This document shows positions 1 to 64,000 of a DNA stretch of 64,000 bases, in pieces. Origin of the DNA: Myxococcales bacterium (lineage in GTDB: Bacteria; Myxococcota_A; Polyangia; Polyangiales; Polyangiaceae). The DNA lies in the NCBI GenBank assembly GCA_013297655.1, contig JAAFHV010000003.1, forward strand, positions 1 to 64,000. The letters run 5' to 3'. The notes beneath the pieces were generated by a model, which ran no database searches, was not told the origin of the DNA, and was given only the letters and a program-made list of their open reading frames with translations. A program made the position numbers and the translations under genes. The stretch's first letter is position 1. Every line of letters starts with the position of its first letter.

Positions 1-755
1 AGGACACGGTTCTCGTTCGAGTCGACGAACGCCACGTTCGCGGAGCAGACGGTCTCTTTTCCTTCGACGACGATGCCGCCGGCGACCTTGTTCGCGACGA
101 GCTTCGCGTTGTTGCCGCGGATGGTCAGCTTGCCGAAGATGGTGCACTCGGCGATGACGGCGTTGTTGCCATCGACGAGGAAATCTCCGAACACCTCGCA
201 CAAGACGGCGGTCGCGTTGTTCCCGCGCACCTCGACGTTCTTCTGGACCGTGACGCCGCGGAGAGAGAAGTTGTTTCCCTCTGCCGTCACGCTTCCGCCG
301 ATGACGGAGACGCCGGGCCCTTGGCCATAGACGGTCACGTTGTTGCCGGCGGACGCGACGTTGCCGACGATGTCCACGCCGTCCGCGACGCCGTCGAGCG
401 TGACGACCGCCTTGTTGTCTTTGCCGAGCTCGACGTTGCCAGTCGACTCGGTAGGCGCGGTCGCGTCGGCGAGCGGGGGATAACAGACGATCTCGACCAC
501 GTTGCCGTTCGGGTCGACGATGATGTCGGCGCGCGCGCCGGGGCCGCATTTGTCTTGCGGCTTCACGCACGTGGACCCGACGTTCACGCAGTCGCTTCCC
601 GTCGGCGTCGCGAGCACCGTGCCCTTGCCGTCACCGACGACGACCGTGCGGTCCGCCGCGCCCGTGAAAGGTGTGCCGAGCTCGGATGGCGAAGCGCCCC
701 CGCAGGCGACGACGACGGCCGATACCAATGCTGTGGAAATGACGAAGGTGCGCAT
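1..755 (-). CDS. DUF3060-like repeat lipoprotein, 3' end outside window
   Basis: Read on the minus strand from ATG at 755, with GGAG about 8 bases upstream. About 251 codons are visible and no stop is reached before the window edge, so the protein is partial. The N-terminus is a lipoprotein signal (hydrophobic stretch then a VVAC lipobox, Cys at residue 18), so it should be membrane anchored outside the cytoplasm. The second half has a recurring Gly-Asn-Asn unit (GNNVTV, GNNFSL, GNNATA, GNNAVI, GNNAKL) spaced about 20 residues apart. This is typical of DUF3060-type parallel beta-helix proteins. Function unknown; structural or surface role is inference. Confidence 0.8.
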   Translation of the reverse strand, partial: MRTFVISTALVSAVVVACGGASPSELGTPFTGAADRTVVVGDGKGTVLATPTGSDCVNVGSTCVKPQDKCGPGARADIIVDPNGNVVEIVCYPPLADATAPTESTGNVELGKDNKAVVTLDGVADGVDIVGNVASAGNNVTVYGQGPGVSVIGGSVTAEGNNFSLRGVTVQKNVEVRGNNATAVLCEVFGDFLVDGNNAVIAECTIFGKLTIRGNNAKLVANKVAGGIVVEGKETVCSANVAFVDSNENRV

Positions 756-1290
756 AGGAAGCTCCTCTTTGCTCGAAGGGTTCGACGCGAAGCCAGGCGG
801 GCTCGACTTCACGAAGGTTGCGCTGGACGATCGGGGGGAGAATCTGCACCGGCGCGCGCTCCCGCGCCATTGGTCGACCCGCTGACCACCAGGTGAACTA
901 CGGGCCATCGTGTGGTCGCCGCGATCGAAAAAAAGATCAGTTGGTCGTGCCGCTGACCAGCTCGAAGGGCCATGCCCGCCGATCGTTGCGAGCTCGGCAT
1001 CCGTGAACCGCGAGCAACGGATCTAGGCGCGGCATTCGAGCAGCACCGACGGCGCCACGAGACCAAGGATGCGTGGCGAGCGTATCGCCTCACCCTCCGT
1101 TGACGAGTGATTCGTCGCGCGTGGTGGAGCCGCCGGCCTCGAACGCGTGCGCAGTCTAGAGGCACGGGCACGAACGCCGAGCCCTCGCCGCGGCTCATTC
1201 GAGCAAGAATATTCGCGATTTCGGCGAGAGTGGTCGCTCGGGTGACCATCGACCGATCCTCGCGGCTCCGTCGGCGTTATCGTAGAGTGG
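756..1290. other. Intergenic region with paired operator-like repeats
   Basis: This 535-base gap separates the divergent lipoprotein (minus) and FHA-sigma54 activator (plus). I see no convincing gene in it. It contains two near-identical 19-base repeats, listed separately. Apparent ORFs here lack ribosome binding sites and have the composition of antisense or noncoding frames. Confidence 0.6.
870..959. promoter_or_regulatory. Two direct copies of a TGGTC-N8-GACCA dyad
   Basis: Copies at 870-888 and 941-959 match at 17 of 19 positions, with starts 71 bases apart, about seven helical turns. Each contains the dyad TGGTC-N8-GACCA. Paired dyads in a divergent promoter region look like a binding site for a dimeric regulator of the lipoprotein gene, the FHA activator, or both. 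Which protein binds is not shown. Confidence 0.5.
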
Positions 1291-2649
1291 ATGACAGTGA
1301 CCGAAGCGACCGACCATCGCACCGTGGCGAGCCCCCGCAGCTCGGGCTCGTTCTCGACTTCTCTGCGCTTGCGGGTGAAGGGCGGCCCCGGGGGCGAGCG
1401 CGCGCTCGCGCTGCTCCGCGCGGCGTCTACCGTGGGGCGCCACTCCACGTGCGATCTCGCGCTCGCCGATCCGCAGGTCAGCGGGCTTCACCTCCACCTC
1501 ACGCTCGAGGGCGATCGCCTGCGCCTTCGCGACGCCGGCAGCACGAACGGCACCTGGCTCGCAGGTCAGCGGATCTACGACGTCGAGCTCGGACCCGGCG
1601 CGGAGATCGTCGTCGGCTCGACCACCCTCGTGGTGGAGCTCGACGAGAGCGCCACGGTCCACGCCGTCGAAGCCCCGTCCGAGTCGTTCGGCGAGCTCGT
1701 GGGAGCCTCGCGCGTGATGCGCGAGCTCTTCGCACTCCTCGAACGAATCGCGCCGAAGGAGCTCACTGTGCTCGTTCTCGGCGAGACGGGCACCGGCAAA
1801 GAGTCCGTCGCGCGTTCCGTCCACGCAGGCTCGAAGCGCGCCGCGGAGCCCTTCGTCGTCGTCGATTGCACCGCGCTTCCAGAGGCGCTGGCCGAGTCGC
1901 TGCTGTTCGGGCACGAGAAGGGCGCGTTCACCGGCGCGACGGAGCGACGAATTGGGTTCTTCGAGGCCGCGCGTGGAGGCACGCTCTTCCTCGACGAGGT
2001 GGGCGAGCTCCCCGGCCCGCTGCAATCGAAATTCCTCCGCGTCCTCGAGCGACGGGAGATCGTTCGCGTCGGGAGCCAAACGCCGGTCCCGGTCGACATT
2101 CGTGTCGTCGCCGCGACGAACCGCGATCTGCGCAACGAAATCGAGAAGGGTCGCTTTCGTGAGGATCTCTACTTCCGACTCGCGCAGGTCCGGGTCACGC
2201 TGCCCTCCCTCCGCGATCGACCGGAAGACATTCCGCTCTTGTGCCGAAAGCTGCTGGAACGCGCGCAATCGGACGCCATGATCGAGCACGAGGCGCTCGC
2301 GTTCCTGACCACGCAACCTTGGCCCGGCAACGTGCGCGAGCTCGCGAACGCCCTCCTCCGCGCGGGCGCGCTCTCGTCCGACGGGATTATTCGCAGGGAA
2401 GACTTGGCGGGAGAGGGCTTCGGCGCGCGCGCCGACAAGGAGCCCCCGCCGTTCGATCTCATCGGCACCTTCGCGGACGCGAAGGAACGCGCGATCGACC
2501 GCTTCGAGAAGGCGTATCTTTCCATGCTGATGCGACGGTGCAAAGGCAACCTCTCCCGTGCCTCGCGCGAGGCCGAGCTCGCGCGCCATCACCTCCGCGA
2601 CCTACTGAAAAAGCGCGCTCTCTACGGCGTGGACCATGGCGACGAATAG
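1291..2649 (+). CDS. FHA-domain sigma54-dependent transcriptional activator
   Basis: A 452-residue enhancer-binding protein that should open sigma54 promoters using ATP. Residues about 35-115 form an FHA domain (GRHS, then SGLH and GSTNG signatures), which binds phosphothreonine. The AAA+ core follows: Walker A GETGTGKE at 164-171, the sigma54-contacting GAFTGA loop at 211-216, Walker B ending LFLDEV near 232-237, and a PWPGNVREL motif near 343-351. A Fis-type helix-turn-helix ends the protein (about 415-445). There is no response-regulator receiver. The FHA domain and the Ser/Thr kinase gene three genes downstream suggest control by phosphorylation, as known for FHA-activator/kinase pairs in myxobacteria; the pairing here is inferred. 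It overlaps the next gene by 14 bases. Confidence 0.92.
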   Translation: MTVTEATDHRTVASPRSSGSFSTSLRLRVKGGPGGERALALLRAASTVGRHSTCDLALADPQVSGLHLHLTLEGDRLRLRDAGSTNGTWLAGQRIYDVELGPGAEIVVGSTTLVVELDESATVHAVEAPSESFGELVGASRVMRELFALLERIAPKELTVLVLGETGTGKESVARSVHAGSKRAAEPFVVVDCTALPEALAESLLFGHEKGAFTGATERRIGFFEAARGGTLFLDEVGELPGPLQSKFLRVLERREIVRVGSQTPVPVDIRVVAATNRDLRNEIEKGRFREDLYFRLAQVRVTLPSLRDRPEDIPLLCRKLLERAQSDAMIEHEALAFLTTQPWPGNVRELANALLRAGALSSDGIIRREDLAGEGFGARADKEPPPFDLIGTFADAKERAIDRFEKAYLSMLMRRCKGNLSRASREAELARHHLRDLLKKRALYGVDHGDE

Positions 2650-3628
2650 GCACATACGAACCACGCTGATCGCCGTCGCGCTGCTCTGCGCGATCGGGGC
2701 GACGCGCACCGCGCGAGGCGACGAGGTGGACGACGCACGCAAGACGTTCACCTCCGCCTACACCGACGAGAAGGCGGGCCACTTCGGCGAGGCGCTCGAG
2801 AAATTTCGCGTGGTACAGCGCACCAAAGACACCACCTCCGTTCGCTACCGCATCGCCGCGTGCCTCGACGGATTGCATCGCATGCAGAATGCACACGATG
2901 CATACCTCGCCGTCGCAGAGGTCGCGAAGCCGGAAGACGCCTCCGTCGTCGAGAGCGCCCGCGCACGCGCCAAAGAGATCGAGGCCCGCCTCGGCGAGCT
3001 CGCTCTGCGCGTCGACGGCGCGGCCTCCGAATCGAACGCGATCATCGACGGCGTGACGCGTCCGCTCAAGGGCGGGGCGGGCTCGTACTACCTAGAGCCC
3101 GGCCCTCACCGGGTCGCGATCGAGGCGGGCGCCGAGCCGAGCGTCGAGACCACCATCGCGGTCGAGGCCGGACGAACCACCGTCCTCGTGCTCGACCGCC
3201 GCGGCCGAGCGGCGTCCGCGCCGACCCCGCCACCTACCGGCGCGCCCGCAGCGCCGCCCGCGCCGCCTGCCGGCACGAGCCCAGTCGACAGCGGCCCTAG
3301 CTCCACGCGAACGATCGGCGCGATCGGAGTCGGGCTCGGCGTGGCGCTCGTCGTAGGCTCCGTGATCGCGTTCGTGGTCCGCGAATCCAGCATCTCCGAT
3401 ATCGAAACGGCGTGCCCCGAAGGACGCTGCCCCCGCAGCCGCGAGGGCGACGTGACCTCGGCGTCTTCGCGCGCGCGCACGCTCCTCCCCGTCGCGATCG
3501 TGACGGGAGCGACGGGGGTCTCGCTGCTCGGGGGCGGGCTCTATTTCGCGCTCCGGCCAACCACGTCGCGCAGCGGCTCCGCGGTCGCGATCGACGCGAT
3601 GTCTTTCGATCTCGGAGGCTCGTTTTGA
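2636..3628 (+). CDS. Exported TPR-like protein with two C-terminal membrane segments
   Basis: 330 residues. It starts inside the end of the FHA activator gene (14-base overlap), so translation is probably coupled. A signal peptide covers about residues 1-28, ending near TARG. Residues 30-115 are helical and TPR-like, with the repeat feature of Ala/Tyr-rich helices (GHFGEALEKF). Residues 120-185 are beta-rich and resemble the PEGA-type domain seen in myxobacterial envelope proteins. A Pro/Ala linker follows (about 195-215), then hydrophobic segments at about 226-248 and 284-306 flanking a loop with two cysteines. Likely an envelope protein working with the kinase and activator of the same unit; exact role unknown. 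Confidence 0.85.
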   Translation: MATNRHIRTTLIAVALLCAIGATRTARGDEVDDARKTFTSAYTDEKAGHFGEALEKFRVVQRTKDTTSVRYRIAACLDGLHRMQNAHDAYLAVAEVAKPEDASVVESARARAKEIEARLGELALRVDGAASESNAIIDGVTRPLKGGAGSYYLEPGPHRVAIEAGAEPSVETTIAVEAGRTTVLVLDRRGRAASAPTPPPTGAPAAPPAPPAGTSPVDSGPSSTRTIGAIGVGLGVALVVGSVIAFVVRESSISDIETACPEGRCPRSREGDVTSASSRARTLLPVAIVTGATGVSLLGGGLYFALRPTTSRSGSAVAIDAMSFDLGGSF

Positions 3629-4002
3629 GGATCCCTCGAGGCATGATTGCGTGGGTCTTCCTCGGTCCCTGCGCGTGGAGCTGCAGCTCGATCCCGAGCG
3701 TGGTCTTCGTCGACGAGAGCGACGCGAGCTCGCCGGACGCCGCTTCGAGCTCCGCTCCGGACGGCGGCAAGGACGGCTCCGTCACGCCGTTGCTCGACGC
3801 CGCGACGAGCGCGGACGCCGCGAGCGGATGTCCTACGAGGCCCCCTCCCTATGCCCAGGTGTGCTGTGGGAGTGTGCCGTGCTCGGGGGCATGCGACGAA
3901 GGCTGCCCGACCTGCCAAGCCTCCTGCGGGGCCGCCGAAGCCTGTTGCGCAAAGCGAAACAACGTGGTGTGCCGACCGCGCGAGGGATTCTCGTGCAACT
4001 AG
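3625..4002 (+). CDS. Small Cys-rich lipoprotein, probable TTG start
   Basis: I choose a TTG start at 3625, overlapping the previous stop as TTGA. It adds positively charged residues (RIPRG) before the hydrophobic core and gives a better lipoprotein signal ending at a WSC lipobox. The alternative ATG at 3643 leaves almost no n-region. The 125-residue product has an Asp/Ala/Ser-rich linker and a C-terminal part with about a dozen cysteines (CCGSVPC, CDEGC, CQASC, EACC), expected to be disulfide-bonded outside the cytoplasm. No family recognised. It lies between the TPR protein and the kinase and overlaps the latter by 10 bases. Confidence 0.7.
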   Translation: MRIPRGMIAWVFLGPCAWSCSSIPSVVFVDESDASSPDAASSSAPDGGKDGSVTPLLDAATSADAASGCPTRPPPYAQVCCGSVPCSGACDEGCPTCQASCGAAEACCAKRNNVVCRPREGFSCN

Positions 4003-5276
4003 CCCACGAGGGCCGGCGCCACGGCCACTACGTCATCGATCGTGCGATCGGGAGAGGCGGGATGGCGACCGTCTTCGCGGCGACGAACGAGCGCACTGGC
4101 GCCGACGTCGCGCTGAAGATCGTGAAGGCGGAGCACTCGGAAGAGGCACGCGCGCGCTTCGAGCACGAAGCCACGATCGCGGGGAAGCTCCACCATAAGC
4201 ACGTCGTGCGGGTCTACGATTTCCTGTCGGAGCCCGGCGGAGTCGCCATCTTGGTGATGGAGCGGCTCCGCGGAGAGGGCCTCGCCGCGCTGCTCGCGAG
4301 GCGCGAGAAGCTCACCCCGATCGAGGCGCTCGCGGTCGTGCTGCCGGTCCTGGCTGCGCTCGGCCATACGCATCGCCACGGCATCGTTCATCGCGACGTG
4401 AAGGCGTCGAACGTTTTCGTCGCGCTCGAGGGCGACGCGGTGGTCCCCAAGCTCCTCGATTTCGGGATCGCGACGAGGCCGCTCACGAGCCCGAACCTCA
4501 CCGCGGACGACGAGGTGCTCGGCACGCCCTCTGCGATGTCGCCCGAGCAGATCCGCGGCGACGAGGTCCTCGACGGTCGTAGCGATCTGTTCTCGGTCGC
4601 ATCCCTCATCATCGAGCTTCTGACCGGCACCGCGCCGTTTGCCGCAAAAACAGCGCCCGCGACGCTCGTCGCGGTGCTCGAGCGGGAGATCGACCCGGCG
4701 CCGGAGATCCCGGATCGCATGTTCGTAGAGCTCGCCCGCGCGCTACGAAAAGTGCCATACGAACGGCACGCGTCCGCCGAGGAGCTCGCGAGCGCGCTTC
4801 GCCTCTCGGTCGACGATTGCAGCGACGAAGCGCTCGAGAAGGCGCTCCGTGCGCTCGCGCCGAACGACGTAACCGAGGCGCCGCTCCACGCGTTCGCGAC
4901 CGGGGGCACCTCCCGTGTGCGGCGGCCAGCGGCGCGTCGACGCGACACGAAGACCATCGTGGTCCTCGGCGCGGTCGCGGCCGTGACCATCGTGGTCGCG
5001 TTCCTCTTCGGCACCCGAAACGGGCAACAAGACGCGGCCCGCGGCGCTTTGCCGACGCCGTCCACCCCGCCGTCGTCCGGCGCCTCTTCATCGCCTGCAT
5101 CGCCTGCATCACCTGCCGCACCAGGAACCGCGGTCGCGCCGTCGGGCGTCGTCACGACGACCGCGAGCGCCCCGAGCGCTGGCCTTGCAGGCTCGGCTTC
5201 GATGACCGCGCCTGCCCCCGCAAAATCGAACAAGCCTCGCGCGACGAAGCCCGTCGCGACACGTCCGGACTTCTGA
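3993..5276 (+). CDS. Membrane-anchored Hanks-type Ser/Thr protein kinase
   Basis: 427 residues from GTG at 3993, the only start that keeps the whole kinase fold; it overlaps the lipoprotein gene by 10 bases. Signatures are a glycine loop IGRGGMATVF near residue 19, catalytic Lys in VALKIVK, HRDVKASNVF in the catalytic loop, LDFGIA and SPEQI. After the catalytic domain come a linker, one transmembrane helix at about 321-341 and an Ala/Pro/Ser-rich tail outside the membrane. The arrangement resembles PknB-type receptor kinases but lacks PASTA repeats. As last gene of an overlapping four-gene unit that begins with an FHA activator, it is the obvious candidate to phosphorylate a partner recognised by that FHA domain (inference). 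Confidence 0.93.
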   Translation: MQLAHEGRRHGHYVIDRAIGRGGMATVFAATNERTGADVALKIVKAEHSEEARARFEHEATIAGKLHHKHVVRVYDFLSEPGGVAILVMERLRGEGLAALLARREKLTPIEALAVVLPVLAALGHTHRHGIVHRDVKASNVFVALEGDAVVPKLLDFGIATRPLTSPNLTADDEVLGTPSAMSPEQIRGDEVLDGRSDLFSVASLIIELLTGTAPFAAKTAPATLVAVLEREIDPAPEIPDRMFVELARALRKVPYERHASAEELASALRLSVDDCSDEALEKALRALAPNDVTEAPLHAFATGGTSRVRRPAARRRDTKTIVVLGAVAAVTIVVAFLFGTRNGQQDAARGALPTPSTPPSSGASSSPASPASPAAPGTAVAPSGVVTTTASAPSAGLAGSASMTAPAPAKSNKPRATKPVATRPDF

Positions 5277-5298
5277 CTTCTGACTCACCGCCGTCGTT

Positions 5299-5733
5299 TC
5301 ACGCACACATGCAGTCGATCCGTCGACCGGTTGCACGCCCCGGGTTGCCGTTGCATGTGGGGCTCGCGCTGCAGTACGGAGGCGGCGGGCTCGTGACGCA
5401 GCCGGCGGGCGTAGGGCCACCATCGCCGAGGCACATGCCACTCTGCGTACCCGACGGACATGCCCCGTTCTCCGTGGGTATGCAAATGGGCAGGATGCCA
5501 CCGGAGCAGGGCACGATGCAGTACTCCGTCGCGCTGCACGTGGTGCTCCCACATGCGAGCGGCCCGGTCGCTTCGGGGCTCGCGTCTCGTGCGTCGCTTC
5601 CGGCGTCGGACGCGGTCGGCTCGGCGGCGTCCGCGCTTTCGGCGGTGCCTCCGTCTACGCCATTCTCGGACACTGTGCTTCCGCAGGCAGAGAGGAGGAG
5701 CACCGCAAACAGGAGGGAGCCTTGCCACTTCAT
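5299..5733 (-). CDS. Small Cys-rich lipoprotein
   Basis: 144 residues starting at ATG 5733 (minus). The signal peptide has Lys/Trp/Gln followed by a hydrophobic run and the lipobox LSAC (Cys near 17). An Asp/Ala/Ser/Glu linker leads into a domain with about ten cysteines in short spacings, such as ACGSTTC and YCIVPC, typical of small disulfide-knotted domains on secreted proteins of this group. It runs convergent to the kinase gene. A reading frame continuing upstream to 6786 is antisense to the next gene and is not used. Function unknown. Confidence 0.8.
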   Translation of the reverse strand: MKWQGSLLFAVLLLSACGSTVSENGVDGGTAESADAAEPTASDAGSDARDASPEATGPLACGSTTCSATEYCIVPCSGGILPICIPTENGACPSGTQSGMCLGDGGPTPAGCVTSPPPPYCSASPTCNGNPGRATGRRIDCMCA

Positions 5734-6114
5734 GGCCACGGCTTTGCACCTTCCGTACCCCACCTCACCGCTCCAAATCGGTGGAGACGAGCGTAACGAA
5801 CGTGCCATCGCGTGCCGAGCAACGACTCCGGCACCATGGAACGCACCGCTCGAGCACGACATGAACGTGGCGTGAAAACGGGCCGTCACGCGACGCGCGG
5901 GCGGTGAAACGTCGATGAATCGAGGGGCTCGCGCTAGCAGCTCACGATCCGATTCGTCACTGTCGTGAACATGCACGAGACCTTCAGAGAGACCATCGGT
6001 GCCCCCACGCTCGGCGAGGGTACTGCGCCCAGCGAACGTTCCGAGAGCACGGGTCACCCGTATCGGCCAGAGCCTAGTTGGCAGTCGGAGGCGATACCAC
6101 GCCGAGGCCGCACG

Positions 6115-7917
6115 ATGACGGCGCGACCTCGCGAGCTCGTCGCGGCGCTCGCTCTCGTCGCGGCCGCCGACACCGTGGTCCGCCGCTCGGCGAGCTTGAC
6201 GGTCGGCGGCCCTGGGGTCGCCCTCTTCGTCCTCTTCGTCGCGGCCGTCGTCGTCGTGGCGGCGCGCGCGCGACTGCGGGCGACGCGGACGTTCGTGATC
6301 GCCGGTATCCTCGTCGCCCTCGCGCTCCGCTGCGCCTATGGCTCGAACGAGGGTGTGCTCGCGATCTCCGTGCTCGCCGTTCCCGCCTTCGCGCTCGCCA
6401 TGCGGAGCCGAACGGCGTCGACCGCCGACGTCGTGGCATCCGCCGGGGCCACGTTCGTGACGACCCACACGCGGCTCGCGGCTGCGTTCCGCGGTGTGCG
6501 CGACCTGCTCGCCTCGAGACGGGAGACGAAGACGAGCGAACGTTTGGCCCAGGTGCTGGTGCCGCTCCTCCTCGCCGGCCTCTTCGTCGCCATTTTTGCG
6601 CTCGCGAACCCGCTCGTAGGGGCGTGGCTCGACAGAGCGACGCGCGCCGTCGCGATACCCGGGATCGAGGACCTCGTCTTTTGGTTCGTCACGCTCGTGG
6701 GCAGTGTCCTCCTGTTGCGCCCGGCGTTGAAGCGCCTCCCCCTCGCCGCCTCCGCCGACACGACGAGCGGCGCGACGGATGGCCAAGTCGCACTCGCACG
6801 AAACACGCTCGTGGCACTAAATGCCATATTTCTCCTCGAGAACGTGCTCGACGCGACGTACCTGTGGGCGGGCTCGCCGCCGCCGGGTGTGAGCGAGCGC
6901 GCGTATGCGCACGAGGGAGCGGCGTGGCTCACGGTCGCGCTCGCGCTCGTCACGGTGGTGGTCGGAGTGCTCTTCCGCGGGCCGCTCGCGCACGATCCGA
7001 AGGCCAAAGCGACGCGCGTGCTCGCGTTCGTTTGGCTCGCGCAGGGCGTCGTGCTCGCGATCGGCACCTATCGAAGGCTCTGGATCCATATCCGAACGAG
7101 CGGCACTTCGAGCGTGCGCATTTTGGGTATCGTGGGCACGACCCTCGTCGTCGTTGCGCTCGTTCACGTCGGGTACAAGCTCCTCCGCAATCGCTCGTTC
7201 GTGTGGCTCCTCCGACGCCAGCTCGACGCGATCGCGCTAGGGCTCCTCGCGTTCGTGCTCGCGCCCACTCACCGCCTGTCGGCGCCGGTGAACCTCCGCC
7301 GCGTGATGGCGCACGAGTACCAAGCGCTCGTCCACGTGGAGGAAGAGGCGCGCGAGGCGGAGAGCGCGACGTCGTTTTTGCCCATGCTCGGGCACGACGA
7401 CGAGCGCATCCGGAGGGGCATCGCGGCGCTCCTCCTCGACGAGCGCGACCACCTGCGCGCCGCCTCCCTCCCTCGAATCACGAAGGACCAGCCCCTCGCC
7501 GAAGCGTGGGCGCTCCGCGAGCTCGACCTCGCCTCGCCGAGACTCGAGGCGGTGCTCGGCGACGTAGAGCGGGTCGACGCGATTCGTCAGTTCGAGTACA
7601 TCCGCAACTCGGCGATCGAGGGCGAAATCGCGCAATCGGAGATCTCCAAAGTGGAGCTCGCCGAGACGCGGTCGGAGCGAGCGTTGAAGCTGTGGCTCGC
7701 GGAGCAAGCGTCCTCGTCGCCTCCGCGACGCCTCGCCTCGCCGACACTCCCTTCGCTCGTGGAGACCACCGATCCGAACCGCCTCGAAGCCGACGTCGCG
7801 TTCGCCGCCTTCCCCTCGCCGACGCGCCTCGTGCTCACCCGTCCTCGCCCCGGCGAGGAGTGGCGCGTCGAAGAGAGCGTCACGATGACCGTCCCGATCC
7901 ATCCGCTCGCGCCTTGA
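6115..7917 (+). CDS. DUF4173-type polytopic membrane protein
   Basis: 600 residues from ATG 6115, which has GAGG seven bases upstream. An earlier in-frame ATG at 5971 adds only a hydrophilic stretch and has no clear ribosome site. Many hydrophobic helices fill residues 1-420, with features of the DUF4173 family: an Ala-Asn-Pro motif in a helix (FALANPLV), and later ERAYAHEGAAW preceding a helix. The last ~180 residues are hydrophilic and charged, probably cytoplasmic, with HEAT-like helical character. Located in the inner membrane; activity unknown. It overlaps the convergent WYL regulator gene by 38 bases. Confidence 0.82.
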   Translation: MTARPRELVAALALVAAADTVVRRSASLTVGGPGVALFVLFVAAVVVVAARARLRATRTFVIAGILVALALRCAYGSNEGVLAISVLAVPAFALAMRSRTASTADVVASAGATFVTTHTRLAAAFRGVRDLLASRRETKTSERLAQVLVPLLLAGLFVAIFALANPLVGAWLDRATRAVAIPGIEDLVFWFVTLVGSVLLLRPALKRLPLAASADTTSGATDGQVALARNTLVALNAIFLLENVLDATYLWAGSPPPGVSERAYAHEGAAWLTVALALVTVVVGVLFRGPLAHDPKAKATRVLAFVWLAQGVVLAIGTYRRLWIHIRTSGTSSVRILGIVGTTLVVVALVHVGYKLLRNRSFVWLLRRQLDAIALGLLAFVLAPTHRLSAPVNLRRVMAHEYQALVHVEEEAREAESATSFLPMLGHDDERIRRGIAALLLDERDHLRAASLPRITKDQPLAEAWALRELDLASPRLEAVLGDVERVDAIRQFEYIRNSAIEGEIAQSEISKVELAETRSERALKLWLAEQASSSPPRRLASPTLPSLVETTDPNRLEADVAFAAFPSPTRLVLTRPRPGEEWRVEESVTMTVPIHPLAP

Positions 7918-8950
7918 CGCCACGACCTCGCACGGCTCGAGGGTGGCGCTCTTTCGCCGCGCGAGCGCCGTTCTCGGGCTCCCGTCGTGACCGCAGCGCC
8001 GCCGCTGCCCGCACGAGCCGCGCCGCTTGCTCCTCGAGAAGTGGGGCGAGCGCGGGCGGATCGAGGAGCTCGAGCTCGACCCCGGAGTGGAGCGCGAGGG
8101 CGACCAACGCGTGGAGGGTGTCGCCACCGATGGTGAGCTGCGAGCGCTCCTCCGAGAGCGGCTCCAAAATGCCGACCCAGGACGGGACCTTCGCCGCGAG
8201 ATCGGCCACCGTGCCTGCGACCGCGAACGTCGCGCGATACTGGTACGGCGCAGTGGTGATCGAGCTCGCGACGTAAGCAGCGATGCCCCCCGGCGGCTCG
8301 CGCGGCGTGAAGCGACGCGCGTGGTCATCGATGCCAATCGACGTGATGCGATCGACGCGGAAGGTGCGAAAGTCCTCTCGGTCGACGTCCCACGCGGCGA
8401 GGTACCAACGACGCCCGCCGCTCGCGAGCACGAGGCGGAGCGGCTCCACGGTGCGCCGCGAGGCGGCGCCGTTGGCACCTTCGTACGCAAAACGGACCTC
8501 GATCTCGTCGCGGCACGCGGAGGCCAACGCGGCGAGGACGCGGAGGTCGACCGACTTTGCGCCCGGGAGCGCGCTCGTCGCGATTTCGATCGCGCCGAGC
8601 TTCCTTCGCGCTCGCGGGGGGAGCACCTGGTCGATCTTCGCGAGCGCGCGGAGGGCCACGTCTCCTCCGTCGTATGCGGTACCGGCGGAGGCACACAGCG
8701 CGACCGCGACCGCGACCGCCTCGTCGTCGTCGAGCAAGAGCGGCGGGGTGACCTTTCCATGTCCGAGCCGATATCCCCCACCCGGCCCCGACGACGACGT
8801 CACCGTGTATCCGAGGTCTCGCAGGCGATCCACGTCGCGCCGCAGCGTTCGCACGTCGACCTCGAGGCGCGCGCCGAGATCGGCCCCCGACCACTCCCGC
8901 CGTGACTGCAACAGCGACAACAGCCGGAGCACGCGCGTGGAGGGAGCCAT
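7880..8950 (-). CDS. WYL-domain transcriptional regulator
   Basis: 356 residues. The N-terminus is a winged helix-turn-helix of the DeoR/HTH_11 type (SGADLGARLEVDVRTLRRDVDRL at about 21-43 by position, not quoted further). It is followed by a WYL domain whose core reads RRWYLAAWDVDR, and a C-terminal extension. This is the YafY-like architecture; WYL domains sense small ligands or nucleic acids. It is divergently transcribed from the GFA-family gene, with 88 bases between starts and a perfect palindrome in that gap, which suggests it controls that gene and itself. The 3' end overlaps the DUF4173 gene on the other strand. Confidence 0.93.
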   Translation of the reverse strand: MAPSTRVLRLLSLLQSRREWSGADLGARLEVDVRTLRRDVDRLRDLGYTVTSSSGPGGGYRLGHGKVTPPLLLDDDEAVAVAVALCASAGTAYDGGDVALRALAKIDQVLPPRARRKLGAIEIATSALPGAKSVDLRVLAALASACRDEIEVRFAYEGANGAASRRTVEPLRLVLASGGRRWYLAAWDVDREDFRTFRVDRITSIGIDDHARRFTPREPPGGIAAYVASSITTAPYQYRATFAVAGTVADLAAKVPSWVGILEPLSEERSQLTIGGDTLHALVALALHSGVELELLDPPALAPLLEEQAARLVRAAAALRSRREPENGARAAKERHPRAVRGRGVKARADGSGRSS

Positions 8951-8967
8951 TCACGACGAATAATCGA

Positions 8968-8982
8968 GGACAGGATCTGTCC
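8968..8982. promoter_or_regulatory. Perfect palindrome, candidate WYL-regulator operator
   Basis: The 15-base sequence GGACAG-GAT-CTGTCC has perfect six-base arms. It lies in the 88-base gap between the divergent WYL regulator (start 8950) and the GFA gene (start 9039). Position and symmetry fit an operator for the adjacent regulator; binding is inferred. Confidence 0.6.
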
Positions 8983-9038
8983 GCAATAGGAACTAGGTTC
9001 AATCTCGTCGCGAACGAACGCGAAGCAGGGAGAAAACC

Positions 9039-9425
9039 ATGGCGAAGAAGACATTTCACGGAAGCTGCCGGTGCAAGCGGACGACCTTCGAGGTCGACCT
9101 CGATCTTTCGACCGGGACCCACAAGTGCAACTGCACGATATGCTGGAAGCACCGCGCCTGGACCGCGCGCGCCGAGCCCGCGTCGTTCCGCTCGCTCACG
9201 GGGGACGACGCGCTCGACCCGTCGAAGCGATTCTGCACCGGCTGCGGCGTGACCACCTACATGCACGTGCCGGCGATGGACTGGAACCCCAACGCCTACG
9301 TCGCCATCGCGGTCGCTTCGCTCGACGATCTCGAGCCCTCCGAGCTCCTCGCCGCGCCAGTCACCTACTACGACGGCCGCGCGAACAACTGGTGGGAGAC
9401 ACCGAGCGAGACTCGTCACTTGTAA
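9039..9425 (+). CDS. GFA/CENP-V family zinc protein
   Basis: 128 residues with the zinc-binding cysteines of the glutathione-dependent formaldehyde-activating (GFA) fold: SCRC near residue 10, CNCTIC near 31-36, and CTGCG near 68-72. Most family members are uncharacterised. Proven ones bind glutathione adducts or zinc, so formaldehyde chemistry should not be assumed. A ribosome site (GGGAG) sits about 10 bases before the ATG. Divergent from, and probably controlled by, the WYL regulator. Confidence 0.88.
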   Translation: MAKKTFHGSCRCKRTTFEVDLDLSTGTHKCNCTICWKHRAWTARAEPASFRSLTGDDALDPSKRFCTGCGVTTYMHVPAMDWNPNAYVAIAVASLDDLEPSELLAAPVTYYDGRANNWWETPSETRHL

Positions 9426-9548
9426 ACGCGGCCCGCCAGGGCGAAGAACGCCGCACCGCTCGCACGCGCAGCGAAGGCGATAGCCGAATCGCGGCCGCTG
9501 TTTTAGAACCTCGCGCATGACCCGGTGGCGTAGCGAAGCGAGGAGCCG

Positions 9549-11096
9549 ATGATTCGGTCGGTGGACATCGTGCTCTCGCCGCGCGAGGCCGCCTCGGAGT
9601 CACGCGTGCGCGAAGTGGCCATTCGTACCGCGAAGATCGCGCCGACCGAGGTCCGCGATACGCGGGTCGTGAAGCGATCGATCGACGGGCGCGCGCGTGA
9701 GCCCCGTGTTCAGCTCCGGGTGGAGATCTCGACGGACGCCCCCTTCGAGCCCGCTCTAACCACCCCGCCGGAGCTCCCCGACGTACGAAAGAAGCCGGTC
9801 GTCGCGATCGTAGGGGCAGGCCCGGCGGGCCTCTTCGCGGCGCTCCGCGCGATCGCGCTCGGGCTCCGTCCGGTGGTGCTCGAGCGTGGCCGCGACGTGC
9901 GTGCTCGGAGGCGCGATCTGGCCGCGATCACCCAGCGCGGGCTCGTCGATCCGGACAGCAACTACTGCTTCGGGGAGGGCGGCGCGGGCACCTACAGCGA
10001 CGGAAAGCTCTATACGCGAAGCGGCAAACGCGGCGACGTGGGCCGCATCCTCGAGACGCTCGTGGCCTATGGCGCGAGCCCCGATATCCTCGTCGACGCG
10101 CACCCGCACATCGGCACCAACAAGCTCCCCGGGATCATCGTCGCGATGCGCGAGGGAATCGAGCGCGCGGGGGGCGAGGTGCGCTTCGAGGCGAGGGTGA
10201 CCGAGCTTCGCATCGTCGAGGGCCGCGTGCGCGGGGTCGTCCTCCGCGACGGGAGCACCCTCGACGCCGATCGGGTGATCCTCGCGACCGGCCACTCTGC
10301 GCGAGACATCTTCGAGATGCTCGCGCGGCAAGGGATCACGATCGAACGAAAGGACTTCGCCCTCGGCGTACGGGTCGAGCACGCGCAGAGCGTGATCGAT
10401 CGGATGAGGTACCACGCGGCGGTGCGCGATCCGCTGTTGCCGCCCGCGAGCTACGCCGCGGTCGAGCAGGTCGATGGCCTCGGCGTGTACTCGTTTTGCA
10501 TGTGCCCGGGCGGGATCATCGCGCCGTGCGCCACGAGCCCCGGCGAAATCGTGACGAACGGCTGGAGCCCGAGCAAACGCAACAACCCCTTCGCCAACTC
10601 GGGGGTGGTGGTCGAGGTTCGTGGTCCGAAGGGAGACGGCGGCCCCCTCTCCGGCGTCGCATACCAGCGCGCGGTAGAGCGAGCGGCGTGGGAAGCGGGA
10701 GGGCGCACTCAAGTCGCGCCAGCGCAACGCCTCGTCGATTTCTGCGAGGGCCGCGCTTCGTCGAGCCTCCCCGAATGCAGCTACCCGCCCGGGATCGTCG
10801 CCGCACGGGTGGACGAGCTATTGCCCCCCGAGATCGGAGATCGCCTCCGCGCGGGGCTCCGTGCGTTCGGCGCCAAGATGCGTGGATACTACACCAATGA
10901 CGCCGTCGTCGTCGGGGTGGAGTCGCGTACGTCTTCGCCCGTTCGGGTTCCGCGCGACCCCGAGACGCTGGAGCACCCGCACGTGCGCGGGCTGTTCCCA
11001 TGCGGCGAAGGCGCAGGCTACGCCGGGGGCATCGTCTCGGCCGCGATCGACGGTGAGCGCGTGGCAGAGCGTGTTTTTGCGCTCTATCCGACCTGA
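9549..11096 (+). CDS. COG2509-type FAD-dependent dehydrogenase
   Basis: 515 residues. A short N-terminal domain (1-80) precedes a Rossmann dinucleotide fold with VGAGPAGLFAAL near 88-99 and an acidic strand end (VLERG). The stretch CFGEGGAGTYSDGKL is characteristic of the COG2509 family of predicted FAD-dependent dehydrogenases. Late in the protein GEGAGYAGGIVSAA closes the FAD site. Cytoplasmic oxidoreductase; natural substrate unknown for the family. GAGGAG lies four bases before the ATG. The next gene is convergent. Confidence 0.9.
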   Translation: MIRSVDIVLSPREAASESRVREVAIRTAKIAPTEVRDTRVVKRSIDGRAREPRVQLRVEISTDAPFEPALTTPPELPDVRKKPVVAIVGAGPAGLFAALRAIALGLRPVVLERGRDVRARRRDLAAITQRGLVDPDSNYCFGEGGAGTYSDGKLYTRSGKRGDVGRILETLVAYGASPDILVDAHPHIGTNKLPGIIVAMREGIERAGGEVRFEARVTELRIVEGRVRGVVLRDGSTLDADRVILATGHSARDIFEMLARQGITIERKDFALGVRVEHAQSVIDRMRYHAAVRDPLLPPASYAAVEQVDGLGVYSFCMCPGGIIAPCATSPGEIVTNGWSPSKRNNPFANSGVVVEVRGPKGDGGPLSGVAYQRAVERAAWEAGGRTQVAPAQRLVDFCEGRASSSLPECSYPPGIVAARVDELLPPEIGDRLRAGLRAFGAKMRGYYTNDAVVVGVESRTSSPVRVPRDPETLEHPHVRGLFPCGEGAGYAGGIVSAAIDGERVAERVFALYPT

Positions 11097-11140
11097 GCTC
11101 GCGCGTTCCCTTGGAAAATGCGAGACGCGCGCGGCCTGGG

Positions 11141-11911
11141 TCAGGGCTTGGCTTTGACGAGCTGGCGTGCCGCTTCGGTCAAGAGCGCGGACGCGGCCAT
11201 CGCGACGTTGAGCGACTCGGCCTGGCCGAAGCGCGGGATCGAGACGACCTCGGCCCCGAGCGATTCGGTCGCGTTCGAGTGCCCATGCGACTCGCTGCCG
11301 AGCACGATCACCGCAGGGCGCTTGATCTCGGTCTCGAAGATGGATGTACCGCCCATGTCGGCGATGTAGATGCTCGCGCCGGCGGCGTGGCAGGCCGTGA
11401 GCTCTTGCGCGAGGCTCGCGTAGCGTGTCTCCACCCGGAAGAGCGAGCCCATCGTGGACTGCACGACCTTCGGATTATAGAGCTCCATGCAGTCGTGGCT
11501 CATGAGCACGCGGCCCGCGCCGAACCAGTCGGCGATGCGCACGAGGCTGCCGAGGTTTCGCGGATCACGGACGCCGTCGAGCGCGATCATGAGCTCGTCG
11601 CCCGAAGGCGCGCGGAACGGCAGCGGCTCGGGGGCGATGGTGATCGCGATGAGCTCGTTTCCTTTCTCGAACGTGCCGATCTTGTCGAGCTCGTGCGAGG
11701 CGAGAATTTGCACCGGGACGCGCTTCGCGGCGGCGAGCGGCTTGATGAAGTCGGCCGCTGGCTCGCTCGCGAGGAGCACCTCCACCCGCGTGGTGGACTC
11801 GAGCACTTCGGCGACGACCTTCCGCCCCTGCACGAGGTAGCGCCGGCTCTCTCCGCGGAACTTCTTTTGCTGGAGCGCACGAAACCGTTTGAGATCGGCC
11901 TGGGTAATCAC
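11141..11911 (-). CDS. SpoU/TrmH-family RNA 2'-O-ribose methyltransferase
   Basis: 256 residues with an N-terminal substrate-binding domain (about 1-95) and a C-terminal knotted SPOUT domain. The three SpoU motifs are present: DGVRDPRNLGSLVR (motif 1, with the catalytic Arg/Asn), VLGSESHG (motif 2) and SIPRFGQAESLNVAMAAS (motif 3). It should transfer methyl from S-adenosylmethionine to a ribose in rRNA or tRNA. The exact target cannot be read from sequence. Convergent with the COG2509 gene, with a 44-base gap. Confidence 0.92.
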   Translation of the reverse strand: MITQADLKRFRALQQKKFRGESRRYLVQGRKVVAEVLESTTRVEVLLASEPAADFIKPLAAAKRVPVQILASHELDKIGTFEKGNELIAITIAPEPLPFRAPSGDELMIALDGVRDPRNLGSLVRIADWFGAGRVLMSHDCMELYNPKVVQSTMGSLFRVETRYASLAQELTACHAAGASIYIADMGGTSIFETEIKRPAVIVLGSESHGHSNATESLGAEVVSIPRFGQAESLNVAMAASALLTEAARQLVKAKP

Positions 11912-12081
11912 GCCGTGCGGTTTAGCCGAGGTGCGCGATTTTTGCTCGCGATCTCGCGCTTGCGGAGAGAATCCCGCGCCGATGCCCCCCCCGAGAACGT
12001 CGCCCCGCCTCGCGCTCCGAGTCGCGCTGTTCGCCGGAACGCTGGTGGAGGTGGAGCGCGCGGGAGTCGAGTAACTGCATT

Positions 12082-12099
12082 CAAAAGGCTACGTTCATG
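12082..12099. repeat. Copy 1 of an 18-base dispersed motif
   Basis: The motif CAAAAGGCTACRTTCRTG occurs here and at 26019-26036 with 16 of 18 positions identical. Similarity continues weakly into CGTC-GCGC after it. Both copies lie upstream of stress-type genes. Function unknown. Confidence 0.4.
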
Positions 12100-12472
12100 G
12101 CGTCGGCGCGCTCTCCGCGCGCGGAGCACGAGCGCGCAAGACCTCGGGCCCGTGGCGTCGACCTCGAGGGAAGAGCAGACGCCGACCTGACGCGGAGAGC
12201 GACGTCGAGATCACTCGTGTCGCGGTCGGGTGTGGGTACGAGTCGGCCCTCGCCCTCCGCCGCGGCGTCCGCCATAGAACAGAATCGCACGTAGGGCGCC
12301 GACGACGAGGTCGACGAGGCCTGCCGAAGGTGCCACGAGGCACCGGCGCTAACAACCGGGGATTGCACGAGGCGAGAGCGCTCCGCGTGCGATCGCGCCC
12401 CGACTGTGGCGAGAGAGCCGCGAGCGACGACCTGTACACGCAAGGAACGGCATTTTTAAGGGCGCCACGCGA

Positions 12473-12488
12473 TGGCCCGTCGTTTGCT
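12473..12488 (+). promoter_or_regulatory. Sigma54-like -24/-12 promoter for the BON gene
   Basis: TGGCCCG-N4-TTGCT has the required GG-N10-GC core (GG at 12474, GC at 12486) and 7 of 8 other consensus positions. The predicted start near 12499 leaves a 65-base leader to the BON ATG. Confidence 0.6.
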
Positions 12489-12563
12489 GAGGACGAGCCG
12501 AGACGGCCGACCGGCCTCGAGCCAGGTCCAAGCCACGACATCCACTGCCCATTTGGAATACCC

Positions 12564-12953
12564 ATGAAGCTGTCCGTCGTCATCTTCTTCGTCACTGCGA
12601 CTTCGCTCACCATGTTCGCCTGCGACAAGCCTCGCGAGCGAGACTCGGCGCCCGTCGCAGCGGACAATTCGCAAACCAACGAGCGCGATCGGAAGCCAGA
12701 GAGCCTGCTCCCGACCGACCAAGGCGAATCGCAAGCGGACCGCGACATAAGCGCGCGTGTCCGTCGAGACGTGGTCGCCGACGACAACCTCGGTATGCAG
12801 GCGAAGAACGTAAAAATCGTCACCCGCGACGGCGCCGTTACGCTTCGCGGAGTGGTCCGCACGCCGGCCGAGCGCGCGCTCGTCGCGACCTACGCCAAAA
12901 AGGCACCTGGTGTGCGCGAAGTGAACGACCTGCTCGAGGTCACCGCCAACTGA
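12564..12953 (+). CDS. BON-domain lipoprotein
   Basis: 129 residues. The signal ends in a MFAC lipobox (Cys near 19). A charged linker leads to a BON domain (about 58-128): ISARVRRDV at its start, KNVKIVTRDGAVTLRGVV in the middle, and VREVNDLLEV at the end. BON domains bind phospholipid and are common in OsmY-type envelope stress proteins. The lipid anchor puts it in the periplasm. The next stress gene follows after 55 bases and is likely co-transcribed; the hairpin terminator lies after that gene. Confidence 0.88.
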   Translation: MKLSVVIFFVTATSLTMFACDKPRERDSAPVAADNSQTNERDRKPESLLPTDQGESQADRDISARVRRDVVADDNLGMQAKNVKIVTRDGAVTLRGVVRTPAERALVATYAKKAPGVREVNDLLEVTAN

Positions 12954-13008
12954 TTCGCCGCGCGTTCGCGCGCGTCATTCGAGACTTCCCAACCACTGGA
13001 GACGTGCC

Positions 13009-13587
13009 ATGCAAAAAAATCTCAAAGCCTTCAAAGCCGTCCTCGGCCTCGTCGACACCACTGCACAAGCCGAGCGCGCCGTCGGAGCGCTCAAGGCGCA
13101 AGGGTTTCGCAACGAGGACATCTCCGCCCTCTTTCCGGACACCACCGGAACACGCGATTTTGCCCACGAGAACAACACCAAAGCGCCCGAGGGCGCCGTC
13201 GTCGGGGCGAGCGCGGGCGGTCTCGTCGGGGGTACGCTCGGTCTCCTCGCCGGCATCGGCGCGCTCGCGATCCCCGGGGTGGGTCCGCTCATCGCGGCAG
13301 GTCCGATCCTCGCCGCGCTGAGCGGCATGGCAGCGGGGAGCGCGGTCGGCGGGCTCGCCGGCGGCCTCGTCGGCCTCGGCATCCCCGAGGTCGAAGCGAA
13401 GCAGTACGAGGGTAAAATTCAGAGTGGCAACATTCTCCTCTCGGTCCACGTCGACGACAACGATTGGCGCGCCAAAGCGAAGGAGATCCTCACTGCCCAT
13501 GGCGCGACCGACATCGCCGTCGTGGGCGAATCGTCCGTCCCCAAGGTGGAGCGAACCGAGACCACCACCAGCGCCTCCCGCGCCTGA
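13009..13587 (+). CDS. Glycine-zipper general stress protein (GSP17M-like)
   Basis: 192 residues. The N-terminal 60 residues (VLGLVDTTAQAERAV, then GFRNEDISALFP) match the ferredoxin-like general stress protein 17M/YflT type fold. Residues 65-125 are a long Gly/Ala-rich membrane-active stretch with glycine-zipper spacing. The C-terminal domain (about 135-175) repeats an alpha/beta pattern (ILLSVHVDD, AHGATDI). Likely membrane-associated and stress-induced; biochemical role unknown. It follows the BON gene closely, and a strong hairpin follows its stop. Confidence 0.8.
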   Translation: MQKNLKAFKAVLGLVDTTAQAERAVGALKAQGFRNEDISALFPDTTGTRDFAHENNTKAPEGAVVGASAGGLVGGTLGLLAGIGALAIPGVGPLIAAGPILAALSGMAAGSAVGGLAGGLVGLGIPEVEAKQYEGKIQSGNILLSVHVDDNDWRAKAKEILTAHGATDIAVVGESSVPKVERTETTTSASRA

Positions 13588-13607
13588 TTGCTTACTCGCT
13601 CTCGACG

Positions 13608-13640
13608 ATTGCCCGGCGGATGCTCCGTCGGGCAATTTTG
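13608..13640 (+). terminator. Intrinsic terminator after the BON/GSP17M-like pair
   Basis: A 13-base stem (13608-13620 with 13624-13636, 12 Watson-Crick pairs and one G-T) closes a three-base loop and is followed by TTTT. It lies 20 bases after the stress gene stop. Confidence 0.88.
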
Positions 13641-13712
13641 CGTTTCGAAGCACGACGAGCACCCGTCGGATCGAAGGGGGGCGCGAGGGGGAGACAGGCC
13701 CGGTAGAACAGT

Positions 13713-14096
13713 TTAGTGCGCGTCGCGCGCGGGCTTGGTCGCGGATGGCGGCGGAGGGGGGCCAGCGGTGGCCAAAACCGAAACCGACGGCACGACGGGC
13801 CGAACGTCGGGGGGCGGCGGCTCGCCGTAGGGCGGCGCAGGGGTCACGAAGGTCGTCCCCGCATCGTGTGGAGGTGGCGGTGGCGCTCCGTAGACATCGC
13901 CCTTGGACACGCACCCCATCCCCATCGACATCGACGCGCCGAGGGCGACCCCGCCGAACACCAGCGCGGCACGCGAGGCGCTCGCGAGGACCAGCCGCGC
14001 GCCTTCGATGACGATCTCCTGCTCGCCGCAAAAAGGGCAATTCTCGGCTTCGCCACGGCGGTGACGCGAACAAGCACGGCATACGACGAGCGCCAT
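13713..14096 (-). CDS. Zinc-ribbon protein with Pro-rich tail
   Basis: 127 residues from ATG 14096. It opens with a small zinc ribbon (CRAC near residue 6, CPFCG near 21), then a hydrophobic Gly/Met-rich segment (about 40-62) ending in a cysteine, then a Pro-rich tail with repeated PPPPP. This could be a membrane-tethered zinc ribbon or an atypical lipoprotein. No family recognised. Divergent from the second kinase gene. Confidence rests on the zinc ribbon and on matching codon use. Confidence 0.7.
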   Translation of the reverse strand: MALVVCRACSRHRRGEAENCPFCGEQEIVIEGARLVLASASRAALVFGGVALGASMSMGMGCVSKGDVYGAPPPPPHDAGTTFVTPAPPYGEPPPPDVRPVVPSVSVLATAGPPPPPSATKPARDAH

Positions 14097-14257
14097 CCAC
14101 GAACTATAACGAGGTTCGCGCACCGAGAGGGAAGCGCCAGATGGGCGGCACGGCGGGTCTTGCGTCGGAGCGTCCGCGCTTTCGGCGTTCCTGGCGCGGG
14201 AGGAGCGTGACTGCATGCAGCCCCATAGGGGCGACAAAGCAGTGCTATGGGGAGTGC

Positions 14258-15511
14258 ATGGGCTCCGAGGTGCGTCTCTGCGGCGGTCGATATGCCACCC
14301 ATGGTCTCCTCGGCGAGGGAGCGCAGGGTGTCACCTACGACGCGACGGACGAAGACGAGGGGCGTCCCGTCGCGATCAAGCGCTTCGACGTCCGCGGCGC
14401 GCGGAGCTGGAAAGACGTCGAGCTCGCCGAGCGCGAGACACGTGTTTTGTCGACGTTGGACCATCCCCTCGTGCCCCGCTACTTCCACCACTTCGAGGAG
14501 GACGGCGCGCTCTACCTCGTGATGGAGAAGATCGAGGGCGAGACGCTCGACGCGATTCGGCGCCGCGAAGGAGCCCTCTCGGAGGCCGAGGTCATGCGCT
14601 TTTTGGCGTGCGCCGACCGCGCGCTCACGTACCTCCACGGCCGCTCCTCGCCCGTCGTGCATCGCGACGTGAAGCCGCGAAACGTGGTGCGACGACCCGA
14701 TGGCTCTTACGTGCTCGTCGATTTCGGCGCGGTCGCCGAGCTCATCGCGCGGAGGGGGTCGAGCACGGTCGTGGGCACGATGGGCTACATGGCGCCGGAG
14801 CAGTTTCAAGGGCGCGCCCTCACCGGGACCGATGTCTACGCGGTCGGCGCGACCGCGCTCGCGGCCCTCACCGGCGCGGAGCCGGAGACACTTCCGCACA
14901 AAGGGCTGGGCGTGGACGTGCGGGCCGCGCTCGAAGGGCGAGCGAGCCCCGCGCTCGTGACGGCCCTCGAGCGTATGCTCGAGCCGGACCCGGATCGACG
15001 CGCGAAGAGCGTAGGCGAGGCGCTCGACGGTGTTCGCACCTCGACCCCAGCGCCGGCGTCGCACTCCCCCTCACCGGCCGCTAGCTCGCAGATCGATAGG
15101 AAACGACGTACGTCCCCTGCCGTCTCGCCTTCGGACGAGGACGCGCTCGTGAAGAGTATTCGGCGCTTGCTTTGGCTACTCTGGGGCCTCGGGTGGGTCA
15201 TCGTGCCGCTCCTGCTGCGACCGTTCAACGCCAAGGAGCTCATCCCGCTCGTCATGTTCGGGTCGCTCGCGATGCTCTTCGTCGTGACATGGCACAAGGG
15301 AGCGCTCATTCGCGCCGCGATCCGGCGATGGTCACGCGCGAGCGACGACGAGCCGGGCGCCCTCGGCGAAATCGAGGGAGCGCGCGGTCGCGTGCGGGTG
15401 GAAGCCCCGGAGGCCCAAGTTCGGGTGCGAACCTCGGACCTCAGCGACGAGGAGGTGCTCGGCGAGACGGACGTGGGGCCGCGTGAGCAAAAGAAGAAGC
15501 GCCGTCGGTAG
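14258..15511 (+). CDS. Ser/Thr protein kinase with two C-terminal membrane helices
   Basis: 417 residues from ATG 14258 (GGGGAG just upstream); the frame is open further 5' but without kinase-like sequence. The catalytic domain has LGEGAQGVTY, the Lys in VAIKRF, HRDVKPRNVV, VDFGAVAEL and APEQFQG. After the linker, helices at about 305-325 and 328-350 (LLWLLWGLGW, LVMFGSLAMLF) form a membrane hairpin, so both ends should be cytoplasmic, followed by a charged tail. The DFGAVAEL and APEQFQG variants are common in myxobacterial and cyanobacterial kinases. Substrates unknown. It faces the zinc-ribbon gene. Confidence 0.92.
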   Translation: MGSEVRLCGGRYATHGLLGEGAQGVTYDATDEDEGRPVAIKRFDVRGARSWKDVELAERETRVLSTLDHPLVPRYFHHFEEDGALYLVMEKIEGETLDAIRRREGALSEAEVMRFLACADRALTYLHGRSSPVVHRDVKPRNVVRRPDGSYVLVDFGAVAELIARRGSSTVVGTMGYMAPEQFQGRALTGTDVYAVGATALAALTGAEPETLPHKGLGVDVRAALEGRASPALVTALERMLEPDPDRRAKSVGEALDGVRTSTPAPASHSPSPAASSQIDRKRRTSPAVSPSDEDALVKSIRRLLWLLWGLGWVIVPLLLRPFNAKELIPLVMFGSLAMLFVVTWHKGALIRAAIRRWSRASDDEPGALGEIEGARGRVRVEAPEAQVRVRTSDLSDEEVLGETDVGPREQKKKRRR

Positions 15512-15721
15512 AGCGCCAAAATTTGGAGCGGCGAAGAGCTACGCGGAGTTGCGAGCGGCGAGCGGCGAGCGCCATCCGTACGTCTCCCTTTCGCCCGCGT
15601 ACGCGTCATTGGCGCGGTGCGTAGGCCAAAATGGAGGGCCCAAGTGCGCCTCGGTCGTCTCGATCGATCGCACGGCCATGTGGCGGAGTGGCACGGAACG
15701 CGCTCTCCTTCATGATTCATC

Positions 15722-17356
15722 ATGGCCCTACCCCGCTCCACCGCGTTCCTCTTCCTCGGGTTGGCGGTCGCGTGCGGGAGCGCCGGTGGCGATCCGACGG
15801 TACCCCCGCCGCCGACCGACACGCCGCAGATTGGTCCGCCGATTCCACGCAACGCGGGCCGCGACGAAGACTCGACAGCTCCAGCCGACGCAGGCGCGGA
15901 TTCGGCGACGGACGCGAGCACCGACGCGGGCAGCTCCCCGCCGCTCCGCGTGACACCGGGCGCCGCAGACCGCTTGCTCCTCCGCGGCACGGTGGTGACA
16001 CCGGAGACGATCGTAGACGGCGAGGTGCTCGTCGAAGGGTCGAATGTTACGTGCGTGGCGGCGTCGTGCGCGTCTGCCCCGGGCGCGCAAGGCGCGACGG
16101 TGATCGAGACGAACGGGGTGATCTCGCCCGGTCTCATCGATACCCACAATCACATCTTGTTCGATATCTTCGACGACAGCGACTGGCTCCCGCTCCGCAA
16201 GTACGCCAACCACGACGAGTGGCCGAACGAGACGCGCTACCAGGCCATGCTCGACGTAAAGCAGTGCCTCGAGGACGCCTCGCAGGGCAAACCGACCTGG
16301 TGCCCCGCCACGTACGACGGCGCGGGCTCCCTCAAATGCGAAATGGACAAGTTCGGCGAGCTCAAAGGCCTCGTCGCCGGAACGACCTCGATCGTGGGTT
16401 TGGCCGGCACCACCTCGGCGTGCTTCTCTTCGCTCGCGCGCACGATCGACGCCGCGCAAAGTGGCATTCCGCAAGACAAGATTCAGACGAGCGCGCTCTT
16501 CCCACCGTCGCGCCCCGCGGCCGACGGCGTGTGCGCCAATTTCGCCTCCGCGCGCACGGATGCCTATCTCATTCATGTCGGCGAAGGCACCGACGCTCGA
16601 TCGCTCGCCGAGTTCTTGCGCCTCGGCACGGTGAGCACGACCGAGGGCTGCCTCTACGCACCTCAAACCGCGATAACACACGGGACCGCCTTCACCGCGA
16701 CCGAGTTCACGCAAATGGCAGCCGCGGGGATGAAGCTCACGTGGTCGCCCGCCTCGAACGTGGCGCTCTACGGCGCGACGACGAACGTGCCCGCCGCGCG
16801 CGCGGCGGGGGTCACCGTCACGCTCGCCCCGGACTGGTCGATGGGAGGCAGTCAAAACCTCCTCGACGAGCTTCGTTTCGCGAGCGCGTGGGACGACACC
16901 CACTTCGGTAACGTGCTCACGCCCAAAGATCTCGTCGTGATGACCACGAGCAACGCCGCGGCCGCGCTCGCGCTCGAGGGGCGAATAGGGTCCATCCGAG
17001 TCGGAGGTTTGGCCGACCTCATGGTCGTCGCGCGGGCGGGCACCGACCCTTATGCGTCTATCGTCGCGGCGCGCCCGAAAGACGTGCGCATGACGATGGT
17101 GGGCGGGAAGATCCTCTACGGCGACCCGGCGCTGCGGCCGGCGATGCCCGCGCTCCCGGGGTGCGAGACCATCGACATTTGTGGCACGCCAAAGTTGGCG
17201 TGTGTAGCGGAAGCAACGACCACCTCGAAACTGGGCCAGCCCTACACCGAGATAAAGAGCGCCCTCGAGGCGGCGATGCTCGACGTGGACGCCCTGACCC
17301 CTGCCGACGGGTTCAACTTCGCCCCCCTCGCCCCCCTCGTAAACTGCGCGAAGTAG
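15722..17356 (+). CDS. Lipoprotein amidohydrolase
   Basis: 544 residues with a lipoprotein signal (LAVAC, Cys near 18) and a Pro/Asp/Ala-rich linker. From about residue 80 it is a metal-dependent amidohydrolase: a beta strand start (LLLRGTVVTPE), the metal-binding GLIDTHNHILF, further His residues in the barrel, and ALEGRIGSIRVGGLADLMVV near the end, as in imidazolonepropionase and cytosine-deaminase-like members. It should hydrolyse a C-N ring or amide bond outside the cytoplasm; substrate unknown. The C-terminus carries extra cysteines. A perfect TGGCACG -24 element lies only about 30 bases upstream of the ATG and is treated as unproven. Confidence 0.88.
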   Translation: MALPRSTAFLFLGLAVACGSAGGDPTVPPPPTDTPQIGPPIPRNAGRDEDSTAPADAGADSATDASTDAGSSPPLRVTPGAADRLLLRGTVVTPETIVDGEVLVEGSNVTCVAASCASAPGAQGATVIETNGVISPGLIDTHNHILFDIFDDSDWLPLRKYANHDEWPNETRYQAMLDVKQCLEDASQGKPTWCPATYDGAGSLKCEMDKFGELKGLVAGTTSIVGLAGTTSACFSSLARTIDAAQSGIPQDKIQTSALFPPSRPAADGVCANFASARTDAYLIHVGEGTDARSLAEFLRLGTVSTTEGCLYAPQTAITHGTAFTATEFTQMAAAGMKLTWSPASNVALYGATTNVPAARAAGVTVTLAPDWSMGGSQNLLDELRFASAWDDTHFGNVLTPKDLVVMTTSNAAAALALEGRIGSIRVGGLADLMVVARAGTDPYASIVAARPKDVRMTMVGGKILYGDPALRPAMPALPGCETIDICGTPKLACVAEATTTSKLGQPYTEIKSALEAAMLDVDALTPADGFNFAPLAPLVNCAK

Positions 17357-17467
17357 ACCGGACGAAGAGCCGACCCCCGCACGCGAAAGCGAGCTCGACC
17401 CGCCCGAGGCAAGGCTCGCCGGCGCAACGCTATTTCGCCGGCGGGCTCGCTGCGGTAGCGAAGAGAG

Positions 17468-19402
17468 ATGACGCAGGCGATCGAAGACGCGGTGACCGCG
17501 ATGCTGGCGCGGGTAGGAAAGACGCTCGTGGTGGGCGCGCCGCTCGGGATCGGAAAGCCGAACGAGGTCATCAACGCGATCTATCGGCGAGCGAAGCGTG
17601 ACCCCTCGATTCGCCTGGAGCTCGCGACAGCATTGTCGCTCGCTCCTCCACGCGGGAAAGAAGAGCTGGAGGAACGCTTCCTCGCGCCCATTCGCGAGCG
17701 CGTCTGGGGTGACTACCCTCGCCTCGACTACATCGACGACCAAGAGGCCGACGCGGTGCCGGACAACATCCGTATCGTCGAGTTCTACGTTCGATCGGGC
17801 TCGATCCTCGGCCACCCCACCGCGCAGCGCCACGTCATGAGCGCGAACTACACTCATGCCGCACGCGACATCGTCGCCCGGGGTCTCAACGTGATGGTGC
17901 AAGCGCTCGCGGTACGCGAAGGACCGAGCGGGCCCGTTTACAGCTATGGCCCCAACCCCGACGTGACACCCGAGCTCGTGTCGCGCCTCGCCGCGAGCGG
18001 GAAGCGCGCCTTCGCGATCGGCCTCGTGAACCGCAAATTACCCTGGTTCGGGCACCGCGCGATCGTACCGCAGGGCACGTTCGACGTGCTCGTGGACGAC
18101 CCCGCCCTCGACCACGAGCCGTTCAGCGTACCGCACGAGCCCGTGTCGATTGCCGATTACGCGATTGGCCTCCACGCGAGCTCGCTCGTGAGGGACGGTG
18201 GCACGCTCCAAGTAGGGATCGGCGCGCTCGGAGACGCGGCGTGCCACGCGCTTCGCCTCCGCCACGCCGACAACGGCGCCTACCGCGCGCTCCTCGACGC
18301 GCTCGGGCCGAGCGCGCTCGCCGCCGGCATCGGTGGGACTGGGCCCTTCGACGAGGGGCTCTACGTCGCCTCGGAGCTGCTCTCGAACCCGCTCTTTTCG
18401 CTCCACGAGGCGGGGATCGTGAAGCGCAAGGTGTACGACCCGGAGACGGGGGGCGACGCGTCGGGGGCTGGGACGACGATGCAGGGCGCGTTCTTCGTGG
18501 GCCCGCGCGATTTCTACGAGCGGCTTCGCGCGCTCCCGGATTCAGAACGGGCCCTCGTGGACATGGCGAGCGTGGCGGAGGTGAATCGCATATTCCAAGC
18601 CTACGACGTGGAGCGCAATCAGCGGCGCCACGCGCGGTTCGTCAATGTGTGCATGAAGGCCACCCTCTTCGGCGCGGCGGTGTCCGACCAGCTCGCGGAC
18701 GGACAAGTCGTCTCCGGAGTGGGGGGCCAGCACGACTTCGTGACGATGGCGCACCAACTCCCCGACGGCCGCTCCGTGTTGCTCTTTCGTGCGTCGCGCG
18801 GCGGGGGCCGAGCATTCCAATCCAACGTGGTGCTCGAGTATCCCCATGCCACGATCGCGCGCCACCTCCGCGACGTCTTTGTCAGCGAATATGGCATCGC
18901 CGACTTGCGCGGCAAGACCGACGAGGAGTGCGCCAAAGCGATGATCGCGATCGCCGACTCGCGCAGCCAAGACGAGCTCTTGAAGGCCGCGCGGAGGGCG
19001 AAGAAGCTCGACCCACGCTGGGAAATCCCCGCCCAGTTTCGCGACAACACCCCCGAGCGGCTCTCTCGTGCGCTCGGCGACGCGACCCGGGCGCGCGAGA
19101 CGAAGAGCGCGACGGGGGAGACGACCTCGACGCCGGCCGTGCTCCCGCGTCTTCCGTTCGGGTGCGATCTGACGGAGGCAGAGCTCGATCTCGGCGCGAA
19201 GCTCAAGAAGATCGGAGCCGCGCGCTCGTCGCCGAGGGGCGCCCTCGAGCTCGCGCGCGCCCTCGCGATGCCGGCGCCGGCGGACGATCCCAAGGTCGCA
19301 GCGGCGCTGAAGCACCTCGGTTTGCACGCGCCCACGAGCGCAAAGGAGGTCGTCCTCGCGAGGCTCGTACGGGCAGCTTTTGTCCTACGATCTACGGGCT
19401 AG
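17468..19402 (+). CDS. Acetyl-CoA hydrolase/transferase family protein
   Basis: 644 residues, longer than the ~430-500 of simple 4-hydroxybutyrate CoA-transferases. The N-terminal domain (VGAPLGIGKPNEVINAI) and C-terminal domain are both recognisable. The latter has SGVGGQHDFV and the active-site region SEYGIADLRGKTDEE, which match the acetyl-CoA hydrolase/transferase C-terminal domain. It should move CoA between acetyl-CoA and a carboxylic acid, or hydrolyse the thioester. The exact acceptor is unknown. The extra ~100 C-terminal residues look helical. The last 11 bases overlap the convergent next gene. Confidence 0.9.
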   Translation: MTQAIEDAVTAMLARVGKTLVVGAPLGIGKPNEVINAIYRRAKRDPSIRLELATALSLAPPRGKEELEERFLAPIRERVWGDYPRLDYIDDQEADAVPDNIRIVEFYVRSGSILGHPTAQRHVMSANYTHAARDIVARGLNVMVQALAVREGPSGPVYSYGPNPDVTPELVSRLAASGKRAFAIGLVNRKLPWFGHRAIVPQGTFDVLVDDPALDHEPFSVPHEPVSIADYAIGLHASSLVRDGGTLQVGIGALGDAACHALRLRHADNGAYRALLDALGPSALAAGIGGTGPFDEGLYVASELLSNPLFSLHEAGIVKRKVYDPETGGDASGAGTTMQGAFFVGPRDFYERLRALPDSERALVDMASVAEVNRIFQAYDVERNQRRHARFVNVCMKATLFGAAVSDQLADGQVVSGVGGQHDFVTMAHQLPDGRSVLLFRASRGGGRAFQSNVVLEYPHATIARHLRDVFVSEYGIADLRGKTDEECAKAMIAIADSRSQDELLKAARRAKKLDPRWEIPAQFRDNTPERLSRALGDATRARETKSATGETTSTPAVLPRLPFGCDLTEAELDLGAKLKKIGAARSSPRGALELARALAMPAPADDPKVAAALKHLGLHAPTSAKEVVLARLVRAAFVLRSTG

Positions 19403-20078
19403 CGGCCTCGTCTCGTCGTGCGCCCACGTTCGGACCGAACGTGCTCCGCGCACGCGCGAGGAGCCGATTGTGCGGCAAGACTTGATGGCCCATCACCGCG
19501 AGCACGATGAAGCACGCGAGGAACAGAACGAGATATCCGGGGCTCGGCAGGTGGTGCCGCGCGGCGAAGAGCACCGAAACCAGCGCCACGAAGGGGAGAG
19601 TAAAGAAGAAGAACGTTCGTCGGTTGATGACCGCGGCACGACGAATATTGTCGCGTTCGTGCGGGGCCACGTGCTCCGCGCGGCGTAGCGCGAAGAGACC
19701 TCGCCGCGGGAGCACGCCCGTCGACTCCCAATAACCAAGGAGCGTATCTCCCACGAGCTGGCCACGATGGTGCACGATAGCCCCGTTTTCGTACCTCTTC
19801 GTGAAGACGATCCGGGCGTTTTTCCAACGCACCACGGAGAGCGTGGCGGTGCCGTGGCGGTCGGCGGAGCTACCCTCGGAGCCCCGAAACTCGGCTTCGC
19901 AACTGGACACGATGACGGGCCCGAGCACTGCGTGCCCGAACGCCCCGATCCATTCCCCGTCGAGGGCAGGATTCTCGGGGCGGGTCGTCGCGGACTCCGC
20001 GATCGTGAAGGGCAATCCGAGCACCGCCACGAGCTCCGCGTGGAGAGCTGGCACGCTCGGCTTCGAGGGACCCTTCAT
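19392..20078 (-). CDS. Hypothetical protein with two C-terminal membrane helices
   Basis: 228 residues. The first ~140 are soluble and beta-rich, with WIGAFGHAVLGPVIVSSC and RYENGAIVHHRGQLVGDTLLGYW, which suggests a lipocalin-like or beta-sandwich fold. Two hydrophobic helices (about 155-172 and 178-198) follow, then a short charged tail. No family recognised. Its start is 43 bases from the divergent next gene; its end overlaps the CoA-transferase gene by 11 bases. Confidence 0.7.
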   Translation of the reverse strand: MKGPSKPSVPALHAELVAVLGLPFTIAESATTRPENPALDGEWIGAFGHAVLGPVIVSSCEAEFRGSEGSSADRHGTATLSVVRWKNARIVFTKRYENGAIVHHRGQLVGDTLLGYWESTGVLPRRGLFALRRAEHVAPHERDNIRRAAVINRRTFFFFTLPFVALVSVLFAARHHLPSPGYLVLFLACFIVLAVMGHQVLPHNRLLARARSTFGPNVGARRDEAASP

Positions 20079-20121
20079 TCGGCGAGACTAGCAGGATGTC
20101 GCCCGGCCGGTGTTGCTTGCC

Positions 20122-20955
20122 ATGGCGACCGCAGCCGTGGAAGCGGTCGCGAGCACCGAACACTTGCGGGCGCGGCGCAGGTTCGTCACGCTGCACGGCA
20201 TGGACCTCGCGCCCGAGACATCCGATGTCACGACGGCCGCGATCGAGGTGGAGCCGCGGAGGCGGCCCGCTGGCGTCACCGCGACCGACATCCTCCCGCG
20301 TCTCCGCGCCGAGCCGCACGGCCCCCTACGTCGCCTCGCCGCGATTTTTGCCCACTATCGGCCTAGCGAAGAGGCGCCCGCGAGCGCGACGCCCACGCTC
20401 TATCGTGTCCCACATCCGCGGCTGCGTGGAGAGCTCGCCCTCCCAGAGGTGACGCAGCAGGCTTTGGCGCTCGGATTCAGGTACCTCGGGACCTACGAGC
20501 TCGCCGGGCTCTTCGGGTTCCTCCCCCGCGAAGCGTGGGTTTCGGCCGATGGACGAACGCGCCTCTCCGCCCGCCGCGCGATCGCCGCGGGGGTCGAAGG
20601 GACGATGGCGGCCTACATCTTGACCACCATCTTCGACGATGGGACCGGAATCGAGACGTGGGCGGTCACGCCACCGCCCGTCGCGCCGTCGATGCGCGCG
20701 ATCGGCATCGGCGGCACGGGAATTCTCGACAGGGATCTCGCCGCGCACGACGACGCGGTAGACCTCTATGCCGCCTCTCACCCCGAAGTGCGCGTGCTGT
20801 TTTGCGACTCACTGGAAGAGAGCGTCGAGATGTCGCGATACTTCGACCACTACCTCTCTGCCGACGAGACGATTCGCCTCGTCGTAGCGACCCGCGCGAT
20901 GGCCTATGGCGGAGTCGTCGCGGCCATAGTCGCGCTCGTGTGCATGCTGCGCTGA
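20122..20955 (+). CDS. Hypothetical protein with C-terminal hydrophobic anchor
   Basis: 277 residues from ATG 20122; a GTG at 20110 would add four residues and neither has a strong ribosome site. Composition and codon use are those of a real gene. The protein is mainly soluble, with VPHPRLRGELALPEVTQQAL and a middle GTYELAGLFGF region. It ends in a single hydrophobic helix (GGVVAAIVALVCML), so it is probably tail-anchored. No known domain recognised. Divergent from the preceding hypothetical gene, with which it may share a promoter. Confidence 0.7.
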   Translation: MATAAVEAVASTEHLRARRRFVTLHGMDLAPETSDVTTAAIEVEPRRRPAGVTATDILPRLRAEPHGPLRRLAAIFAHYRPSEEAPASATPTLYRVPHPRLRGELALPEVTQQALALGFRYLGTYELAGLFGFLPREAWVSADGRTRLSARRAIAAGVEGTMAAYILTTIFDDGTGIETWAVTPPPVAPSMRAIGIGGTGILDRDLAAHDDAVDLYAASHPEVRVLFCDSLEESVEMSRYFDHYLSADETIRLVVATRAMAYGGVVAAIVALVCMLR

Positions 20956-21111
20956 TCCGGAGCGGCAACGCCAATTCGGGCGGGCGGGCGCGAACCGAGA
21001 ATCCAAGGCATACCTCTTGCGACCCCGAGAACGTATGAGCTTCCAACGGCGAACGTTCCAAGCGCGATTCGACCACCACCGCGGCAGCGCTCTCGGGCGC
21101 GGCTCGTTCGT

Positions 21112-21408
21112 ATGTTGAGCAGAACCGCGCCGATCGCGGCGCTCGTCTCGTGCGTAGGGCTCTTCGCGTTCGCGATTTGGGCCTGCGGTCCTGTCACCCT
21201 CCCGCCGAGCGCAGACTCCGGTGTCCCGCCTGCGCAAGACGCCCGCTTCGAGCCGATCGGGCCCGGTCGCGATGCGGCGGCGCTACCGTGCCGAAGCATC
21301 GGAGAACCGTGCTTTTCCAATACCGAGTGCTGCACGTCGATCTGCACTTCGCGCGTCGTGGTGGAGGCCGGCGGACCAGAGCCGACGCGCTGCTCGGCGT
21401 CGTTCTGA
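21112..21408 (+). CDS. Small Cys-rich exported protein or lipoprotein
   Basis: 98 residues. The signal sequence ends at IWACGP, a plausible lipobox (Cys near 25). The C-terminal half has six to seven cysteines (CRSIGEPC, TECCTSIC) in the spacing of dickkopf/knottin-like domains found widely in myxobacterial lipoproteins. Function unknown. No ribosome site is clear, so the start is moderately certain. Confidence 0.65.
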   Translation: MLSRTAPIAALVSCVGLFAFAIWACGPVTLPPSADSGVPPAQDARFEPIGPGRDAAALPCRSIGEPCFSNTECCTSICTSRVVVEAGGPEPTRCSASF

Positions 21409-21601
21409 GCGCACCTTTCGTCTCCGGTGCATCGCGAGACGTTCTGCCCCACCGTGGCGGGCAAGAACCCCGGCGGGCGCTACACCCTTCGTTCGACCGC
21501 TTTCCCCGCGCCGAAATTCCAGGAGATTGAGCGGTCGACGTTGTTGGAACGATCCACGCAAGGGGCGAGAACGCGGGCGAGCGTCGCCCGAAAGGAGCAC
21601 C

Positions 21602-21835
21602 ATGACCTCTCGCACCTCCAAGCTCGCTGTCCTCGCCCTCGCCTTCCCGCTCTTCGCCGCCGCGGCTTGCGACCCCAAGGTAGAGCCCCCTCCGATGGTG
21701 CCGGAGGGAACCGGCAAAGCAAGCTCGAGCGCGGTGCAGCCCGAGGTCGCCCCCGTCGAGACATCACCGAGCGACACTACCGCAAAACCAGCGGACCCTG
21801 CGCCGAAGGACCCACGCAGCAAGGACTCGAAGTAG
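21602..21835 (+). CDS. Small Pro/Ser-rich lipoprotein
   Basis: 77 residues. AAGGAG lies four bases before ATG 21602. The signal ends in AAAAC (lipobox AAAC, Cys near 23). The mature part is short and low-complexity (Pro, Ser, Thr, Ala, Lys), with no domain. Probably an envelope spacer or a degenerate lipoprotein. Twelve bases separate it from the next gene, so the two are likely one transcript. Confidence 0.72.
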   Translation: MTSRTSKLAVLALAFPLFAAAACDPKVEPPPMVPEGTGKASSSAVQPEVAPVETSPSDTTAKPADPAPKDPRSKDSK

Positions 21836-21847
21836 CGCGCCGCGACG

Positions 21848-22885
21848 ATGTCGACGCTCCGACGTTCGGCACGCCCGAGCTCACCGCGACGAAAGCGAAG
21901 CTACACGCTGATTGCCACTTTGACCTTCTCGGCCATCGCGTTTACGGCCGGCGTATTCGCCTGTCGCAAGACCGCATCGAACACGAACGCGCGGCCAACT
22001 GCGAGCGCAGCAGAAGATGCGGCCGCCCTCCCCGACCCACGATTTTGCGGCAAAGGGCTCTCCCCGATCGCGGGCGGGGGCTGCTTCTCTGCCCCGCCGG
22101 GCACGAGCGACTTCCCGCTCGTGGTGTATCTTCATGGGCTCCACGACGACACGACGCTCGGAGAAGAGCTCGCTCGCCAATCGCGACTCGCGGAGATGGG
22201 CGCGCGCCACGAGGGTCGCTTCGGAGTGCTCGCGCTCCACGGCAAAAAAGGAGACTGCACGCTCAAGCGAGCGCGAGATCTCTACTGTTGGCCGAGCAAC
22301 GATTTCACCGCCGCCGAAGCCCCTGCCATCGTCGCGTCGTTCGCGCGCGCGATCGGGGAGGCCGGCGAGCGCGGTGCCCGAGGGCGCCGCTACCTCTTCG
22401 GGTTCTCGAATGGCGGCTACTTCGCGGTGCTCATCGCCGAGCGCGCGCTCGCCAAGTTCGACGCCGTCGTGGTCGCGCACGGAGGCCCGATGCCGCCGAC
22501 CGAACGTCCTTCGCCGGCGCCGCCTCTGCTGCTCCTCACGGCCGACGATGACAGCGCAATCGACGACATGACGCGCCTCTCGCGCGAGCTGCTCGGCGTT
22601 CAGTGGAATCACACGCTCCTTTCGCGAGACGGCGTCCACGGCTTACCCGAGACCGACATCGCTACGGCGCTCGACTTCTTCGAAAGCACGGCGAAGCACC
22701 GATTGTTTTCACCCCCTCCGTCGTCGCACCCACCACGACCGAAGAGCCGAATCCCGCCCGAAGAGCTCGCGGACGCGGACGCCGACGCGAACGCGACGAA
22801 GCCGACGAGCGAGCCACTTCCGCTGGCGGACCCGCCTGCCGTAGACGCGCCTCCCCCCGAGGCCGCCGGCTCTCGAGATCCATGA
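21848..22885 (+). CDS. Exported alpha/beta hydrolase (esterase/depolymerase-like)
   Basis: 345 residues. A signal with a hydrophobic run ending FACRK (possible lipobox) is followed by an alpha/beta hydrolase core. It has VVYLHGL (oxyanion strand), the nucleophile elbow GFSNGG, an acid in TADDD and a His in DGVHGLP, the order of a Ser-Asp-His triad. This resembles Lpq/poly-hydroxybutyrate depolymerase-type esterases. After about residue 275 the sequence is a low-complexity Pro/Asp/Ala tail. Substrate unknown. It is probably expressed with the preceding small lipoprotein. Confidence 0.82.
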   Translation: MSTLRRSARPSSPRRKRSYTLIATLTFSAIAFTAGVFACRKTASNTNARPTASAAEDAAALPDPRFCGKGLSPIAGGGCFSAPPGTSDFPLVVYLHGLHDDTTLGEELARQSRLAEMGARHEGRFGVLALHGKKGDCTLKRARDLYCWPSNDFTAAEAPAIVASFARAIGEAGERGARGRRYLFGFSNGGYFAVLIAERALAKFDAVVVAHGGPMPPTERPSPAPPLLLLTADDDSAIDDMTRLSRELLGVQWNHTLLSRDGVHGLPETDIATALDFFESTAKHRLFSPPPSSHPPRPKSRIPPEELADADADANATKPTSEPLPLADPPAVDAPPPEAAGSRDP

Positions 22886-23038
22886 TGCTCAGCCTCGCGT
22901 CGCTCCGGAGGCGCGAGCCTCCCTTCGTCTAACGAAAGGGCGAAGGTCGTACGGCGCGGTCGTGGCTGGAAAAGGTCCAACCCGACGCGACCCCGGTCGA
23001 GCACGCTGACACGGCACGATTGCTGCTCCTCGTAGGCT

Positions 23039-25063
23039 ATGGCCGTCTCCGATCCGCTCGTGGTGAAAGAGTCATTCCTCTCCGCAGAGGCGCGCGCCGA
23101 CGGCGCCAAGGCAATCCCCGCTCGGGCGACGACGGGAGCGCGGCACGACGGCCCCACGCCGAGACAACGCTGGAGGAAGCGCGGGCTCGTGGCGCTGGCG
23201 GTCGTGCTCGGCCCCTATGTCGCCTACGTGGTCTTACTCAACCTCGCGTTCGCGACGGGCCTCTTCACTTGGCTCGTGAACAAGGGCACGCCGGATTTTC
23301 GCATGGAAATCGGCAGCGCGTGGACGCTCGTCCCGGGCCGCGTGCACGTCAAGGACTGCACCCTGCGGGTGGAAGACAGCAATCTTCAGGTGTTCTTCGT
23401 GTTGCCCGAATCCGTAGTAGACGTCGACGTCCTCGCGTTCTTCGATCGGACCGTGCACTTCGAGAGGGCCAAGGCGCGCGACGTACGCTTCTGGTTCCGC
23501 CAAAAAGTCGAGGGCACCGCCGACCCTAAGCTCGCGGAGCGAGTCGCGCTCTACCCTCGAATTCCAGGCTTCGAGGCGATACCTCTCAAGGCCCCCGGGC
23601 CGAAGCCACCCAAGACCCCCGAAGACATCGCGAAGCTCTGGAGCATCCAGCTCGACGACACCGAAGGCACGTTGAGCGACCTTTGGCTCGAGGAGTACCG
23701 ATTCAAAGGAAGCGGGTACATCCGAGGTGCCTTCCGCCTCGACCCTCTCCGGAAGCTCGACCTCCGAGCGACGCGTCTCGAGCTTCGAGACGGTGTCGTG
23801 ACCGTGGGGGAGCACGTCGCCGCGAAGGACGTGCTCGCTTCGATTCGACTCGCGATTCCGAACCTCGACGTCAGCGCACTCGAGGCGCCGACCCTCCTCC
23901 GAACCCTCGACGCGAAGATCGACCTCGGGGCGACGCTCGTCGCGGCTCCCATTCGACTCTACTCCGACGAAGCGCTCTCGCTCGGCGACCAGGGCGGCCG
24001 CATCGCGATGACGATCGGGCTCCAAAAGGGAGTGCTGGAGAGCGGAAGTCGGCTATCGCTCGACCTCGATTTTTCCGCGAGGAAGGCGCCGGTCACGCTC
24101 CACGGCGGGGTCATCGTCGAGGCAAAAGTGGGGGAGGTCGGGCGCGTCGACGTGATCGCCCGCATTCCGTCCGCGACCGCGCTCGTGGGCGACGACGCCG
24201 GGAAGACCGCGTTCGCTGCCCGTAACGTGGAGGCGTTTGCCACCCTCGCGCTTCCCTCCGTCGACTCCCCCTCGTTCGAGGGAGGCACCGTTACCGTGGG
24301 TTCGCTCGATGCGCCAGACCTCCGCTTCCTGACGCCGCTCCTCGGTCCCGGTGTGGCGCGCGCAGGCCGATTTCACGCGAGCTTCAATGGAAAAGTGGAC
24401 TCGAGCTTCGTAGCGCGCGGCTCGGTCATGGCGACGGCGACAGGAGTCGATCTCGCCTTCGAAGGGGCACGGGTGAAGGCGACGGTGAAGGTCGCTGGCG
24501 CCTATACGAGCGCTCCCAAGCTCGAAGGCGGCCGCATCACCGACGCGAAGATCGAAGCCCCGACGGTCTCGCTCGAGATCCCCCGCGCACCGGAGCGCGC
24601 CGCCTCGATCACCGGCGTCGCACAAGAGGTCTCCTGGGTCGGACTCGTACCGAAATCCTTCTCCGCGCGCGCGCTCGTGAACGGGTCGGACTCTCGGATA
24701 TTGACGGTCCCCGTGATGCGTGACGAAGGCGTAGAGGCGATGGCTGCGCGTAGCCTCGTCGGAAGTGGTCCGTTCCGCGCTGGTGGGTCCATTCATGTAG
24801 CAGGAGGCGTCGTTCGCGCACGCATCGGCCAGGCCGTCGCGGGGAAGGTGCTCGTCACCGGAGGGCTGGTTCAGAAGCCGACAGGGCTCGACGCGGCCTT
24901 CCTCGTGCGCGCCCTCGGGTTGAACGTTGGACTCGGCATTACGAAAGGCGAAGTGAGCGTAAAACCCTTGAAGAGCCCCGAGTGGCTAGACGGCGAGCTC
25001 AAGAGGCTCGGGCTCCTCTCGGCCGCAGAGGGGAGCTCACAAAAGGTGGCTCCGGAGAAGTAA
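23039..25063 (+). CDS. AsmA-like inner-membrane-anchored protein
   Basis: 674 residues. One transmembrane helix sits at about 50-72 after a basic stretch (RQRWRKRG), so the body is periplasmic. The rest is almost wholly beta-strand with repeated short strands (LDLRATRLELRDGVV, IDLGATLVAAPIRL). This is the pattern of AsmA/DUF748/TamB-type bridge proteins thought to move or organise lipids between membranes. The family match is inferred from architecture, not from a diagnostic motif. Stands alone between an esterase gene and a convergent stress gene. Confidence 0.7.
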   Translation: MAVSDPLVVKESFLSAEARADGAKAIPARATTGARHDGPTPRQRWRKRGLVALAVVLGPYVAYVVLLNLAFATGLFTWLVNKGTPDFRMEIGSAWTLVPGRVHVKDCTLRVEDSNLQVFFVLPESVVDVDVLAFFDRTVHFERAKARDVRFWFRQKVEGTADPKLAERVALYPRIPGFEAIPLKAPGPKPPKTPEDIAKLWSIQLDDTEGTLSDLWLEEYRFKGSGYIRGAFRLDPLRKLDLRATRLELRDGVVTVGEHVAAKDVLASIRLAIPNLDVSALEAPTLLRTLDAKIDLGATLVAAPIRLYSDEALSLGDQGGRIAMTIGLQKGVLESGSRLSLDLDFSARKAPVTLHGGVIVEAKVGEVGRVDVIARIPSATALVGDDAGKTAFAARNVEAFATLALPSVDSPSFEGGTVTVGSLDAPDLRFLTPLLGPGVARAGRFHASFNGKVDSSFVARGSVMATATGVDLAFEGARVKATVKVAGAYTSAPKLEGGRITDAKIEAPTVSLEIPRAPERAASITGVAQEVSWVGLVPKSFSARALVNGSDSRILTVPVMRDEGVEAMAARSLVGSGPFRAGGSIHVAGGVVRARIGQAVAGKVLVTGGLVQKPTGLDAAFLVRALGLNVGLGITKGEVSVKPLKSPEWLDGELKRLGLLSAAEGSSQKVAPEK

Positions 25064-25284
25064 CCGTCTCGCCCTCGCCAACCGGGCCCGCGTCGACGCG
25101 CTCGCGATCCTGGCCAACGGGAGCGCGTCGATGGCATCGCGAACCGTTCGCGCCAACCAGGAGAGCGAAGCTCGCACGGAGGGCACGAGCGATGGTCCCT
25201 GAGGAGAGTGCGCAGGACCGAGCGACGCCACGAACGGCCGTATCCGGCTGCGGCGTGCCCCCGCGAGATACACGAACAACGAAA

Positions 25285-25320
25285 GCCCCATCGCCCGACT
25301 CGAGGTGGGGATGGGGCATT
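25285..25320. terminator. Bidirectional hairpin terminator
   Basis: Arms 25285-25292 and 25310-25317 pair as GCCCCATC/GATGGGGC with further weaker pairing inside. On the minus strand the stem is followed by TTTCGTT, so it best serves the PNPOx-like gene ending at 25355. On the plus strand it is followed by ATTT and could stop the AsmA-like transcript. Confidence 0.55.
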
Positions 25321-25354
25321 TGCGAAACGACGTAGGTGCCTGCGCGTTCTTTTG

Positions 25355-25945
25355 TCAGTCGCGAAGGTCGAGCTTACGGTGACCGTTTTGGCTCGGGGAA
25401 GGCTCGGAGATGGCCTCGCCGGTGACGAGCGCTTTGGCAGCCTCGAACATGTAACGAATGCCCTTGATACCGCTCGAATCCCAAACCTCCGCTGTCTCGG
25501 GGTAAAACGCGAGGAGCGTGACGTTGGGGTCGGCAGGGCCATCTGGAAACCACACATCGAAGCTCTTTTTCCAAAGCTTGGCGATCTTGTCGGGGTCGCG
25601 CACGACGTCGACGCTGCCCGCGACGGAGATGAAGCGACTCGTCGCCTGGCCGATGACGTGAGCCCCGTGCTCCGAACGAACCTCCGCGACCTTCGTCGAG
25701 TCGACGTGGGTAACGAACCAGACCGTCATCATCGGCGACTCTTCGTCGAAGTGCGCGACCGCCATCGGCCGGGCGTGGAGCTCGTGGCTTCCATCCTTAC
25801 CGAACGTCACCAACATGACGTTCGAGAAGTGCGATAGCTGCTCACGGAGGAACTGCCGCGACTCGAGGAGCTCGCCCACCGTTTGCGGGTGGTTTGGGTT
25901 TACCGTCTCGGTAGTTTGGCGCTGAGAGAGAGGTACGGTGCTCAT
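25355..25945 (-). CDS. PNPOx-fold general stress protein (GSP26-like)
   Basis: 196 residues. The split-barrel flavin-binding fold of pyridoxamine-phosphate-oxidase relatives is visible: NVMLVTFGKDGSHELHARPM, MMTVWFVTHVDSTKVAEVR and FISVAGSVDVVRDPDKI. The closest type is general stress protein 26. These proteins bind flavin or related cofactors; no enzyme activity is implied. The C-terminus is a charged tail. No sigma54-like element with full GG-N10-GC spacing was found upstream, unlike its neighbours to the right. Confidence 0.88.
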   Translation of the reverse strand: MSTVPLSQRQTTETVNPNHPQTVGELLESRQFLREQLSHFSNVMLVTFGKDGSHELHARPMAVAHFDEESPMMTVWFVTHVDSTKVAEVRSEHGAHVIGQATSRFISVAGSVDVVRDPDKIAKLWKKSFDVWFPDGPADPNVTLLAFYPETAEVWDSSGIKGIRYMFEAAKALVTGEAISEPSPSQNGHRKLDLRD

Positions 25946-26018
25946 GAGGAAACCCTCTTCAAGGACCGTGCCGCAGAGACTACGAGGCTAGTGGCGTGTC
26001 GGCAGGCTCCGTCCGGTG

Positions 26019-26036
26019 CAAAAGGCTACATTCGTG
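26019..26036. repeat. Copy 2 of an 18-base dispersed motif
   Basis: Second copy of CAAAAGGCTACRTTCRTG; the first is at 12082-12099. It lies 74 bases upstream of the PNPOx-like stress gene start. Confidence 0.4.
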
Positions 26037-26100
26037 CGTCAGCGCTCAGGCGAGGCGACGGCGTGCCGCCCCCGCGAATCGCACGAACAGGCTGCGCGGC

Positions 26101-26427
26101 TCACGGCTCCCTTGCGGATCGCGGCGCCACCGTGTGAGGGCGTCGAAGGCGTACCGTGTCGGCCTCCGCCTTAGGCGAGAGCTCGGCGACGATGCGAGCC
26201 CACGTACTCGGGTGAAGGCATCGCCGCGGCAACACGCTGCCGATGGACGTCTGAGTCCCGGTCGCTTTCACCACGCCGAGGTCGAGCCTCGTCAGGTCGA
26301 GATACTCCTCGCCTTCGTCGAGAGCAGCCTCGGCCTCGACCTTCCGAATCGATGCGAGCTCCGCCGCGGAGAGAAGCTCGAGCGCGCGCTGCCGAGTGAG
26401 CTGCGTCACGAATGCTCCGTCGTTCAT
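26101..26427 (-). CDS. Small hypothetical protein
   Basis: 108 residues from ATG 26427. The consensus ribosome site AGGAGGTG at 26434-26441, six bases upstream, decides this start over longer versions. The protein has a helical N-terminal half (TRQRALELLSAAELASIRKVEAEAAL) and a basic C-terminus (about 75-108). No family recognised. A sigma54-like element at 26469-26484 gives a predicted leader of about 30 bases, so it is probably part of the stress regulon. Confidence 0.75.
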   Translation of the reverse strand: MNDGAFVTQLTRQRALELLSAAELASIRKVEAEAALDEGEEYLDLTRLDLGVVKATGTQTSIGSVLPRRCLHPSTWARIVAELSPKAEADTVRLRRPHTVAPRSAREP

Positions 26428-26468
26428 TTTAGTCACCTCCTGCAATCGTAACGAGTCCGTCTTACCGA

Positions 26469-26484
26469 AGCACGAGTCGTGCCT
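26469..26484 (-). promoter_or_regulatory. Sigma54-like promoter for the small gene at 26101-26427
   Basis: On the minus strand AGGCACG-N4-GTGCT has GG-N10-GC (complement of GC 26470-26471 and CC 26482-26483) and 6 of 8 other consensus positions. Predicted start near 26458 lies just ahead of the ribosome site. Confidence 0.55.
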
Positions 26485-26631
26485 ATACCGACTCGCAAGA
26501 GGGAAAGCACGCGACACGCCCCAGCGCGAGCCACGTAAGGGCTCGCCCATCAAAACGATCCCTTGGTCGGCCCCGAGGCGTCGTGACCGCGCGTAGCAGC
26601 CCGGATGCCCGCTCGCCGACCCTGGTCGAGC

Positions 26632-27144
26632 TCACGCAGAGGCGCGCACGGCACGGGCAGACGACCTCGCCGCGCGGGAATCGTGGAGCCTCGTCGCACG
26701 AGTGTGGCGCGCGAAGATTCGGTGCACACGGAGCGCGGTCGACGAGCTAGAGACGGGCCTTCCTGCCGACTTCGTGCCGCCGCCGTCGTCGCCAGTGCGA
26801 GGTTCGCTGTCGTCCTTCGCGGCAATGCCCACGAGCGCGCCAAAAAAAGCACCGAATGTCGCGCCGATCGCCGCGCCATTCAAAGCGGCGAAGAGCGGAC
26901 CAATCGTCACGAACGGCTCGAGCCACGGCGACCGCAGGACGCGAAGGCTCGCGAGCACGGCGAGGAGCGAGCTCATCGCGGCGCCGATCGACGCCCCGAC
27001 GATTGCACCCCTGTTCGATGTCGGCGCATCACGACGCGCGGCTTCCGTCCGTCGCGCCAGCGTCGCGAACGCGAGAACGCGTGGATCGAGGCGCAGACGC
27101 TTCCCCGCTGGACGGTCGTTCGTTTCGCTCGAGCTTTGGCGCAC
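26632..27144 (-). CDS. Small glycine-zipper membrane protein
   Basis: 170 residues from GTG 27144, chosen because GAAGGAG lies six bases upstream. Two hydrophobic Gly/Ala-rich helices (about 46-68 and 77-108; IVGASIGAAMSSLLAVLASL, then AALNGAAIGATFGAFFGALVG) have glycine-zipper spacing. A basic Ser/Arg/Ala tail follows. Probably in the inner membrane. The overlapping plus-strand frame is a shadow. Unknown function. A weaker sigma54-like element lies upstream. Confidence 0.7.
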   Translation of the reverse strand: MRQSSSETNDRPAGKRLRLDPRVLAFATLARRTEAARRDAPTSNRGAIVGASIGAAMSSLLAVLASLRVLRSPWLEPFVTIGPLFAALNGAAIGATFGAFFGALVGIAAKDDSEPRTGDDGGGTKSAGRPVSSSSTALRVHRIFARHTRATRLHDSRAARSSARAVRASA

Positions 27145-27189
27145 GGAGTTCTCCTTCGTCTACGAGCAGGGTGCTCCGGGCAGTACGTA

Positions 27190-27205
27190 AGCAACGTGTG
27201 CGCCG
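27190..27205 (-). promoter_or_regulatory. Sigma54-like promoter for the glycine-zipper gene
   Basis: Minus-strand CGGCGCA-N4-TTGCT has GG-N10-GC and 5 of 8 other consensus positions, with a full TTGCT. The predicted start near 27179 is about 35 bases before the GTG. Confidence 0.45.
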
Positions 27206-27243
27206 CGTGTGCACGGCGACACGAGAGAGTCGAACCGGTAGGC

Positions 27244-28857
27244 CTATTTTGGCGTAGCAGGCGCGACGGTCGGTGCGGATAGCCCCTGCATCGAGTATCG
27301 CTTTAGCTTCCGATACAGCGTCGCCGATCCGATCTTCAGTTGAATCGCGGTGTGGGTCTGATTGCCGCCGTTGGCGTCCAATGCGGCGAGGATGTACTCC
27401 TTCTCGATTTCCTCGAGCGGCCGCACCGCACCTTGGCTGACGGCCGCCTTCGGGACCGCCTCGCGCACCTCTTCGGGGAGATCGTCGAGCTCGACGCGAG
27501 CACCTCTCGCGAGCGCCGCCGCCCGCTCCATCGCGTTCTCGAGCTCGCGAACGTTACCGGGCCAACCGTAGCGGAGGAGCTGGTCGGCTGCGCGCGGCGC
27601 GATACCGGCGATCTTTCGCTTCATCCGGAGCGCGGCCTCGGAGAGGAGAACGCGCGCGAGCGGAAGCACGTCGTCGCGGCGATCGACGAGGGCGGGCACG
27701 TGAAGCTCGACCACTTTGAGCCGATAGTAGAGATCTTGGCGGAACGTGCCCCCGACCACGCCATGCGAGAGGTCGCGGTTGGTCGCGGCGACGATTCTCA
27801 CGTCGACACGACGGCTCTTGTTCTCTCCTACGCGCCGGACCTCACGTTCCTGGAGCGCGCGAAGCAGCTTTACCTGCATGGTAGGCGAGACCTCACCCAC
27901 CTCGTCGAGGAGCAACGTGCCGCCGTTCGCGGCCTCGAACAAACCAGGCCGATCCTGGGTCGCTCCGGTGAACGAGCCGCGAGCGTGACCGAAGAGCTCA
28001 CTCTCGAGGAGCGTCTCCGTGATCGCGCCGCAGTTCACGGCGATGAAGGGTCCTGCCGCGCGGGTAGACTCTTCGTGAACGAGGCGCGCGATCCGTTCCT
28101 TGCCTGCGCCGCTCTCCCCAGTGATGAGCACGGTAGAGTCGACCTTGGCGACACGGCACGCGAGATCGACGAGCTGTCGCATGCGAGGCGAGAGCGCGAC
28201 GATGCCGAGAGGAGGCTCGACCACGCTCGCTCGAACGAGCGCCTTTCGACGCTCGCGCAGCTTACGCTCGGCGACGCGCAGAGTCTCCGTCACCCGTCGG
28301 ACGGAGACATCGAGACACTCCGCGAGGCGGCCCGACTCGAAGAAGCGGAGCTCCTCCGATTGATCGCCGCCCCATTCTTCGCGCGAACGGCCGAGCAAAT
28401 GGCAACCGGCGTCCCCCTTTCCGATGCAGCGATCCTCCACCACGTAGATCTCGTGCCCAATCGTTCGGCTGATGTAACCGCTGGTGAGGCCACAAATTGT
28501 CCAGCACATCGGGGAGTCCGCGCGCCCGAAGTGGAGGAGATGCTGCTCGGCCTCGTAGGACGCCGCCAGCACGGCCCCCTCCTTCGATAGTGCGTCACTC
28601 GCCCCGGACTCGAGGCGAAAGAGGCCCTCGAGCGAGTGGATTCGCGCGCCGGCCCGTCGCCATTCGTCGTCACTGTCCCACTTGAACTCGGTACGCATCG
28701 CCTCCGCCATGCGCCAACCGTGCGCGAATCCGAACTGGGTGAGCACGGCGCGCGCGGCCGTCAAGCCGAAGTTCTCGACGAGGTATTTGCGTAGGAGGCC
28801 CATCGCGACCGCATCGATCAAGAGCGCGCGTTGGTGATGCAAGTCTTCGGCACGCAT
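27244..28857 (-). CDS. XylR-type sigma54 activator with XylR_N and V4R sensor domains
   Basis: 537 residues. I start at ATG 28857 because GGAGGTG lies four bases upstream, rather than at the ATG 12 bases earlier. Residues 1-95 match an activator XylR_N domain and 98-157 a V4R (4-vinyl reductase) domain with Cys118, Cys122, Cys144 and Cys152, the pattern that binds small ligands or metal. The AAA+ core has GESGAGKE at 247-254, GSFTGA at 294-299 (an accepted variant of GAFTGA), LLLDEV near 315-320 and [10 protein letters not shown] Fis-type helix-turn-helix ends it (about 500-520). There is no receiver domain, so it senses directly. It lies just downstream of xfp and is the likely regulator of the sigma54-like promoters around it (inference). 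Confidence 0.93.
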
Positions 28858-28886
28858 GCGCACCTCCATCGAATTGACCGGGACCG

Positions 28887-28898
28887 GTAGGACCCTAC
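28887..28898. promoter_or_regulatory. Palindrome upstream of the XylR-type activator
   Basis: GTAGG-AC-CCTAC has perfect five-base arms and lies 30-41 bases before the activator start, in the 213-base gap after xfp. It could be an autoregulatory site. No sigma54-like element was found in this gap. Confidence 0.35.
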
Positions 28899-29070
28899 GT
28901 CAATACGATGGAACAAAGGGCCGATCGGCGACGAATACTTACGAATCTCGTGGCGGAACGCCAAACCGCGGACCGCGGCGAACCAATTGCGTCGCCTCGG
29001 GTCGAGAACGCAAAATGATGGTGCCCTTGCGTCACCGTATCGTCCTCGACGGGAGGAGCGAATCGGCAGC

Positions 29071-31485
29071 TCAGTCGCCGGTTGAGAGCGCGACATCTCG
29101 GTTCTCGACGAACGGCGGCGCGTCAGGGGCGCCCCAGGTCCAGCCGCGGATCTCCGGCATGTCCTCACCCCACTGCTCGATATAGCGCTTGTGCGCGATC
29201 AACTTAGAAGCGAGGTCGGCGGAGAGCTCGGCACCTCGCGCCCCGGTCGCCGGGAGGCGAGCAACCGCGTTCATCACGAGGTGAAAACGATCGAGCTCGT
29301 TCAGCACCGTCATGTCGAACGGCGTCGTAATGGTGCCCTCCTCCTTGTAGCCGTGGACATGAATATTCTTGTGGTTCGTCCTTCGGTAGGTGAGGCGATG
29401 AATCAGCGCTGGATACGCGTGGAACGCAAATACGACCGGCTTGTCTTTCGTGAACAGGGCGTCGAACGCCTCGTCGGTGAGCCCATGCGGGTGCTCGTTC
29501 GCCGGCTGGAGGCGCATGAGATCGACGACGTTTACGACACGAATCCGTAGGCTCGGGAGTCGCTCACGGAGGATCTTCACCGCCGCGAGCGTCTCGAGCG
29601 TGGGCACGTCGCCGCAACACGCCATCACGAGGTCCGGACTCTCGCCGCGATCGTGGCTTGCCCATTCCCATACACCGACACCGGCCGTGCAGTGTGCAAC
29701 CGCCGCCTCCATCGACAACCATTGCGGCGCTGGGTGTTTGCCGGCAATCACCACGTTGACGTAGTGCCGACTTCGCAGACAGTGGTCCATCACGGAGAGG
29801 AGGCAGTTCGCGTCCGGCGGCAAATAGACCCGCACGATCTCCGCCTTCTTGTTCACGACGAGGTCGATGAAGCCGGGGTCCTGGTGCGTGAACCCATTGT
29901 GGTCCTGCCGCCAGACGTGGGACGCGAGGAGGTAGTTGAGCGAGGCGATTTCCCTGCGCCAGGGGAGCGCCGCCGTCACCTTGAGCCACTTTGCGTGCTG
30001 GTTGAACATCGAGTCGACGATATGAATGAACGCCTCGTAGCTGTTCATTATGCCGTGTCTTCCCGTGAGCAAGTATCCCTCGAGCCAACCTTGGCACTGG
30101 TGCTCACTGAGCATCTCCATGACGCGACCGGTCGGCGCGAGGAATTCGTCGTCGGCAGTCGCAGCGCCGACCCATTGGCGGTTCGTGACCTCGAAGAGCG
30201 CCCCGAGCCCGTTCGAGAGCGTCTCGTCCGGACCGAATATGCGAAAATTGCGCGCTCCCTCGTTCAGCGTCACCACGTCGCGCAGGAGTCGACCGAGGAC
30301 CCGTGTATCACCGATACCAGGCGTTCCCGGCGCCGGCACCGGAAAGGCGTAGTCCCGGAACTCCGGCATCTTCAGGTCCACCAACAGCCCTCCGCCGTTG
30401 GCATGCGGGTTCGAGCCCATTCGTCGATCCCCGGTCGGCGCGAGGTCGGCGAGCTCGGGGAGCAGCTTGCCTCGCTCGTCGAACAGCTCTCGTGGTCGGT
30501 AGCTCTCGAGCCAGCGCTCGATCATCGCGAGGTGCTCGGGGTGCTGCCGCGGGTCGGAGATCGGGACCTGATGAGACCGGAACGTGCCCTCGATTTTTTT
30601 GTCGTCCACCATCGCCGGCCCCGTCCACCCCTTTGGCGACCGCAAGACGATCATAGGCCACCGCGGACGCTCGGAGCTCTCGCCGGCTCGGGCTGCGCTC
30701 TGCACACGACGGATATGCTCTACCGCGGCATCGAGCGCGTCGGCCATCGCTTCGTGCATGAGCGCGGGGTCGTGACCTTCTACGAAATAGGGTGTCCAGC
30801 CGTAGCCACGGAGGAGCTGCTCGAGCTCCTCGTGCGTAATTCGCGCGAGCACCGTGGGGCTCGCTATCTTGTATCCGTTCAGATGGAGGATGGGCAACAC
30901 GGCCCCATCGGTCGCGGCGTCGAGGAACTTGTTGGAGTGCCACGCCGTGGCGAGTGGCCCCGTCTCTGCCTCACCGTCACCGACGACGCATGCGACGATC
31001 AAACTGGGGTTGTCGAACACAGCGCCGAAGGAGTGGCTCAGGGAGTATCCGAGCTCGCCACCCTCGTGAATGGATCCGGGAGTCTCCGGCGAAGCGTGGC
31101 TAGGAATTCCGCCCGGAAAAGAGAACCTGCGAAAGAGCGTCCGGAGGCCCGCAACGTCGCGGGTAACCTCGGGGTAAACCTCGCTGTAGGTCCCCTCCAG
31201 ATACGTATTCGCGACAACGGCAGGACCGCCGTGGCCCGGACCGGACACGTAGATCATGTCGAGGTCGTACTTCTTGATGATCCGGTTGAGGTGGACGTAG
31301 ACGAAATTCTGTCCCGGCGTCGTGCCCCAGTGCCCGAGCAACATATGCTTCACGTCGTCGAGGACGAGCGGCCTCTCCAAGAGCGGATTGTCGTAGAGGT
31401 AGATCTGTCCGACAGATAGGTAGTTCGCGGCGCGCCAGTAGGCATCGAGCTTGCGAAACGCCTCCGGCTCGACCGTCGGCTTCAA
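29071..31485 (-). CDS. xfp: Phosphoketolase
   Basis: 804 residues from a TTG at 31485 with GGAG eight bases upstream. An ATG at 31569 adds 28 residues with noncoding composition and no ribosome site. Family members are about 790-825 residues. The thiamine-diphosphate enzyme splits xylulose 5-phosphate and/or fructose 6-phosphate with phosphate to acetyl phosphate plus a shorter sugar phosphate. Signatures are [43 protein letters not shown] by position, [42 protein letters not shown] (by position) and [11 protein letters not shown]-like [10 protein letters not shown]. All family active-site regions are intact. It has a sigma54-like promoter and is followed by the activator gene. In dormant or oxygen-limited cells it would make ATP through acetate kinase. 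Confidence 0.96.
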
Positions 31486-31620
31486 GTCACATCTCCGCGG
31501 CGACGCGAGGGCGCCTCCTCGAATCTCGAGCGAACGGGGCGAGGGAGCGTCTGGGCGACGTCGGAGCATGAGCGCGGCGCGTTTGAACCGGGGGTCGCTG
31601 AAGTCATGCTGCGCTCCCCG

Positions 31621-31636
31621 TGCACGAACGGAGCCA
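31621..31636 (-). promoter_or_regulatory. Sigma54-like promoter for xfp
   Basis: Minus-strand TGGCTCC-N4-GTGCA has GG-N10-GC and 5 of 8 other consensus positions. Predicted start near 31610, about 125 bases before the preferred TTG start. Confidence 0.45.
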
Positions 31637-31678
31637 ACGCGCGACCGTCGAAAAAAGAAGAGGCCATCGGCGCTAGTG

Positions 31679-31691
31679 CATCATAATGATG
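31679..31691. promoter_or_regulatory. Palindrome between divergent sigma54-like promoters
   Basis: CATCAT-A-ATGATG has perfect six-base arms and is one of few A+T-rich spots nearby. It lies 44 bases upstream of the xfp element and 105 bases upstream of the kinase element, a normal place for an enhancer bound by a sigma54 activator. Confidence 0.5.
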
Positions 31692-31794
31692 TGCTCTCCA
31701 TCGATTCGATGCAGTGCGCGAGGGAGTAGCACCCTGGTCTCGACAAAACCCGCTCGCATCGGGGTAATTGGGCGGCGTCGGCCCGTTCGCAGCT

Positions 31795-31810
31795 CGGCAT
31801 GCACCATGCA
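31795..31810 (+). promoter_or_regulatory. Sigma54-like promoter for histidine kinase 1
   Basis: CGGCATG-N4-ATGCA has GG-N10-GC (GG 31796, GC 31808) and 5 of 8 other consensus positions. Predicted start near 31821, 32 bases before the ATG. Confidence 0.5.
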
Positions 31811-31852
31811 AAGCGTGCGTGCTCGGCAACCTTTGCAGCCCGCATCGGAGCG

Positions 31853-32995
31853 ATGAGCGAGCCGTCGGCAGGGAACGAACAAATGCTGCGTGAGCTTCTG
31901 ACGGCGAACCACGAAGAGCTGGTGCGACGCTGCCGCGCCAAAGTGACGGACCGCGCCGCCACCTTCGCCACCGACCATGCCTCCGACTCCGTGGTGCCGA
32001 TCCTCGTCGGTCAGCTCGTCCGCGCGATTCGGACGGCAGACGTGGAGACGTCGCGGGAAGCCGCAAACCTGCCCGACGCGAGGAGTATGGCGGCGACACA
32101 CGGGAGCGAGCTCCTCCGAAACGGGTACACGATCGACCAAGTCGTGCACGACTACGGCGACCTCTTTCAGGCCGTGACCGAGCTCGCCCTCGAGACGAAC
32201 GCCGCCATCACGGTCGCCGAGCTCCACACGTTCAACCGTTGCATCGACGCCGCTACCGCCGACGCGGTGACCGAGTTCGGGCGAGAGCGCGACGTCGCCA
32301 TTTCGGACACGTTCGCGCGGTCGATGCACGAGCGGATAGGGTCGCTCGCGCACGAGCTCCGAAACGTCCTCAATTCCGCGATGCTGTCCTACGAAACGCT
32401 GGAGTCGGGACCGACGCCTCCGAACGGAATCGCCGGCAAGCTGCTCGGCACCAGCCTGAAGCGGATGCGCGACCTCATCACCCGCTCACTCGACGAGGTT
32501 CGAGCGACCACGGGATTCCAAGTGCGGCGCGAGCCGGTGTCGATTAGGGACCTCCTCACGGAGTTGCACGTGTCCGCCGACATGGAGGCGCGGTCGAGGC
32601 GCGTAACCCTCACGATCGCTCCGATCACCGACCCGCTCGAGGTTCAAGCCGACCGCCTGCTCATCGCCTGCGCGCTATCGAATGTCGTACAAAACGCGCT
32701 CAAATTTACGCGCCCCGAAGGCCGCGTCGCCTTGACCGCGCGGGCCGTCGAAGGCCGCGTCCTGGTCGACGTGGAGGACGAGTGCGGCGGCATCCGTGTC
32801 GACGACACCGAGGAGCTCTTCAAGCCCTTCGAGCAACGAAACGGTGACCGAACCGGACTCGGGCTCGGGCTCTCGATAAGCAGGCGTGGAGTGGAGGCGA
32901 ACGGCGGCGAGGTACGCATTCGCAATCTCCCCGGGAAGGGCTGCGTCTTCACGATCGAGCTCCCGACCTGTGCGCCACGCGCGCGCTTGGCGTAG
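31853..32995 (+). CDS. Soluble histidine kinase with RsbRD-like N-terminal domain (copy 1)
   Basis: 380 residues from ATG 31853 (GGAG upstream). There are no membrane helices. Residues about 10-150 are helical and match the RsbRD_N-type domain (ATHGSELLRNGYTIDQVV, then DYGDLFQAV), found in stressosome-type sensors. The kinase part has the phospho-acceptor His167 in LAHELRN, an N box (SNVVQNALKF), G1 VEDECGG and G2 TGLGLGLSI. No response regulator gene is nearby, so the target is unknown. It is paralogous to the kinase at 38257 and convergent with a CBS-pair gene, as that copy also is. Confidence 0.88.
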   Translation: MSEPSAGNEQMLRELLTANHEELVRRCRAKVTDRAATFATDHASDSVVPILVGQLVRAIRTADVETSREAANLPDARSMAATHGSELLRNGYTIDQVVHDYGDLFQAVTELALETNAAITVAELHTFNRCIDAATADAVTEFGRERDVAISDTFARSMHERIGSLAHELRNVLNSAMLSYETLESGPTPPNGIAGKLLGTSLKRMRDLITRSLDEVRATTGFQVRREPVSIRDLLTELHVSADMEARSRRVTLTIAPITDPLEVQADRLLIACALSNVVQNALKFTRPEGRVALTARAVEGRVLVDVEDECGGIRVDDTEELFKPFEQRNGDRTGLGLGLSISRRGVEANGGEVRIRNLPGKGCVFTIELPTCAPRARLA

Positions 32996-33323
32996 TCCGA
33001 CCTTCGCCGAGCGCGCCGACGACAGGCGCGACGGCAGGCGGTCGATGGCTACGGGTGCACCGATTCCGGCGTGGATTCGCGCCGCTTCACGACACGCTCG
33101 AAGCGTTGCACCGCGAACACGACAGTGTCGATTCCCGTCGCGACGAACACGCTGCATCGTCGTCTCTAGAGCGCCGAACCGCTCAATTCGGCCGGCTTTT
33201 CGCCGATTTCCGTCGCCTTGCTTCGTTGCTCCCCTCGGCTAGAGCATAGGACTCGACGTCGCGCCTCGCACGGCTCGCAACTCGGCGAAAATCCTCGGTC
33301 ATTAAGCGGTCCGGCGCTCTAGC
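32996..33323. other. 328-base gap between convergent genes
   Basis: No gene supported. A 64-codon frame from GTG 33055 lacks a ribosome site. A short hairpin lies at 33173-33192, listed separately. Confidence 0.5.
33173..33200 (+). terminator. Possible weak terminator after histidine kinase 1
   Basis: GCCGAA and TTCGGC (33173-33178 and 33187-33192) form a six-base stem with an eight-base loop, followed by CGGCTTTT. It lies 178 bases after the kinase stop. Weak but the only candidate in the gap. Confidence 0.35.
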
Positions 33324-33704
33324 TCAGCCCTCCGTAGAGAGCTGCCGCGCGAGAATGTCGAGGGCACCAATCGAAGTGAACGTACCCACCACCCCGTCGG
33401 CCTCGACGACGACCGCCGCGTCCAACCGTTGCGCCGCCATGCGAGCGACGACCGCTCGCACGGGCTCCTCGGGAAACGCGAGCACGAACGACGTCATCAC
33501 GTCTGCGGCGCTCGCGACCGCCAAGTCGACCCCACGGAGCTCGTGGACGAGGCGAATGGCGCGCTCCGAGAGAATACCGACGAGCTTGCCATTAGCCACG
33601 ACGGGCAACGTGCTCGCGCCGCTCTCCCTCATGATCCGTCGCGCGGCGGAGAGGGGCTGCTCGCTCCCTACGGAGTGCGGCGCAGGAGTCATCCAGTGCC
33701 GCAT
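33324..33704 (-). CDS. CBS-pair protein (copy 1)
   Basis: 126 residues from ATG 33704 (MRHWMTP). The frame is open to an ATG at 33764, but a sigma54-like promoter at 33777-33792 predicts transcription starting near 33766, which leaves no leader for that start. Two CBS repeats fill the protein: the first with STLPVVANGKLVGILSERA, the second with AAVVVEADGVVGTFTSIGALDIL (both by position). CBS pairs bind adenosine nucleotides and act as energy sensors. Stand-alone copies are typical of dormancy regulons. It is paralogous to the gene at 39392 and convergent with histidine kinase 1. Confidence 0.88.
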   Translation of the reverse strand: MRHWMTPAPHSVGSEQPLSAARRIMRESGASTLPVVANGKLVGILSERAIRLVHELRGVDLAVASAADVMTSFVLAFPEEPVRAVVARMAAQRLDAAVVVEADGVVGTFTSIGALDILARQLSTEG

Positions 33705-33776
33705 GGTGCGTTCCGTCGCGCGGCCCTGGCCATCTCCGTGGATGGCGTCACCGGTGTCGATCATGCCTCACCGCTT

Positions 33777-33792
33777 TGCAACCGGCCGGCCA
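33777..33792 (-). promoter_or_regulatory. Sigma54-like promoter for CBS copy 1
   Basis: Minus-strand TGGCCGG-N4-TTGCA has GG-N10-GC and 6 of 8 other consensus positions. The predicted start near 33766 supports translation from 33704, not 33764. Confidence 0.55.
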
Positions 33793-33878
33793 ACACGACC
33801 GCCGAGCTCCGCGGGGCCCTCGGCACGCGATACCCGTGGGCGCACCGCGGGAACCTCCGCTCATGGTGTGTACGAAGG

Positions 33879-34286
33879 CTACGGCGCGACATCGGCGATA
33901 CCCAACGAAAACCGAGCGAGGCGCACGAGGTCGGCGGCGCGGGTGGCGCCAGCGTCGTTCGCGGCGTCGAGGTCGCCTTCGATTCGGAGGAGGACCACCA
34001 GCAAGCTCGGCATGGCGCGAATCACCTGCAACGGGTCTATCGCGTCTCGCTGATCGGCAATATCGATATGAACGAACACACCGTCCGATTCGAGCGCTAC
34101 GCGGCCGTGGGCGTTCGACTCAATCACGATCGCGTGCGACCGCATCGACTCGCGAAGCATGGGCTGCAGGTCCGCGACCAGGGCGCGAAGAAACTCGCCT
34201 TCCGCGCGCTGGCGCACGTCGACGGCGCTCTCGCCCGCCGCCACCCGGCGCGACTCGATCGAGAGCGCGCGCGCCCGCTCGGACAT
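33879..34286 (-). CDS. Hypothetical protein of the stress island
   Basis: 135 residues from ATG 34286 (MSERAR), with GGAAG six bases upstream. Longer versions (to 34415) would begin upstream of the predicted sigma54 transcription start near 34305. The protein has a helical N-terminus, a central beta region (SHAIVIESNAHGRVALESDG by position) and a hydrophobic helix-like stretch (PSLLVVLLRIEGDL). No known family recognised. Codon use fits a real gene. It follows the P-ATPase gene on the same strand but has its own promoter element. Confidence 0.62.
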   Translation of the reverse strand: MSERARALSIESRRVAAGESAVDVRQRAEGEFLRALVADLQPMLRESMRSHAIVIESNAHGRVALESDGVFVHIDIADQRDAIDPLQVIRAMPSLLVVLLRIEGDLDAANDAGATRAADLVRLARFSLGIADVAP

Positions 34287-34315
34287 TTCGGCTTCCGTTC
34301 GCATGCCGATCCGTT

Positions 34316-34331
34316 TGCAATCCTCGGTCCA
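34316..34331 (-). promoter_or_regulatory. Sigma54-like promoter for the hypothetical gene at 33879
   Basis: Minus-strand TGGACCG-N4-TTGCA has GG-N10-GC and 6 of 8 other consensus positions. Predicted start near 34305, about 19 bases before the preferred ATG. Confidence 0.55.
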
Positions 34332-34431
34332 CGCACGTTCGAGCGACCGGACGAGCGACGCCCCCCTCCCCGGCGGGGCTTTCGCGCCTCGCATGTGGCG
34401 CCGTTGCCCGACCACGCTCCGAGACTCATGC

Positions 34432-37284
34432 TCATCGCGCGGGGGAGGCGACGAGAGACGTCTTGACCGGTGGCGTGGCGATATCTGCTCTTCTACGCAG
34501 CGCCCGATTCGCGGCCTTCACCACGTCGACGACGAACAGGGTAACGAGCACGCCGGCCACGACTACGCCCCAGTCGCGTGGAGAGAGGCTCGACGTGTGA
34601 AGAACCGCCCGCAGGGGAGGCACCGTCACCGTGACGATTTGCAGGACCACACAAACGCCAGTCGCCGCCCAAATCCAGACATTGGTGAACAATCCGGAGA
34701 GGCAAGAGCGTGTCTGAGATCGAGCGTTGAAGGCGTGAAAGACCTGCGCGAGCGCGAGAGTCATGAACGCGAGCGTGCCGGCGTGACGGTGCCCATCTTC
34801 CCCGTCGCCGTACCAGCGCAGCCCCACTCCGAAAGCCGCGAGGGAGACACCGCCCAGGAGCGCTCCTTGCCAGAGAACGAGCCACCCGAACGCGGGAGTC
34901 ATGAGCGGCTGTGTCGGTGGACGCGGTGGAACCGTCATGATGTCCGGAGCAGACGGCTCGAGCGCGAGCGCCATCGCGGGAAAGATGTCCGTTACCAGGT
35001 TGAGCCAGAGGATCTGCAGCACCGCGAGGGGAAGCGGCAACCCGATGACCACGGCGCCGAACACGGTAACGATCTCGCCCAAATTGCTCGAGAAGAGATA
35101 GTGAATGAACCGCAGAATATTGTGAACGATGATCCTCCCTTGTTCGATCGCGCCGACGATCGTCGAGAAGTCGTCGTCGGTGATGATCATGGCCGACGCC
35201 TCTTTGGCCACCTCCGTCCCGCGAATGCCCATCGCGATGCCGATATCGGCCTTTCGGAGCGCGGGCGCGTCGTTCACGCCGTCGCCCGTCATCGCGACGA
35301 CTTCGCCGTTTCGTTGGAGCGCATCGACGATGGCGAGCTTGTGCTCGGGCGAGACCCTCGCGAAGACCGCGGCGTCTTTCACCACGCGTTGAAAACCGGC
35401 CGCGTCGAGCCCCTCGAGCTCGCGGGCGTGCACCGTACGTAGCGGCCTCCCCTGCCCGTCCGCGTCGAGGCCCAACTGGCGCGCAATCTCGGACGCCGTC
35501 GCCTCCTGATCGCCCGTGATCATGATCGCGCGGAGCCCTGCCCCCCGGCAGGACGCGATGGTCGCGCGGGCGTTCTCGCGGAGCGGATCGATCATGCCGA
35601 CGAGGCCGACGAACACCAGGTCGCGGGAGATATCGGCCTCTTCGTAGCCCGCTGGCAACTCTCGATACGCGAGGGCGAGCACGCGGAGTGCCTCCGACGC
35701 GAGAGAGTCGTTCATCGCGTCGACGCCGACGCGAGCCTCGACGCCCGCGACTACGGTTCCATCGTCGGCGACGAAGCTCGTGCTCGCGTCGAGCACGGGC
35801 CCGGGCGCTCCCTTCACGTACGCGTAAGTCTTGCCATCCGGCGCCCCGTGCACCGTCGCCATCATCTTCGCAGCGCTGCTGAACGGCACTTCCGCGATAC
35901 GCGGATACCGCTTCTCCAGCTCCGCGCGCGCGACCCCCGCCTTTTCGGCCGCCACGACCAAAGCAGCCTCGGTCGGGTCGCCGAGCGCCACTGCGTTCGC
36001 TGCCGATCGATCGACCCGCGCGTCGTTGCATAGTGCACCTATACGAAGCGCGAGGCCGAGGGGGGTGCCTTCTTGCGCGAGCGCCCCCTCGTCGAGCGCG
36101 ACGCCGTCGACCTCGAATTGCCCGCCGACGCCATAACCTACCCCGGTTACGGAGATCTGCCTGTTGCCCAGTCGATAGGCGCGCACCGTCATCTCATTTC
36201 GCGTCAACGTGCCGGTTTTGTCGGTACAAATGACCGTCGTCGAGCCGAGGGCCTCGACCGCCGGCAACCGACGAACGAGCGCGTGCATGCGCGCCATTCG
36301 CTGCATTCCCACGGCGAGCGTCATCGTCGTCACCGCCAAGAGGCCCTCCGGTACCGCAGCGACCGCGAGGGAGATCCCGATCTCGACCATATAGAGAATC
36401 TTGTATCCACGGAGCCACCCGACGAGGATGACCATCGCGCAGACCACGACGACGACCACGACGAGCGCGCGTCCGAGCTCGGCGAGCTTCGTCTCGAGCG
36501 GCGTCTTACGCTCGCCGGCGCCGGCGACGAGCGCGTCGACCTTCCCCATCTCCGTCGTCGGGCCGGTCGCGGTGACGACGAATCGACCACGGCCGCCCGT
36601 GACCGCAGTGCCCATGTGGACCATGCCGAGACGATCGCCGAGCGCAGCGGAGACATCGTCGACCGAGTCGGTGCGCTTCGAGACGGGCACCGATTCACCC
36701 GTGAGAGCCGACTCGTCCACGCCCAGTCGCGCGCCGTCGAATAGGCGGCCATCGGCGGGCACACGGTCGCCCTCGCTGATCAGGACGACGTCACCGAGGA
36801 CGAGCTCCGAGGCTGGAATTTGCCGTTCTTCGCGGTCACGGAGCACCCGCGCGACGGCGACGGTATCCTTCCGCAAACCCTCGAGCGCCTTGGCGGCCTT
36901 CCACTCCGTAATGGCGCCGATGGCGGCGTTTATCAGAATGACGACGACGATGGCGCAAGCCTCGACGATGTCACCGAGCGCGACCGCGACGCCCATCGCG
37001 ACGACGAGCAGGCCGACCATGATGCTCATGAACTGATGAACGACGATCGAGACGAGGCTTCGTCGCTTCGCTTCATGGAGCTCGTTCGCCCCGTAGAGGC
37101 CGAGCCTCGTCGCGGCTTCCGCGCTCGTGAGGCCAGCCGTGGTGTCGGTTCGGAGCAGCTTTACCGCATCGGCCACGGAACGCGCATGCCAGCCCGTGAG
37201 CGTTGCTACCTCGCTCGCGGGCACGTCGCCGGAGGCGCGTGCTTCGTCGTTTGGGTCTACCGGTGCTCGCGCGGGAAGATTCAT
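34432..37284 (-). CDS. Ca2+-type cation-transporting P-type ATPase
   Basis: 950 residues from ATG 37284; the open frame continues upstream but with noncoding composition. Order: cation-ATPase N-terminal domain (about 30-95), membrane pair, actuator domain with TGES at 195-198, helix 4 with VPEGLL at 311-316, phosphorylation motif DKTGTLT at 355-361, nucleotide-binding domain, hinge [17 protein letters not shown], and a C-terminal six-helix domain. This is the P2 (SERCA/PMCA-like) group. The ion is probably Ca2+ or another divalent cation but cannot be fixed from PEGLL alone. Ion ATPases of this type occur in low-oxygen and dormancy regulons with CBS and Usp proteins. It has the best sigma54-like promoter in the window. 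Confidence 0.94.
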
Positions 37285-37313
37285 AGTCGAGGGCCTCGAG
37301 AGAGCGACCGCCG

Positions 37314-37329
37314 TGCACCCGTCGTGCCA
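37314..37329 (-). promoter_or_regulatory. Sigma54-like promoter for the P-type ATPase
   Basis: Minus-strand TGGCACG-N4-GTGCA has a perfect -24 block, GG-N10-GC, and 7 of 8 other consensus positions. Predicted start near 37303, about 20 bases before the ATG. Confidence 0.65.
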
Positions 37330-37749
37330 TTCACCTACAGCGGTACCGGTCGCGACTGCGAGCAGATATGCCTCATTGGGACATTCCGGCAGCACGAACC
37401 GATCGGCGCGGTTTACGTGTGTACCGATGGCGGGTGCCATATTCGCTTTGATTCGGCTCGCCGATGGGCAAAGCTCGGCGATCGCGCGCCAATTTGCGAA
37501 TTCCCGTGGCCGGCACGGCCGGTGCCGAGCGAACGCTACCGCTGGTGTGCCGACGGTTTCGAAGTCGCGGATCGGCGATCTCAGGCTGAGACGAGGGGCA
37601 TCGACGGCGCGAAGCGTGACGCCGCGGCGCGTGGTCGGCGGAACAGCGCCACCATTTCGATGGACGACTACGCCATATTGATGGTGCTCGCGCCGACGCG
37701 CGAACATCAAAAGCGGCGCCGGGACGCACGCTACCGTCGAACGCACGTG

Positions 37750-37765
37750 CGGCACGAAAGCTGCG
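37750..37765 (+). promoter_or_regulatory. Sigma54-like promoter for the CsbD-like gene
   Basis: CGGCACG-N4-CTGCG has GG-N10-GC (GG 37751, GC 37763) and 5 of 8 other consensus positions. Predicted start near 37776, about 77 bases before the ATG. Confidence 0.5.
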
Positions 37766-37852
37766 TTGCGTCTCCATATCGGCGGATCCGACGAGCGAGC
37801 GACCGCAGGGACGGACGCTATGCAGAACGCTGCTACCGAAAGGAGCCCACGG

Positions 37853-38125
37853 ATGCATTGGAATCGAATCGCGCGCCAGTGGCCGGAGCTCTCCCATGCG
37901 GTGAAGGCTCGTTGGCTAAAGTTGAGTGACCGCGACGTCGCCGATATCGGCGGAATGCGCGAGGCGATGATCGTCAAGGTGCACGATCGGTACGGGATCG
38001 CGAAGTTCGACGCCGAGAAGCAGGTGAACGCGTGGACCGACACGCTCCTGGCGGCGCTCGACAAGAGGGAAGCCGGCGGGAAGAGCGACGCCCCCGACCT
38101 CGTGGTGCACCGCCACCGTCCGTGA
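37853..38125 (+). CDS. CsbD-like stress protein
   Basis: 90 residues from ATG 37853, with AGGAG eight bases upstream. MHWNRIARQWPELSHAVKARW (by position 1-21), then LSDRDVADIGG and RYGIAKFDAEKQVNAW follow the CsbD pattern (Asn-Trp start, Lys/Trp helix, Gly-Ile-x-Lys helix). CsbD proteins are small four-helix stress proteins of unknown mechanism. Histidine kinase 2 follows after 131 bases and may share its transcript. Confidence 0.82.
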   Translation: MHWNRIARQWPELSHAVKARWLKLSDRDVADIGGMREAMIVKVHDRYGIAKFDAEKQVNAWTDTLLAALDKREAGGKSDAPDLVVHRHRP

Positions 38126-38256
38126 AGCCGGCAGCGCCGCGAGCGCACGAGCACGACGAACGGGCGGTCTTTAGGGGACTCATGTTCGCCGCGCGGGGAC
38201 CGGCCGGCGTTGGCGACGGTCGCGACCGACCTCGAACACGAGAAGGGCAACGAATC

Positions 38257-39345
38257 ATGTTGGGTGCGCTCATCGCATCGAATCGCGACGAAATTCTAAG
38301 ACGCACGCGGGCAATGGCCGCCGCGCGGTGCCCTCTCCCCCCACATCAAGAAGCGGGTCGTGAGAGCGGGAGCGGCGGGGTTTCGCCCTTTCTGCGGCAG
38401 TTGATCGATAGGCTCGACGACACCCGCCCGCCGTCTGGTGACTTGGCTGCCTCCGCCGCCAGCCACGGCAAAGACATGCTCCGCGAAGGTTCGACGATCG
38501 CGCAGGTCGTCCAGAGCTACGGGGATGTATGCCAGGTAGTCACCGCCATCGCCATCGAGCGCAAGTTGGCTATCACCACCGAAGACTTCAAGACACTCAA
38601 TCGATGCCTCGACACGGCGACCGCGGAGGCCGTGAGTGAATACGAGCGCGAGCGCGACAGAACGGCGACCGAGCATGGTACCGAGCGCCTCGGGTTTCTC
38701 GCGCACGAGCTTCGGAATAAGCTCAACAGCGCGATGATGGCGTTCGATGCGCTGAGGAGCGGCAGCGTGGGCATCGGCGGGAGCACCGGGGCCGTACTCG
38801 GTCGCAGCCTGAACGGAATCCGTTACTTGGTCGATCGTGCGCTGATGGAAGTACGGCTCGAGTCCGGCCTGATCGCCAAGGAGCGTATGTTCCTTTGGAG
38901 CTTCGCGGAGGAAATCGAGGTCACGGGAGCGTTCGAGGCGAAACAGAAAGAGGTCCGACTCCTGGTTGCGTGCCCCGACCGCACCGTGGAGATCGAGGTC
39001 GACCACCACATTCTCTCCGCCGCGGTGGGAAACCTCTTCCAAAACGCGTGCAAGTTCACGCCAACGGGAGGCCGCGTCACCGTCCGCGCCTATGCCGAGG
39101 GCGACCGCGTCTCGATTGAGGTCGAGGACGAATGCGGCGGCTTGCCTCCCGGAGCGCAAGAGTCGCTCTTTCGGCCGTTCGAACAACGAAACGAGGATCG
39201 CTCGGGACTGGGATTGGGATTGGCGGTGAGTCGCCTCGGTGTAGAGGCCAACGGCGGCACCATTCACGCCCGCGATCTGCCGGGCAGGGGGTGCGTTTTC
39301 ACTATCGTCCTCCCGGTCGCCGCCGGGGGTCGCCGGCCTAGTTAG
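38257..39345 (+). CDS. Soluble histidine kinase with RsbRD-like N-terminal domain (copy 2)
   Basis: 362 residues from ATG 38257 (AAGGG nine bases upstream), chosen because MLGALIASNRDEIL aligns with the start of copy 1. An ATG at 38182 with AGGGG is possible. N-terminal RsbRD_N-type domain (SHGKDMLREGSTIAQVV, SYGDVCQVV), then His150 in LAHELRN, N box NLFQNACKF, G1 VEDECGG and G2 SGLGLGLAV. The last ~60 residues are nearly the same as copy 1 (FEQRN-DR-GLGLGL, GVEANGG). No membrane helix and no adjacent response regulator. Convergent with the second CBS gene, 46 bases away. Confidence 0.87.
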   Translation: MLGALIASNRDEILRRTRAMAAARCPLPPHQEAGRESGSGGVSPFLRQLIDRLDDTRPPSGDLAASAASHGKDMLREGSTIAQVVQSYGDVCQVVTAIAIERKLAITTEDFKTLNRCLDTATAEAVSEYERERDRTATEHGTERLGFLAHELRNKLNSAMMAFDALRSGSVGIGGSTGAVLGRSLNGIRYLVDRALMEVRLESGLIAKERMFLWSFAEEIEVTGAFEAKQKEVRLLVACPDRTVEIEVDHHILSAAVGNLFQNACKFTPTGGRVTVRAYAEGDRVSIEVEDECGGLPPGAQESLFRPFEQRNEDRSGLGLGLAVSRLGVEANGGTIHARDLPGRGCVFTIVLPVAAGGRRPS

Positions 39346-39391
39346 TTTGGCACGAACGACCGTGCTCGCCACGAGACGCCCGCTCGTGCGC

Positions 39392-39757
39392 TCACGCGGG
39401 CAGGTAGTGCGCGAGCATCTCGAGCGCGTCGGCCGTCGTGAAGATGCCGACGACAGCTTTACCGGTCGTGATCACGGCGCAGCTCACCTTCTGGTCCGCC
39501 ATTCGCGCCACGACGCTACGCACGGAGTCGTTCGGTGAGGTACAATGCACGTGCTCCGTCATCGCGTGAGCCACTATCGTCTTGTCCAAGTCGACGCCGC
39601 GAATGGACTGCACGACCGCGATATCTCTATCGGACAGGACGCCGACGAGCTCACCGAGATCGACGACCGGTATATGGTGAATCGAGTACGAGGTCATGAG
39701 CCGAAGCGCGCTCGCGAGCGTCGCGCCGCTTCCGATGGAGCGCGGCTCGAGGGTCAT
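39392..39757 (-). CDS. CBS-pair protein (copy 2)
   Basis: 121 residues if started at ATG 39757 (MTLEP). The frame is open to ATG 39835, but the region aligned to copy 1 begins only at the IRHWMTLEP stretch, and a sigma54-like element at 39848-39863 predicts a transcript beginning near 39838. AGGTG lies 13 bases before ATG 39757; an ATT at 39769 aligns with the ATG of copy 1. Two CBS repeats: HIPVVDLGELVGVLSDRDI and SCAVITTGKAVVGIFTTADA (by position). Probable adenine-nucleotide sensor, paired with histidine kinase 2 as copy 1 is with kinase 1. Confidence 0.82.
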   Translation of the reverse strand: MTLEPRSIGSGATLASALRLMTSYSIHHIPVVDLGELVGVLSDRDIAVVQSIRGVDLDKTIVAHAMTEHVHCTSPNDSVRSVVARMADQKVSCAVITTGKAVVGIFTTADALEMLAHYLPA

Positions 39758-39847
39758 CCAATGGCGAATACACCTTTCGTCCCTCCGGGTCCCCCGTTCC
39801 GCGTTCGCTCCGGTCGCTCGGTATCTCTCGTTCATGACCCGAAGAGA

Positions 39848-39863
39848 TGCAAAGTCGTATCCA
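39848..39863 (-). promoter_or_regulatory. Possible sigma54-like promoter for CBS copy 2
   Basis: Minus-strand TGGATAC-N4-TTGCA has GG-N10-GC and a full -12 block but a poor -24 block (4 of 8 other positions). Kept because the position mirrors that of CBS copy 1. Confidence 0.35.
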
Positions 39864-39910
39864 CGGGCCGCCGCGCGGCCGGGAGACGGCGGGAAACGAG
39901 TCGTCGACCC

Positions 39911-39926
39911 CGGCACGTCGAACGCT
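39911..39926 (+). promoter_or_regulatory. Sigma54-like promoter for the universal stress protein
   Basis: CGGCACG-N4-ACGCT has GG-N10-GC (GG 39912, GC 39924) and 5 of 8 other consensus positions; the -12 block is weak. Predicted leader about 120 bases. Confidence 0.4.
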
Positions 39927-40057
39927 GCGCTCTTCTCTACCTTGGCGACCCGTGTCGCGACGCGCTCCGCAGGTCCATCCTCGCAGTCCTCGTCCTTCAC
40001 GACGTGACCGCCGCGGGCGGACGGACGGACGGAACGGACTTTGCTCACAGACCGCCC

Positions 40058-40477
40058 ATGAACCGAATCCTCACCTGCCTCGATTCGTCTCCCCGCGCCG
40101 TGAACGTGCTCGCCACCGCTGTCGCGCTCGCGAAAAAGACGGGGGCCAAGCTGGTCCTGTTTCGCAGCGTCGGGCTCGATCCGGAGCTTCGGTACGAGAT
40201 CATGGGTATCACTCCGAACGAGGCGCTCGATCGTGTCATGGCCCACACCAAGAGCGACCTCGACGCCATCGCTGCCACGGTCCCGCCAGAGGTGCTCGAT
40301 CGCGCTGTCGCTCACGTTGGCACTCCGTGGGACGCGATATGCCGCGAGGCGCGCAAGCTCGACTGCGACCTCATCGTGATTGGCTCGCACGGATACGCGG
40401 GGATCGACCGGCTGCTCGGCACCACCGCAGGAAAGGTGGTCAATCACGCCGATTGCTCGGTCCTCGTCGTGAGGTGA
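40058..40477 (+). CDS. Universal stress protein
   Basis: 139 residues, the single-domain Usp length, from ATG 40058. ILTCLDSSPRAVNVL at the start gives the first strand and the Asp of the nucleotide pocket. GSHGYAGIDRLLGTTAGKVV near 110-129 (by position) carries the Gly-x2-Gly-x9-Gly-Ser/Thr ATP-binding signature, followed by CSVLVVR. It should bind ATP and form dimers. It lies with CBS-pair and P-ATPase genes, the usual companions of Usp in energy-stress regulons, and is divergent from CBS copy 2. Confidence 0.93.
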   Translation: MNRILTCLDSSPRAVNVLATAVALAKKTGAKLVLFRSVGLDPELRYEIMGITPNEALDRVMAHTKSDLDAIAATVPPEVLDRAVAHVGTPWDAICREARKLDCDLIVIGSHGYAGIDRLLGTTAGKVVNHADCSVLVVR

Positions 40478-40534
40478 CCCGCGGCGTGCAAGCTTTGCGC
40501 GCCCGCGCCTCGATTGCGCACGGCCCAAATCACC

Positions 40535-41305
40535 CTACCGAACGTGGAGGTTGATGCCCGCGCGCCTCGCGAGAGCTTCCTCGAGCATCTCGTGGAGCGC
40601 CCCCTCCACCTCACGCCGCATGCTCGTACACGCCACCTCGTCCACTGACGAGGCGCGCGCGTAGCGTGGGGCGATCGGCGAGCCGATCCGGAACTGAAGC
40701 GGCACCAGGTGGGGAACTGGAAAAAGGCGAGGGATCGGGATGCTCTTGCGATGAAGGAGTCGCTCGCCGCGAGCAAACGCGTTCCCGACGAGGTCGAACC
40801 AATCGTCTGCCCCCACCGAGGCGAGGGGCACCATCGGCGCCTGATTTCGAATCGCGGCGCGGATGAAGCCGTAGCGGTCTCCCCAGAGGAGGCGATACCG
40901 AAGCTCGCGCGGCTTTACGGCTTCCCGTAGGCCGCCGGGAAGTACGAGCACGGTCTCGTCGCGCTCGAGGAGGTGGTCGACGTTCTCCGGGGTTCCGTCG
41001 ACCAAGCCCACCGCCGCGGCGAGCCTCCGCAAGAAGGGAATCTCCCACCACAGGTGCTCACCCAAGACCCACACCCGGCGCCCGAGTCGGCGGTAGATCG
41101 CGGCCATCGGAAAGATCACGTCCCACCCGAACGCGTGATTCGCGACGAGTAAAGTGCGCCCCTCGGGGAGGCAATCGAGGCCGTCGACCTTCACCTCCAG
41201 CCGCGCGGAGATGCGCTCGACGAGGGAGAACAGGCGAGTCGATGTCTCGTCGGAGAACGAGCTGAATGCATCCCGGCTCCCCGGGTCGAATCCATCGATG
41301 GTCAC
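40535..41305 (-). CDS. PlsC-like lysophospholipid acyltransferase
   Basis: 256 residues from GTG 41305. The acyltransferase HX4D motif is HAFGWD at 57-62 in the context VANHAFGWD, followed by a VLPGGLREA block that resembles motif III of PlsC/monoacylglycerol acyltransferase-like enzymes. It should acylate a lysophospholipid or another lipid alcohol at the membrane. It is divergent from the type III PKS gene and is probably part of the lipid cluster. No alternative start exists before the active site. Confidence 0.85.
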   Translation of the reverse strand: MTIDGFDPGSRDAFSSFSDETSTRLFSLVERISARLEVKVDGLDCLPEGRTLLVANHAFGWDVIFPMAAIYRRLGRRVWVLGEHLWWEIPFLRRLAAAVGLVDGTPENVDHLLERDETVLVLPGGLREAVKPRELRYRLLWGDRYGFIRAAIRNQAPMVPLASVGADDWFDLVGNAFARGERLLHRKSIPIPRLFPVPHLVPLQFRIGSPIAPRYARASSVDEVACTSMRREVEGALHEMLEEALARRAGINLHVR

Positions 41306-41622
41306 GACCTTCGTAATGCACGAACGAGGCCCACATACGGCCGACGTGAGGCAATGGGCCGGGCCCCGGCGGCGCCGAGCTCGCAGCGACGCAGGGACTG
41401 GCTCTTCGAGCCCCGCGCGGCGCTATCGCCTCCGCGGAGTGCATCGGCGACACAGTGAGGCTCGAAGGAGCGCGACCGAGCGGCGCGCACGACGTCCGAA
41501 CACATCGAATGCTGCATATTCCGTCGGGGCATGCGTTCTGCAATACGGCCCTCGCCGTCGGGTGAAGCAGCTCGCACATTCGCAGACGTTCGCCGGCCAT
41601 CTCGCTCTCCGCAGGAGGCCTC
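41306..41622. other. Divergent region between acyltransferase and type III PKS genes
   Basis: 317 bases, no gene supported. It contains the sigma54-like element at 41527-41542. A weaker GG-N10-GC match near 41318 faces the acyltransferase and is not called. Confidence 0.5.
41527..41542 (+). promoter_or_regulatory. Possible sigma54-like promoter for the type III PKS cluster
   Basis: GGGCATG-N4-CTGCA has GG-N10-GC (GG 41528, GC 41540) and 5 of 8 other consensus positions. Predicted start near 41553, about 70 bases before the GTG start. Confidence 0.4.
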
Positions 41623-42693
41623 GTGACCGTCGCCCACGTCAATCGTATCGCCACTGTCGTACCACCCCACGAGATACACGGGGCGTTCGTCTCCTTCGCG
41701 AAGACGCACCTCGCGGACGAACGCAAGCGCGCCCTCTTCTCGCGAATGGCGGCGAAAGCGGGTATCGAGCGCCGCTACTCCGTGCTGTCTCCGTCGCCGA
41801 GCACGGGCTCCGACTGTGTCGACGGCGAGGGCCTCTATCGGCGCGGGGCATTTCCTTCCACCGGCGAGCGAATGCGCGTTTTCGAGCGCCACGCCGCCGA
41901 TCTCGCGGAGAGGGCAGTCGCGAAGCTCGACCTCGGTTATGCGGCGCTCGGGCGCATCACCCACGTGGTGGTCACGAGCTGCACGGGGCTCTACGCCCCC
42001 GGGATCGACTCGGAGCTCGCCAAGCGCCTCTCCCTCTCGCCCTCCGTCGAACGCACCATGATCGCGTTCATGGGCTGTTACGCGGCCGTGAATGCGCTCA
42101 AGCTCGCTCGCCACGTAGTGCGCTCCGAGCCGCAAGCGCGCGTGCTCGTCGTGAACCTGGAGCTTTGCACTCTCCATTTGCAAGAGACGAACGACCTCGA
42201 ACAGGTGCTCTCGTTCCTCCTCTTCGCCGACGGATGTGCGGCGAGCATCGTCAGCGCCGACCCGGAAGGGATCGCCCTCGACCGGTTTCACGCCCTCACC
42301 GTGCCCGACACCGCCGACCTCATCACGTGGCACATACGGGACCAAGGTTTCGACATGCACCTCGGCGGGCGAGTGCCGGCCGCGATTGCTCGTGGGTTGT
42401 CGGAGGCGTCCTCGACGATCACCAACGGCGCGCCGGTCGGGTCCATCGAGAGGTGGGCGGTGCACCCCGGGGGGCGGTCCGTCCTCGACGCGGTCGCACA
42501 CGGACTAGGGCTCGAGGGGGCGTCGCTCGTGGAGTCTCGCTCCGTCCTCGCGAAGTTCGGCAACATGTCCTCTGCGACGATCATGTTCGTTCTCGAAGAG
42601 ATCCTCCGCGCGGCGGCGCCCGGCGAGCGAGGTTGCGGAATGTCGTTCGGGCCCGGGCTTACCGCCGAGACGTTCCTCTTCCACAAGGCCTGA
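41623..42693 (+). CDS. Type III polyketide synthase (chalcone synthase-like)
   Basis: 356 residues from GTG 41623, with GGAGG five bases upstream. The full catalytic triad of the thiolase fold is present: Cys152 in FMGCYAAVNAL, His281 in WAVHPGG, and Asn314 in FGNMSSATI. GGMSFGPGLT-like CGMSFGPGLTAE near 338-349 is the family C-terminal signature. It should condense a fatty acyl or other starter with malonyl-CoA to make a pyrone, resorcinol or similar ring. It heads a run of four genes with spacings of 42, -4 and -4 bases, so flavoprotein, acyltransferase and hydrolase act with it. Confidence 0.94.
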   Translation: MTVAHVNRIATVVPPHEIHGAFVSFAKTHLADERKRALFSRMAAKAGIERRYSVLSPSPSTGSDCVDGEGLYRRGAFPSTGERMRVFERHAADLAERAVAKLDLGYAALGRITHVVVTSCTGLYAPGIDSELAKRLSLSPSVERTMIAFMGCYAAVNALKLARHVVRSEPQARVLVVNLELCTLHLQETNDLEQVLSFLLFADGCAASIVSADPEGIALDRFHALTVPDTADLITWHIRDQGFDMHLGGRVPAAIARGLSEASSTITNGAPVGSIERWAVHPGGRSVLDAVAHGLGLEGASLVESRSVLAKFGNMSSATIMFVLEEILRAAAPGERGCGMSFGPGLTAETFLFHKA

Positions 42694-42735
42694 AATGAAC
42701 CCACCGAGCTCGCGCCTTCGCGGAAGTGCCCGCCC

Positions 42736-43863
42736 GTGACCACCCTCGTCGTTGGGGGAGGTCCCGCTGGCGCAGCCTTCGCGATTCGGTTGGCGCGCGC
42801 GGGGCGACGCGTCGAGCTGTTCGAGCGCGAATCGGAGGCAACGCACAAGATGTGCGGCGAGTTCTTGTCCCACGAAGCGATGGGATATCTCGCGAAGATT
42901 GGAGTCGATCTCCCGGCAGCAGGGGCGACTCCGATCGTGTCGCTACGCCTCGCGACCCCCGCTGGCACGACGACCGTGCCGCTGCCGTTCTTGGCATCGA
43001 GCCTGTCGCGCTTTGCGATGGACGAGCTGCTCCTCCTCGCGGCGGAGCGCGAAGGGGTAACCGTGCGGCGCGGGGCGAGGGTACGGGAGGCGTCGACCTC
43101 GGTCTCACGCGGCGCGCGAATTCGCCTCGAGGGGGGAACGGAACACGAGGGAGACGCGCTCGTCCTCGCGACAGGCAAACACGACCTTCGTGGGCACTCG
43201 CGACCAGCGGGCATGCAAAACGACCTCGTCGCGTTCAAGATGCATTATCGGCTCTCTGCGGAGCAGGCTCGCATCCTCGAGGGTCACGTCGAGCTCGCGA
43301 CGTTCGTCGGAGGGTACGCGGGCCTCCAATCTATCGAGGGCGGGTTCGCGAACCTCTGTCTCCTCGTCGAGAAGCAACGTCTCCGCGGCGTCGGCGGCGG
43401 GTGGGATGGTCTGATCCCGGCGTTAATCGCGGAGTCGGCTCATCTGCGCGCCCGCCTCGGTGGAGCCCTCCCTCGGTGGGAGCGGCCGTTGGGGCTCTCT
43501 CGCATTCCATACGGTTTCGTACGACGTACGAGCTCCACGGGCGCGTGGCACCTCGGAGACCAAGCCGCGGTCATTCCGTCGTTCGCAGGAGATGGAATGG
43601 CGATGGCGCTCCACAGCGCGGAGGTCGCCGCGAACACTTTTTTGCAGGGCGGGGGCGCGACCCGCTACACGGCATTGTTCGCGCGCGACGTGCGCGCGCA
43701 GGTCGTCGTCGGTACCGGCCTCTCCAAGGTAGCCGTTACGGGGGTGGGCCAGCGGTTAATCGGGGCGTGCGCGGCGCTCTTTCCGTTCGTCGTGTCGACG
43801 ACCGCGTCGCTCACCCGTCTTTCGCACGCGTCGCTCCGACGCGCGGCGACGGGCGCATCGTGA
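42736..43863 (+). CDS. FAD-dependent monooxygenase or reductase
   Basis: 375 residues from GTG 42736. The FAD Rossmann motif VGGGPAGAAFAIRLA lies at about 6-20 with ELFERE at the second strand. A Cys follows in KMCGEFLS, as in geranylgeranyl-reductase-like flavoproteins. The second FAD block reads HLGDQAAVIPSFAGDGMAMAL. The C-terminal part has hydrophobic stretches (about 325-350) that could sit on the membrane. In Streptomyces SrsC-type phenolic lipid pathways a flavoprotein hydroxylates the ring made by a type III PKS; that role fits here but is inferred. It overlaps the next gene by GTGA. Confidence 0.88.
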   Translation: MTTLVVGGGPAGAAFAIRLARAGRRVELFERESEATHKMCGEFLSHEAMGYLAKIGVDLPAAGATPIVSLRLATPAGTTTVPLPFLASSLSRFAMDELLLLAAEREGVTVRRGARVREASTSVSRGARIRLEGGTEHEGDALVLATGKHDLRGHSRPAGMQNDLVAFKMHYRLSAEQARILEGHVELATFVGGYAGLQSIEGGFANLCLLVEKQRLRGVGGGWDGLIPALIAESAHLRARLGGALPRWERPLGLSRIPYGFVRRTSSTGAWHLGDQAAVIPSFAGDGMAMALHSAEVAANTFLQGGGATRYTALFARDVRAQVVVGTGLSKVAVTGVGQRLIGACAALFPFVVSTTASLTRLSHASLRRAATGAS

Positions 43864-44744
43864 CCGTCTCGGTGCGGGATACCGAAGAGCACCTGACGTT
43901 CGGACGGCGTATCGCGGTACGAATCGCGGAGTCGCTACGATCCGCTGCCGGTGCCTTCGACCCGGACCGACTCGACCGCCGTGACGCAGCGCTCGTGGCG
44001 CGCCTCGAGGCGATCTCCGGGTTCCTGAACGAGCACTATCTCGGGCTGCAGACAGAAGGGTTCGACGAGCTGCCCGAGGGGCCGGCGCTCTACGTGGGCA
44101 ATCACAACGGGGGAATCGCGGGGCCCGATCTTTGTTGCACTCTGGGTACGCTGTGGCGCGCTCGCGGGCCGGAGGCGCCGCTCTACGCCCTCGCCCACGA
44201 TTTCGTGATGCGCCAGATCTCGCCCGTCGGCGCCCTCCTCCAGCGCCTCGGCGGGCTTCGGGCGACGCCGGAGGTCGCGCTCCGTGCGCTCGCTGCAGGG
44301 GCGCAAGTTCTCGTGTATCCCGGCGGCGATCTCGACGCCTATCGCCATGCTCGGCGCTCCGACACGATCGTGCTCGGACCGAGGACCGGCTTCGTGCGGG
44401 TGGCGCAGGAGGCGGGAGTGCCCATCGTGCCCATCGTGGCCCAAGGCGCCCACCGAAGCGCGTACATATTTTCCGAGGGCGAGCGAATCGCTCAGCTCCT
44501 CAGTCTCAAACGATGGGCGCGCCTCGAGCGTTTTCCGCTCGCCTTCGCGTTGCCTTGGGGCGTCGCGGTCGGTCCGTGGCTCCCCTATTTTCCCCTGCCG
44601 TTTCCCGTTCGCCTGCGCGCACTTTCGCCGATCGAAGCGCCGCGTTCGATCGCGCCGGAGGTGATTCGCGAGGAGGTGCGACGCACGATGCAGCACCACC
44701 TCGACGAGCTCGTCGAAGCCTCGAGGCGCAGGCCAAAACCGTGA
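43860..44744 (+). CDS. Acyltransferase with NHNGG motif
   Basis: 294 residues from GTG 43860, overlapping the flavoprotein stop by four bases. The active-site block is YVGNHNGGIAGPD, a variant of HX4D seen in diacylglycerol-acyltransferase-like and mycobacterial relatives (NHSGG type). Later VYPGGDLDAYR and VPIVPIVAQGAHRS are motif III/IV. It should transfer an acyl chain to a hydroxyl; the cluster suggests a phenolic or polyketide lipid acceptor. The next gene overlaps by four bases. Confidence 0.85.
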   Translation: MTVSVRDTEEHLTFGRRIAVRIAESLRSAAGAFDPDRLDRRDAALVARLEAISGFLNEHYLGLQTEGFDELPEGPALYVGNHNGGIAGPDLCCTLGTLWRARGPEAPLYALAHDFVMRQISPVGALLQRLGGLRATPEVALRALAAGAQVLVYPGGDLDAYRHARRSDTIVLGPRTGFVRVAQEAGVPIVPIVAQGAHRSAYIFSEGERIAQLLSLKRWARLERFPLAFALPWGVAVGPWLPYFPLPFPVRLRALSPIEAPRSIAPEVIREEVRRTMQHHLDELVEASRRRPKP

Positions 44745-45571
44745 CACGGCCCGACTCTGGATTCGTCCCCCTCGCGGACGGTGGGCGCCTCGCCTATCGC
44801 ATCGACGGCCCCGCGGGCGGTTTCCCGGTACTCCTCGTTCGCCCGCTCGGCGGCTCGATGCGCCTCTGGGGTACGTTTCGAGACAACCTCGCGTCGCGGC
44901 ATCGCGTGGTGTCGTACGACCACCGCGGGAGCGGCTATTCGAGCCGTGCGCCGGCCCTTCGGTCGACGGAGGCGCTCGCGCGCGACGCAAGCTCGGTGCT
45001 CGACTACTTTGGTATCGAGCGTGCCCATGTATTCGGGATATCTCTCGGAGGTATGGTCGCTACCTGGCTCGCGGCGCATCAGCCGGCCAAAGTCGACCGC
45101 TTGTGCCTTGCCTCTGCTCCCGTGCGAGGATTGGACCTCAGTGGGGGCGGGATCCAGAGGGAGCTCGCCCTCGCGGCATGTTTTTTACTTCGCAGTGGCG
45201 AGGTGGAGGCGGCGCTCGTACGGCGGGTGCTCTCGCGTCGCTTTCGCAGCTCGAACCCGCGTGAAGTGGAGCGCATCGTCCGCGTCGTAAAGACAGAGCC
45301 GATCGCCACGACACGCCGAGTGCTCCTCGCGCGCGCGAGCGCGGGTATCTTCCACGACGCGAGCGACGCCGCGCGGTCCATCCCCTGCCCTACGCTCGTT
45401 CTCCGCGGCGGCGACGACATCTTGCTCGGCCCGCGAGACGCGCTGGATCTGGCAGGGGCGATTCCCCGTGCGACGCTCGAGACCATCTCCGCGGTCGGCC
45501 ATGATCCGACCCTCGAGGCTCCAGAACAGACCGCCGCGCGAGTAGCCAGGTTCTTCACACCGAACCGCTGA
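44741..45571 (+). CDS. Alpha/beta hydrolase
   Basis: 276 residues from GTG 44741, overlapping the acyltransferase stop as GTGA. Signatures are DHRGSGYS near the oxyanion strand, nucleophile elbow GISLGGMVA, an Asp in LRGGDD, and a catalytic His in SAVGHDPTLE. This is the haloperoxidase/3-oxoadipate-lactonase-like layout. It could release or trim the polyketide product. Its 3' end overlaps the convergent methyltransferase gene by 17 bases. Confidence 0.9.
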   Translation: MTRPDSGFVPLADGGRLAYRIDGPAGGFPVLLVRPLGGSMRLWGTFRDNLASRHRVVSYDHRGSGYSSRAPALRSTEALARDASSVLDYFGIERAHVFGISLGGMVATWLAAHQPAKVDRLCLASAPVRGLDLSGGGIQRELALAACFLLRSGEVEAALVRRVLSRRFRSSNPREVERIVRVVKTEPIATTRRVLLARASAGIFHDASDAARSIPCPTLVLRGGDDILLGPRDALDLAGAIPRATLETISAVGHDPTLEAPEQTAARVARFFTPNR

Positions 45572-46679
45572 AGAGCTCGGTCGCGGAGTACGGCGACGCG
45601 CGGTTCGACCAAGGAGACGCACGCAAGTACGTAAACCCGGGCGCGACACGTCCGGTCGTGATGGTCGATCCCGCCCGCACCGCCGGCGACATCCGCGCGA
45701 TCGCGGCGAGCTCTTCTTCGGCATACATCTTCCGGAGCGAGACGAAGGTGTCGTGGGTAGCCGCCCACGAGCCGGTGTCGAGCGAGGCCACGAGAGCGAG
45801 GAGCGCAGCTCCCACGATCGTGCGCTCGCCATCGACGAGCCACACCGCGCGGCCTGCGATCCGCGAAGCTTCGCCGATGACGCGGGCGACCATTCCGGGT
45901 GAAAAGTGGTGAATGCTCTGGGTGCACATGACCACGTCGTAGGCGCCCGGCGCGATACTCCCGAGCGCCGTCGCGTCCTGTTGCTCGAAGCGAACGTCGA
46001 GGCCACGTCGTCCGGCTTCTGCTCTTCCGAGCGCGAGATACTCCTCGAAGATATCTGTCGCAGTGACCTCGACGTCGGGCCCGAAGCGCGCCTTGAGTGC
46101 GAGCGCAAAGCCTCCGTGGCCGGTCGCGAGGTCGAGGACGCGAGTGGGGTGTTGGCGGCGCGCGAGGTCGGGCATCATGAGGTTGGCCCAAAGCTCGTAG
46201 CTACCGAGGCCATCGTTCAAGAAGGCGAGGCAGTCCATCACCGCCCGCCGATCCTCCGGAGCGCACGAGGGATCGTCGCAATACTCCGAGCCTCGCGCGA
46301 GCGTGAGGCGATCGACGGCGGCGAGGAGCCGCGCGAGTGGATGTCCGAGGTCCAAGCTTCGGAGCGCCTCGACGACATCGCCGACCTCCTCGTCGAAGGC
46401 GCGAATGGCCGCGGGGTCGGCGGCGAGCACGCCACCCGTGAGCGCGACTGCACGGGGGAGCGCGACCTTGAGCTGACGTTCACTCTCTTCGGTTCGCAGG
46501 CGAGCGAGCAATGGCCCGAGCACGACGAACGACGGCAACCGCGTCGCGAGCCCGAGGACGCGGCGAAGGAGGGAGTCGAGCGACGACAGCTTGCGCGGCC
46601 TCGAAGAAGCGGCCCGAAGCGTCATGGGAGTCACCAGAGTGCGCGGTGTGCGCGCCGGCTCGCTGCATGCGTGCATCAT
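45555..46679 (-). CDS. Class I SAM-dependent methyltransferase
   Basis: 374 residues from ATG 46679 (AGGCG seven bases upstream); ATG 46625 is an alternative. A helical N-terminal domain of ~170 residues precedes a Rossmann methyltransferase: motif I VLDLATGHGGFALAL, acidic motif II (TATDIFEEYL), and YDVVMCTQSIHHF as motif IV. Type III PKS clusters for phenolic lipids usually include a methyltransferase (SrsB role), which is the likely job; convergent position and proximity support this only indirectly. Confidence 0.88.
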   Translation of the reverse strand: MMHACSEPARTPRTLVTPMTLRAASSRPRKLSSLDSLLRRVLGLATRLPSFVVLGPLLARLRTEESERQLKVALPRAVALTGGVLAADPAAIRAFDEEVGDVVEALRSLDLGHPLARLLAAVDRLTLARGSEYCDDPSCAPEDRRAVMDCLAFLNDGLGSYELWANLMMPDLARRQHPTRVLDLATGHGGFALALKARFGPDVEVTATDIFEEYLALGRAEAGRRGLDVRFEQQDATALGSIAPGAYDVVMCTQSIHHFSPGMVARVIGEASRIAGRAVWLVDGERTIVGAALLALVASLDTGSWAATHDTFVSLRKMYAEEELAAIARMSPAVRAGSTITTGRVAPGFTYLRASPWSNRASPYSATELFSGSV

Positions 46680-47101
46680 GCGCGACGCCTAGCAACCTCC
46701 ACGCCACGCGCGAACGGGCGCGGGCGGCAGAATCGCTCTGCACTTCGCGATCCAAGGACTCGTCGGGGCCGACGCTTCCGCCTCAATCCGCACTACCGCC
46801 GCAACGTCGCAACGTCGCCGCGCGACAGAAGCACGGCAAGAGCGGGGCTCACGGCCTCGGGAGCGGCGCGCACCGACACATGCCTCGGACAGCTTCGCTC
46901 GAAACCGAGCGCGAACCACGGCCCAATTTTGGACGATTCGGCCGCTGCGGCCCCGCGCTTTCGCAAGAATGCGTACACCCCCGTTCGCCATAACGCGCCG
47001 CAAACGTGGGGATTGGTGCCGCGGCTTTGGGATAGCTGCACGCGCCTCGTTGCTTTCACGCGCGGACAGGCGCAGTGTCCTCCCATGGGTCGGGGATCTC
47101 G
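46680..47101. other. 422-base divergent intergenic region
   Basis: Separates the methyltransferase and KaiC operons. No gene supported and no convincing -24/-12 element; frames here are basic, Arg-rich shadows. Confidence 0.5.
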
Positions 47102-47527
47102 TTGAAAACACCCGGCGCCGATCACGTCGCGAGGGCGAGGGCCTTGCTCGCGCGCGAGGGAGCCGAGCTCCGGGAGGGCGAGCTAAAGGCGACCGCCGCA
47201 TCTTGTGTGTACGACAAGCTCTACTCCCACTTGGCGCCGCTCGTCGGTGACGCCGGGACGCAGCTCCTCTTCATGCGGAGCGCGAAGCTCACCAAGGGCG
47301 AGCTCGCGATATTCGCGGCGCAGTCGATCCTCGAGGGAACGACCAAGCTGCGCGAGCGGCTCGCGGCACACGAAACGCCGCTCGAGACCGAAACCGCCGC
47401 GTTGTTCTTCGGCACCTTCTTTACCCTCATCACGACCCTCATCGGCGAGCGCCTGACGGCCCAGGTGCTCCGACGAGCGTGGCCAAACTCTACGATTCCG
47501 CACGTGGGAGACGAAAACAATGAGTGA
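47102..47527 (+). CDS. Small helical protein coupled to KaiC-like gene
   Basis: 141 residues from TTG 47102 with GGGGA seven bases upstream; GTG 47075 is the alternative. The protein is all-helical, with LLFMRSAKLTKGELAIFAAQ and a hydrophobic stretch (ALFFGTFFTLITTLIGERL) that may be a membrane or dimer helix. Its stop overlaps the KaiC-like start by eight bases, so it is translationally coupled. It resembles neither KaiA nor KaiB. Unrecognised family; it may be an input partner of the ATPase. Confidence 0.72.
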   Translation: MKTPGADHVARARALLAREGAELREGELKATAASCVYDKLYSHLAPLVGDAGTQLLFMRSAKLTKGELAIFAAQSILEGTTKLRERLAAHETPLETETAALFFGTFFTLITTLIGERLTAQVLRRAWPNSTIPHVGDENNE

Positions 47528-49025
47528 CAGGGTGCCGATTCCGAAGCTTCGTTCCGGCGTCTCGGGTCTCGACGAGGTCTTGGGAGGCGGAATTCCCGAG
47601 CTATCGTTCAACCTCATCGCGGGTGGCCCTGGCGCGGGCAAGACTACGATGGCGCACCAAATCATGTTCGCGAACGCGAGCGCGGAGCGAAACGCCGTCT
47701 ACTTCAGCATCATCGGTGAACCGCCGATAAAGATGCTCCGCTATCAGCAGCAGTACGATTTTTTCGACGCCGCAAAAGTGGGAGACGGTACGGTTCGCTT
47801 CGTTCACCTCGGCCAGCGGTCGATCGAAGGCGGTCTCGAGGCCGTACTCGACGGTATCGTTCAGGAGCTCGACCGAACGAATCCCGGCATCGTCGTGGTC
47901 GATTCCTTTCGCGCTATCGTGCGCGACTCGCTCGAAGCCGGGTCCGGCAGCGAGCGACAGCTCTCCAATTTCATGCAGCGCCTCGCGCTCGTGCTGACCG
48001 GCTACGAGGCCACGACGTTCTTGATTGGCGAGTACGCCGATGGCGAGCACGACAACGCGGTTTTCACCGTCGCCGATGGCCTACTGTGGCTCTATCAGGC
48101 CATCGACCGAAACTCGATCGTGCGCAAAGTGCACGTGATGAAGATGCGGGGGCAAGGCCAGATCCCGGGGCTTCACATGGGCAGGATCTCGCGCGCGGGG
48201 TACAGCGTCTTTCCGAGGCTCCTGAAGCCGCCCGAGGTCGTCGGCGATCGCCCGCTCGATCACCGACTGTCGACGGGAGTACCGGGCCTCGACGAGATGT
48301 TAGGCGGGGGGATACCTCGCGGGTACTCGGTGTTGGTCGCAGGCCCCTCCGGCTCGGGCAAAACGGTGCTCTCGAACCAGTTCATCGTCGAAGGGGTAAA
48401 CCAGGGCGAGAACGGAATCGTCGCGGTCTTCGAGAAGCGGCCCGCGGACTACCTGCAGACCACCCCGCGGGGGGAGGAGTTCGAGAAGCTCGTCCGCGAG
48501 AAGAAGCTCGAGGTCCTCTACCTCCGTCCCCTCGATCTCTCGATCGACGAGACGCTCGTCGAGATTCAAGAGGCCGTAAAGCGCGTCGGAGCGAAGCGCG
48601 CCGTCATCGACTCCCTTTCGGGTCTCGAGCTCGCGCTCGCGCCGACGTTTCGAGAGGACTTCCGCGAATCCCTCTATCGCATGATGGGCGCGCTCGCGGG
48701 ACTCGGCGTTACGGTCATGGCGACCGTAGAGCTAGCCGACGCGTACACCGAGCTTCGGTTCAGCCCCCATGGCGTCGCCTTCCTGACAGACGCCATCATC
48801 ATCCAAAGATACGTGGAGCTCGAGGCCGAGCTGACCCGGGTGATGGCGGTCGTAAAGGTGCGGTCGAGCCAACACAGCAAAGAGCTTCGGAGCTACCAGA
48901 TATCGACCGACGGGGGCATCGTCGTGGGCAATGCCTTGACCGGCTATCGTGGCCTTCTGAGCGCGGCGCCGTCGCAGAGCGGCGATTCATCGCGATCGGC
49001 GGACCCCAAGAGAGACTCCCGGTGA
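47520..49025 (+). CDS. Double-domain KaiC-like ATPase
   Basis: 501 residues with tandem RecA/KaiC domains. Walker A is GGPGAGKT at 35-42 and GPSGSGKT at 275-282; Walker B strands read IVVVDSF and RAVIDSL. Clock KaiC has paired catalytic glutamates after Walker A; here the aligned pairs are Gly66-Glu67 and Glu305-Lys306. The autophosphorylated Ser/Thr pair of clock KaiC aligns with Ala420-Phe421. It should bind and perhaps hydrolyse ATP as a hexamer but cannot run the known phosphorylation cycle. Coupled to the gene before and followed 112 bases later by a histidine kinase. A regulatory switch is the best inference. Confidence 0.92.
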   Translation: MSDRVPIPKLRSGVSGLDEVLGGGIPELSFNLIAGGPGAGKTTMAHQIMFANASAERNAVYFSIIGEPPIKMLRYQQQYDFFDAAKVGDGTVRFVHLGQRSIEGGLEAVLDGIVQELDRTNPGIVVVDSFRAIVRDSLEAGSGSERQLSNFMQRLALVLTGYEATTFLIGEYADGEHDNAVFTVADGLLWLYQAIDRNSIVRKVHVMKMRGQGQIPGLHMGRISRAGYSVFPRLLKPPEVVGDRPLDHRLSTGVPGLDEMLGGGIPRGYSVLVAGPSGSGKTVLSNQFIVEGVNQGENGIVAVFEKRPADYLQTTPRGEEFEKLVREKKLEVLYLRPLDLSIDETLVEIQEAVKRVGAKRAVIDSLSGLELALAPTFREDFRESLYRMMGALAGLGVTVMATVELADAYTELRFSPHGVAFLTDAIIIQRYVELEAELTRVMAVVKVRSSQHSKELRSYQISTDGGIVVGNALTGYRGLLSAAPSQSGDSSRSADPKRDSR

Positions 49026-49137
49026 CGTCGTCCCACGCCGGACTTCGCGCGGACGGCGACTCGGCGCATGGCCTCGACCACCGCGCGCGACAATGCTCGC
49101 CGTGCGCTCTCGCGCGCCAACCGAGGGGGTCTCGGCG

Positions 49138-50175
49138 ATGCCACGTCTGACCATCGAGATCGACGACGAGATCGTCGAAGGGCTCGCCATCTTCGGCGAG
49201 CCGAGCGACGTTTTGGTGCGCCTCGCCCGATCGGCAGGCGCAGTCGGGCGCGGCCGCCTGAGCCAGCGACGACCCGACGCAGAGGATTCGCGGCAGGGAG
49301 ACGCCGACCAAGACTCGGCTGTCGGTGCCATCGTCGATGCGACGATCTTCGACTTGCGAGAAGCGAACGCCCGAATGGTCGGCACGGCAATTCGCGCACA
49401 AGAGCTCGCGGGTGAGGCCGCCGCTGCGACCCAACGCGCCGAAGATGGCGCGCGCGATCTACGAACCGTCGCCGAATTTCGCGAGATGTTCATTGGCATT
49501 CTCGCACACGACTTGCGAGCGCCGCTCAACACCATGGTGCTGGCGAGCGGCGTGCTGCTCGGCCAAGCTCACCTCCGCGAGGGCGACCTTCGCTTGGCCG
49601 AGCGCATCGGCAAGAGCGGCCGTCGAATGGCGAGAATGATCGACCAGGTCGTCGACTTCACGCGCGCCCGCCTGGCGGGTGGTTTCGCGCTCAACGTCAC
49701 CCCGACCGACATGGGAGACGTGTGCGAAAACGTGGTGGAGGAGCTCCGGCTCGGCTCGACTACCGTGATTCATCACAGTGCCGTCGGCGACCTCGAGGGG
49801 ACATGGGATGCCGATCGCCTCGCGCAGGCTATCTCCAATATTGCTGGCAACGCCGTCAGTCACGCCAAACCCGGGACTGCCGTCGTCGTTCGTGCGCTCG
49901 ACCACGGCGACGCGGTCGTCGTCGAAGTCACGAACGAGGGGGTTCCGATCGGAGCAGACCTCTTGCCCGTCATCTTCGAGGCATTTCGAGGGGGGAGGTC
50001 GACGAGAACCAGCGTTGGTGGGCATTTGGGCCTCGGCCTCTATATCGCGTCGGAGATCGTGCGCTCGCATGGCGGCACGATCGCAGCGCGCCCGGGCGAA
50101 GGGACGACGACGTTCGAGATTCGGGTTCCCCGCGTCGTCCCGAAGAGGCGCACGACCGACCGCGAGTCGGAGTAA
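49138..50175 (+). CDS. Histidine kinase following the KaiC-like gene
   Basis: 345 residues from ATG 49138 (GAGGGG nine bases upstream); ATG 49093 lacks a site. It opens with a short beta region (MPRLTIEIDDEIVEG), then a coiled coil (about 65-115), HisKA with His124 in ILAHDLRAPLN, N box AISNIAGNAVSHA, and G2 LGLGLYI. There are no membrane helices. In cyanobacteria KaiC speaks to the kinase SasA; this kinase lacks the KaiB-like sensor domain of SasA. It is likely the output of the KaiC-like protein, by gene order. Confidence 0.88.
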   Translation: MPRLTIEIDDEIVEGLAIFGEPSDVLVRLARSAGAVGRGRLSQRRPDAEDSRQGDADQDSAVGAIVDATIFDLREANARMVGTAIRAQELAGEAAAATQRAEDGARDLRTVAEFREMFIGILAHDLRAPLNTMVLASGVLLGQAHLREGDLRLAERIGKSGRRMARMIDQVVDFTRARLAGGFALNVTPTDMGDVCENVVEELRLGSTTVIHHSAVGDLEGTWDADRLAQAISNIAGNAVSHAKPGTAVVVRALDHGDAVVVEVTNEGVPIGADLLPVIFEAFRGGRSTRTSVGGHLGLGLYIASEIVRSHGGTIAARPGEGTTTFEIRVPRVVPKRRTTDRESE

Positions 50176-50564
50176 TTGGGAATCGCGCATACCTTCGATG
50201 ATGAACGACGCGAGCTCTCGGTCGAAGCCGGGCGCCGACTACGCCAAATGAGGACCGTCGACTCGCGCGCGGAAGCCGCGAGCTCCGCACGACCCGAGCG
50301 CCGCTCACCACCCACCGAGCTGCCGCCGCCCCCCGTCGCGCCGCCAGTTGGCAAACGCGAGCCGACAGTGCTGTCCCCCCTCCGGCGAGCGCAGGCTCGA
50401 CGAACGGCCGCCGCGGGAGCCAGGCCGTGCCAGCACACCGACGCACATATTTTCGCCCCATGGGGCCAGACATCAGAATTTATGCGTATTTATGCTACGC
50501 AAACCTTGCGAACCGCAACTTCTTCCCCTCGAACAACAGCGAATCCTCTGCTACGTCCGGCGGC
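50176..50564. other. 389-base intergenic region with A+T-rich patch
   Basis: No gene supported. An A+T-rich stretch at about 50450-50500, unusual for the window, contains short direct and inverted repeats and is probably the kinase promoter region. Confidence 0.5.
50478..50500. promoter_or_regulatory. Direct and inverted repeats upstream of the third kinase
   Basis: ATTTATGC occurs at 50478-50485 and 50488-50495, one helical turn apart. GCGTA and TACGC (50484-50488 and 50496-50500) form an inverted repeat around the second copy. Likely a regulator site in the promoter 65 bases upstream of the kinase ATG. Confidence 0.4.
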
Positions 50565-51995
50565 ATGAGGGAGCAAGGTTCGCCGTCGGTGCTCGCGGGG
50601 AGGTTTCGCCTCGAGGCGATCCTCGGCGAGGGAGGGATGGGCACGGTGTACCGCGCGACCGACCTCCGCCTGGAGCGCGAGGTCGCCGTCAAAGTGGTCC
50701 GTCCGTTCGCCGACAGCACCGAGACAGCCGCGCGCTTCGTACGCGAGGCCCGGAGGACAGCGCAGGTCAGGCACCCCAACGTCGTAGAGGTGTTCGACGT
50801 CGGTGAGACCGCAGAAGGCGACCTATTCCTGGTCATGGAGCTGCTTCGTGGTGAGCCACTCTCGACGCGTCTCGCGCGCGAAGGTCGTGTCGCCGTCGAC
50901 GCGTTCGCGAGCATCGCCGTCGAGATGTGCGGCGGCCTCGGTGCCGCGCACGCGCTCGGCATCGTTCACCGCGACGTAAAGCCGGCGAACATCATGCTCG
51001 TCACCCATGGTGGACGCCGCGACCTCGTGAAGGTCGTCGATTTCGGAATCGCCAAGACGGAGCGCACCACGACCGTGCTTACCGAGGCGGACACGTTGCT
51101 CGGTACACTCGAGTACATCTCTCCCGAGCAAATCATCGGCGAAGCGCCCCTCGACGCGCGCAGCGACGTCTACGCGCTCGGCCTCGTGATGTATCTCATG
51201 CTCGCCGGAACCCCCGCCTTTCGTGGCGTACCACGCTCGGCGCTCATCCATCATCACTTGGAGGTAGAGCCCGAACCACTCGGCCAACGCGCCCCGAATT
51301 CGGCGATTCCACCCGCCCTCGCGGCGGTCGTCATGAGGGCTTTGGCGAAGTCGCCCGCGGCGCGGTACACGAACGCGTCCACGTTGCGTCTCGCGCTCGA
51401 AGAGGCGCTATCGGGCACGATCGTCGTTCCCTCCTCGTCGCCCGTGCCAGAGCTCGCGAGCGCCAAAGGAGCGCGGCCCCCGCGGAGCGCATTTCCGCAA
51501 GAGACACTGGTCGACCCGCCGGCTCGTCGACGCGACGAGCACCTCCCGCACCCCACGCCCGTGCTTACCCCTCCTCCCGCCGAGCTGGTGTTGGAGCTCG
51601 CCGAGGCGCCGCGTACGGCCATCATGGCTCGCCCTTCGTCGCGGGTGTGCGGGATGTGCGGGGCGTTCCTCGCGTTCGACGGCGATCGCTGTCCACCGTG
51701 CTCTCTGCGGCCTCTCTCTGCACCGCCACCGAGCTCGGGGCCCGCGCATCGGAGCCAAGCGCCGCGATCCATCGGTCTGCCGCAACGCGACCGCGATCTC
51801 ACGCAGCCGTCACTCGGCGTCACACCGACGCGATTGGCGCTCGCCGTCGCGCTGGTGTGTGTGGCATCCGCGGCGGGCCTCCGTTGGCTCGAAGTCGAGT
51901 CGACTCTCGTCTATCAACAGCTCGCCCTCGTGTTCGTGGTGGCCCTCCTCGTTGCCTATCTGTTCCGCCGGTTCGGACGCGGCGACGGTCCGTAA
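50565..51995 (+). CDS. Ser/Thr protein kinase with zinc ribbon and two membrane helices
   Basis: 476 residues from ATG 50565; the frame continues upstream without kinase features. Kinase domain at about 10-275: LGEGGMGTVY, Lys in VAVKVV, HRDVKPANIM, VDFGIA, SPEQI. A Pro/Ser/Ala linker leads to a zinc ribbon near 365-385 (CGMCGAFLAFDGDRCPPC by position). Then come two membrane helices at the end (about 425-445 and 450-468). The ribbon in the linker, on the cytoplasmic side, is an uncommon addition and may be a docking or redox site. Upstream are A+T-rich repeats. Confidence 0.92.
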   Translation: MREQGSPSVLAGRFRLEAILGEGGMGTVYRATDLRLEREVAVKVVRPFADSTETAARFVREARRTAQVRHPNVVEVFDVGETAEGDLFLVMELLRGEPLSTRLAREGRVAVDAFASIAVEMCGGLGAAHALGIVHRDVKPANIMLVTHGGRRDLVKVVDFGIAKTERTTTVLTEADTLLGTLEYISPEQIIGEAPLDARSDVYALGLVMYLMLAGTPAFRGVPRSALIHHHLEVEPEPLGQRAPNSAIPPALAAVVMRALAKSPAARYTNASTLRLALEEALSGTIVVPSSSPVPELASAKGARPPRSAFPQETLVDPPARRRDEHLPHPTPVLTPPPAELVLELAEAPRTAIMARPSSRVCGMCGAFLAFDGDRCPPCSLRPLSAPPPSSGPAHRSQAPRSIGLPQRDRDLTQPSLGVTPTRLALAVALVCVASAAGLRWLEVESTLVYQQLALVFVVALLVAYLFRRFGRGDGP

Positions 51996-52345
51996 GCGCG
52001 CGCAGACGTTCTTGCCGCGTCGCAGCCGCCGGGAGCGAGGGCGGCGAGCGGGCCGCCGCCGACCGACGCTTCGGAGCGACCGCACATCGGCGAGCCCTCA
52101 TCGTGCAGTGAGGCGCGGCCTTATCGGGCCTCGGGGAGCCGCGGATACCATCCCGAACCTTCGGCGCGCGCGCGGCAAACCGAGCGATTCTAGCGGTCGA
52201 CGGATAACCAAATTTGGCGTAGTCGCGGCCGGTCGAGCTTGCCTTTCCGGCGATATCGCGTGTAAGTATCGCGGTGCTGGCAACGAAGCACGCTTCGCGC
52301 TGGTACGAACCCTCGTCCCCGATGGCGCGAACAAGCAAGGAACCG
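51996..52345. other. 350-base intergenic region
   Basis: I see no gene, terminator or clear promoter motif here beyond a short A+T-rich spot near 52205. The small frames lack ribosome sites. Confidence 0.45.
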
Positions 52346-54748
52346 ATGAGCGCGGAGGGGTTGCCGGCGGGTCGGGGAGCGGGATGGGCGGAGCAGTGCC
52401 TCGTCGGCCTCGCGGCCATGCGCTCTCGCCTCGCGACCGCGCCGACCCTCGAGGAGGCGATCGCGGTGGCCGCAGACTCGCTCGTCGCGGTCGGCGTGCC
52501 TCTCGTCCTCGTCTTTGCTCCCCCCGAGCTTGGCGGCGAGCTTCTCCACGGTCGTTGCGGCGGGGCCGCGGTGGCCCCGAGCTCGTTCCACGGCGTGACG
52601 TTTCTGTCCAACGCGTCGACACCATCGAACCACCCGTGCCCGGTTCGGAGTCTCCCCGAAGACCTCCGCGCGGCGCTGCGTGCGCTCCCGTCGGAGCCTT
52701 GCGATGGTGTCTACGTCGTACCGGTAACGTCGGGAACAGCCGCATTCGCGGCCACCTTCATGTTCGGCGTGCCCGCGCCGATGACGGGCGACCCCGCGTA
52801 CTCCGCGTTCGCGAGCTTGGTCGCGGCCGAGGTCGCGCGCCTGCCACGGCTCGTCGACGACGGTCGTAAATCCGATATGCGCGTTTCTGCGCATCGCGCG
52901 GCGGAGGGCTCCGCCGTGTTCCATCGCGACGTGGTGACCCAGGCGCCGGTCGCCATTTGCATGCTACACGGACCCGAGCACACCACGTCGCTCGCAAACG
53001 AGCAGCTCGTCGCCCTCTTCGCGCGGGAGGTCGGCGCGGTCCCCTTCGCGCGTCTCTTCGCCGACGACGACGCCGACGAGATCGGCGCGCTCCTCGACCG
53101 CGCATACGCCTCCGACGCGGTGACCGTCGCCAACGAAATTCGGGTCGAGCGGGGCGACCGTACCCTCTTCGTGAACCTCGCCTGCGCTCCCTACCGTGAC
53201 AGCGCGGGCCTCGTCTCGGGGTTGCTCGTCGCCGCGACCGACGTGACCGAGACCGTCAATGCGAGGGTCAACGTCGAGCGTCTCGCGGACCTCCTCCAGC
53301 GCGGCGAGGCTCGCCTCCAACAGGCACTCGTCGCCGCCGACGCGGGCACCTGGGAGCTCGATTTGTTCTCCGGGCGCGAGTCCGCCGACGGTCGTTATCG
53401 CGAGCTTCTCGGGGTCTCGCCGACGGGTCCACTGCCCGAAGATCTCGGCGCGATACACCCCGAGGACCGCCCACGGGTGCGCGCTGCCGAGGCGCGCGCG
53501 CTCGACCGCCTCGAAGGCCTCCTCGTCGAGTTCCGGCCCCTCGCGAACCCTTCCCGTTGGATAGAGCTCCGTGGCGAGATGATGCAGGGGCCCAAGGCTC
53601 GCTCGGCGCGCCTCGTCGGGATCGCGGTCGACGTCACTCCGCGTAAGCACGCCGAGACGGCGCGCGCCGAGCTGCTCGTCGCGACCGCGCAGGCAAAGCG
53701 TGCCTTCGAACGACTCGGCGAGACCGTGCCTCAGCAACTCTGGACGGCGCGGCCAGATGGGCTCCTCGATTTCGTCAATGCACGAGTCACCGAGTATTTC
53801 GGTGCGTCGGCCGAAGCGATGCTCGCGGCGGGGTGGAAGGACTTCGTGCACCCCGAAGACGTGGACCACGTGCTCGAGAAGTGGGTTCACTCGCTTACGA
53901 GCGGCGAGCCCTACGACCTCGAGTTCCGTCTTCGCGGCCCCGACGGTGCCTATCGTTGGCACCTCGCCCGCGCGGTGCCCTTCCGCGACGAGGGCGGCTC
54001 GATCACGAAGTGGTTCGGAACCAACACCGACATCGACGAGCTCAAACGTACCCGCGAAGAGCTCGAGCGCCGCACGAGCTACGAGCAACACCTGATCGGG
54101 ATCGTGAGCCACGACCTGCGCGGACCACTCCACAGCATCGGGCTCGCGACGGGCCTACTTCACACACTCCCGGATCTGCCGCCCGCAGCGGCTCGACCTA
54201 TCCGCGCCATCGAAACATCCGCGCAGCGCGCGTCTCGTCTCGTCCGTGACATCCTCGATTTCACGCGCGCTCGCCTCGTAGGAGGCATCCCGATAGACGC
54301 CCGCCCGTTCGACCTTCGGGAGGTCCTCGAGCCGGCCGTAAGCCAGGCGATCGACGGCTTCCCCGGTCGCCGCGTCGACATCCGCGTAGAGGGCGAGCTG
54401 CACGGTCGTTGGGACGGTGATCGCGTCTCCCAAGTGCTGCAAAACGGGCTCACCAACGCACTTCGCTACAGCACCCCCGGCAGCGTCGTGCATCTCTCGG
54501 CTCATGGCCGCGCGACCGACGTCGAGCTCGTCGTCGCGAACTCTGGCCCACCGATCGCGAGCGACGTGCTCGCGAAGGTATTTCAACCGATGACACGCGG
54601 CACGGACGAGAGCTCGAAGGGACACCGCGGTGTAGGCCTCGGCCTCTTCATCGTTCGCGAGATCGTAGCCGCCCACGGTGGCTCCGTTCGGCTCTTGTCC
54701 GACGAGAGTGGCACTCGACTCGTCGTCACGCTCCCCCGTGAGCGCTGA
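52346..54748 (+). CDS. PAS-domain soluble histidine kinase
   Basis: 800 residues from ATG 52346, chosen for AAGGAA five bases upstream. The first ~190 residues are GAF-like. Three PAS regions follow: about 205-320 (ending AATDVTETVNA), 330-440 (GTWELDLFSG, IAVDVTPRKHAE) and 455-575 (PDGLLDFVNARV, then FGTNTDIDELKRTREEL). HisKA has its His near residue 588 in IVSHDLRGPLH. N box QNGLTNALRY and G2 VGLGLFI follow. No membrane helix and no receiver. It should sense several signals in the cytoplasm. The HisKA/ATPase part resembles the kinase at 49138 (LAHDLRAPLN vs VSHDLRGPLH, FTRARL-GG shared). Confidence 0.9.
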   Translation: MSAEGLPAGRGAGWAEQCLVGLAAMRSRLATAPTLEEAIAVAADSLVAVGVPLVLVFAPPELGGELLHGRCGGAAVAPSSFHGVTFLSNASTPSNHPCPVRSLPEDLRAALRALPSEPCDGVYVVPVTSGTAAFAATFMFGVPAPMTGDPAYSAFASLVAAEVARLPRLVDDGRKSDMRVSAHRAAEGSAVFHRDVVTQAPVAICMLHGPEHTTSLANEQLVALFAREVGAVPFARLFADDDADEIGALLDRAYASDAVTVANEIRVERGDRTLFVNLACAPYRDSAGLVSGLLVAATDVTETVNARVNVERLADLLQRGEARLQQALVAADAGTWELDLFSGRESADGRYRELLGVSPTGPLPEDLGAIHPEDRPRVRAAEARALDRLEGLLVEFRPLANPSRWIELRGEMMQGPKARSARLVGIAVDVTPRKHAETARAELLVATAQAKRAFERLGETVPQQLWTARPDGLLDFVNARVTEYFGASAEAMLAAGWKDFVHPEDVDHVLEKWVHSLTSGEPYDLEFRLRGPDGAYRWHLARAVPFRDEGGSITKWFGTNTDIDELKRTREELERRTSYEQHLIGIVSHDLRGPLHSIGLATGLLHTLPDLPPAAARPIRAIETSAQRASRLVRDILDFTRARLVGGIPIDARPFDLREVLEPAVSQAIDGFPGRRVDIRVEGELHGRWDGDRVSQVLQNGLTNALRYSTPGSVVHLSAHGRATDVELVVANSGPPIASDVLAKVFQPMTRGTDESSKGHRGVGLGLFIVREIVAAHGGSVRLLSDESGTRLVVTLPRER

Positions 54749-54939
54749 GTGTCGTGGTTCCCTCCCTGGTTCGATAGTCGCTTCGAGCGACCACGGTCCG
54801 CCTCGCGCGCCGCAGCCGTTCGCTTTCTGCCCGAACAGCGAACGACCCACCGGGGCCGCTCGTCCTGACGAGGGACGTCCCTCGGAAGTCCTGTCGACGA
54901 ACGGGAGTAAATCGGCTGGCTGCGAGGTAAGCTCCGCGC

Positions 54940-56361
54940 ATGTCGATCGGACCGCGGTCAAAGCCTCTGCATGAATGCCTTCGGGTCGGATTCCTCGCCT
55001 ACGCCATCGTGGCCTGTCGCACCAAAGGCAAAGAAGCACCGTTCGACGCGACGACACCGTCTACGCCATCCGCGTCCGCGACCGCGGCCTCGTCGGCGGC
55101 GCCGGCGCCGCAGCGCGAGCTCGTGTTCCCGCCCGCGGGCGCCCCGGGGCCTGCCTACGTGAGGACCGGGCGCGGCATCGCGGTCGTGGCGGTCGATGGC
55201 TCGACGGCAGAGATCCGCAACGACGACGTTCACGCGCTCCGCCTCGGCGCTGACGGACACGCCTACTTCGACACGTGGGAATACAAGCAAGACACGGCGA
55301 AGATTTACCGCTTGGACGGCGCGAAGCCGGTGCTCGTCGCCTCGGTGAAGAAGTACGACATATCCACTTTTGCAGTCGCGAGCGACGGCACCGTGTTCGC
55401 CGCCGCGCACCACGACGAGCTCCATACGATTCGCGCGGGCAAGTCGACCGTCGAGACGTTGACCGACTCCAAAGGCATCAAGGCGCTAGCCACCACGGAA
55501 GAGAGCCTCGTTCTTCAGGACGTAGGTGGCTTCCGTGCGCGCGCTCTCGGCAGCACTGGTGCCGCCTGGAAACGTATCGAGAAGCCCGACGTCTTCGGCT
55601 CCGACGTCGTGTGCACCGCACCGAACGCCATCTGGGCTTCGGAGGTGGCGAAGAACGTGCACCGGTTCGATGCGACGAAAGGCGCCTTCGAGAGCTACGC
55701 AGTGACGGACGAGAAAATTGGGCGGTGCCGCGCCTCTGGCAACGGCCTCGCGGCAGTGAACATCTACGACAGCGGGACCCGACTCTGGCACGACTACCTC
55801 TTGATCGACGCGACGGGAGCGAGCAAGCGGGGGGCGCTCGCGCACGGGATGAACCCCGAAGCGAGCGCGCTGGACGACGGAGGGCGCACGTGGTCCGTCT
55901 TCGACGGGAAGCTCTCCGTCATATCGGCCAAGGACGCCGTAATCACGACCTTCGAGCCTGCCACCGTCGCCCACCTTCGTTATCTGATGTCCGGCGACAA
56001 CGCGATCGCCGTCGTCGGCGCGGGGCCGGCACTCCCGACTCCGTCCGCCCAAAAGACGATGACGGTCAAAGGCAAGTTGGTTCGTGGTCAGGCGCTCGCG
56101 AACACCAAGATCGAGCTCTGTCCGTTCCCTCGCACGACGGCCTACAGCGGCGGCTCGCCATGCACCGACGGGGGGCGCTCCGCTTATGCGACCACGACGG
56201 ACGCCGCGGGCGCATTTTCGATGGAGGTGCCAGTAGAGCACTACGGGGTTTCGTACTTCGACCGACGATGGACCGTGCTCGGAGACACGTTCGTCGACCC
56301 GAAGGAGCCCACGACCGCGGCAAAGGGCACCGTCGATTTGGGGACGATCCGCCTGAAATAG
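54940..56361 (+). CDS. Probable lipoprotein with beta-propeller-like domain
   Basis: 473 residues. A hydrophobic N-terminal segment ends at IVACR, a plausible lipobox (Cys near 26), then an Ala/Ser/Pro linker. Residues 70-350 show repeated short beta blades (GRGIAVVAVDGS, ISTFAVASDGTVFAAA, APNAIWASEV) like a six-bladed propeller. The end (about 365-473) reads as a carboxypeptidase-regulatory-like beta sandwich (MTVKGKLVRGQALANTKIEL by position, then DAAGAFSMEVP). Probably an outer-surface binding protein. No enzyme motif recognised. Confidence 0.75.
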   Translation: MSIGPRSKPLHECLRVGFLAYAIVACRTKGKEAPFDATTPSTPSASATAASSAAPAPQRELVFPPAGAPGPAYVRTGRGIAVVAVDGSTAEIRNDDVHALRLGADGHAYFDTWEYKQDTAKIYRLDGAKPVLVASVKKYDISTFAVASDGTVFAAAHHDELHTIRAGKSTVETLTDSKGIKALATTEESLVLQDVGGFRARALGSTGAAWKRIEKPDVFGSDVVCTAPNAIWASEVAKNVHRFDATKGAFESYAVTDEKIGRCRASGNGLAAVNIYDSGTRLWHDYLLIDATGASKRGALAHGMNPEASALDDGGRTWSVFDGKLSVISAKDAVITTFEPATVAHLRYLMSGDNAIAVVGAGPALPTPSAQKTMTVKGKLVRGQALANTKIELCPFPRTTAYSGGSPCTDGGRSAYATTTDAAGAFSMEVPVEHYGVSYFDRRWTVLGDTFVDPKEPTTAAKGTVDLGTIRLK

Positions 56362-56535
56362 GCGCTTGGACGGCGCAGCAGGCCTCCGCGCTCGCCGAGG
56401 TGTCGGCGGCCGCTACGCGCGTGCTCTCGCGCGACGTCGCACACGCTCCGGGGCAAAAGAGCGTCGCTCCCTCCGAACGGCTCCTCCGCGCGCGGGCAAC
56501 GAGCGCCGCTGGACGCCGTCGAGTTCGGTCTTGGT

Positions 56536-56551
56536 TGGCCACCCTCTTGCA
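56536..56551 (+). promoter_or_regulatory. Sigma54-like promoter for the hemerythrin gene
   Basis: TGGCCAC-N4-TTGCA has GG-N10-GC (GG 56537, GC 56549) with a perfect -12 block; 5 of 8 other consensus positions. Predicted start near 56562, 23 bases before the ATG. Confidence 0.5.
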
Positions 56552-56584
56552 ATGAGTGGCCAATTCATCCGCAGGAGGAACCCC

Positions 56585-57157
56585 ATGAAAGCGACCAGTC
56601 TTCTCGAGAAACAACACCGCACCGTCGAGGCCATCTTCAAGAAGCTCGAGAGTGGGAAGTCCGATCCGTCGCCGCTCGTCGAACAGCTCGCGAACGCGCT
56701 CGCCGCGCACATGGCGATCGAGCAGGAGATCTTCTACCCCGCCGTTCGCGAGGTCGACGAGGACCTCGTCCTCGAAGCTTTCGAGGAGCACTCGATCGCC
56801 GAGATTGGCATCAAGCGGCTCCTCGCGACCGACCCGAAGCACGCCTCGTTCAGCGCGCGGGTCACGACGTGCAAGGAGCTCATCGAGCACCACGTCGAAG
56901 AAGAGGAGCAAGAGCTCTTTCCCAAGGTGGAGAAGAAGCTGGGCGAGGCAAAGCTCCTCGAGCTCGGGAAGGCGATGAAAGCTCGCTTCGACGAGGTCGA
57001 GGCGGCTGGCTTCAAGGCGTCCGTGCCGGCGGGCTTCGCCAAGACATCGGCTGACGTTGCACAGCCCACCGCGCCCGCGAAAGCCAAAGCCTCGGCGAAG
57101 GCGGGGCAAAGCAACGGCAAGGCTCGAGCAGCGACGACTCGCGAAGCGCGCTCCTGA
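56585..57157 (+). CDS. Hemerythrin-like protein
   Basis: 190 residues from ATG 56585 with GGAGG six bases upstream. The di-iron ligand pattern is seen in four helices: EKQHRTVEAIF (His), ALAAHMAIEQEIFYP (His, Glu), FEEHSIAEIGI (His) and EHHVEEEEQELFP (His, Glu). This is the HHE-type hemerythrin domain (about 1-140). The C-terminal 50 residues are Ala/Lys-rich and may bind DNA or be disordered. Hemerythrins bind oxygen or NO. With a sigma54-like promoter it may belong to the energy-stress regulon. Confidence 0.92.
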   Translation: MKATSLLEKQHRTVEAIFKKLESGKSDPSPLVEQLANALAAHMAIEQEIFYPAVREVDEDLVLEAFEEHSIAEIGIKRLLATDPKHASFSARVTTCKELIEHHVEEEEQELFPKVEKKLGEAKLLELGKAMKARFDEVEAAGFKASVPAGFAKTSADVAQPTAPAKAKASAKAGQSNGKARAATTREARS

Positions 57158-57180
57158 CGAGCGGCGACGAGCGGTACGAC

Positions 57181-57216
57181 GAGAAAGCCGGCGGGACGAA
57201 CCGCCGGCTTTCTCGT
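57181..57216 (+). terminator. Intrinsic terminator after hemerythrin
   Basis: A perfect 14-base stem (57181-57194 with 57201-57214) closes a six-base loop, then GTTTCT. It lies 24 bases after the hemerythrin stop. Confidence 0.8.
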
Positions 57217-57492
57217 TTCTGCATCGTTGCCATTCACGCCTGCGCGCCGAAGGGCAGCGTCGGGACGACAAAAGAGAGCCGTGAGCCCCTATACCCTCTT
57301 CGTCCTAGGCAACTTTTTGCGCCGACGACAGGTCGTCCACGGTTGTCTTTCGTCGGGCGCCAGCGCCAGGGAACGGCGCACCATATCCCCCCATTCGACA
57401 TGGGGACAGGCGGACAAAGCTGGCGCGGGGCCCGCGATGGAGCCCCGAAAAGGAGACCGGCCCCTCGCGGAGCCGGCTATGTCGACGTGCGC
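57215..57492. other. 278-base gap between convergent transcripts
   Basis: No gene supported. It ends with a hairpin that terminates the DUF3618 operon from the other side. Confidence 0.5.
57447..57477 (-). terminator. Terminator of the DUF3618 operon
   Basis: On the minus strand CCGGCTC and GGGCCGG (57470-57476 and 57457-57463, one T-G pair) form a stem followed by TCTCCTTTTC. It lies 16 bases after the DUF3618 stop. Confidence 0.65.
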
Positions 57493-58860
57493 TCAGGCTT
57501 CGCTGGACTGGGCGAGTGCACCCTTCACGTTTTGGGCCGCGTCCTCGCCCATGTGCTGAACCGTCTCGAGTGCACCATGAGCGACCTGCTTCGCGTTGAC
57601 GAGGAACTGGTCGCGCGCTTCGCCGAGGAGCGCGTCCTCGCGATTGGTTCGCGGGAGCGCCATGCCGAGCAGCGCACCGGCAGCGAGCACCGCCGCTCCG
57701 ACGGCGAGCGGGTTATCCATGTAGGCGCCCTCGGCGGCACGCTCGGCGCGGCGCGCTTGGCGGGGAACCTCGTGCGCGACGTCCGAGACCGTGCTCGCGA
57801 CGCGCTCGTATGCGCGCCCGCCAGCGTCGGTCGCGTCGTGCCAGAGGTGCGACGAGGTCTCCGCTGCGTCGTGCGCCAAGTGCGACACGCCGTCGGCGGC
57901 GCGGTGAGCGATGCTGCTCGCCTGGTCGCGGACGTCGTGCGCAAGGTTGCTCACGCCGTCGGCGGCTTGACCGAGAGTCGACGCGGTTGCTTCTTTCGCC
58001 TTTCGGAGCGCGCTTCCAGCCGCGTCGGTCGCGTCGTGTGCGAGGTCACTCACGCGGTGCTGAACGCCGGAGAGCGCCTGGCCAGCGGCGTCGACCGCGC
58101 CGCCGATGCCCGACGTGCTTCCAGCCATCTCCGAACGACCGCGGCCGCCCTGTGTCGGGTAGTAGCTTTCGCTGTCGCGACCGTAACTACGGCCTTCGCC
58201 GCGGTCGAACGAGCGACCACCACGATCGCCGGCGCCGTTACCGCTACGACGCTGCGATGCGGTGCTGCTGCGGTTCATGAGCAGCCACGCGAGACCAATG
58301 CCCATGAGCGCCGCGGGAATGGGGTTCTGACGGACGGTATCGACGAGGGTATCTTTCGAGGTGTTCATGGCGTCTCCTGCTTGAGTGGCGAAATCTTCTA
58401 GTTTTCCGAGGGTTGCCGCGCGCGCCGAGGTCTTGGCGTCTACGATGGCCTGCTTGACGTCTTGTTTCACGGCGTCCTTGGCCGCGATGACGTCTTCTTT
58501 TACGGAGTCTTTCAGGGCGATGACGTCTCGCTTGACGGACGCGCTGATCGCAATGGCGTCTTCCTTGACTGCCACTTTTGCGTTTTCGATGACCTCGTTG
58601 ACGGCCACCTTCGCGTCTTTTATCTCCTCTTTGAGGATCGCTTTCACCTCGAGGAGCTCCTCTCGGACGGCTGCCTTGACGTGCTTCTCGACGTTCTCGA
58701 GCTCGTTCGCCGCCTTGTCGCGCAGGTCTTGGGGATTCAGCTTCTCTTCGAGGGCCTGAATCGTTCCCGACATTTGCGTACGTGTACGGTCGACGTCTTC
58801 TCGAAGCGCGACGACGCGCGCGTCGTCCGTCATCGAATCGTTCGCTTTGGTGTCGCTCAT
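57493..58860 (-). CDS. DUF3618-domain protein with LEA-like helical repeats
   Basis: 455 residues from ATG 58860, overlapping the holin-X stop as ATGA. An N-terminal DUF3618 element (VDRTRTQMSGTIQALEEKLNP by position 23-43) precedes a long amphipathic repeat (VKEDVIAAKDAVKQDVKQAI). A membrane helix (LMGIGLAWLLM) lies near 190-200. The second half repeats Ala/His/Asp/Gly-rich amphipathic units (SNLAHDVRDQA, SHLAHDAAET) and ends with a second hydrophobic helix (AVGAAVLAAGALLGMAL). DUF3618 proteins accompany holin-X membrane proteins in many soil bacteria and are thought to be envelope stress proteins. Confidence 0.88.
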   Translation of the reverse strand: MSDTKANDSMTDDARVVALREDVDRTRTQMSGTIQALEEKLNPQDLRDKAANELENVEKHVKAAVREELLEVKAILKEEIKDAKVAVNEVIENAKVAVKEDAIAISASVKRDVIALKDSVKEDVIAAKDAVKQDVKQAIVDAKTSARAATLGKLEDFATQAGDAMNTSKDTLVDTVRQNPIPAALMGIGLAWLLMNRSSTASQRRSGNGAGDRGGRSFDRGEGRSYGRDSESYYPTQGGRGRSEMAGSTSGIGGAVDAAGQALSGVQHRVSDLAHDATDAAGSALRKAKEATASTLGQAADGVSNLAHDVRDQASSIAHRAADGVSHLAHDAAETSSHLWHDATDAGGRAYERVASTVSDVAHEVPRQARRAERAAEGAYMDNPLAVGAAVLAAGALLGMALPRTNREDALLGEARDQFLVNAKQVAHGALETVQHMGEDAAQNVKGALAQSSEA

Positions 58861-59273
58861 GGCGTGTCCTCTCTCGGCCAAATGTCGCCGGCCGCAGATG
58901 GCAGCTTGGCGACCTCTTTCAGGCTCGCGATGGTTTGTTGGGGAAGCGGGTCGACGGTGCGGAGTCGCGCGAGGCCGCTCGCGACGAGCACTGCCGCGAG
59001 CACGGTCCAGATCGCGCTGACGACGAGGCAGGCCGCCCACAGCGGGATCACCTGCCCGAGGGCGACGATCGCCGCGGCGCCGACGCCGAGGAGGGCGGCG
59101 AGGCCCACGCCCGCGCCAACCAGGACCATGGACGCGCTCACCGCGACAGTCTTCGCTTTGACGGTCATCTCGGCGCGAGCGAGCGTCAGCTCTTGCCGCA
59201 CGAGGACTCCGCTCTCGCCGACGAGAGTCTTTAGGAGCGCGCCGACGGACGGCTCCGCGGCCGGCGCGTCCAT
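58857..59273 (-). CDS. Holin-X family (superfamily III) membrane protein
   Basis: 138 residues from ATG 59273, one base inside the previous stop (TGATG). The pattern VGALLKTLVGESGVLVRQELTLARAEM (by position), then two hydrophobic helices (about 45-70 and 78-100), is that of the phage_holin_3_6/Holin-X family. Despite the name, family members are usually housekeeping envelope proteins next to DUF3618 genes, as here. There is no phage context. Middle gene of a three-gene operon. Confidence 0.88.
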   Translation of the reverse strand: MDAPAAEPSVGALLKTLVGESGVLVRQELTLARAEMTVKAKTVAVSASMVLVGAGVGLAALLGVGAAAIVALGQVIPLWAACLVVSAIWTVLAAVLVASGLARLRTVDPLPQQTIASLKEVAKLPSAAGDIWPREDTP

Positions 59274-60250
59274 CACGAGCCTACCGGTTTGCCGCCGCTG
59301 CTCTTGCCGTCGGCTCCGGCATCTTTGGCTCCGTGGCCGCCCGCCACGATCGGAGCGCTCGGCCCTGCCTTCTCCTGCGGCGCGGCGCCCTGATTTGCAC
59401 CGAGGTTGGCCTTACCCTTGTCGTCGCCCACACCGCGGCTCGAGCCTTGCTGCGAGCCGGGGGTCGTCGAGCCGCTCCCTTGGACGTCGGCGCTCTTCGT
59501 GCCCGAGGCCTTTTGGTCCGCGCCGCTCGCGGGCTTCGCCCCGCCCCCCCACGCCGAGCCGCCTTGCGCTCCGAACGGAGAGGTTTGTCGCTGCGCGCGA
59601 TCGTTGCCATTCCCAATTTGGCTTTGGCTATTCCCGTTGCGGCTCTGGGCCTCGACCTGGGAGGCGCCGGAGGGGCGGTCGTAACGTTGCTGTTGGCGGC
59701 CTTGCTGCCCGCCGTTCTGACCGCGCGATTGGCCATACGACCCGTTGCCGCCCGCGGGCTGGGAGGCCTTCAGGAAACGACCACCGAGGAGACCGAGAGC
59801 GAAAGCACCGCCCAGGAAGAGCGCAGGCTCGCGACGCGCGAAGTCCTCCACGTCGCGCGCGACCTCGCCCATGCTCTTCTTCTCGAAGTAGGCCGAAGCG
59901 CGCTCGACTTGATCGGCGGCACCTTCGATGTACGGGACGAGCGCCGGTGCGATCGCAGTTCCTTCCGCCTTGTTCCCACTCGTGCTCACTCGGCGAAGCG
60001 CGTCGGCGACGCCGCCGAGGCCCTCGACGACACGACCCTTTTGTGAGTCGAGCTGGCCTTCGACCGCCTGCTTTGCGTCGCCCGCGACGCCAGTGGCGAG
60101 GTCTTTCAGCCCATCCGTGAGCTGGCCCGCATCTTTCACGAGACCTTGCTTCAGGTCATCGAGTCCCTTGTCCGTGGTTTCGGCGCCGCCATTCTTGGGG
60201 CTGGTTGCGGACATTTCCTTCGAGCTCTGAGAAGACGACTGCTGACCCAT
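59273..60250 (-). CDS. Envelope protein with one membrane helix and Gly/Gln/Ser-rich tail
   Basis: 325 residues from ATG 60250 (GAGG six bases upstream). Residues 1-150 are helical (GLDDLKQGLVKDAGQL, VVEGLGGVADALRRV). FARREPALFLGGAFALGLLGGRFL (near 135-160 by position) is the membrane-anchor signature shared with DUF3618-type nutrient-deprivation proteins. The second half is low-complexity Gly/Gln/Ser/Asn and probably disordered. First gene of the operon with holin-X and DUF3618. A sigma54-like promoter lies about 95 bases upstream of the ATG. Confidence 0.82.
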   Translation of the reverse strand: MGQQSSSQSSKEMSATSPKNGGAETTDKGLDDLKQGLVKDAGQLTDGLKDLATGVAGDAKQAVEGQLDSQKGRVVEGLGGVADALRRVSTSGNKAEGTAIAPALVPYIEGAADQVERASAYFEKKSMGEVARDVEDFARREPALFLGGAFALGLLGGRFLKASQPAGGNGSYGQSRGQNGGQQGRQQQRYDRPSGASQVEAQSRNGNSQSQIGNGNDRAQRQTSPFGAQGGSAWGGGAKPASGADQKASGTKSADVQGSGSTTPGSQQGSSRGVGDDKGKANLGANQGAAPQEKAGPSAPIVAGGHGAKDAGADGKSSGGKPVGS

Positions 60251-60633
60251 GTTGGACCTCTTTCACGGCAATAGGGAGCCCCCGTCCGGCTTCGACGAAG
60301 CGCGCGGGGACGTACGAGCAGCGCCTTTCGGCTCACTCGTTGCGCGGAGGCCTATTGCAACGCACATGCCGCCGTTCTCGGCGCGGAGCACCGTCGAAAT
60401 CCGCGATCGGGCCGCGCACGCTCATGCTCTTACGCCCCACACGTGACGTTTGCGGTCTACTCCGCACGACGCGGAACGCGGAACGTCGCACACGGACGAG
60501 GAAATACCTTCGTATCGAGTAAGGCTACGCCACATATCCGTGTACGCGCCGGGGCGCCTTCGTACCCGACGGTCGCGTGGCCCGGCGAGGACGGGCGGGT
60601 TCTGGACCGGCGGGCGACTCGGAGAACGAAGAA
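60251..60633. other. 383-base gap upstream of the DUF3618 operon
   Basis: Holds the sigma54-like element at 60356-60371. No gene supported; the LysR gene ends at its right edge. Confidence 0.5.
60356..60371 (-). promoter_or_regulatory. Sigma54-like promoter for the DUF3618/holin-X operon
   Basis: Minus-strand CGGCATG-N4-TTGCA has GG-N10-GC and 6 of 8 other consensus positions, with a perfect -12. Predicted start near 60345 gives a ~95-base leader. Confidence 0.55.
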
Positions 60634-61515
60634 CTACTCGGATTCGAGGTTCTCCCGCGCATTGGCGACGAGCTTCTCCACTGCCGAGTGCGTCACCTCT
60701 ACCGCGTCGTCGGCGTGATAGACCGCGTGGATGCTCGATTGTGGACGAATGGCCGCGATACGCTTCACTTGCCCGCGCTTGATTCGTTCGCGAGCGACGC
60801 TGTGGGGCACGAACGCGACGAAGCCCCCCCGCACGACCGCCTCGAGCATGAGAAAGGCATCGTCCAGCTCCGCGGCGATCGAGGGTCGGAGCCCCTTCTC
60901 TTTGAGGAAGGAATCCACCTCCCAGTGGTAGGCGGACGAGGACCGGTATTCCAAGAGGGCGAGGTCGCTCCAGTCCTCGCGCGGCTCGATACCCGGCGCG
61001 CAAATCGCGACTAAGCTCGGTTGGTGAAGCACGGAAACCTCCAATCCCGAAGTCGCGATCGGGAGCGGCTCCGATTCACCTATGACGAGGTCGAGCTCGT
61101 GGTTCCTGAGCTCACGGAGGAGGTCGCCGAAGTCGCCGCTCCTGATCGACGGGCGGCATCGCTCGATGGTCAGTACGGGCATGAGAAAATCCGCGGCGAT
61201 CGTGCGTGAAATCGCGGCGCTCACCCCTACGCGTAGCGCGAGCTTGGTCGGCTCTTCGCCCTGCCCGAGTGCCTCGGCGAGGCGCTCTCCGGCGAGGAAC
61301 ATCGCCTTCGTATGCTCGAACGCGTCGCGCCCCGCTTGCGTGAGCCGTAACCCCGCGGCGGTGCGCTCGAAGAGCTTCAGCGACAGCTTCTTCTCGAGCA
61401 ACCGAACCTGCTCGCTGACCGTGGGCTGCGTCACCCCGAGGCGCTCCGCGGCCCCTTTCACGGAGCCCTCCGAGGCCGTTACGTGGAAGTAGTAGACGTG
61501 ATTGAAGTTGATCAC
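60634..61515 (-). CDS. LysR-family regulator, NhaR-like
   Basis: 293 residues. The N-terminal winged helix-turn-helix reads NHVYYFHVTASEGSVKGAAERLGVTQPTVSEQV (positions 5-37, not quoted further) and EKKLSLKLFER, which is closest to NhaR and related regulators. The C-terminal effector domain has two alpha/beta lobes (GESEPLPI, AICAPG). NhaR responds to sodium and regulates envelope or Na+/H+ genes; that function is suggested only by family. It is divergent from the trehalose enzyme gene with 345 bases between and may control it. Confidence 0.9.
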   Translation of the reverse strand: MINFNHVYYFHVTASEGSVKGAAERLGVTQPTVSEQVRLLEKKLSLKLFERTAAGLRLTQAGRDAFEHTKAMFLAGERLAEALGQGEEPTKLALRVGVSAAISRTIAADFLMPVLTIERCRPSIRSGDFGDLLRELRNHELDLVIGESEPLPIATSGLEVSVLHQPSLVAICAPGIEPREDWSDLALLEYRSSSAYHWEVDSFLKEKGLRPSIAAELDDAFLMLEAVVRGGFVAFVPHSVARERIKRGQVKRIAAIRPQSSIHAVYHADDAVEVTHSAVEKLVANARENLESE

Positions 61516-61860
61516 CGCCCGAATCTAGAGCACCGAACGCGCGCTGCAAGAAGAAGCCGCTTCGGGATAGGCCTCGCCACGTCGACGATGACCATTCGCC
61601 ACAATGCCGTCGCGAGCGGCAAGGCGCGTGTCGCGCGCATTCGCACGTTCGCGCACCGCCAGGGTCGCGTCACGAGACGCGAGCGATGGCAAAGCTCGCG
61701 CGGAACGCACTTTGGCACTTCGAGCGGAGACGCCAAGTCGACCCGAAACGACGCGCCAAAAACACTCACGTTTCACGCGCCATCGACAGTCGAGGTCGCT
61801 GCGTCACTCGATGACGGAAATTGCGTGCGTGCAAGCACTTAGAATGCTTAGTGTCGACCC
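61516..61860. other. Divergent region between LysR and trehalose genes
   Basis: 345 bases with no supported gene. It should contain promoters for both; a LysR-type T-N11-A site cannot be singled out by eye. Confidence 0.45.
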
Positions 61861-64000
61861 ATGGCAAGCCACGTCGACCACTGGCTCGCGCTCGCGCGGC
61901 ACACTCCCCTCGCGCTCTTGCTCGATCTCGACGGCACGCTGATCCCGTTCGCGTCGACGCCCGGCGAGGCGCGCCCCTCGCCCGAGCTCTTGACGTTCCT
62001 CGCGAAGGTGGCGGCCGCTCCTGGGGTCACGTGCGCGGTCGTCAGCGGAAGACCGAGGAGCTCACTCGAGGAGATGTTCGCGTCCGTTCCGGAGCTTCGC
62101 CTCGTGGCCGAGCACGGCGCTTGGCGCAAAGGCAGCGGCGCCTGGCACCCCGCGGCCCAAGTAGAGGTCTCCGCCCTCGACGAGCTCGAGCAGCTCTTCG
62201 CGCCTCTCCTCGCTGCCCACGCCGGCTCGTTCGTCGAGCGGAAGAGCGCGTCGGTCTGCGCACACTATCGTTGCGTGCCCGCGGCGGAGCGCGAGGCATT
62301 CCTCGTCGGCGCGACCGCCCTCGTCGAGCGCTGGCTCGAGTCGCATCCATCGTTCGATATTTTGGACGTCGTCGAGGCGATCGAGGTCCGGGCGCGCCAC
62401 GTGAACAAGGGGATTTCGCTCGAGTGGGTGCGCGAGCGCGCGGGGGTGGGCGTCCGCTGCATCGCACTCGGCGACGACGTGACGGACGAGGACATGTTCG
62501 CCGTTCTCGGCCCCGGGGACGACGCGATCCTCGTCGGCCCCGGGCGCCGCCGGTCGACCCTCGCCCGCTGGCGCCTCTCCGATCCGCCGGCGGTGAGCGA
62601 CTTTCTGCGGTGGATCCTCGCCGCGCGCCAGGAAGGCAGCGGCCCCGATCACGCGCTCCCCGTCGCGATGGCTACTTACTCCCGACCTCGCGCGGGAACG
62701 AGCAGCGAGCGACCGCGCCTGCTCGCCATTTCGAACCGCTTGCCGCACCTCCGCGAGCGCGCCGAGCCCTCCGACAAGCGCAACCGCAACGTTGGGGGCC
62801 TCGTATCCGCGCTCGAGCCCGTGCTCGCGGAACGTCACGGACTCTGGCTCGGATGGAGCGGCAAATCGACCCCCACCGCCCAAGCGAGCGCGGTGAGGAC
62901 CGACGCGGAGACCTCGCCTTCACTCGCGTGGATCGACCTACCGGAGGCGTGGCAGGGCAAATACTATAATGGCCTATGCAACCGCGGACTGTGGCCGCTC
63001 TTTCATAGCTTTCCGGGCCGGGTGCGCTTCGCCGACGACGAATGGGAGGCCTACGTCCAGGCGAACGAGGCATTCGCGGCTGCCGCGGGCGAGCTCGTCG
63101 ACCCCGACGCCGCCATCTGGGCACACGACTATCACGTGCTCCTCGTCGCGACCGCGCTTCGCCGCCGCGGTCACCGTGGGCCGCTCGGCCTCTTTTTGCA
63201 TATCCCGTTTCCCGGCGCCGACCTCTTCGAGATGCTCCCCTGGGCAGGGCAAATCCTGGACGGCCTCCTCGATTTCGACCTCGTCGGCTTCCACACCCCG
63301 GGATTCGCGGCGAACTTCCGCGAGTGCGTTTCACGCTTTACCCCGGGCCAAGTGGGCGACGACGTGGTGCTGCATCGGGGGCGCAGGACGCGCGTCCAAG
63401 TGTTCCCGATCGGCATCATGCCGGAGGGCTTCCAAGAGCCGGCCGAGCCCGCCACAGCGGCCGACGTGGCCGCTCTCGTGAGCTCGCTCGGCGCGACGCG
63501 GTTGGTGCTCGGGGTAGATCGATTGGACTACACGAAGGGCATTCCGGAGCGCCTGCTCGCCTTCGAGCGCCTCCTTCGGCTCTTCCCCGAATGGCGCGGC
63601 AAAGTGTCCCTCGTGCAGGTATCGGTACCTTCCCGCGCCGACGTTCCCGAATACGCAGAGCAACGGCAAATCATCGAGACCGCCGTCGGGCGCATCAACG
63701 GGGAATACGGGGAATCGCACTGGGTGCCCGTGCGCTACCTCTACCGCTCCTATACGCGCAATCACCTCGCGCTCCTTTATCGCACCGCCGACGTGGGCTA
63801 CGTCACGCCGCTCCGCGACGGGATGAACCTCGTCGCGAAAGAGTTCGTCGCCGCCCAAGATCCGACGAACCCCGGCGTGCTCCTGCTCTCTCGTTTCGCC
63901 GGCGCCGCGGTAGAGCTCCACGAGGCGCTGCTCACGAACCCGTACCACGCCGACGGAATGGCGCGCGATCTGGACCGCGCGCTGCGCATGCCGGCGCCGG
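61861..64000 (+). CDS. Fused trehalose-6-phosphate phosphatase/synthase, 3' end outside window
   Basis: At least 713 codons from ATG 61861 with no stop before the edge. The N-terminal domain (about 1-250) is a HAD-type trehalose-phosphate phosphatase: LLLDLDGTLIPF, VSGRPRSSLEEM, and IALGDDVTDEDMF. The second domain (from about 275) is a GT20 synthase: AISNRLP, NVGGLVSAL, GWSG, KYYNGLCNRGLWPLFH, WAHDYHVLL, VDRLDYTKG and RDGMNLVAKEF. It should make trehalose from UDP-glucose and glucose 6-phosphate in one polypeptide. The known bifunctional enzymes usually have the synthase first; here the order is reversed. A glucosylglycerol-phosphate role cannot be excluded. Trehalose is an osmotic and desiccation protectant. 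Confidence 0.93.
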   Translation, partial: MASHVDHWLALARHTPLALLLDLDGTLIPFASTPGEARPSPELLTFLAKVAAAPGVTCAVVSGRPRSSLEEMFASVPELRLVAEHGAWRKGSGAWHPAAQVEVSALDELEQLFAPLLAAHAGSFVERKSASVCAHYRCVPAAEREAFLVGATALVERWLESHPSFDILDVVEAIEVRARHVNKGISLEWVRERAGVGVRCIALGDDVTDEDMFAVLGPGDDAILVGPGRRRSTLARWRLSDPPAVSDFLRWILAARQEGSGPDHALPVAMATYSRPRAGTSSERPRLLAISNRLPHLRERAEPSDKRNRNVGGLVSALEPVLAERHGLWLGWSGKSTPTAQASAVRTDAETSPSLAWIDLPEAWQGKYYNGLCNRGLWPLFHSFPGRVRFADDEWEAYVQANEAFAAAAGELVDPDAAIWAHDYHVLLVATALRRRGHRGPLGLFLHIPFPGADLFEMLPWAGQILDGLLDFDLVGFHTPGFAANFRECVSRFTPGQVGDDVVLHRGRRTRVQVFPIGIMPEGFQEPAEPATAADVAALVSSLGATRLVLGVDRLDYTKGIPERLLAFERLLRLFPEWRGKVSLVQVSVPSRADVPEYAEQRQIIETAVGRINGEYGESHWVPVRYLYRSYTRNHLALLYRTADVGYVTPLRDGMNLVAKEFVAAQDPTNPGVLLLSRFAGAAVELHEALLTNPYHADGMARDLDRALRMPAP

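Follow-up and report, generated by a model that had tools for sequence, protein, structure and literature searches.

The region at positions 41623-45571 is probably a phenolic-lipid operon, making long-chain phenol lipids by means of a type III polyketide synthase (PKS). The operon ends in an acyltransferase (AT2) and an alpha/beta-hydrolase (HYD), and in related genomes this AT2-HYD pair is joined to type III PKSs that fall into three separate clades. The presence of the pair hints, on the strength of gene content, at a fatty-acylated phenol lipid that has not yet been described. The whole reading, in which the four genes form a phenolic-lipid operon, AT2 acylates the product and HYD serves as an esterase or acyl-transfer partner, is one that we judge evenly balanced between right and wrong.

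Gene organization of the locus

The window, a stretch of 64,000 nucleotides from one contig of a Myxococcales bacterium, contains at 40535-46679 all six genes named in the preliminary description. Four co-directional genes form the core, encoding the type III PKS, a flavin monooxygenase (FAD), AT2 and HYD, with one gene on the opposite strand at either edge:

40535-41305, minus strand: divergent PlsC-like acyltransferase, 256 aa, HX4D motif NHAFGWD
41623-42693, plus strand: type III PKS, 356 aa, GTG start, Cys152-His281-Asn314, Trp236
42694-42735, plus strand: PKS-FAD gap of 42 nt, occupied in relatives by a cassette methyltransferase gene of about 700 bp
42736-43863, plus strand: FAD monooxygenase-like flavoprotein, 375 aa, geranylgeranyl-reductase superfamily by sequence
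43860-44744, plus strand: AT2, PlsC/DAGAT-type acyltransferase, 294 aa, motif NHNGG[IV][AM]GPD
44741-45571, plus strand: HYD, alpha/beta-hydrolase, 276 aa, triad Ser101-Asp226-His254
45555-46679, minus strand: convergent class I methyltransferase, 374 aa, best NCBIfam model PRK06202

Neighbouring genes overlap by 4 nt at two places, FAD/AT2 and AT2/HYD. The 4-base coupling that had been described for all four genes therefore applies to these two junctions but not to PKS/FAD, which are separated by the 42-nt gap. A strong AGGAGG lies a few bases 5' of the PKS start codon. A possible sigma54 promoter had also been noted for the locus. The best candidate, at 41527-41542, is at best a three-mismatch match, and since such matches occur in the window at chance level (198 found and 159 expected, roughly one every 325 bases) the candidate carries no weight and was rejected.

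The PKS-FAD cassette and its missing methyltransferase

The window PKS scored above the Pfam cut-off for both PF00195 and PF02797, identifying it as a bacterial type III PKS. The catalytic triad was correctly described as intact, and Cys152, His281 and Asn314 are unchanged across seven aligned PKSs of the window type. Such PKSs, 60-65% identical to that of the window, occur in PKS-methyltransferase-FAD cassettes of other myxobacteria (L037, L038, L075, L076, L077 and L123), and the window FAD shares 44-54% identity with its counterparts at seven related loci, although the FAD tree is poorly resolved. Cassettes of the same content are found on plasmids of Roseomonas, Falsirhodobacter, Microvirga, Mesorhizobium and Methylobacterium, for example Roseomonas haemaphysalidis p546-2 and Falsirhodobacter algicola. 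In these alphaproteobacterial cassettes the PKS is 50-59% and the FAD 26-48% identical to the window proteins, and the gene order is the same in most. By sequence relationship the window PKS and FAD belong to a PKS-methyltransferase-FAD cassette of Myxococcota and alphaproteobacterial plasmids.

The plasmid cassettes keep the methyltransferase, mostly between PKS and FAD, whereas in the window there is no methyltransferase gene between these two and only 42 nt take its place. A search of the window's own genome (assembly 97.6% complete) with the L037 enzyme found no cassette methyltransferase. The gap does contain an ATG-led open reading frame of 14 codons (42695-42739), whose end shares 4 nt with the start of FAD; it may be a vestige of the lost methyltransferase gene.

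It is conceivable, though in our view somewhat unlikely, that the lost enzyme has a substitute in the convergent methyltransferase (45555-46679) and that the product is methylated, which would be compatible with the acylation reading given above. The gene adjoins an operon without the cassette enzyme, both enzymes have PRK06202 as their best NCBIfam model, and in Novosphingobium pentaromativorans the cassette methyltransferase has left its usual place and lies divergent and upstream on the opposite strand. The two enzymes nevertheless fall into different subfamilies and align only locally and weakly, at about 21-30% identity, and the edge methyltransferase has a long N-terminal extension. Its relatives were found in 30 of the 145 genomes of the order, never at a PKS cluster, and those in G048, G050, G383 and G043 sit away from the AT2 cluster. 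The closest relatives (53-67%) of the PlsC-like gene at the other edge were found in nine other genomes, again never at the cluster. Both edge genes had been counted as cluster members, and neither is retained as one; of the two acyltransferases proposed for the cluster, AT2 is linked to PKSs while the PlsC-like gene is without comparative support.

The FAD enzyme gave its best NCBIfam score to the geranylgeranyl reductase superfamily, under the cut-off of that model; a best score to a reductase counts against the pathway reading. An AlphaFold model (pLDDT 86.9) had 3-hydroxybenzoate 6-hydroxylase, the monooxygenase TrlE and the halogenase ChlB4 as its nearest folds, which puts its predicted fold closest to hydroxylases of phenols and to halogenases of phenols or pyrroles, and the best PDB matches in a sequence profile search were halogenases. 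Flavin-dependent halogenases carry a WxWxIP motif; this is absent from both the window protein and the alignment, and a halogenase function was rejected. Of the predicted functions, that of a phenol hydroxylase suits the enzyme best.

The locus had previously been compared with srsABC. SrsB and SrsC are, we assume, an ICMT-type methyltransferase and a FAD_binding_3 monooxygenase; the methyltransferase and monooxygenase types of the window locus do not correspond to these, an ICMT being absent and the FAD being of the geranylgeranyl-reductase type. The parallel was abandoned in favour of hidABC, which on gene content is the closest published architecture and resembles the cassette to which the window PKS and FAD belong. 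Related operons include hidABC for hierridin in Cyanobium (PMC8086630), a methyltransferase-FAD-PKS operon of Planctomycetota (PMC10896814), and srsABC of Streptomyces griseus and pkqABC of Mycobacterium smegmatis (PMC9927152). Compared by description, hidABC and the planctomycete operon have the same three-gene content as the relatives of the window cassette, while the window differs from them in having the PKS first, the methyltransferase missing and AT2-HYD added. The likeness to srsABC and pkqABC lies in the gene order, with methyltransferase and hydroxylase genes downstream of a type III PKS, and in the conversion of a long-chain resorcinol to a benzoquinone. Sets resembling srsABC (PKS-ICMT-FAD_binding_3) do occur in Myxococcota, with PKSs that form a separate clade about 30% identical to the window PKS. 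The more general description of 41623-45571 as a type III PKS operon of the phenolic-lipid type is supported. The term acyltransferase is absent from PMC8086630, PMC10896814 and PMC9927152, and a literature search on type III PKSs together with acyltransferases and acylated alkylresorcinols returned nothing relevant. What is new here is a hid-like cassette that lacks the methyltransferase and bears AT2-HYD.

Linkage of AT2-HYD to type III polyketide synthases

AT2 contains an LPLAT domain (PF01553, above the Pfam cut-off), and H82 and D90 of its NHNGGxxGPD motif are invariant, giving a spacing of HX7D compared to the usual HX4D. A sequence search found no relative of AT2 in the PDB. The structural model is of moderate quality (pLDDT 69.5) with PlsC (5kym) as best fold match, a match that also fits a glycerolipid role and to that extent counts against the acylation reading. 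Relatives were sought in the phylum, in a genome-contig collection by one degenerate-pattern scan, and in plasmids. The phylum sample contained seven genomes, including its own, with relatives above 310 bits (56-65% identity outside its own genome), the remainder scoring at most 205 bits; the wider AT2 family was present in 119 of 379 genomes (E<=1e-25). The contig scan gave 13 AT2 loci, four of them on contigs already in the phylum sample. Beyond Myxococcota, the plasmid records held only matches of 32-39%, annotated as acyltransferases, and six alphaproteobacterial plasmid stretches gave no match to AT2-HYD. In HYD the residues Ser101, Asp226 and His254 are invariant across 12 aligned homologs. 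The HYD of srs-type clusters is 34-36% identical to that of the window, and because of this low identity may not be strictly orthologous to it.

Nine genomes have AT2 next to a type III PKS, and HYD is present at eight of these nine loci. The neighbouring PKS is of the window type in three of these (the window, G050 and L123), and both G050 (L037/L126, one contig) and L123 have the order PKS-methyltransferase-FAD-AT2-HYD, with a 4-nt overlap possible at nearly all junctions. Four genomes (G048, G383, G398 and G053) have AT2 beside an srs-like PKS-ICMT-FAD_binding_3 set, and these four srs-like clusters carry the whole AT2-HYD pair, which in G053 is divergent from the set. A third PKS clade is represented by L122, where FAD-AT2-HYD is divergent from the PKS, and by L129, where the order is PKS-methyltransferase-AT2 and HYD is absent. 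The PKS tree separated the three AT2-linked clades with support of 100/99-100, and the AT2-linked label requires five changes on it, at least four of them falling on well supported branches. The AT2 tree is poorly resolved. Taxonomy of the G-labelled genomes is given as kinship labels. In the preliminary description two acyltransferases pointed to a further esterified product outside the srsABC pathway, and a lack of conservation between neighbouring genes and the PKS was named as a refutation. AT2 and HYD are indeed foreign to the Streptomyces srsABC pathway, and their linkage to three PKS clades argues against that refutation, whereas the edge methyltransferase and the PlsC-like gene were not conserved with the PKS. 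An AT2 fragment beside a PKS fragment in G051 (L119) is a possible misassembly, and its PKS linkage was left out of the linkage counts.

An alternative that we consider unlikely is that the PKS and FAD make an alkylresorcinol or quinone and that AT2-HYD is a general lipid-remodelling pair, for example a lysophospholipid acyltransferase and a lipase, which merely shares the operon. The PlsC fold match and the frequency of the wider AT2 family are in keeping with such a role, as are at least four loci where AT2-HYD is surrounded by long flanks that hold no PKS (L116/G043, L127, L130 and L133). The same arrangement is seen on two shorter contigs (L124 and L128), and AT2 alone on L134. Five of the seven genomes with a PKS-unlinked AT2 carry a type III PKS elsewhere, and HYD can start 4 nt inside AT2 at 9 of the 11 AT2-HYD loci tested, whether PKS-linked or unlinked. 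Against simple sharing of an operon, the three PKS clades to which the pair is linked have different partner enzymes, and in several clusters the start of AT2 overlaps the gene before it, FAD or methyltransferase. Type III PKSs are also enriched in AT2 genomes, being present in 15 of 17 compared to 45 of the order's 145 genomes (Fisher p = 7e-6, with shared ancestry ignored) or to 41 of 107 after quality filtering (p = 1e-4); one of the 15 (G051) is counted on the basis of a partial AT2, and the background set shares some of its genomes with the AT2 set. Two AT2 genomes had no detectable type III PKS. Taken together, the three-clade linkage, the overlapping starts and the enrichment are hard to square with a chance placement of AT2-HYD.

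Predicted product and pathway

The solved structure closest to the window PKS is PKS18, an enzyme that makes long-chain alkylpyrones. Trp236 of the window PKS occupies the position of ArsB Trp281, which was mapped through a conserved motif and the chalcone synthase (CHS) position, ArsB itself being outside the alignment; the CHS residue is Gly256, assumed here to be equivalent to the Trp236 site. PKS18 has Leu at this position, while every window-type and AT2-linked PKS has Trp. The resorcinol synthase ArsB carries Trp281 and the pyrone synthase ArsC carries Gly at the same position, and PkqA also has Trp at position 281 (PMC9927152). Since Trp236 lies at this resorcinol-linked position, the sequence favours an alkylresorcinol over a pyrone as the predicted product of the window PKS.

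That the product is instead an alkylpyrone seems quite improbable. The relationship to PKS18 would agree with it, and alkylpyrone-type type III PKS clusters are reported to be conserved in many myxobacteria, including Labilithrix and Sandaracinus (PMC12766979); like the window locus, they are built around a myxobacterial type III PKS and have long-chain compounds as actual or predicted products. Compared by description, the window differs from those clusters in the Trp at the cyclisation position, which agrees with ArsB and not with the Gly of ArsC or the Leu of PKS18, and its partner genes are likely different. The PKS has a predicted ring hydroxylase beside it and, in relatives, a methyltransferase as well, a pattern shared with the hid and pkq operons. 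Judged by their sequences, the AT2-linked myxobacterial clusters look more like resorcinol/quinone clusters than alkylpyrone clusters.

On the acylation reading, the PKS would extend a long-chain acyl starter with malonyl-CoA and close an alkylresorcinol, as its family and Trp236 suggest. The FAD enzyme, from its family and fold, would hydroxylate the ring to give an alkyl-hydroquinone that could be oxidised to the quinone, a role also proposed for oxidoreductases of the HidB and PkqC types. The methylation carried out by the cassette enzyme of relatives would be either absent or performed by another methyltransferase, perhaps the convergent neighbour. AT2 would then place a fatty acyl group on a phenolic hydroxyl of the lipid, and HYD would act as its partner, most likely as an esterase removing or exchanging the acyl group; both roles are suggested by genomic association.

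We regard as very improbable the reverse order, in which AT2 and HYD act before the PKS to supply or edit the long-chain acyl starter: type III PKSs of this kind do use such starters, HYD as a Ser-His-Asp hydrolase could cleave thioesters, and the ketosynthase and carrier protein directly upstream of the N. pentaromativorans PKS show that starter-supply genes do join such operons, but PlsC/DAGAT-type enzymes normally make esters from acyl donors, and most cassettes with a type III PKS lack AT2-HYD, showing that the pair is not required for providing starters.

A more specific form of the acylation reading treats AT2-HYD as a dedicated acylation/deacylation module recruited by three Myxococcota PKS lineages. 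The product would be a fatty-acyl ester of an alkyl-hydroquinone or resorcinol, from which HYD would free the redox-active form. This proposal is tentative and we think it rather unlikely to be correct as it stands.

Phenolic lipids made by type III PKSs serve in other phyla as membrane components and alternative respiratory quinones, and to our knowledge little is known of their fate after ring modification. The joining of AT2-HYD to three separate PKS cassettes within one phylum suggests that the pathways have an additional step in common, with defined enzymes, and the type III PKS clusters of myxobacteria may not all be alkylpyrone clusters. If AT2-HYD is indeed a dedicated module, its product would be a storable or switchable redox lipid not previously described in bacteria.

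A second type III PKS beyond the window

The genome that carries the window encodes a second type III PKS, located ~22 kb downstream and belonging to the same clade as the window PKS, to which it is 57% identical.

C223:64147-65211 (6142-7242 in the fetched locus L005), minus strand: second type III PKS, just past the window end

The catalytic triad and the Trp of this protein are both intact. A trehalose-synthesis gene adjoins the PKS gene, and matches to the methyltransferase, the FAD gene, the acyltransferase AT2 and the hydrolase HYD were all absent from the 19 kb fetched.

Stress and signalling genes around the operon

The window operon is surrounded by many stress and signalling genes (27244-41305 and 47520-54748).

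27244-28869: sigma54 activator with XylR_N
29071-31569: phosphoketolase
31799, 38263, 52274: three histidine kinases
33324, 39395: two CBS-domain proteins
34432-38250: P-type cation ATPase
40058-40477: universal stress protein
47520-49025: KaiC-like gene, called by eye
50427-51995: protein kinase

Cassette variants and AT2 loci

The Novosphingobium pentaromativorans plasmid pLA3 (L170:3560-6083) carries acyl carrier protein and ketosynthase genes followed by a window-type PKS-FAD pair, with the cassette methyltransferase encoded on the opposite strand; this locus is a cassette variant with starter supply. On the Mesorhizobium sp. INR15 plasmid (L174:5001-9273) the PKS-methyltransferase-FAD cassette has a gene of the cyclopropane-fatty-acyl-phospholipid synthase family downstream of it, and transposase genes flank the whole on both sides.

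Among the AT2 loci, a TspO/MBR family gene lies immediately 5' of the PKS-MT-FAD-AT2-HYD operon of genome G050 (L037:8124-8765). In genome G051 (L119:1128-1620) a short fragment matching a third-clade PKS immediately adjoins an AT2 fragment, reflecting either misassembly or a decayed cluster. Genes at 4067-6326 in locus L122, beside its AT2-linked PKS, encode a small subunit of the NiFe-hydrogenase type as well as a 4Fe-4S protein; they may have a bearing on a redox role of the lipid.
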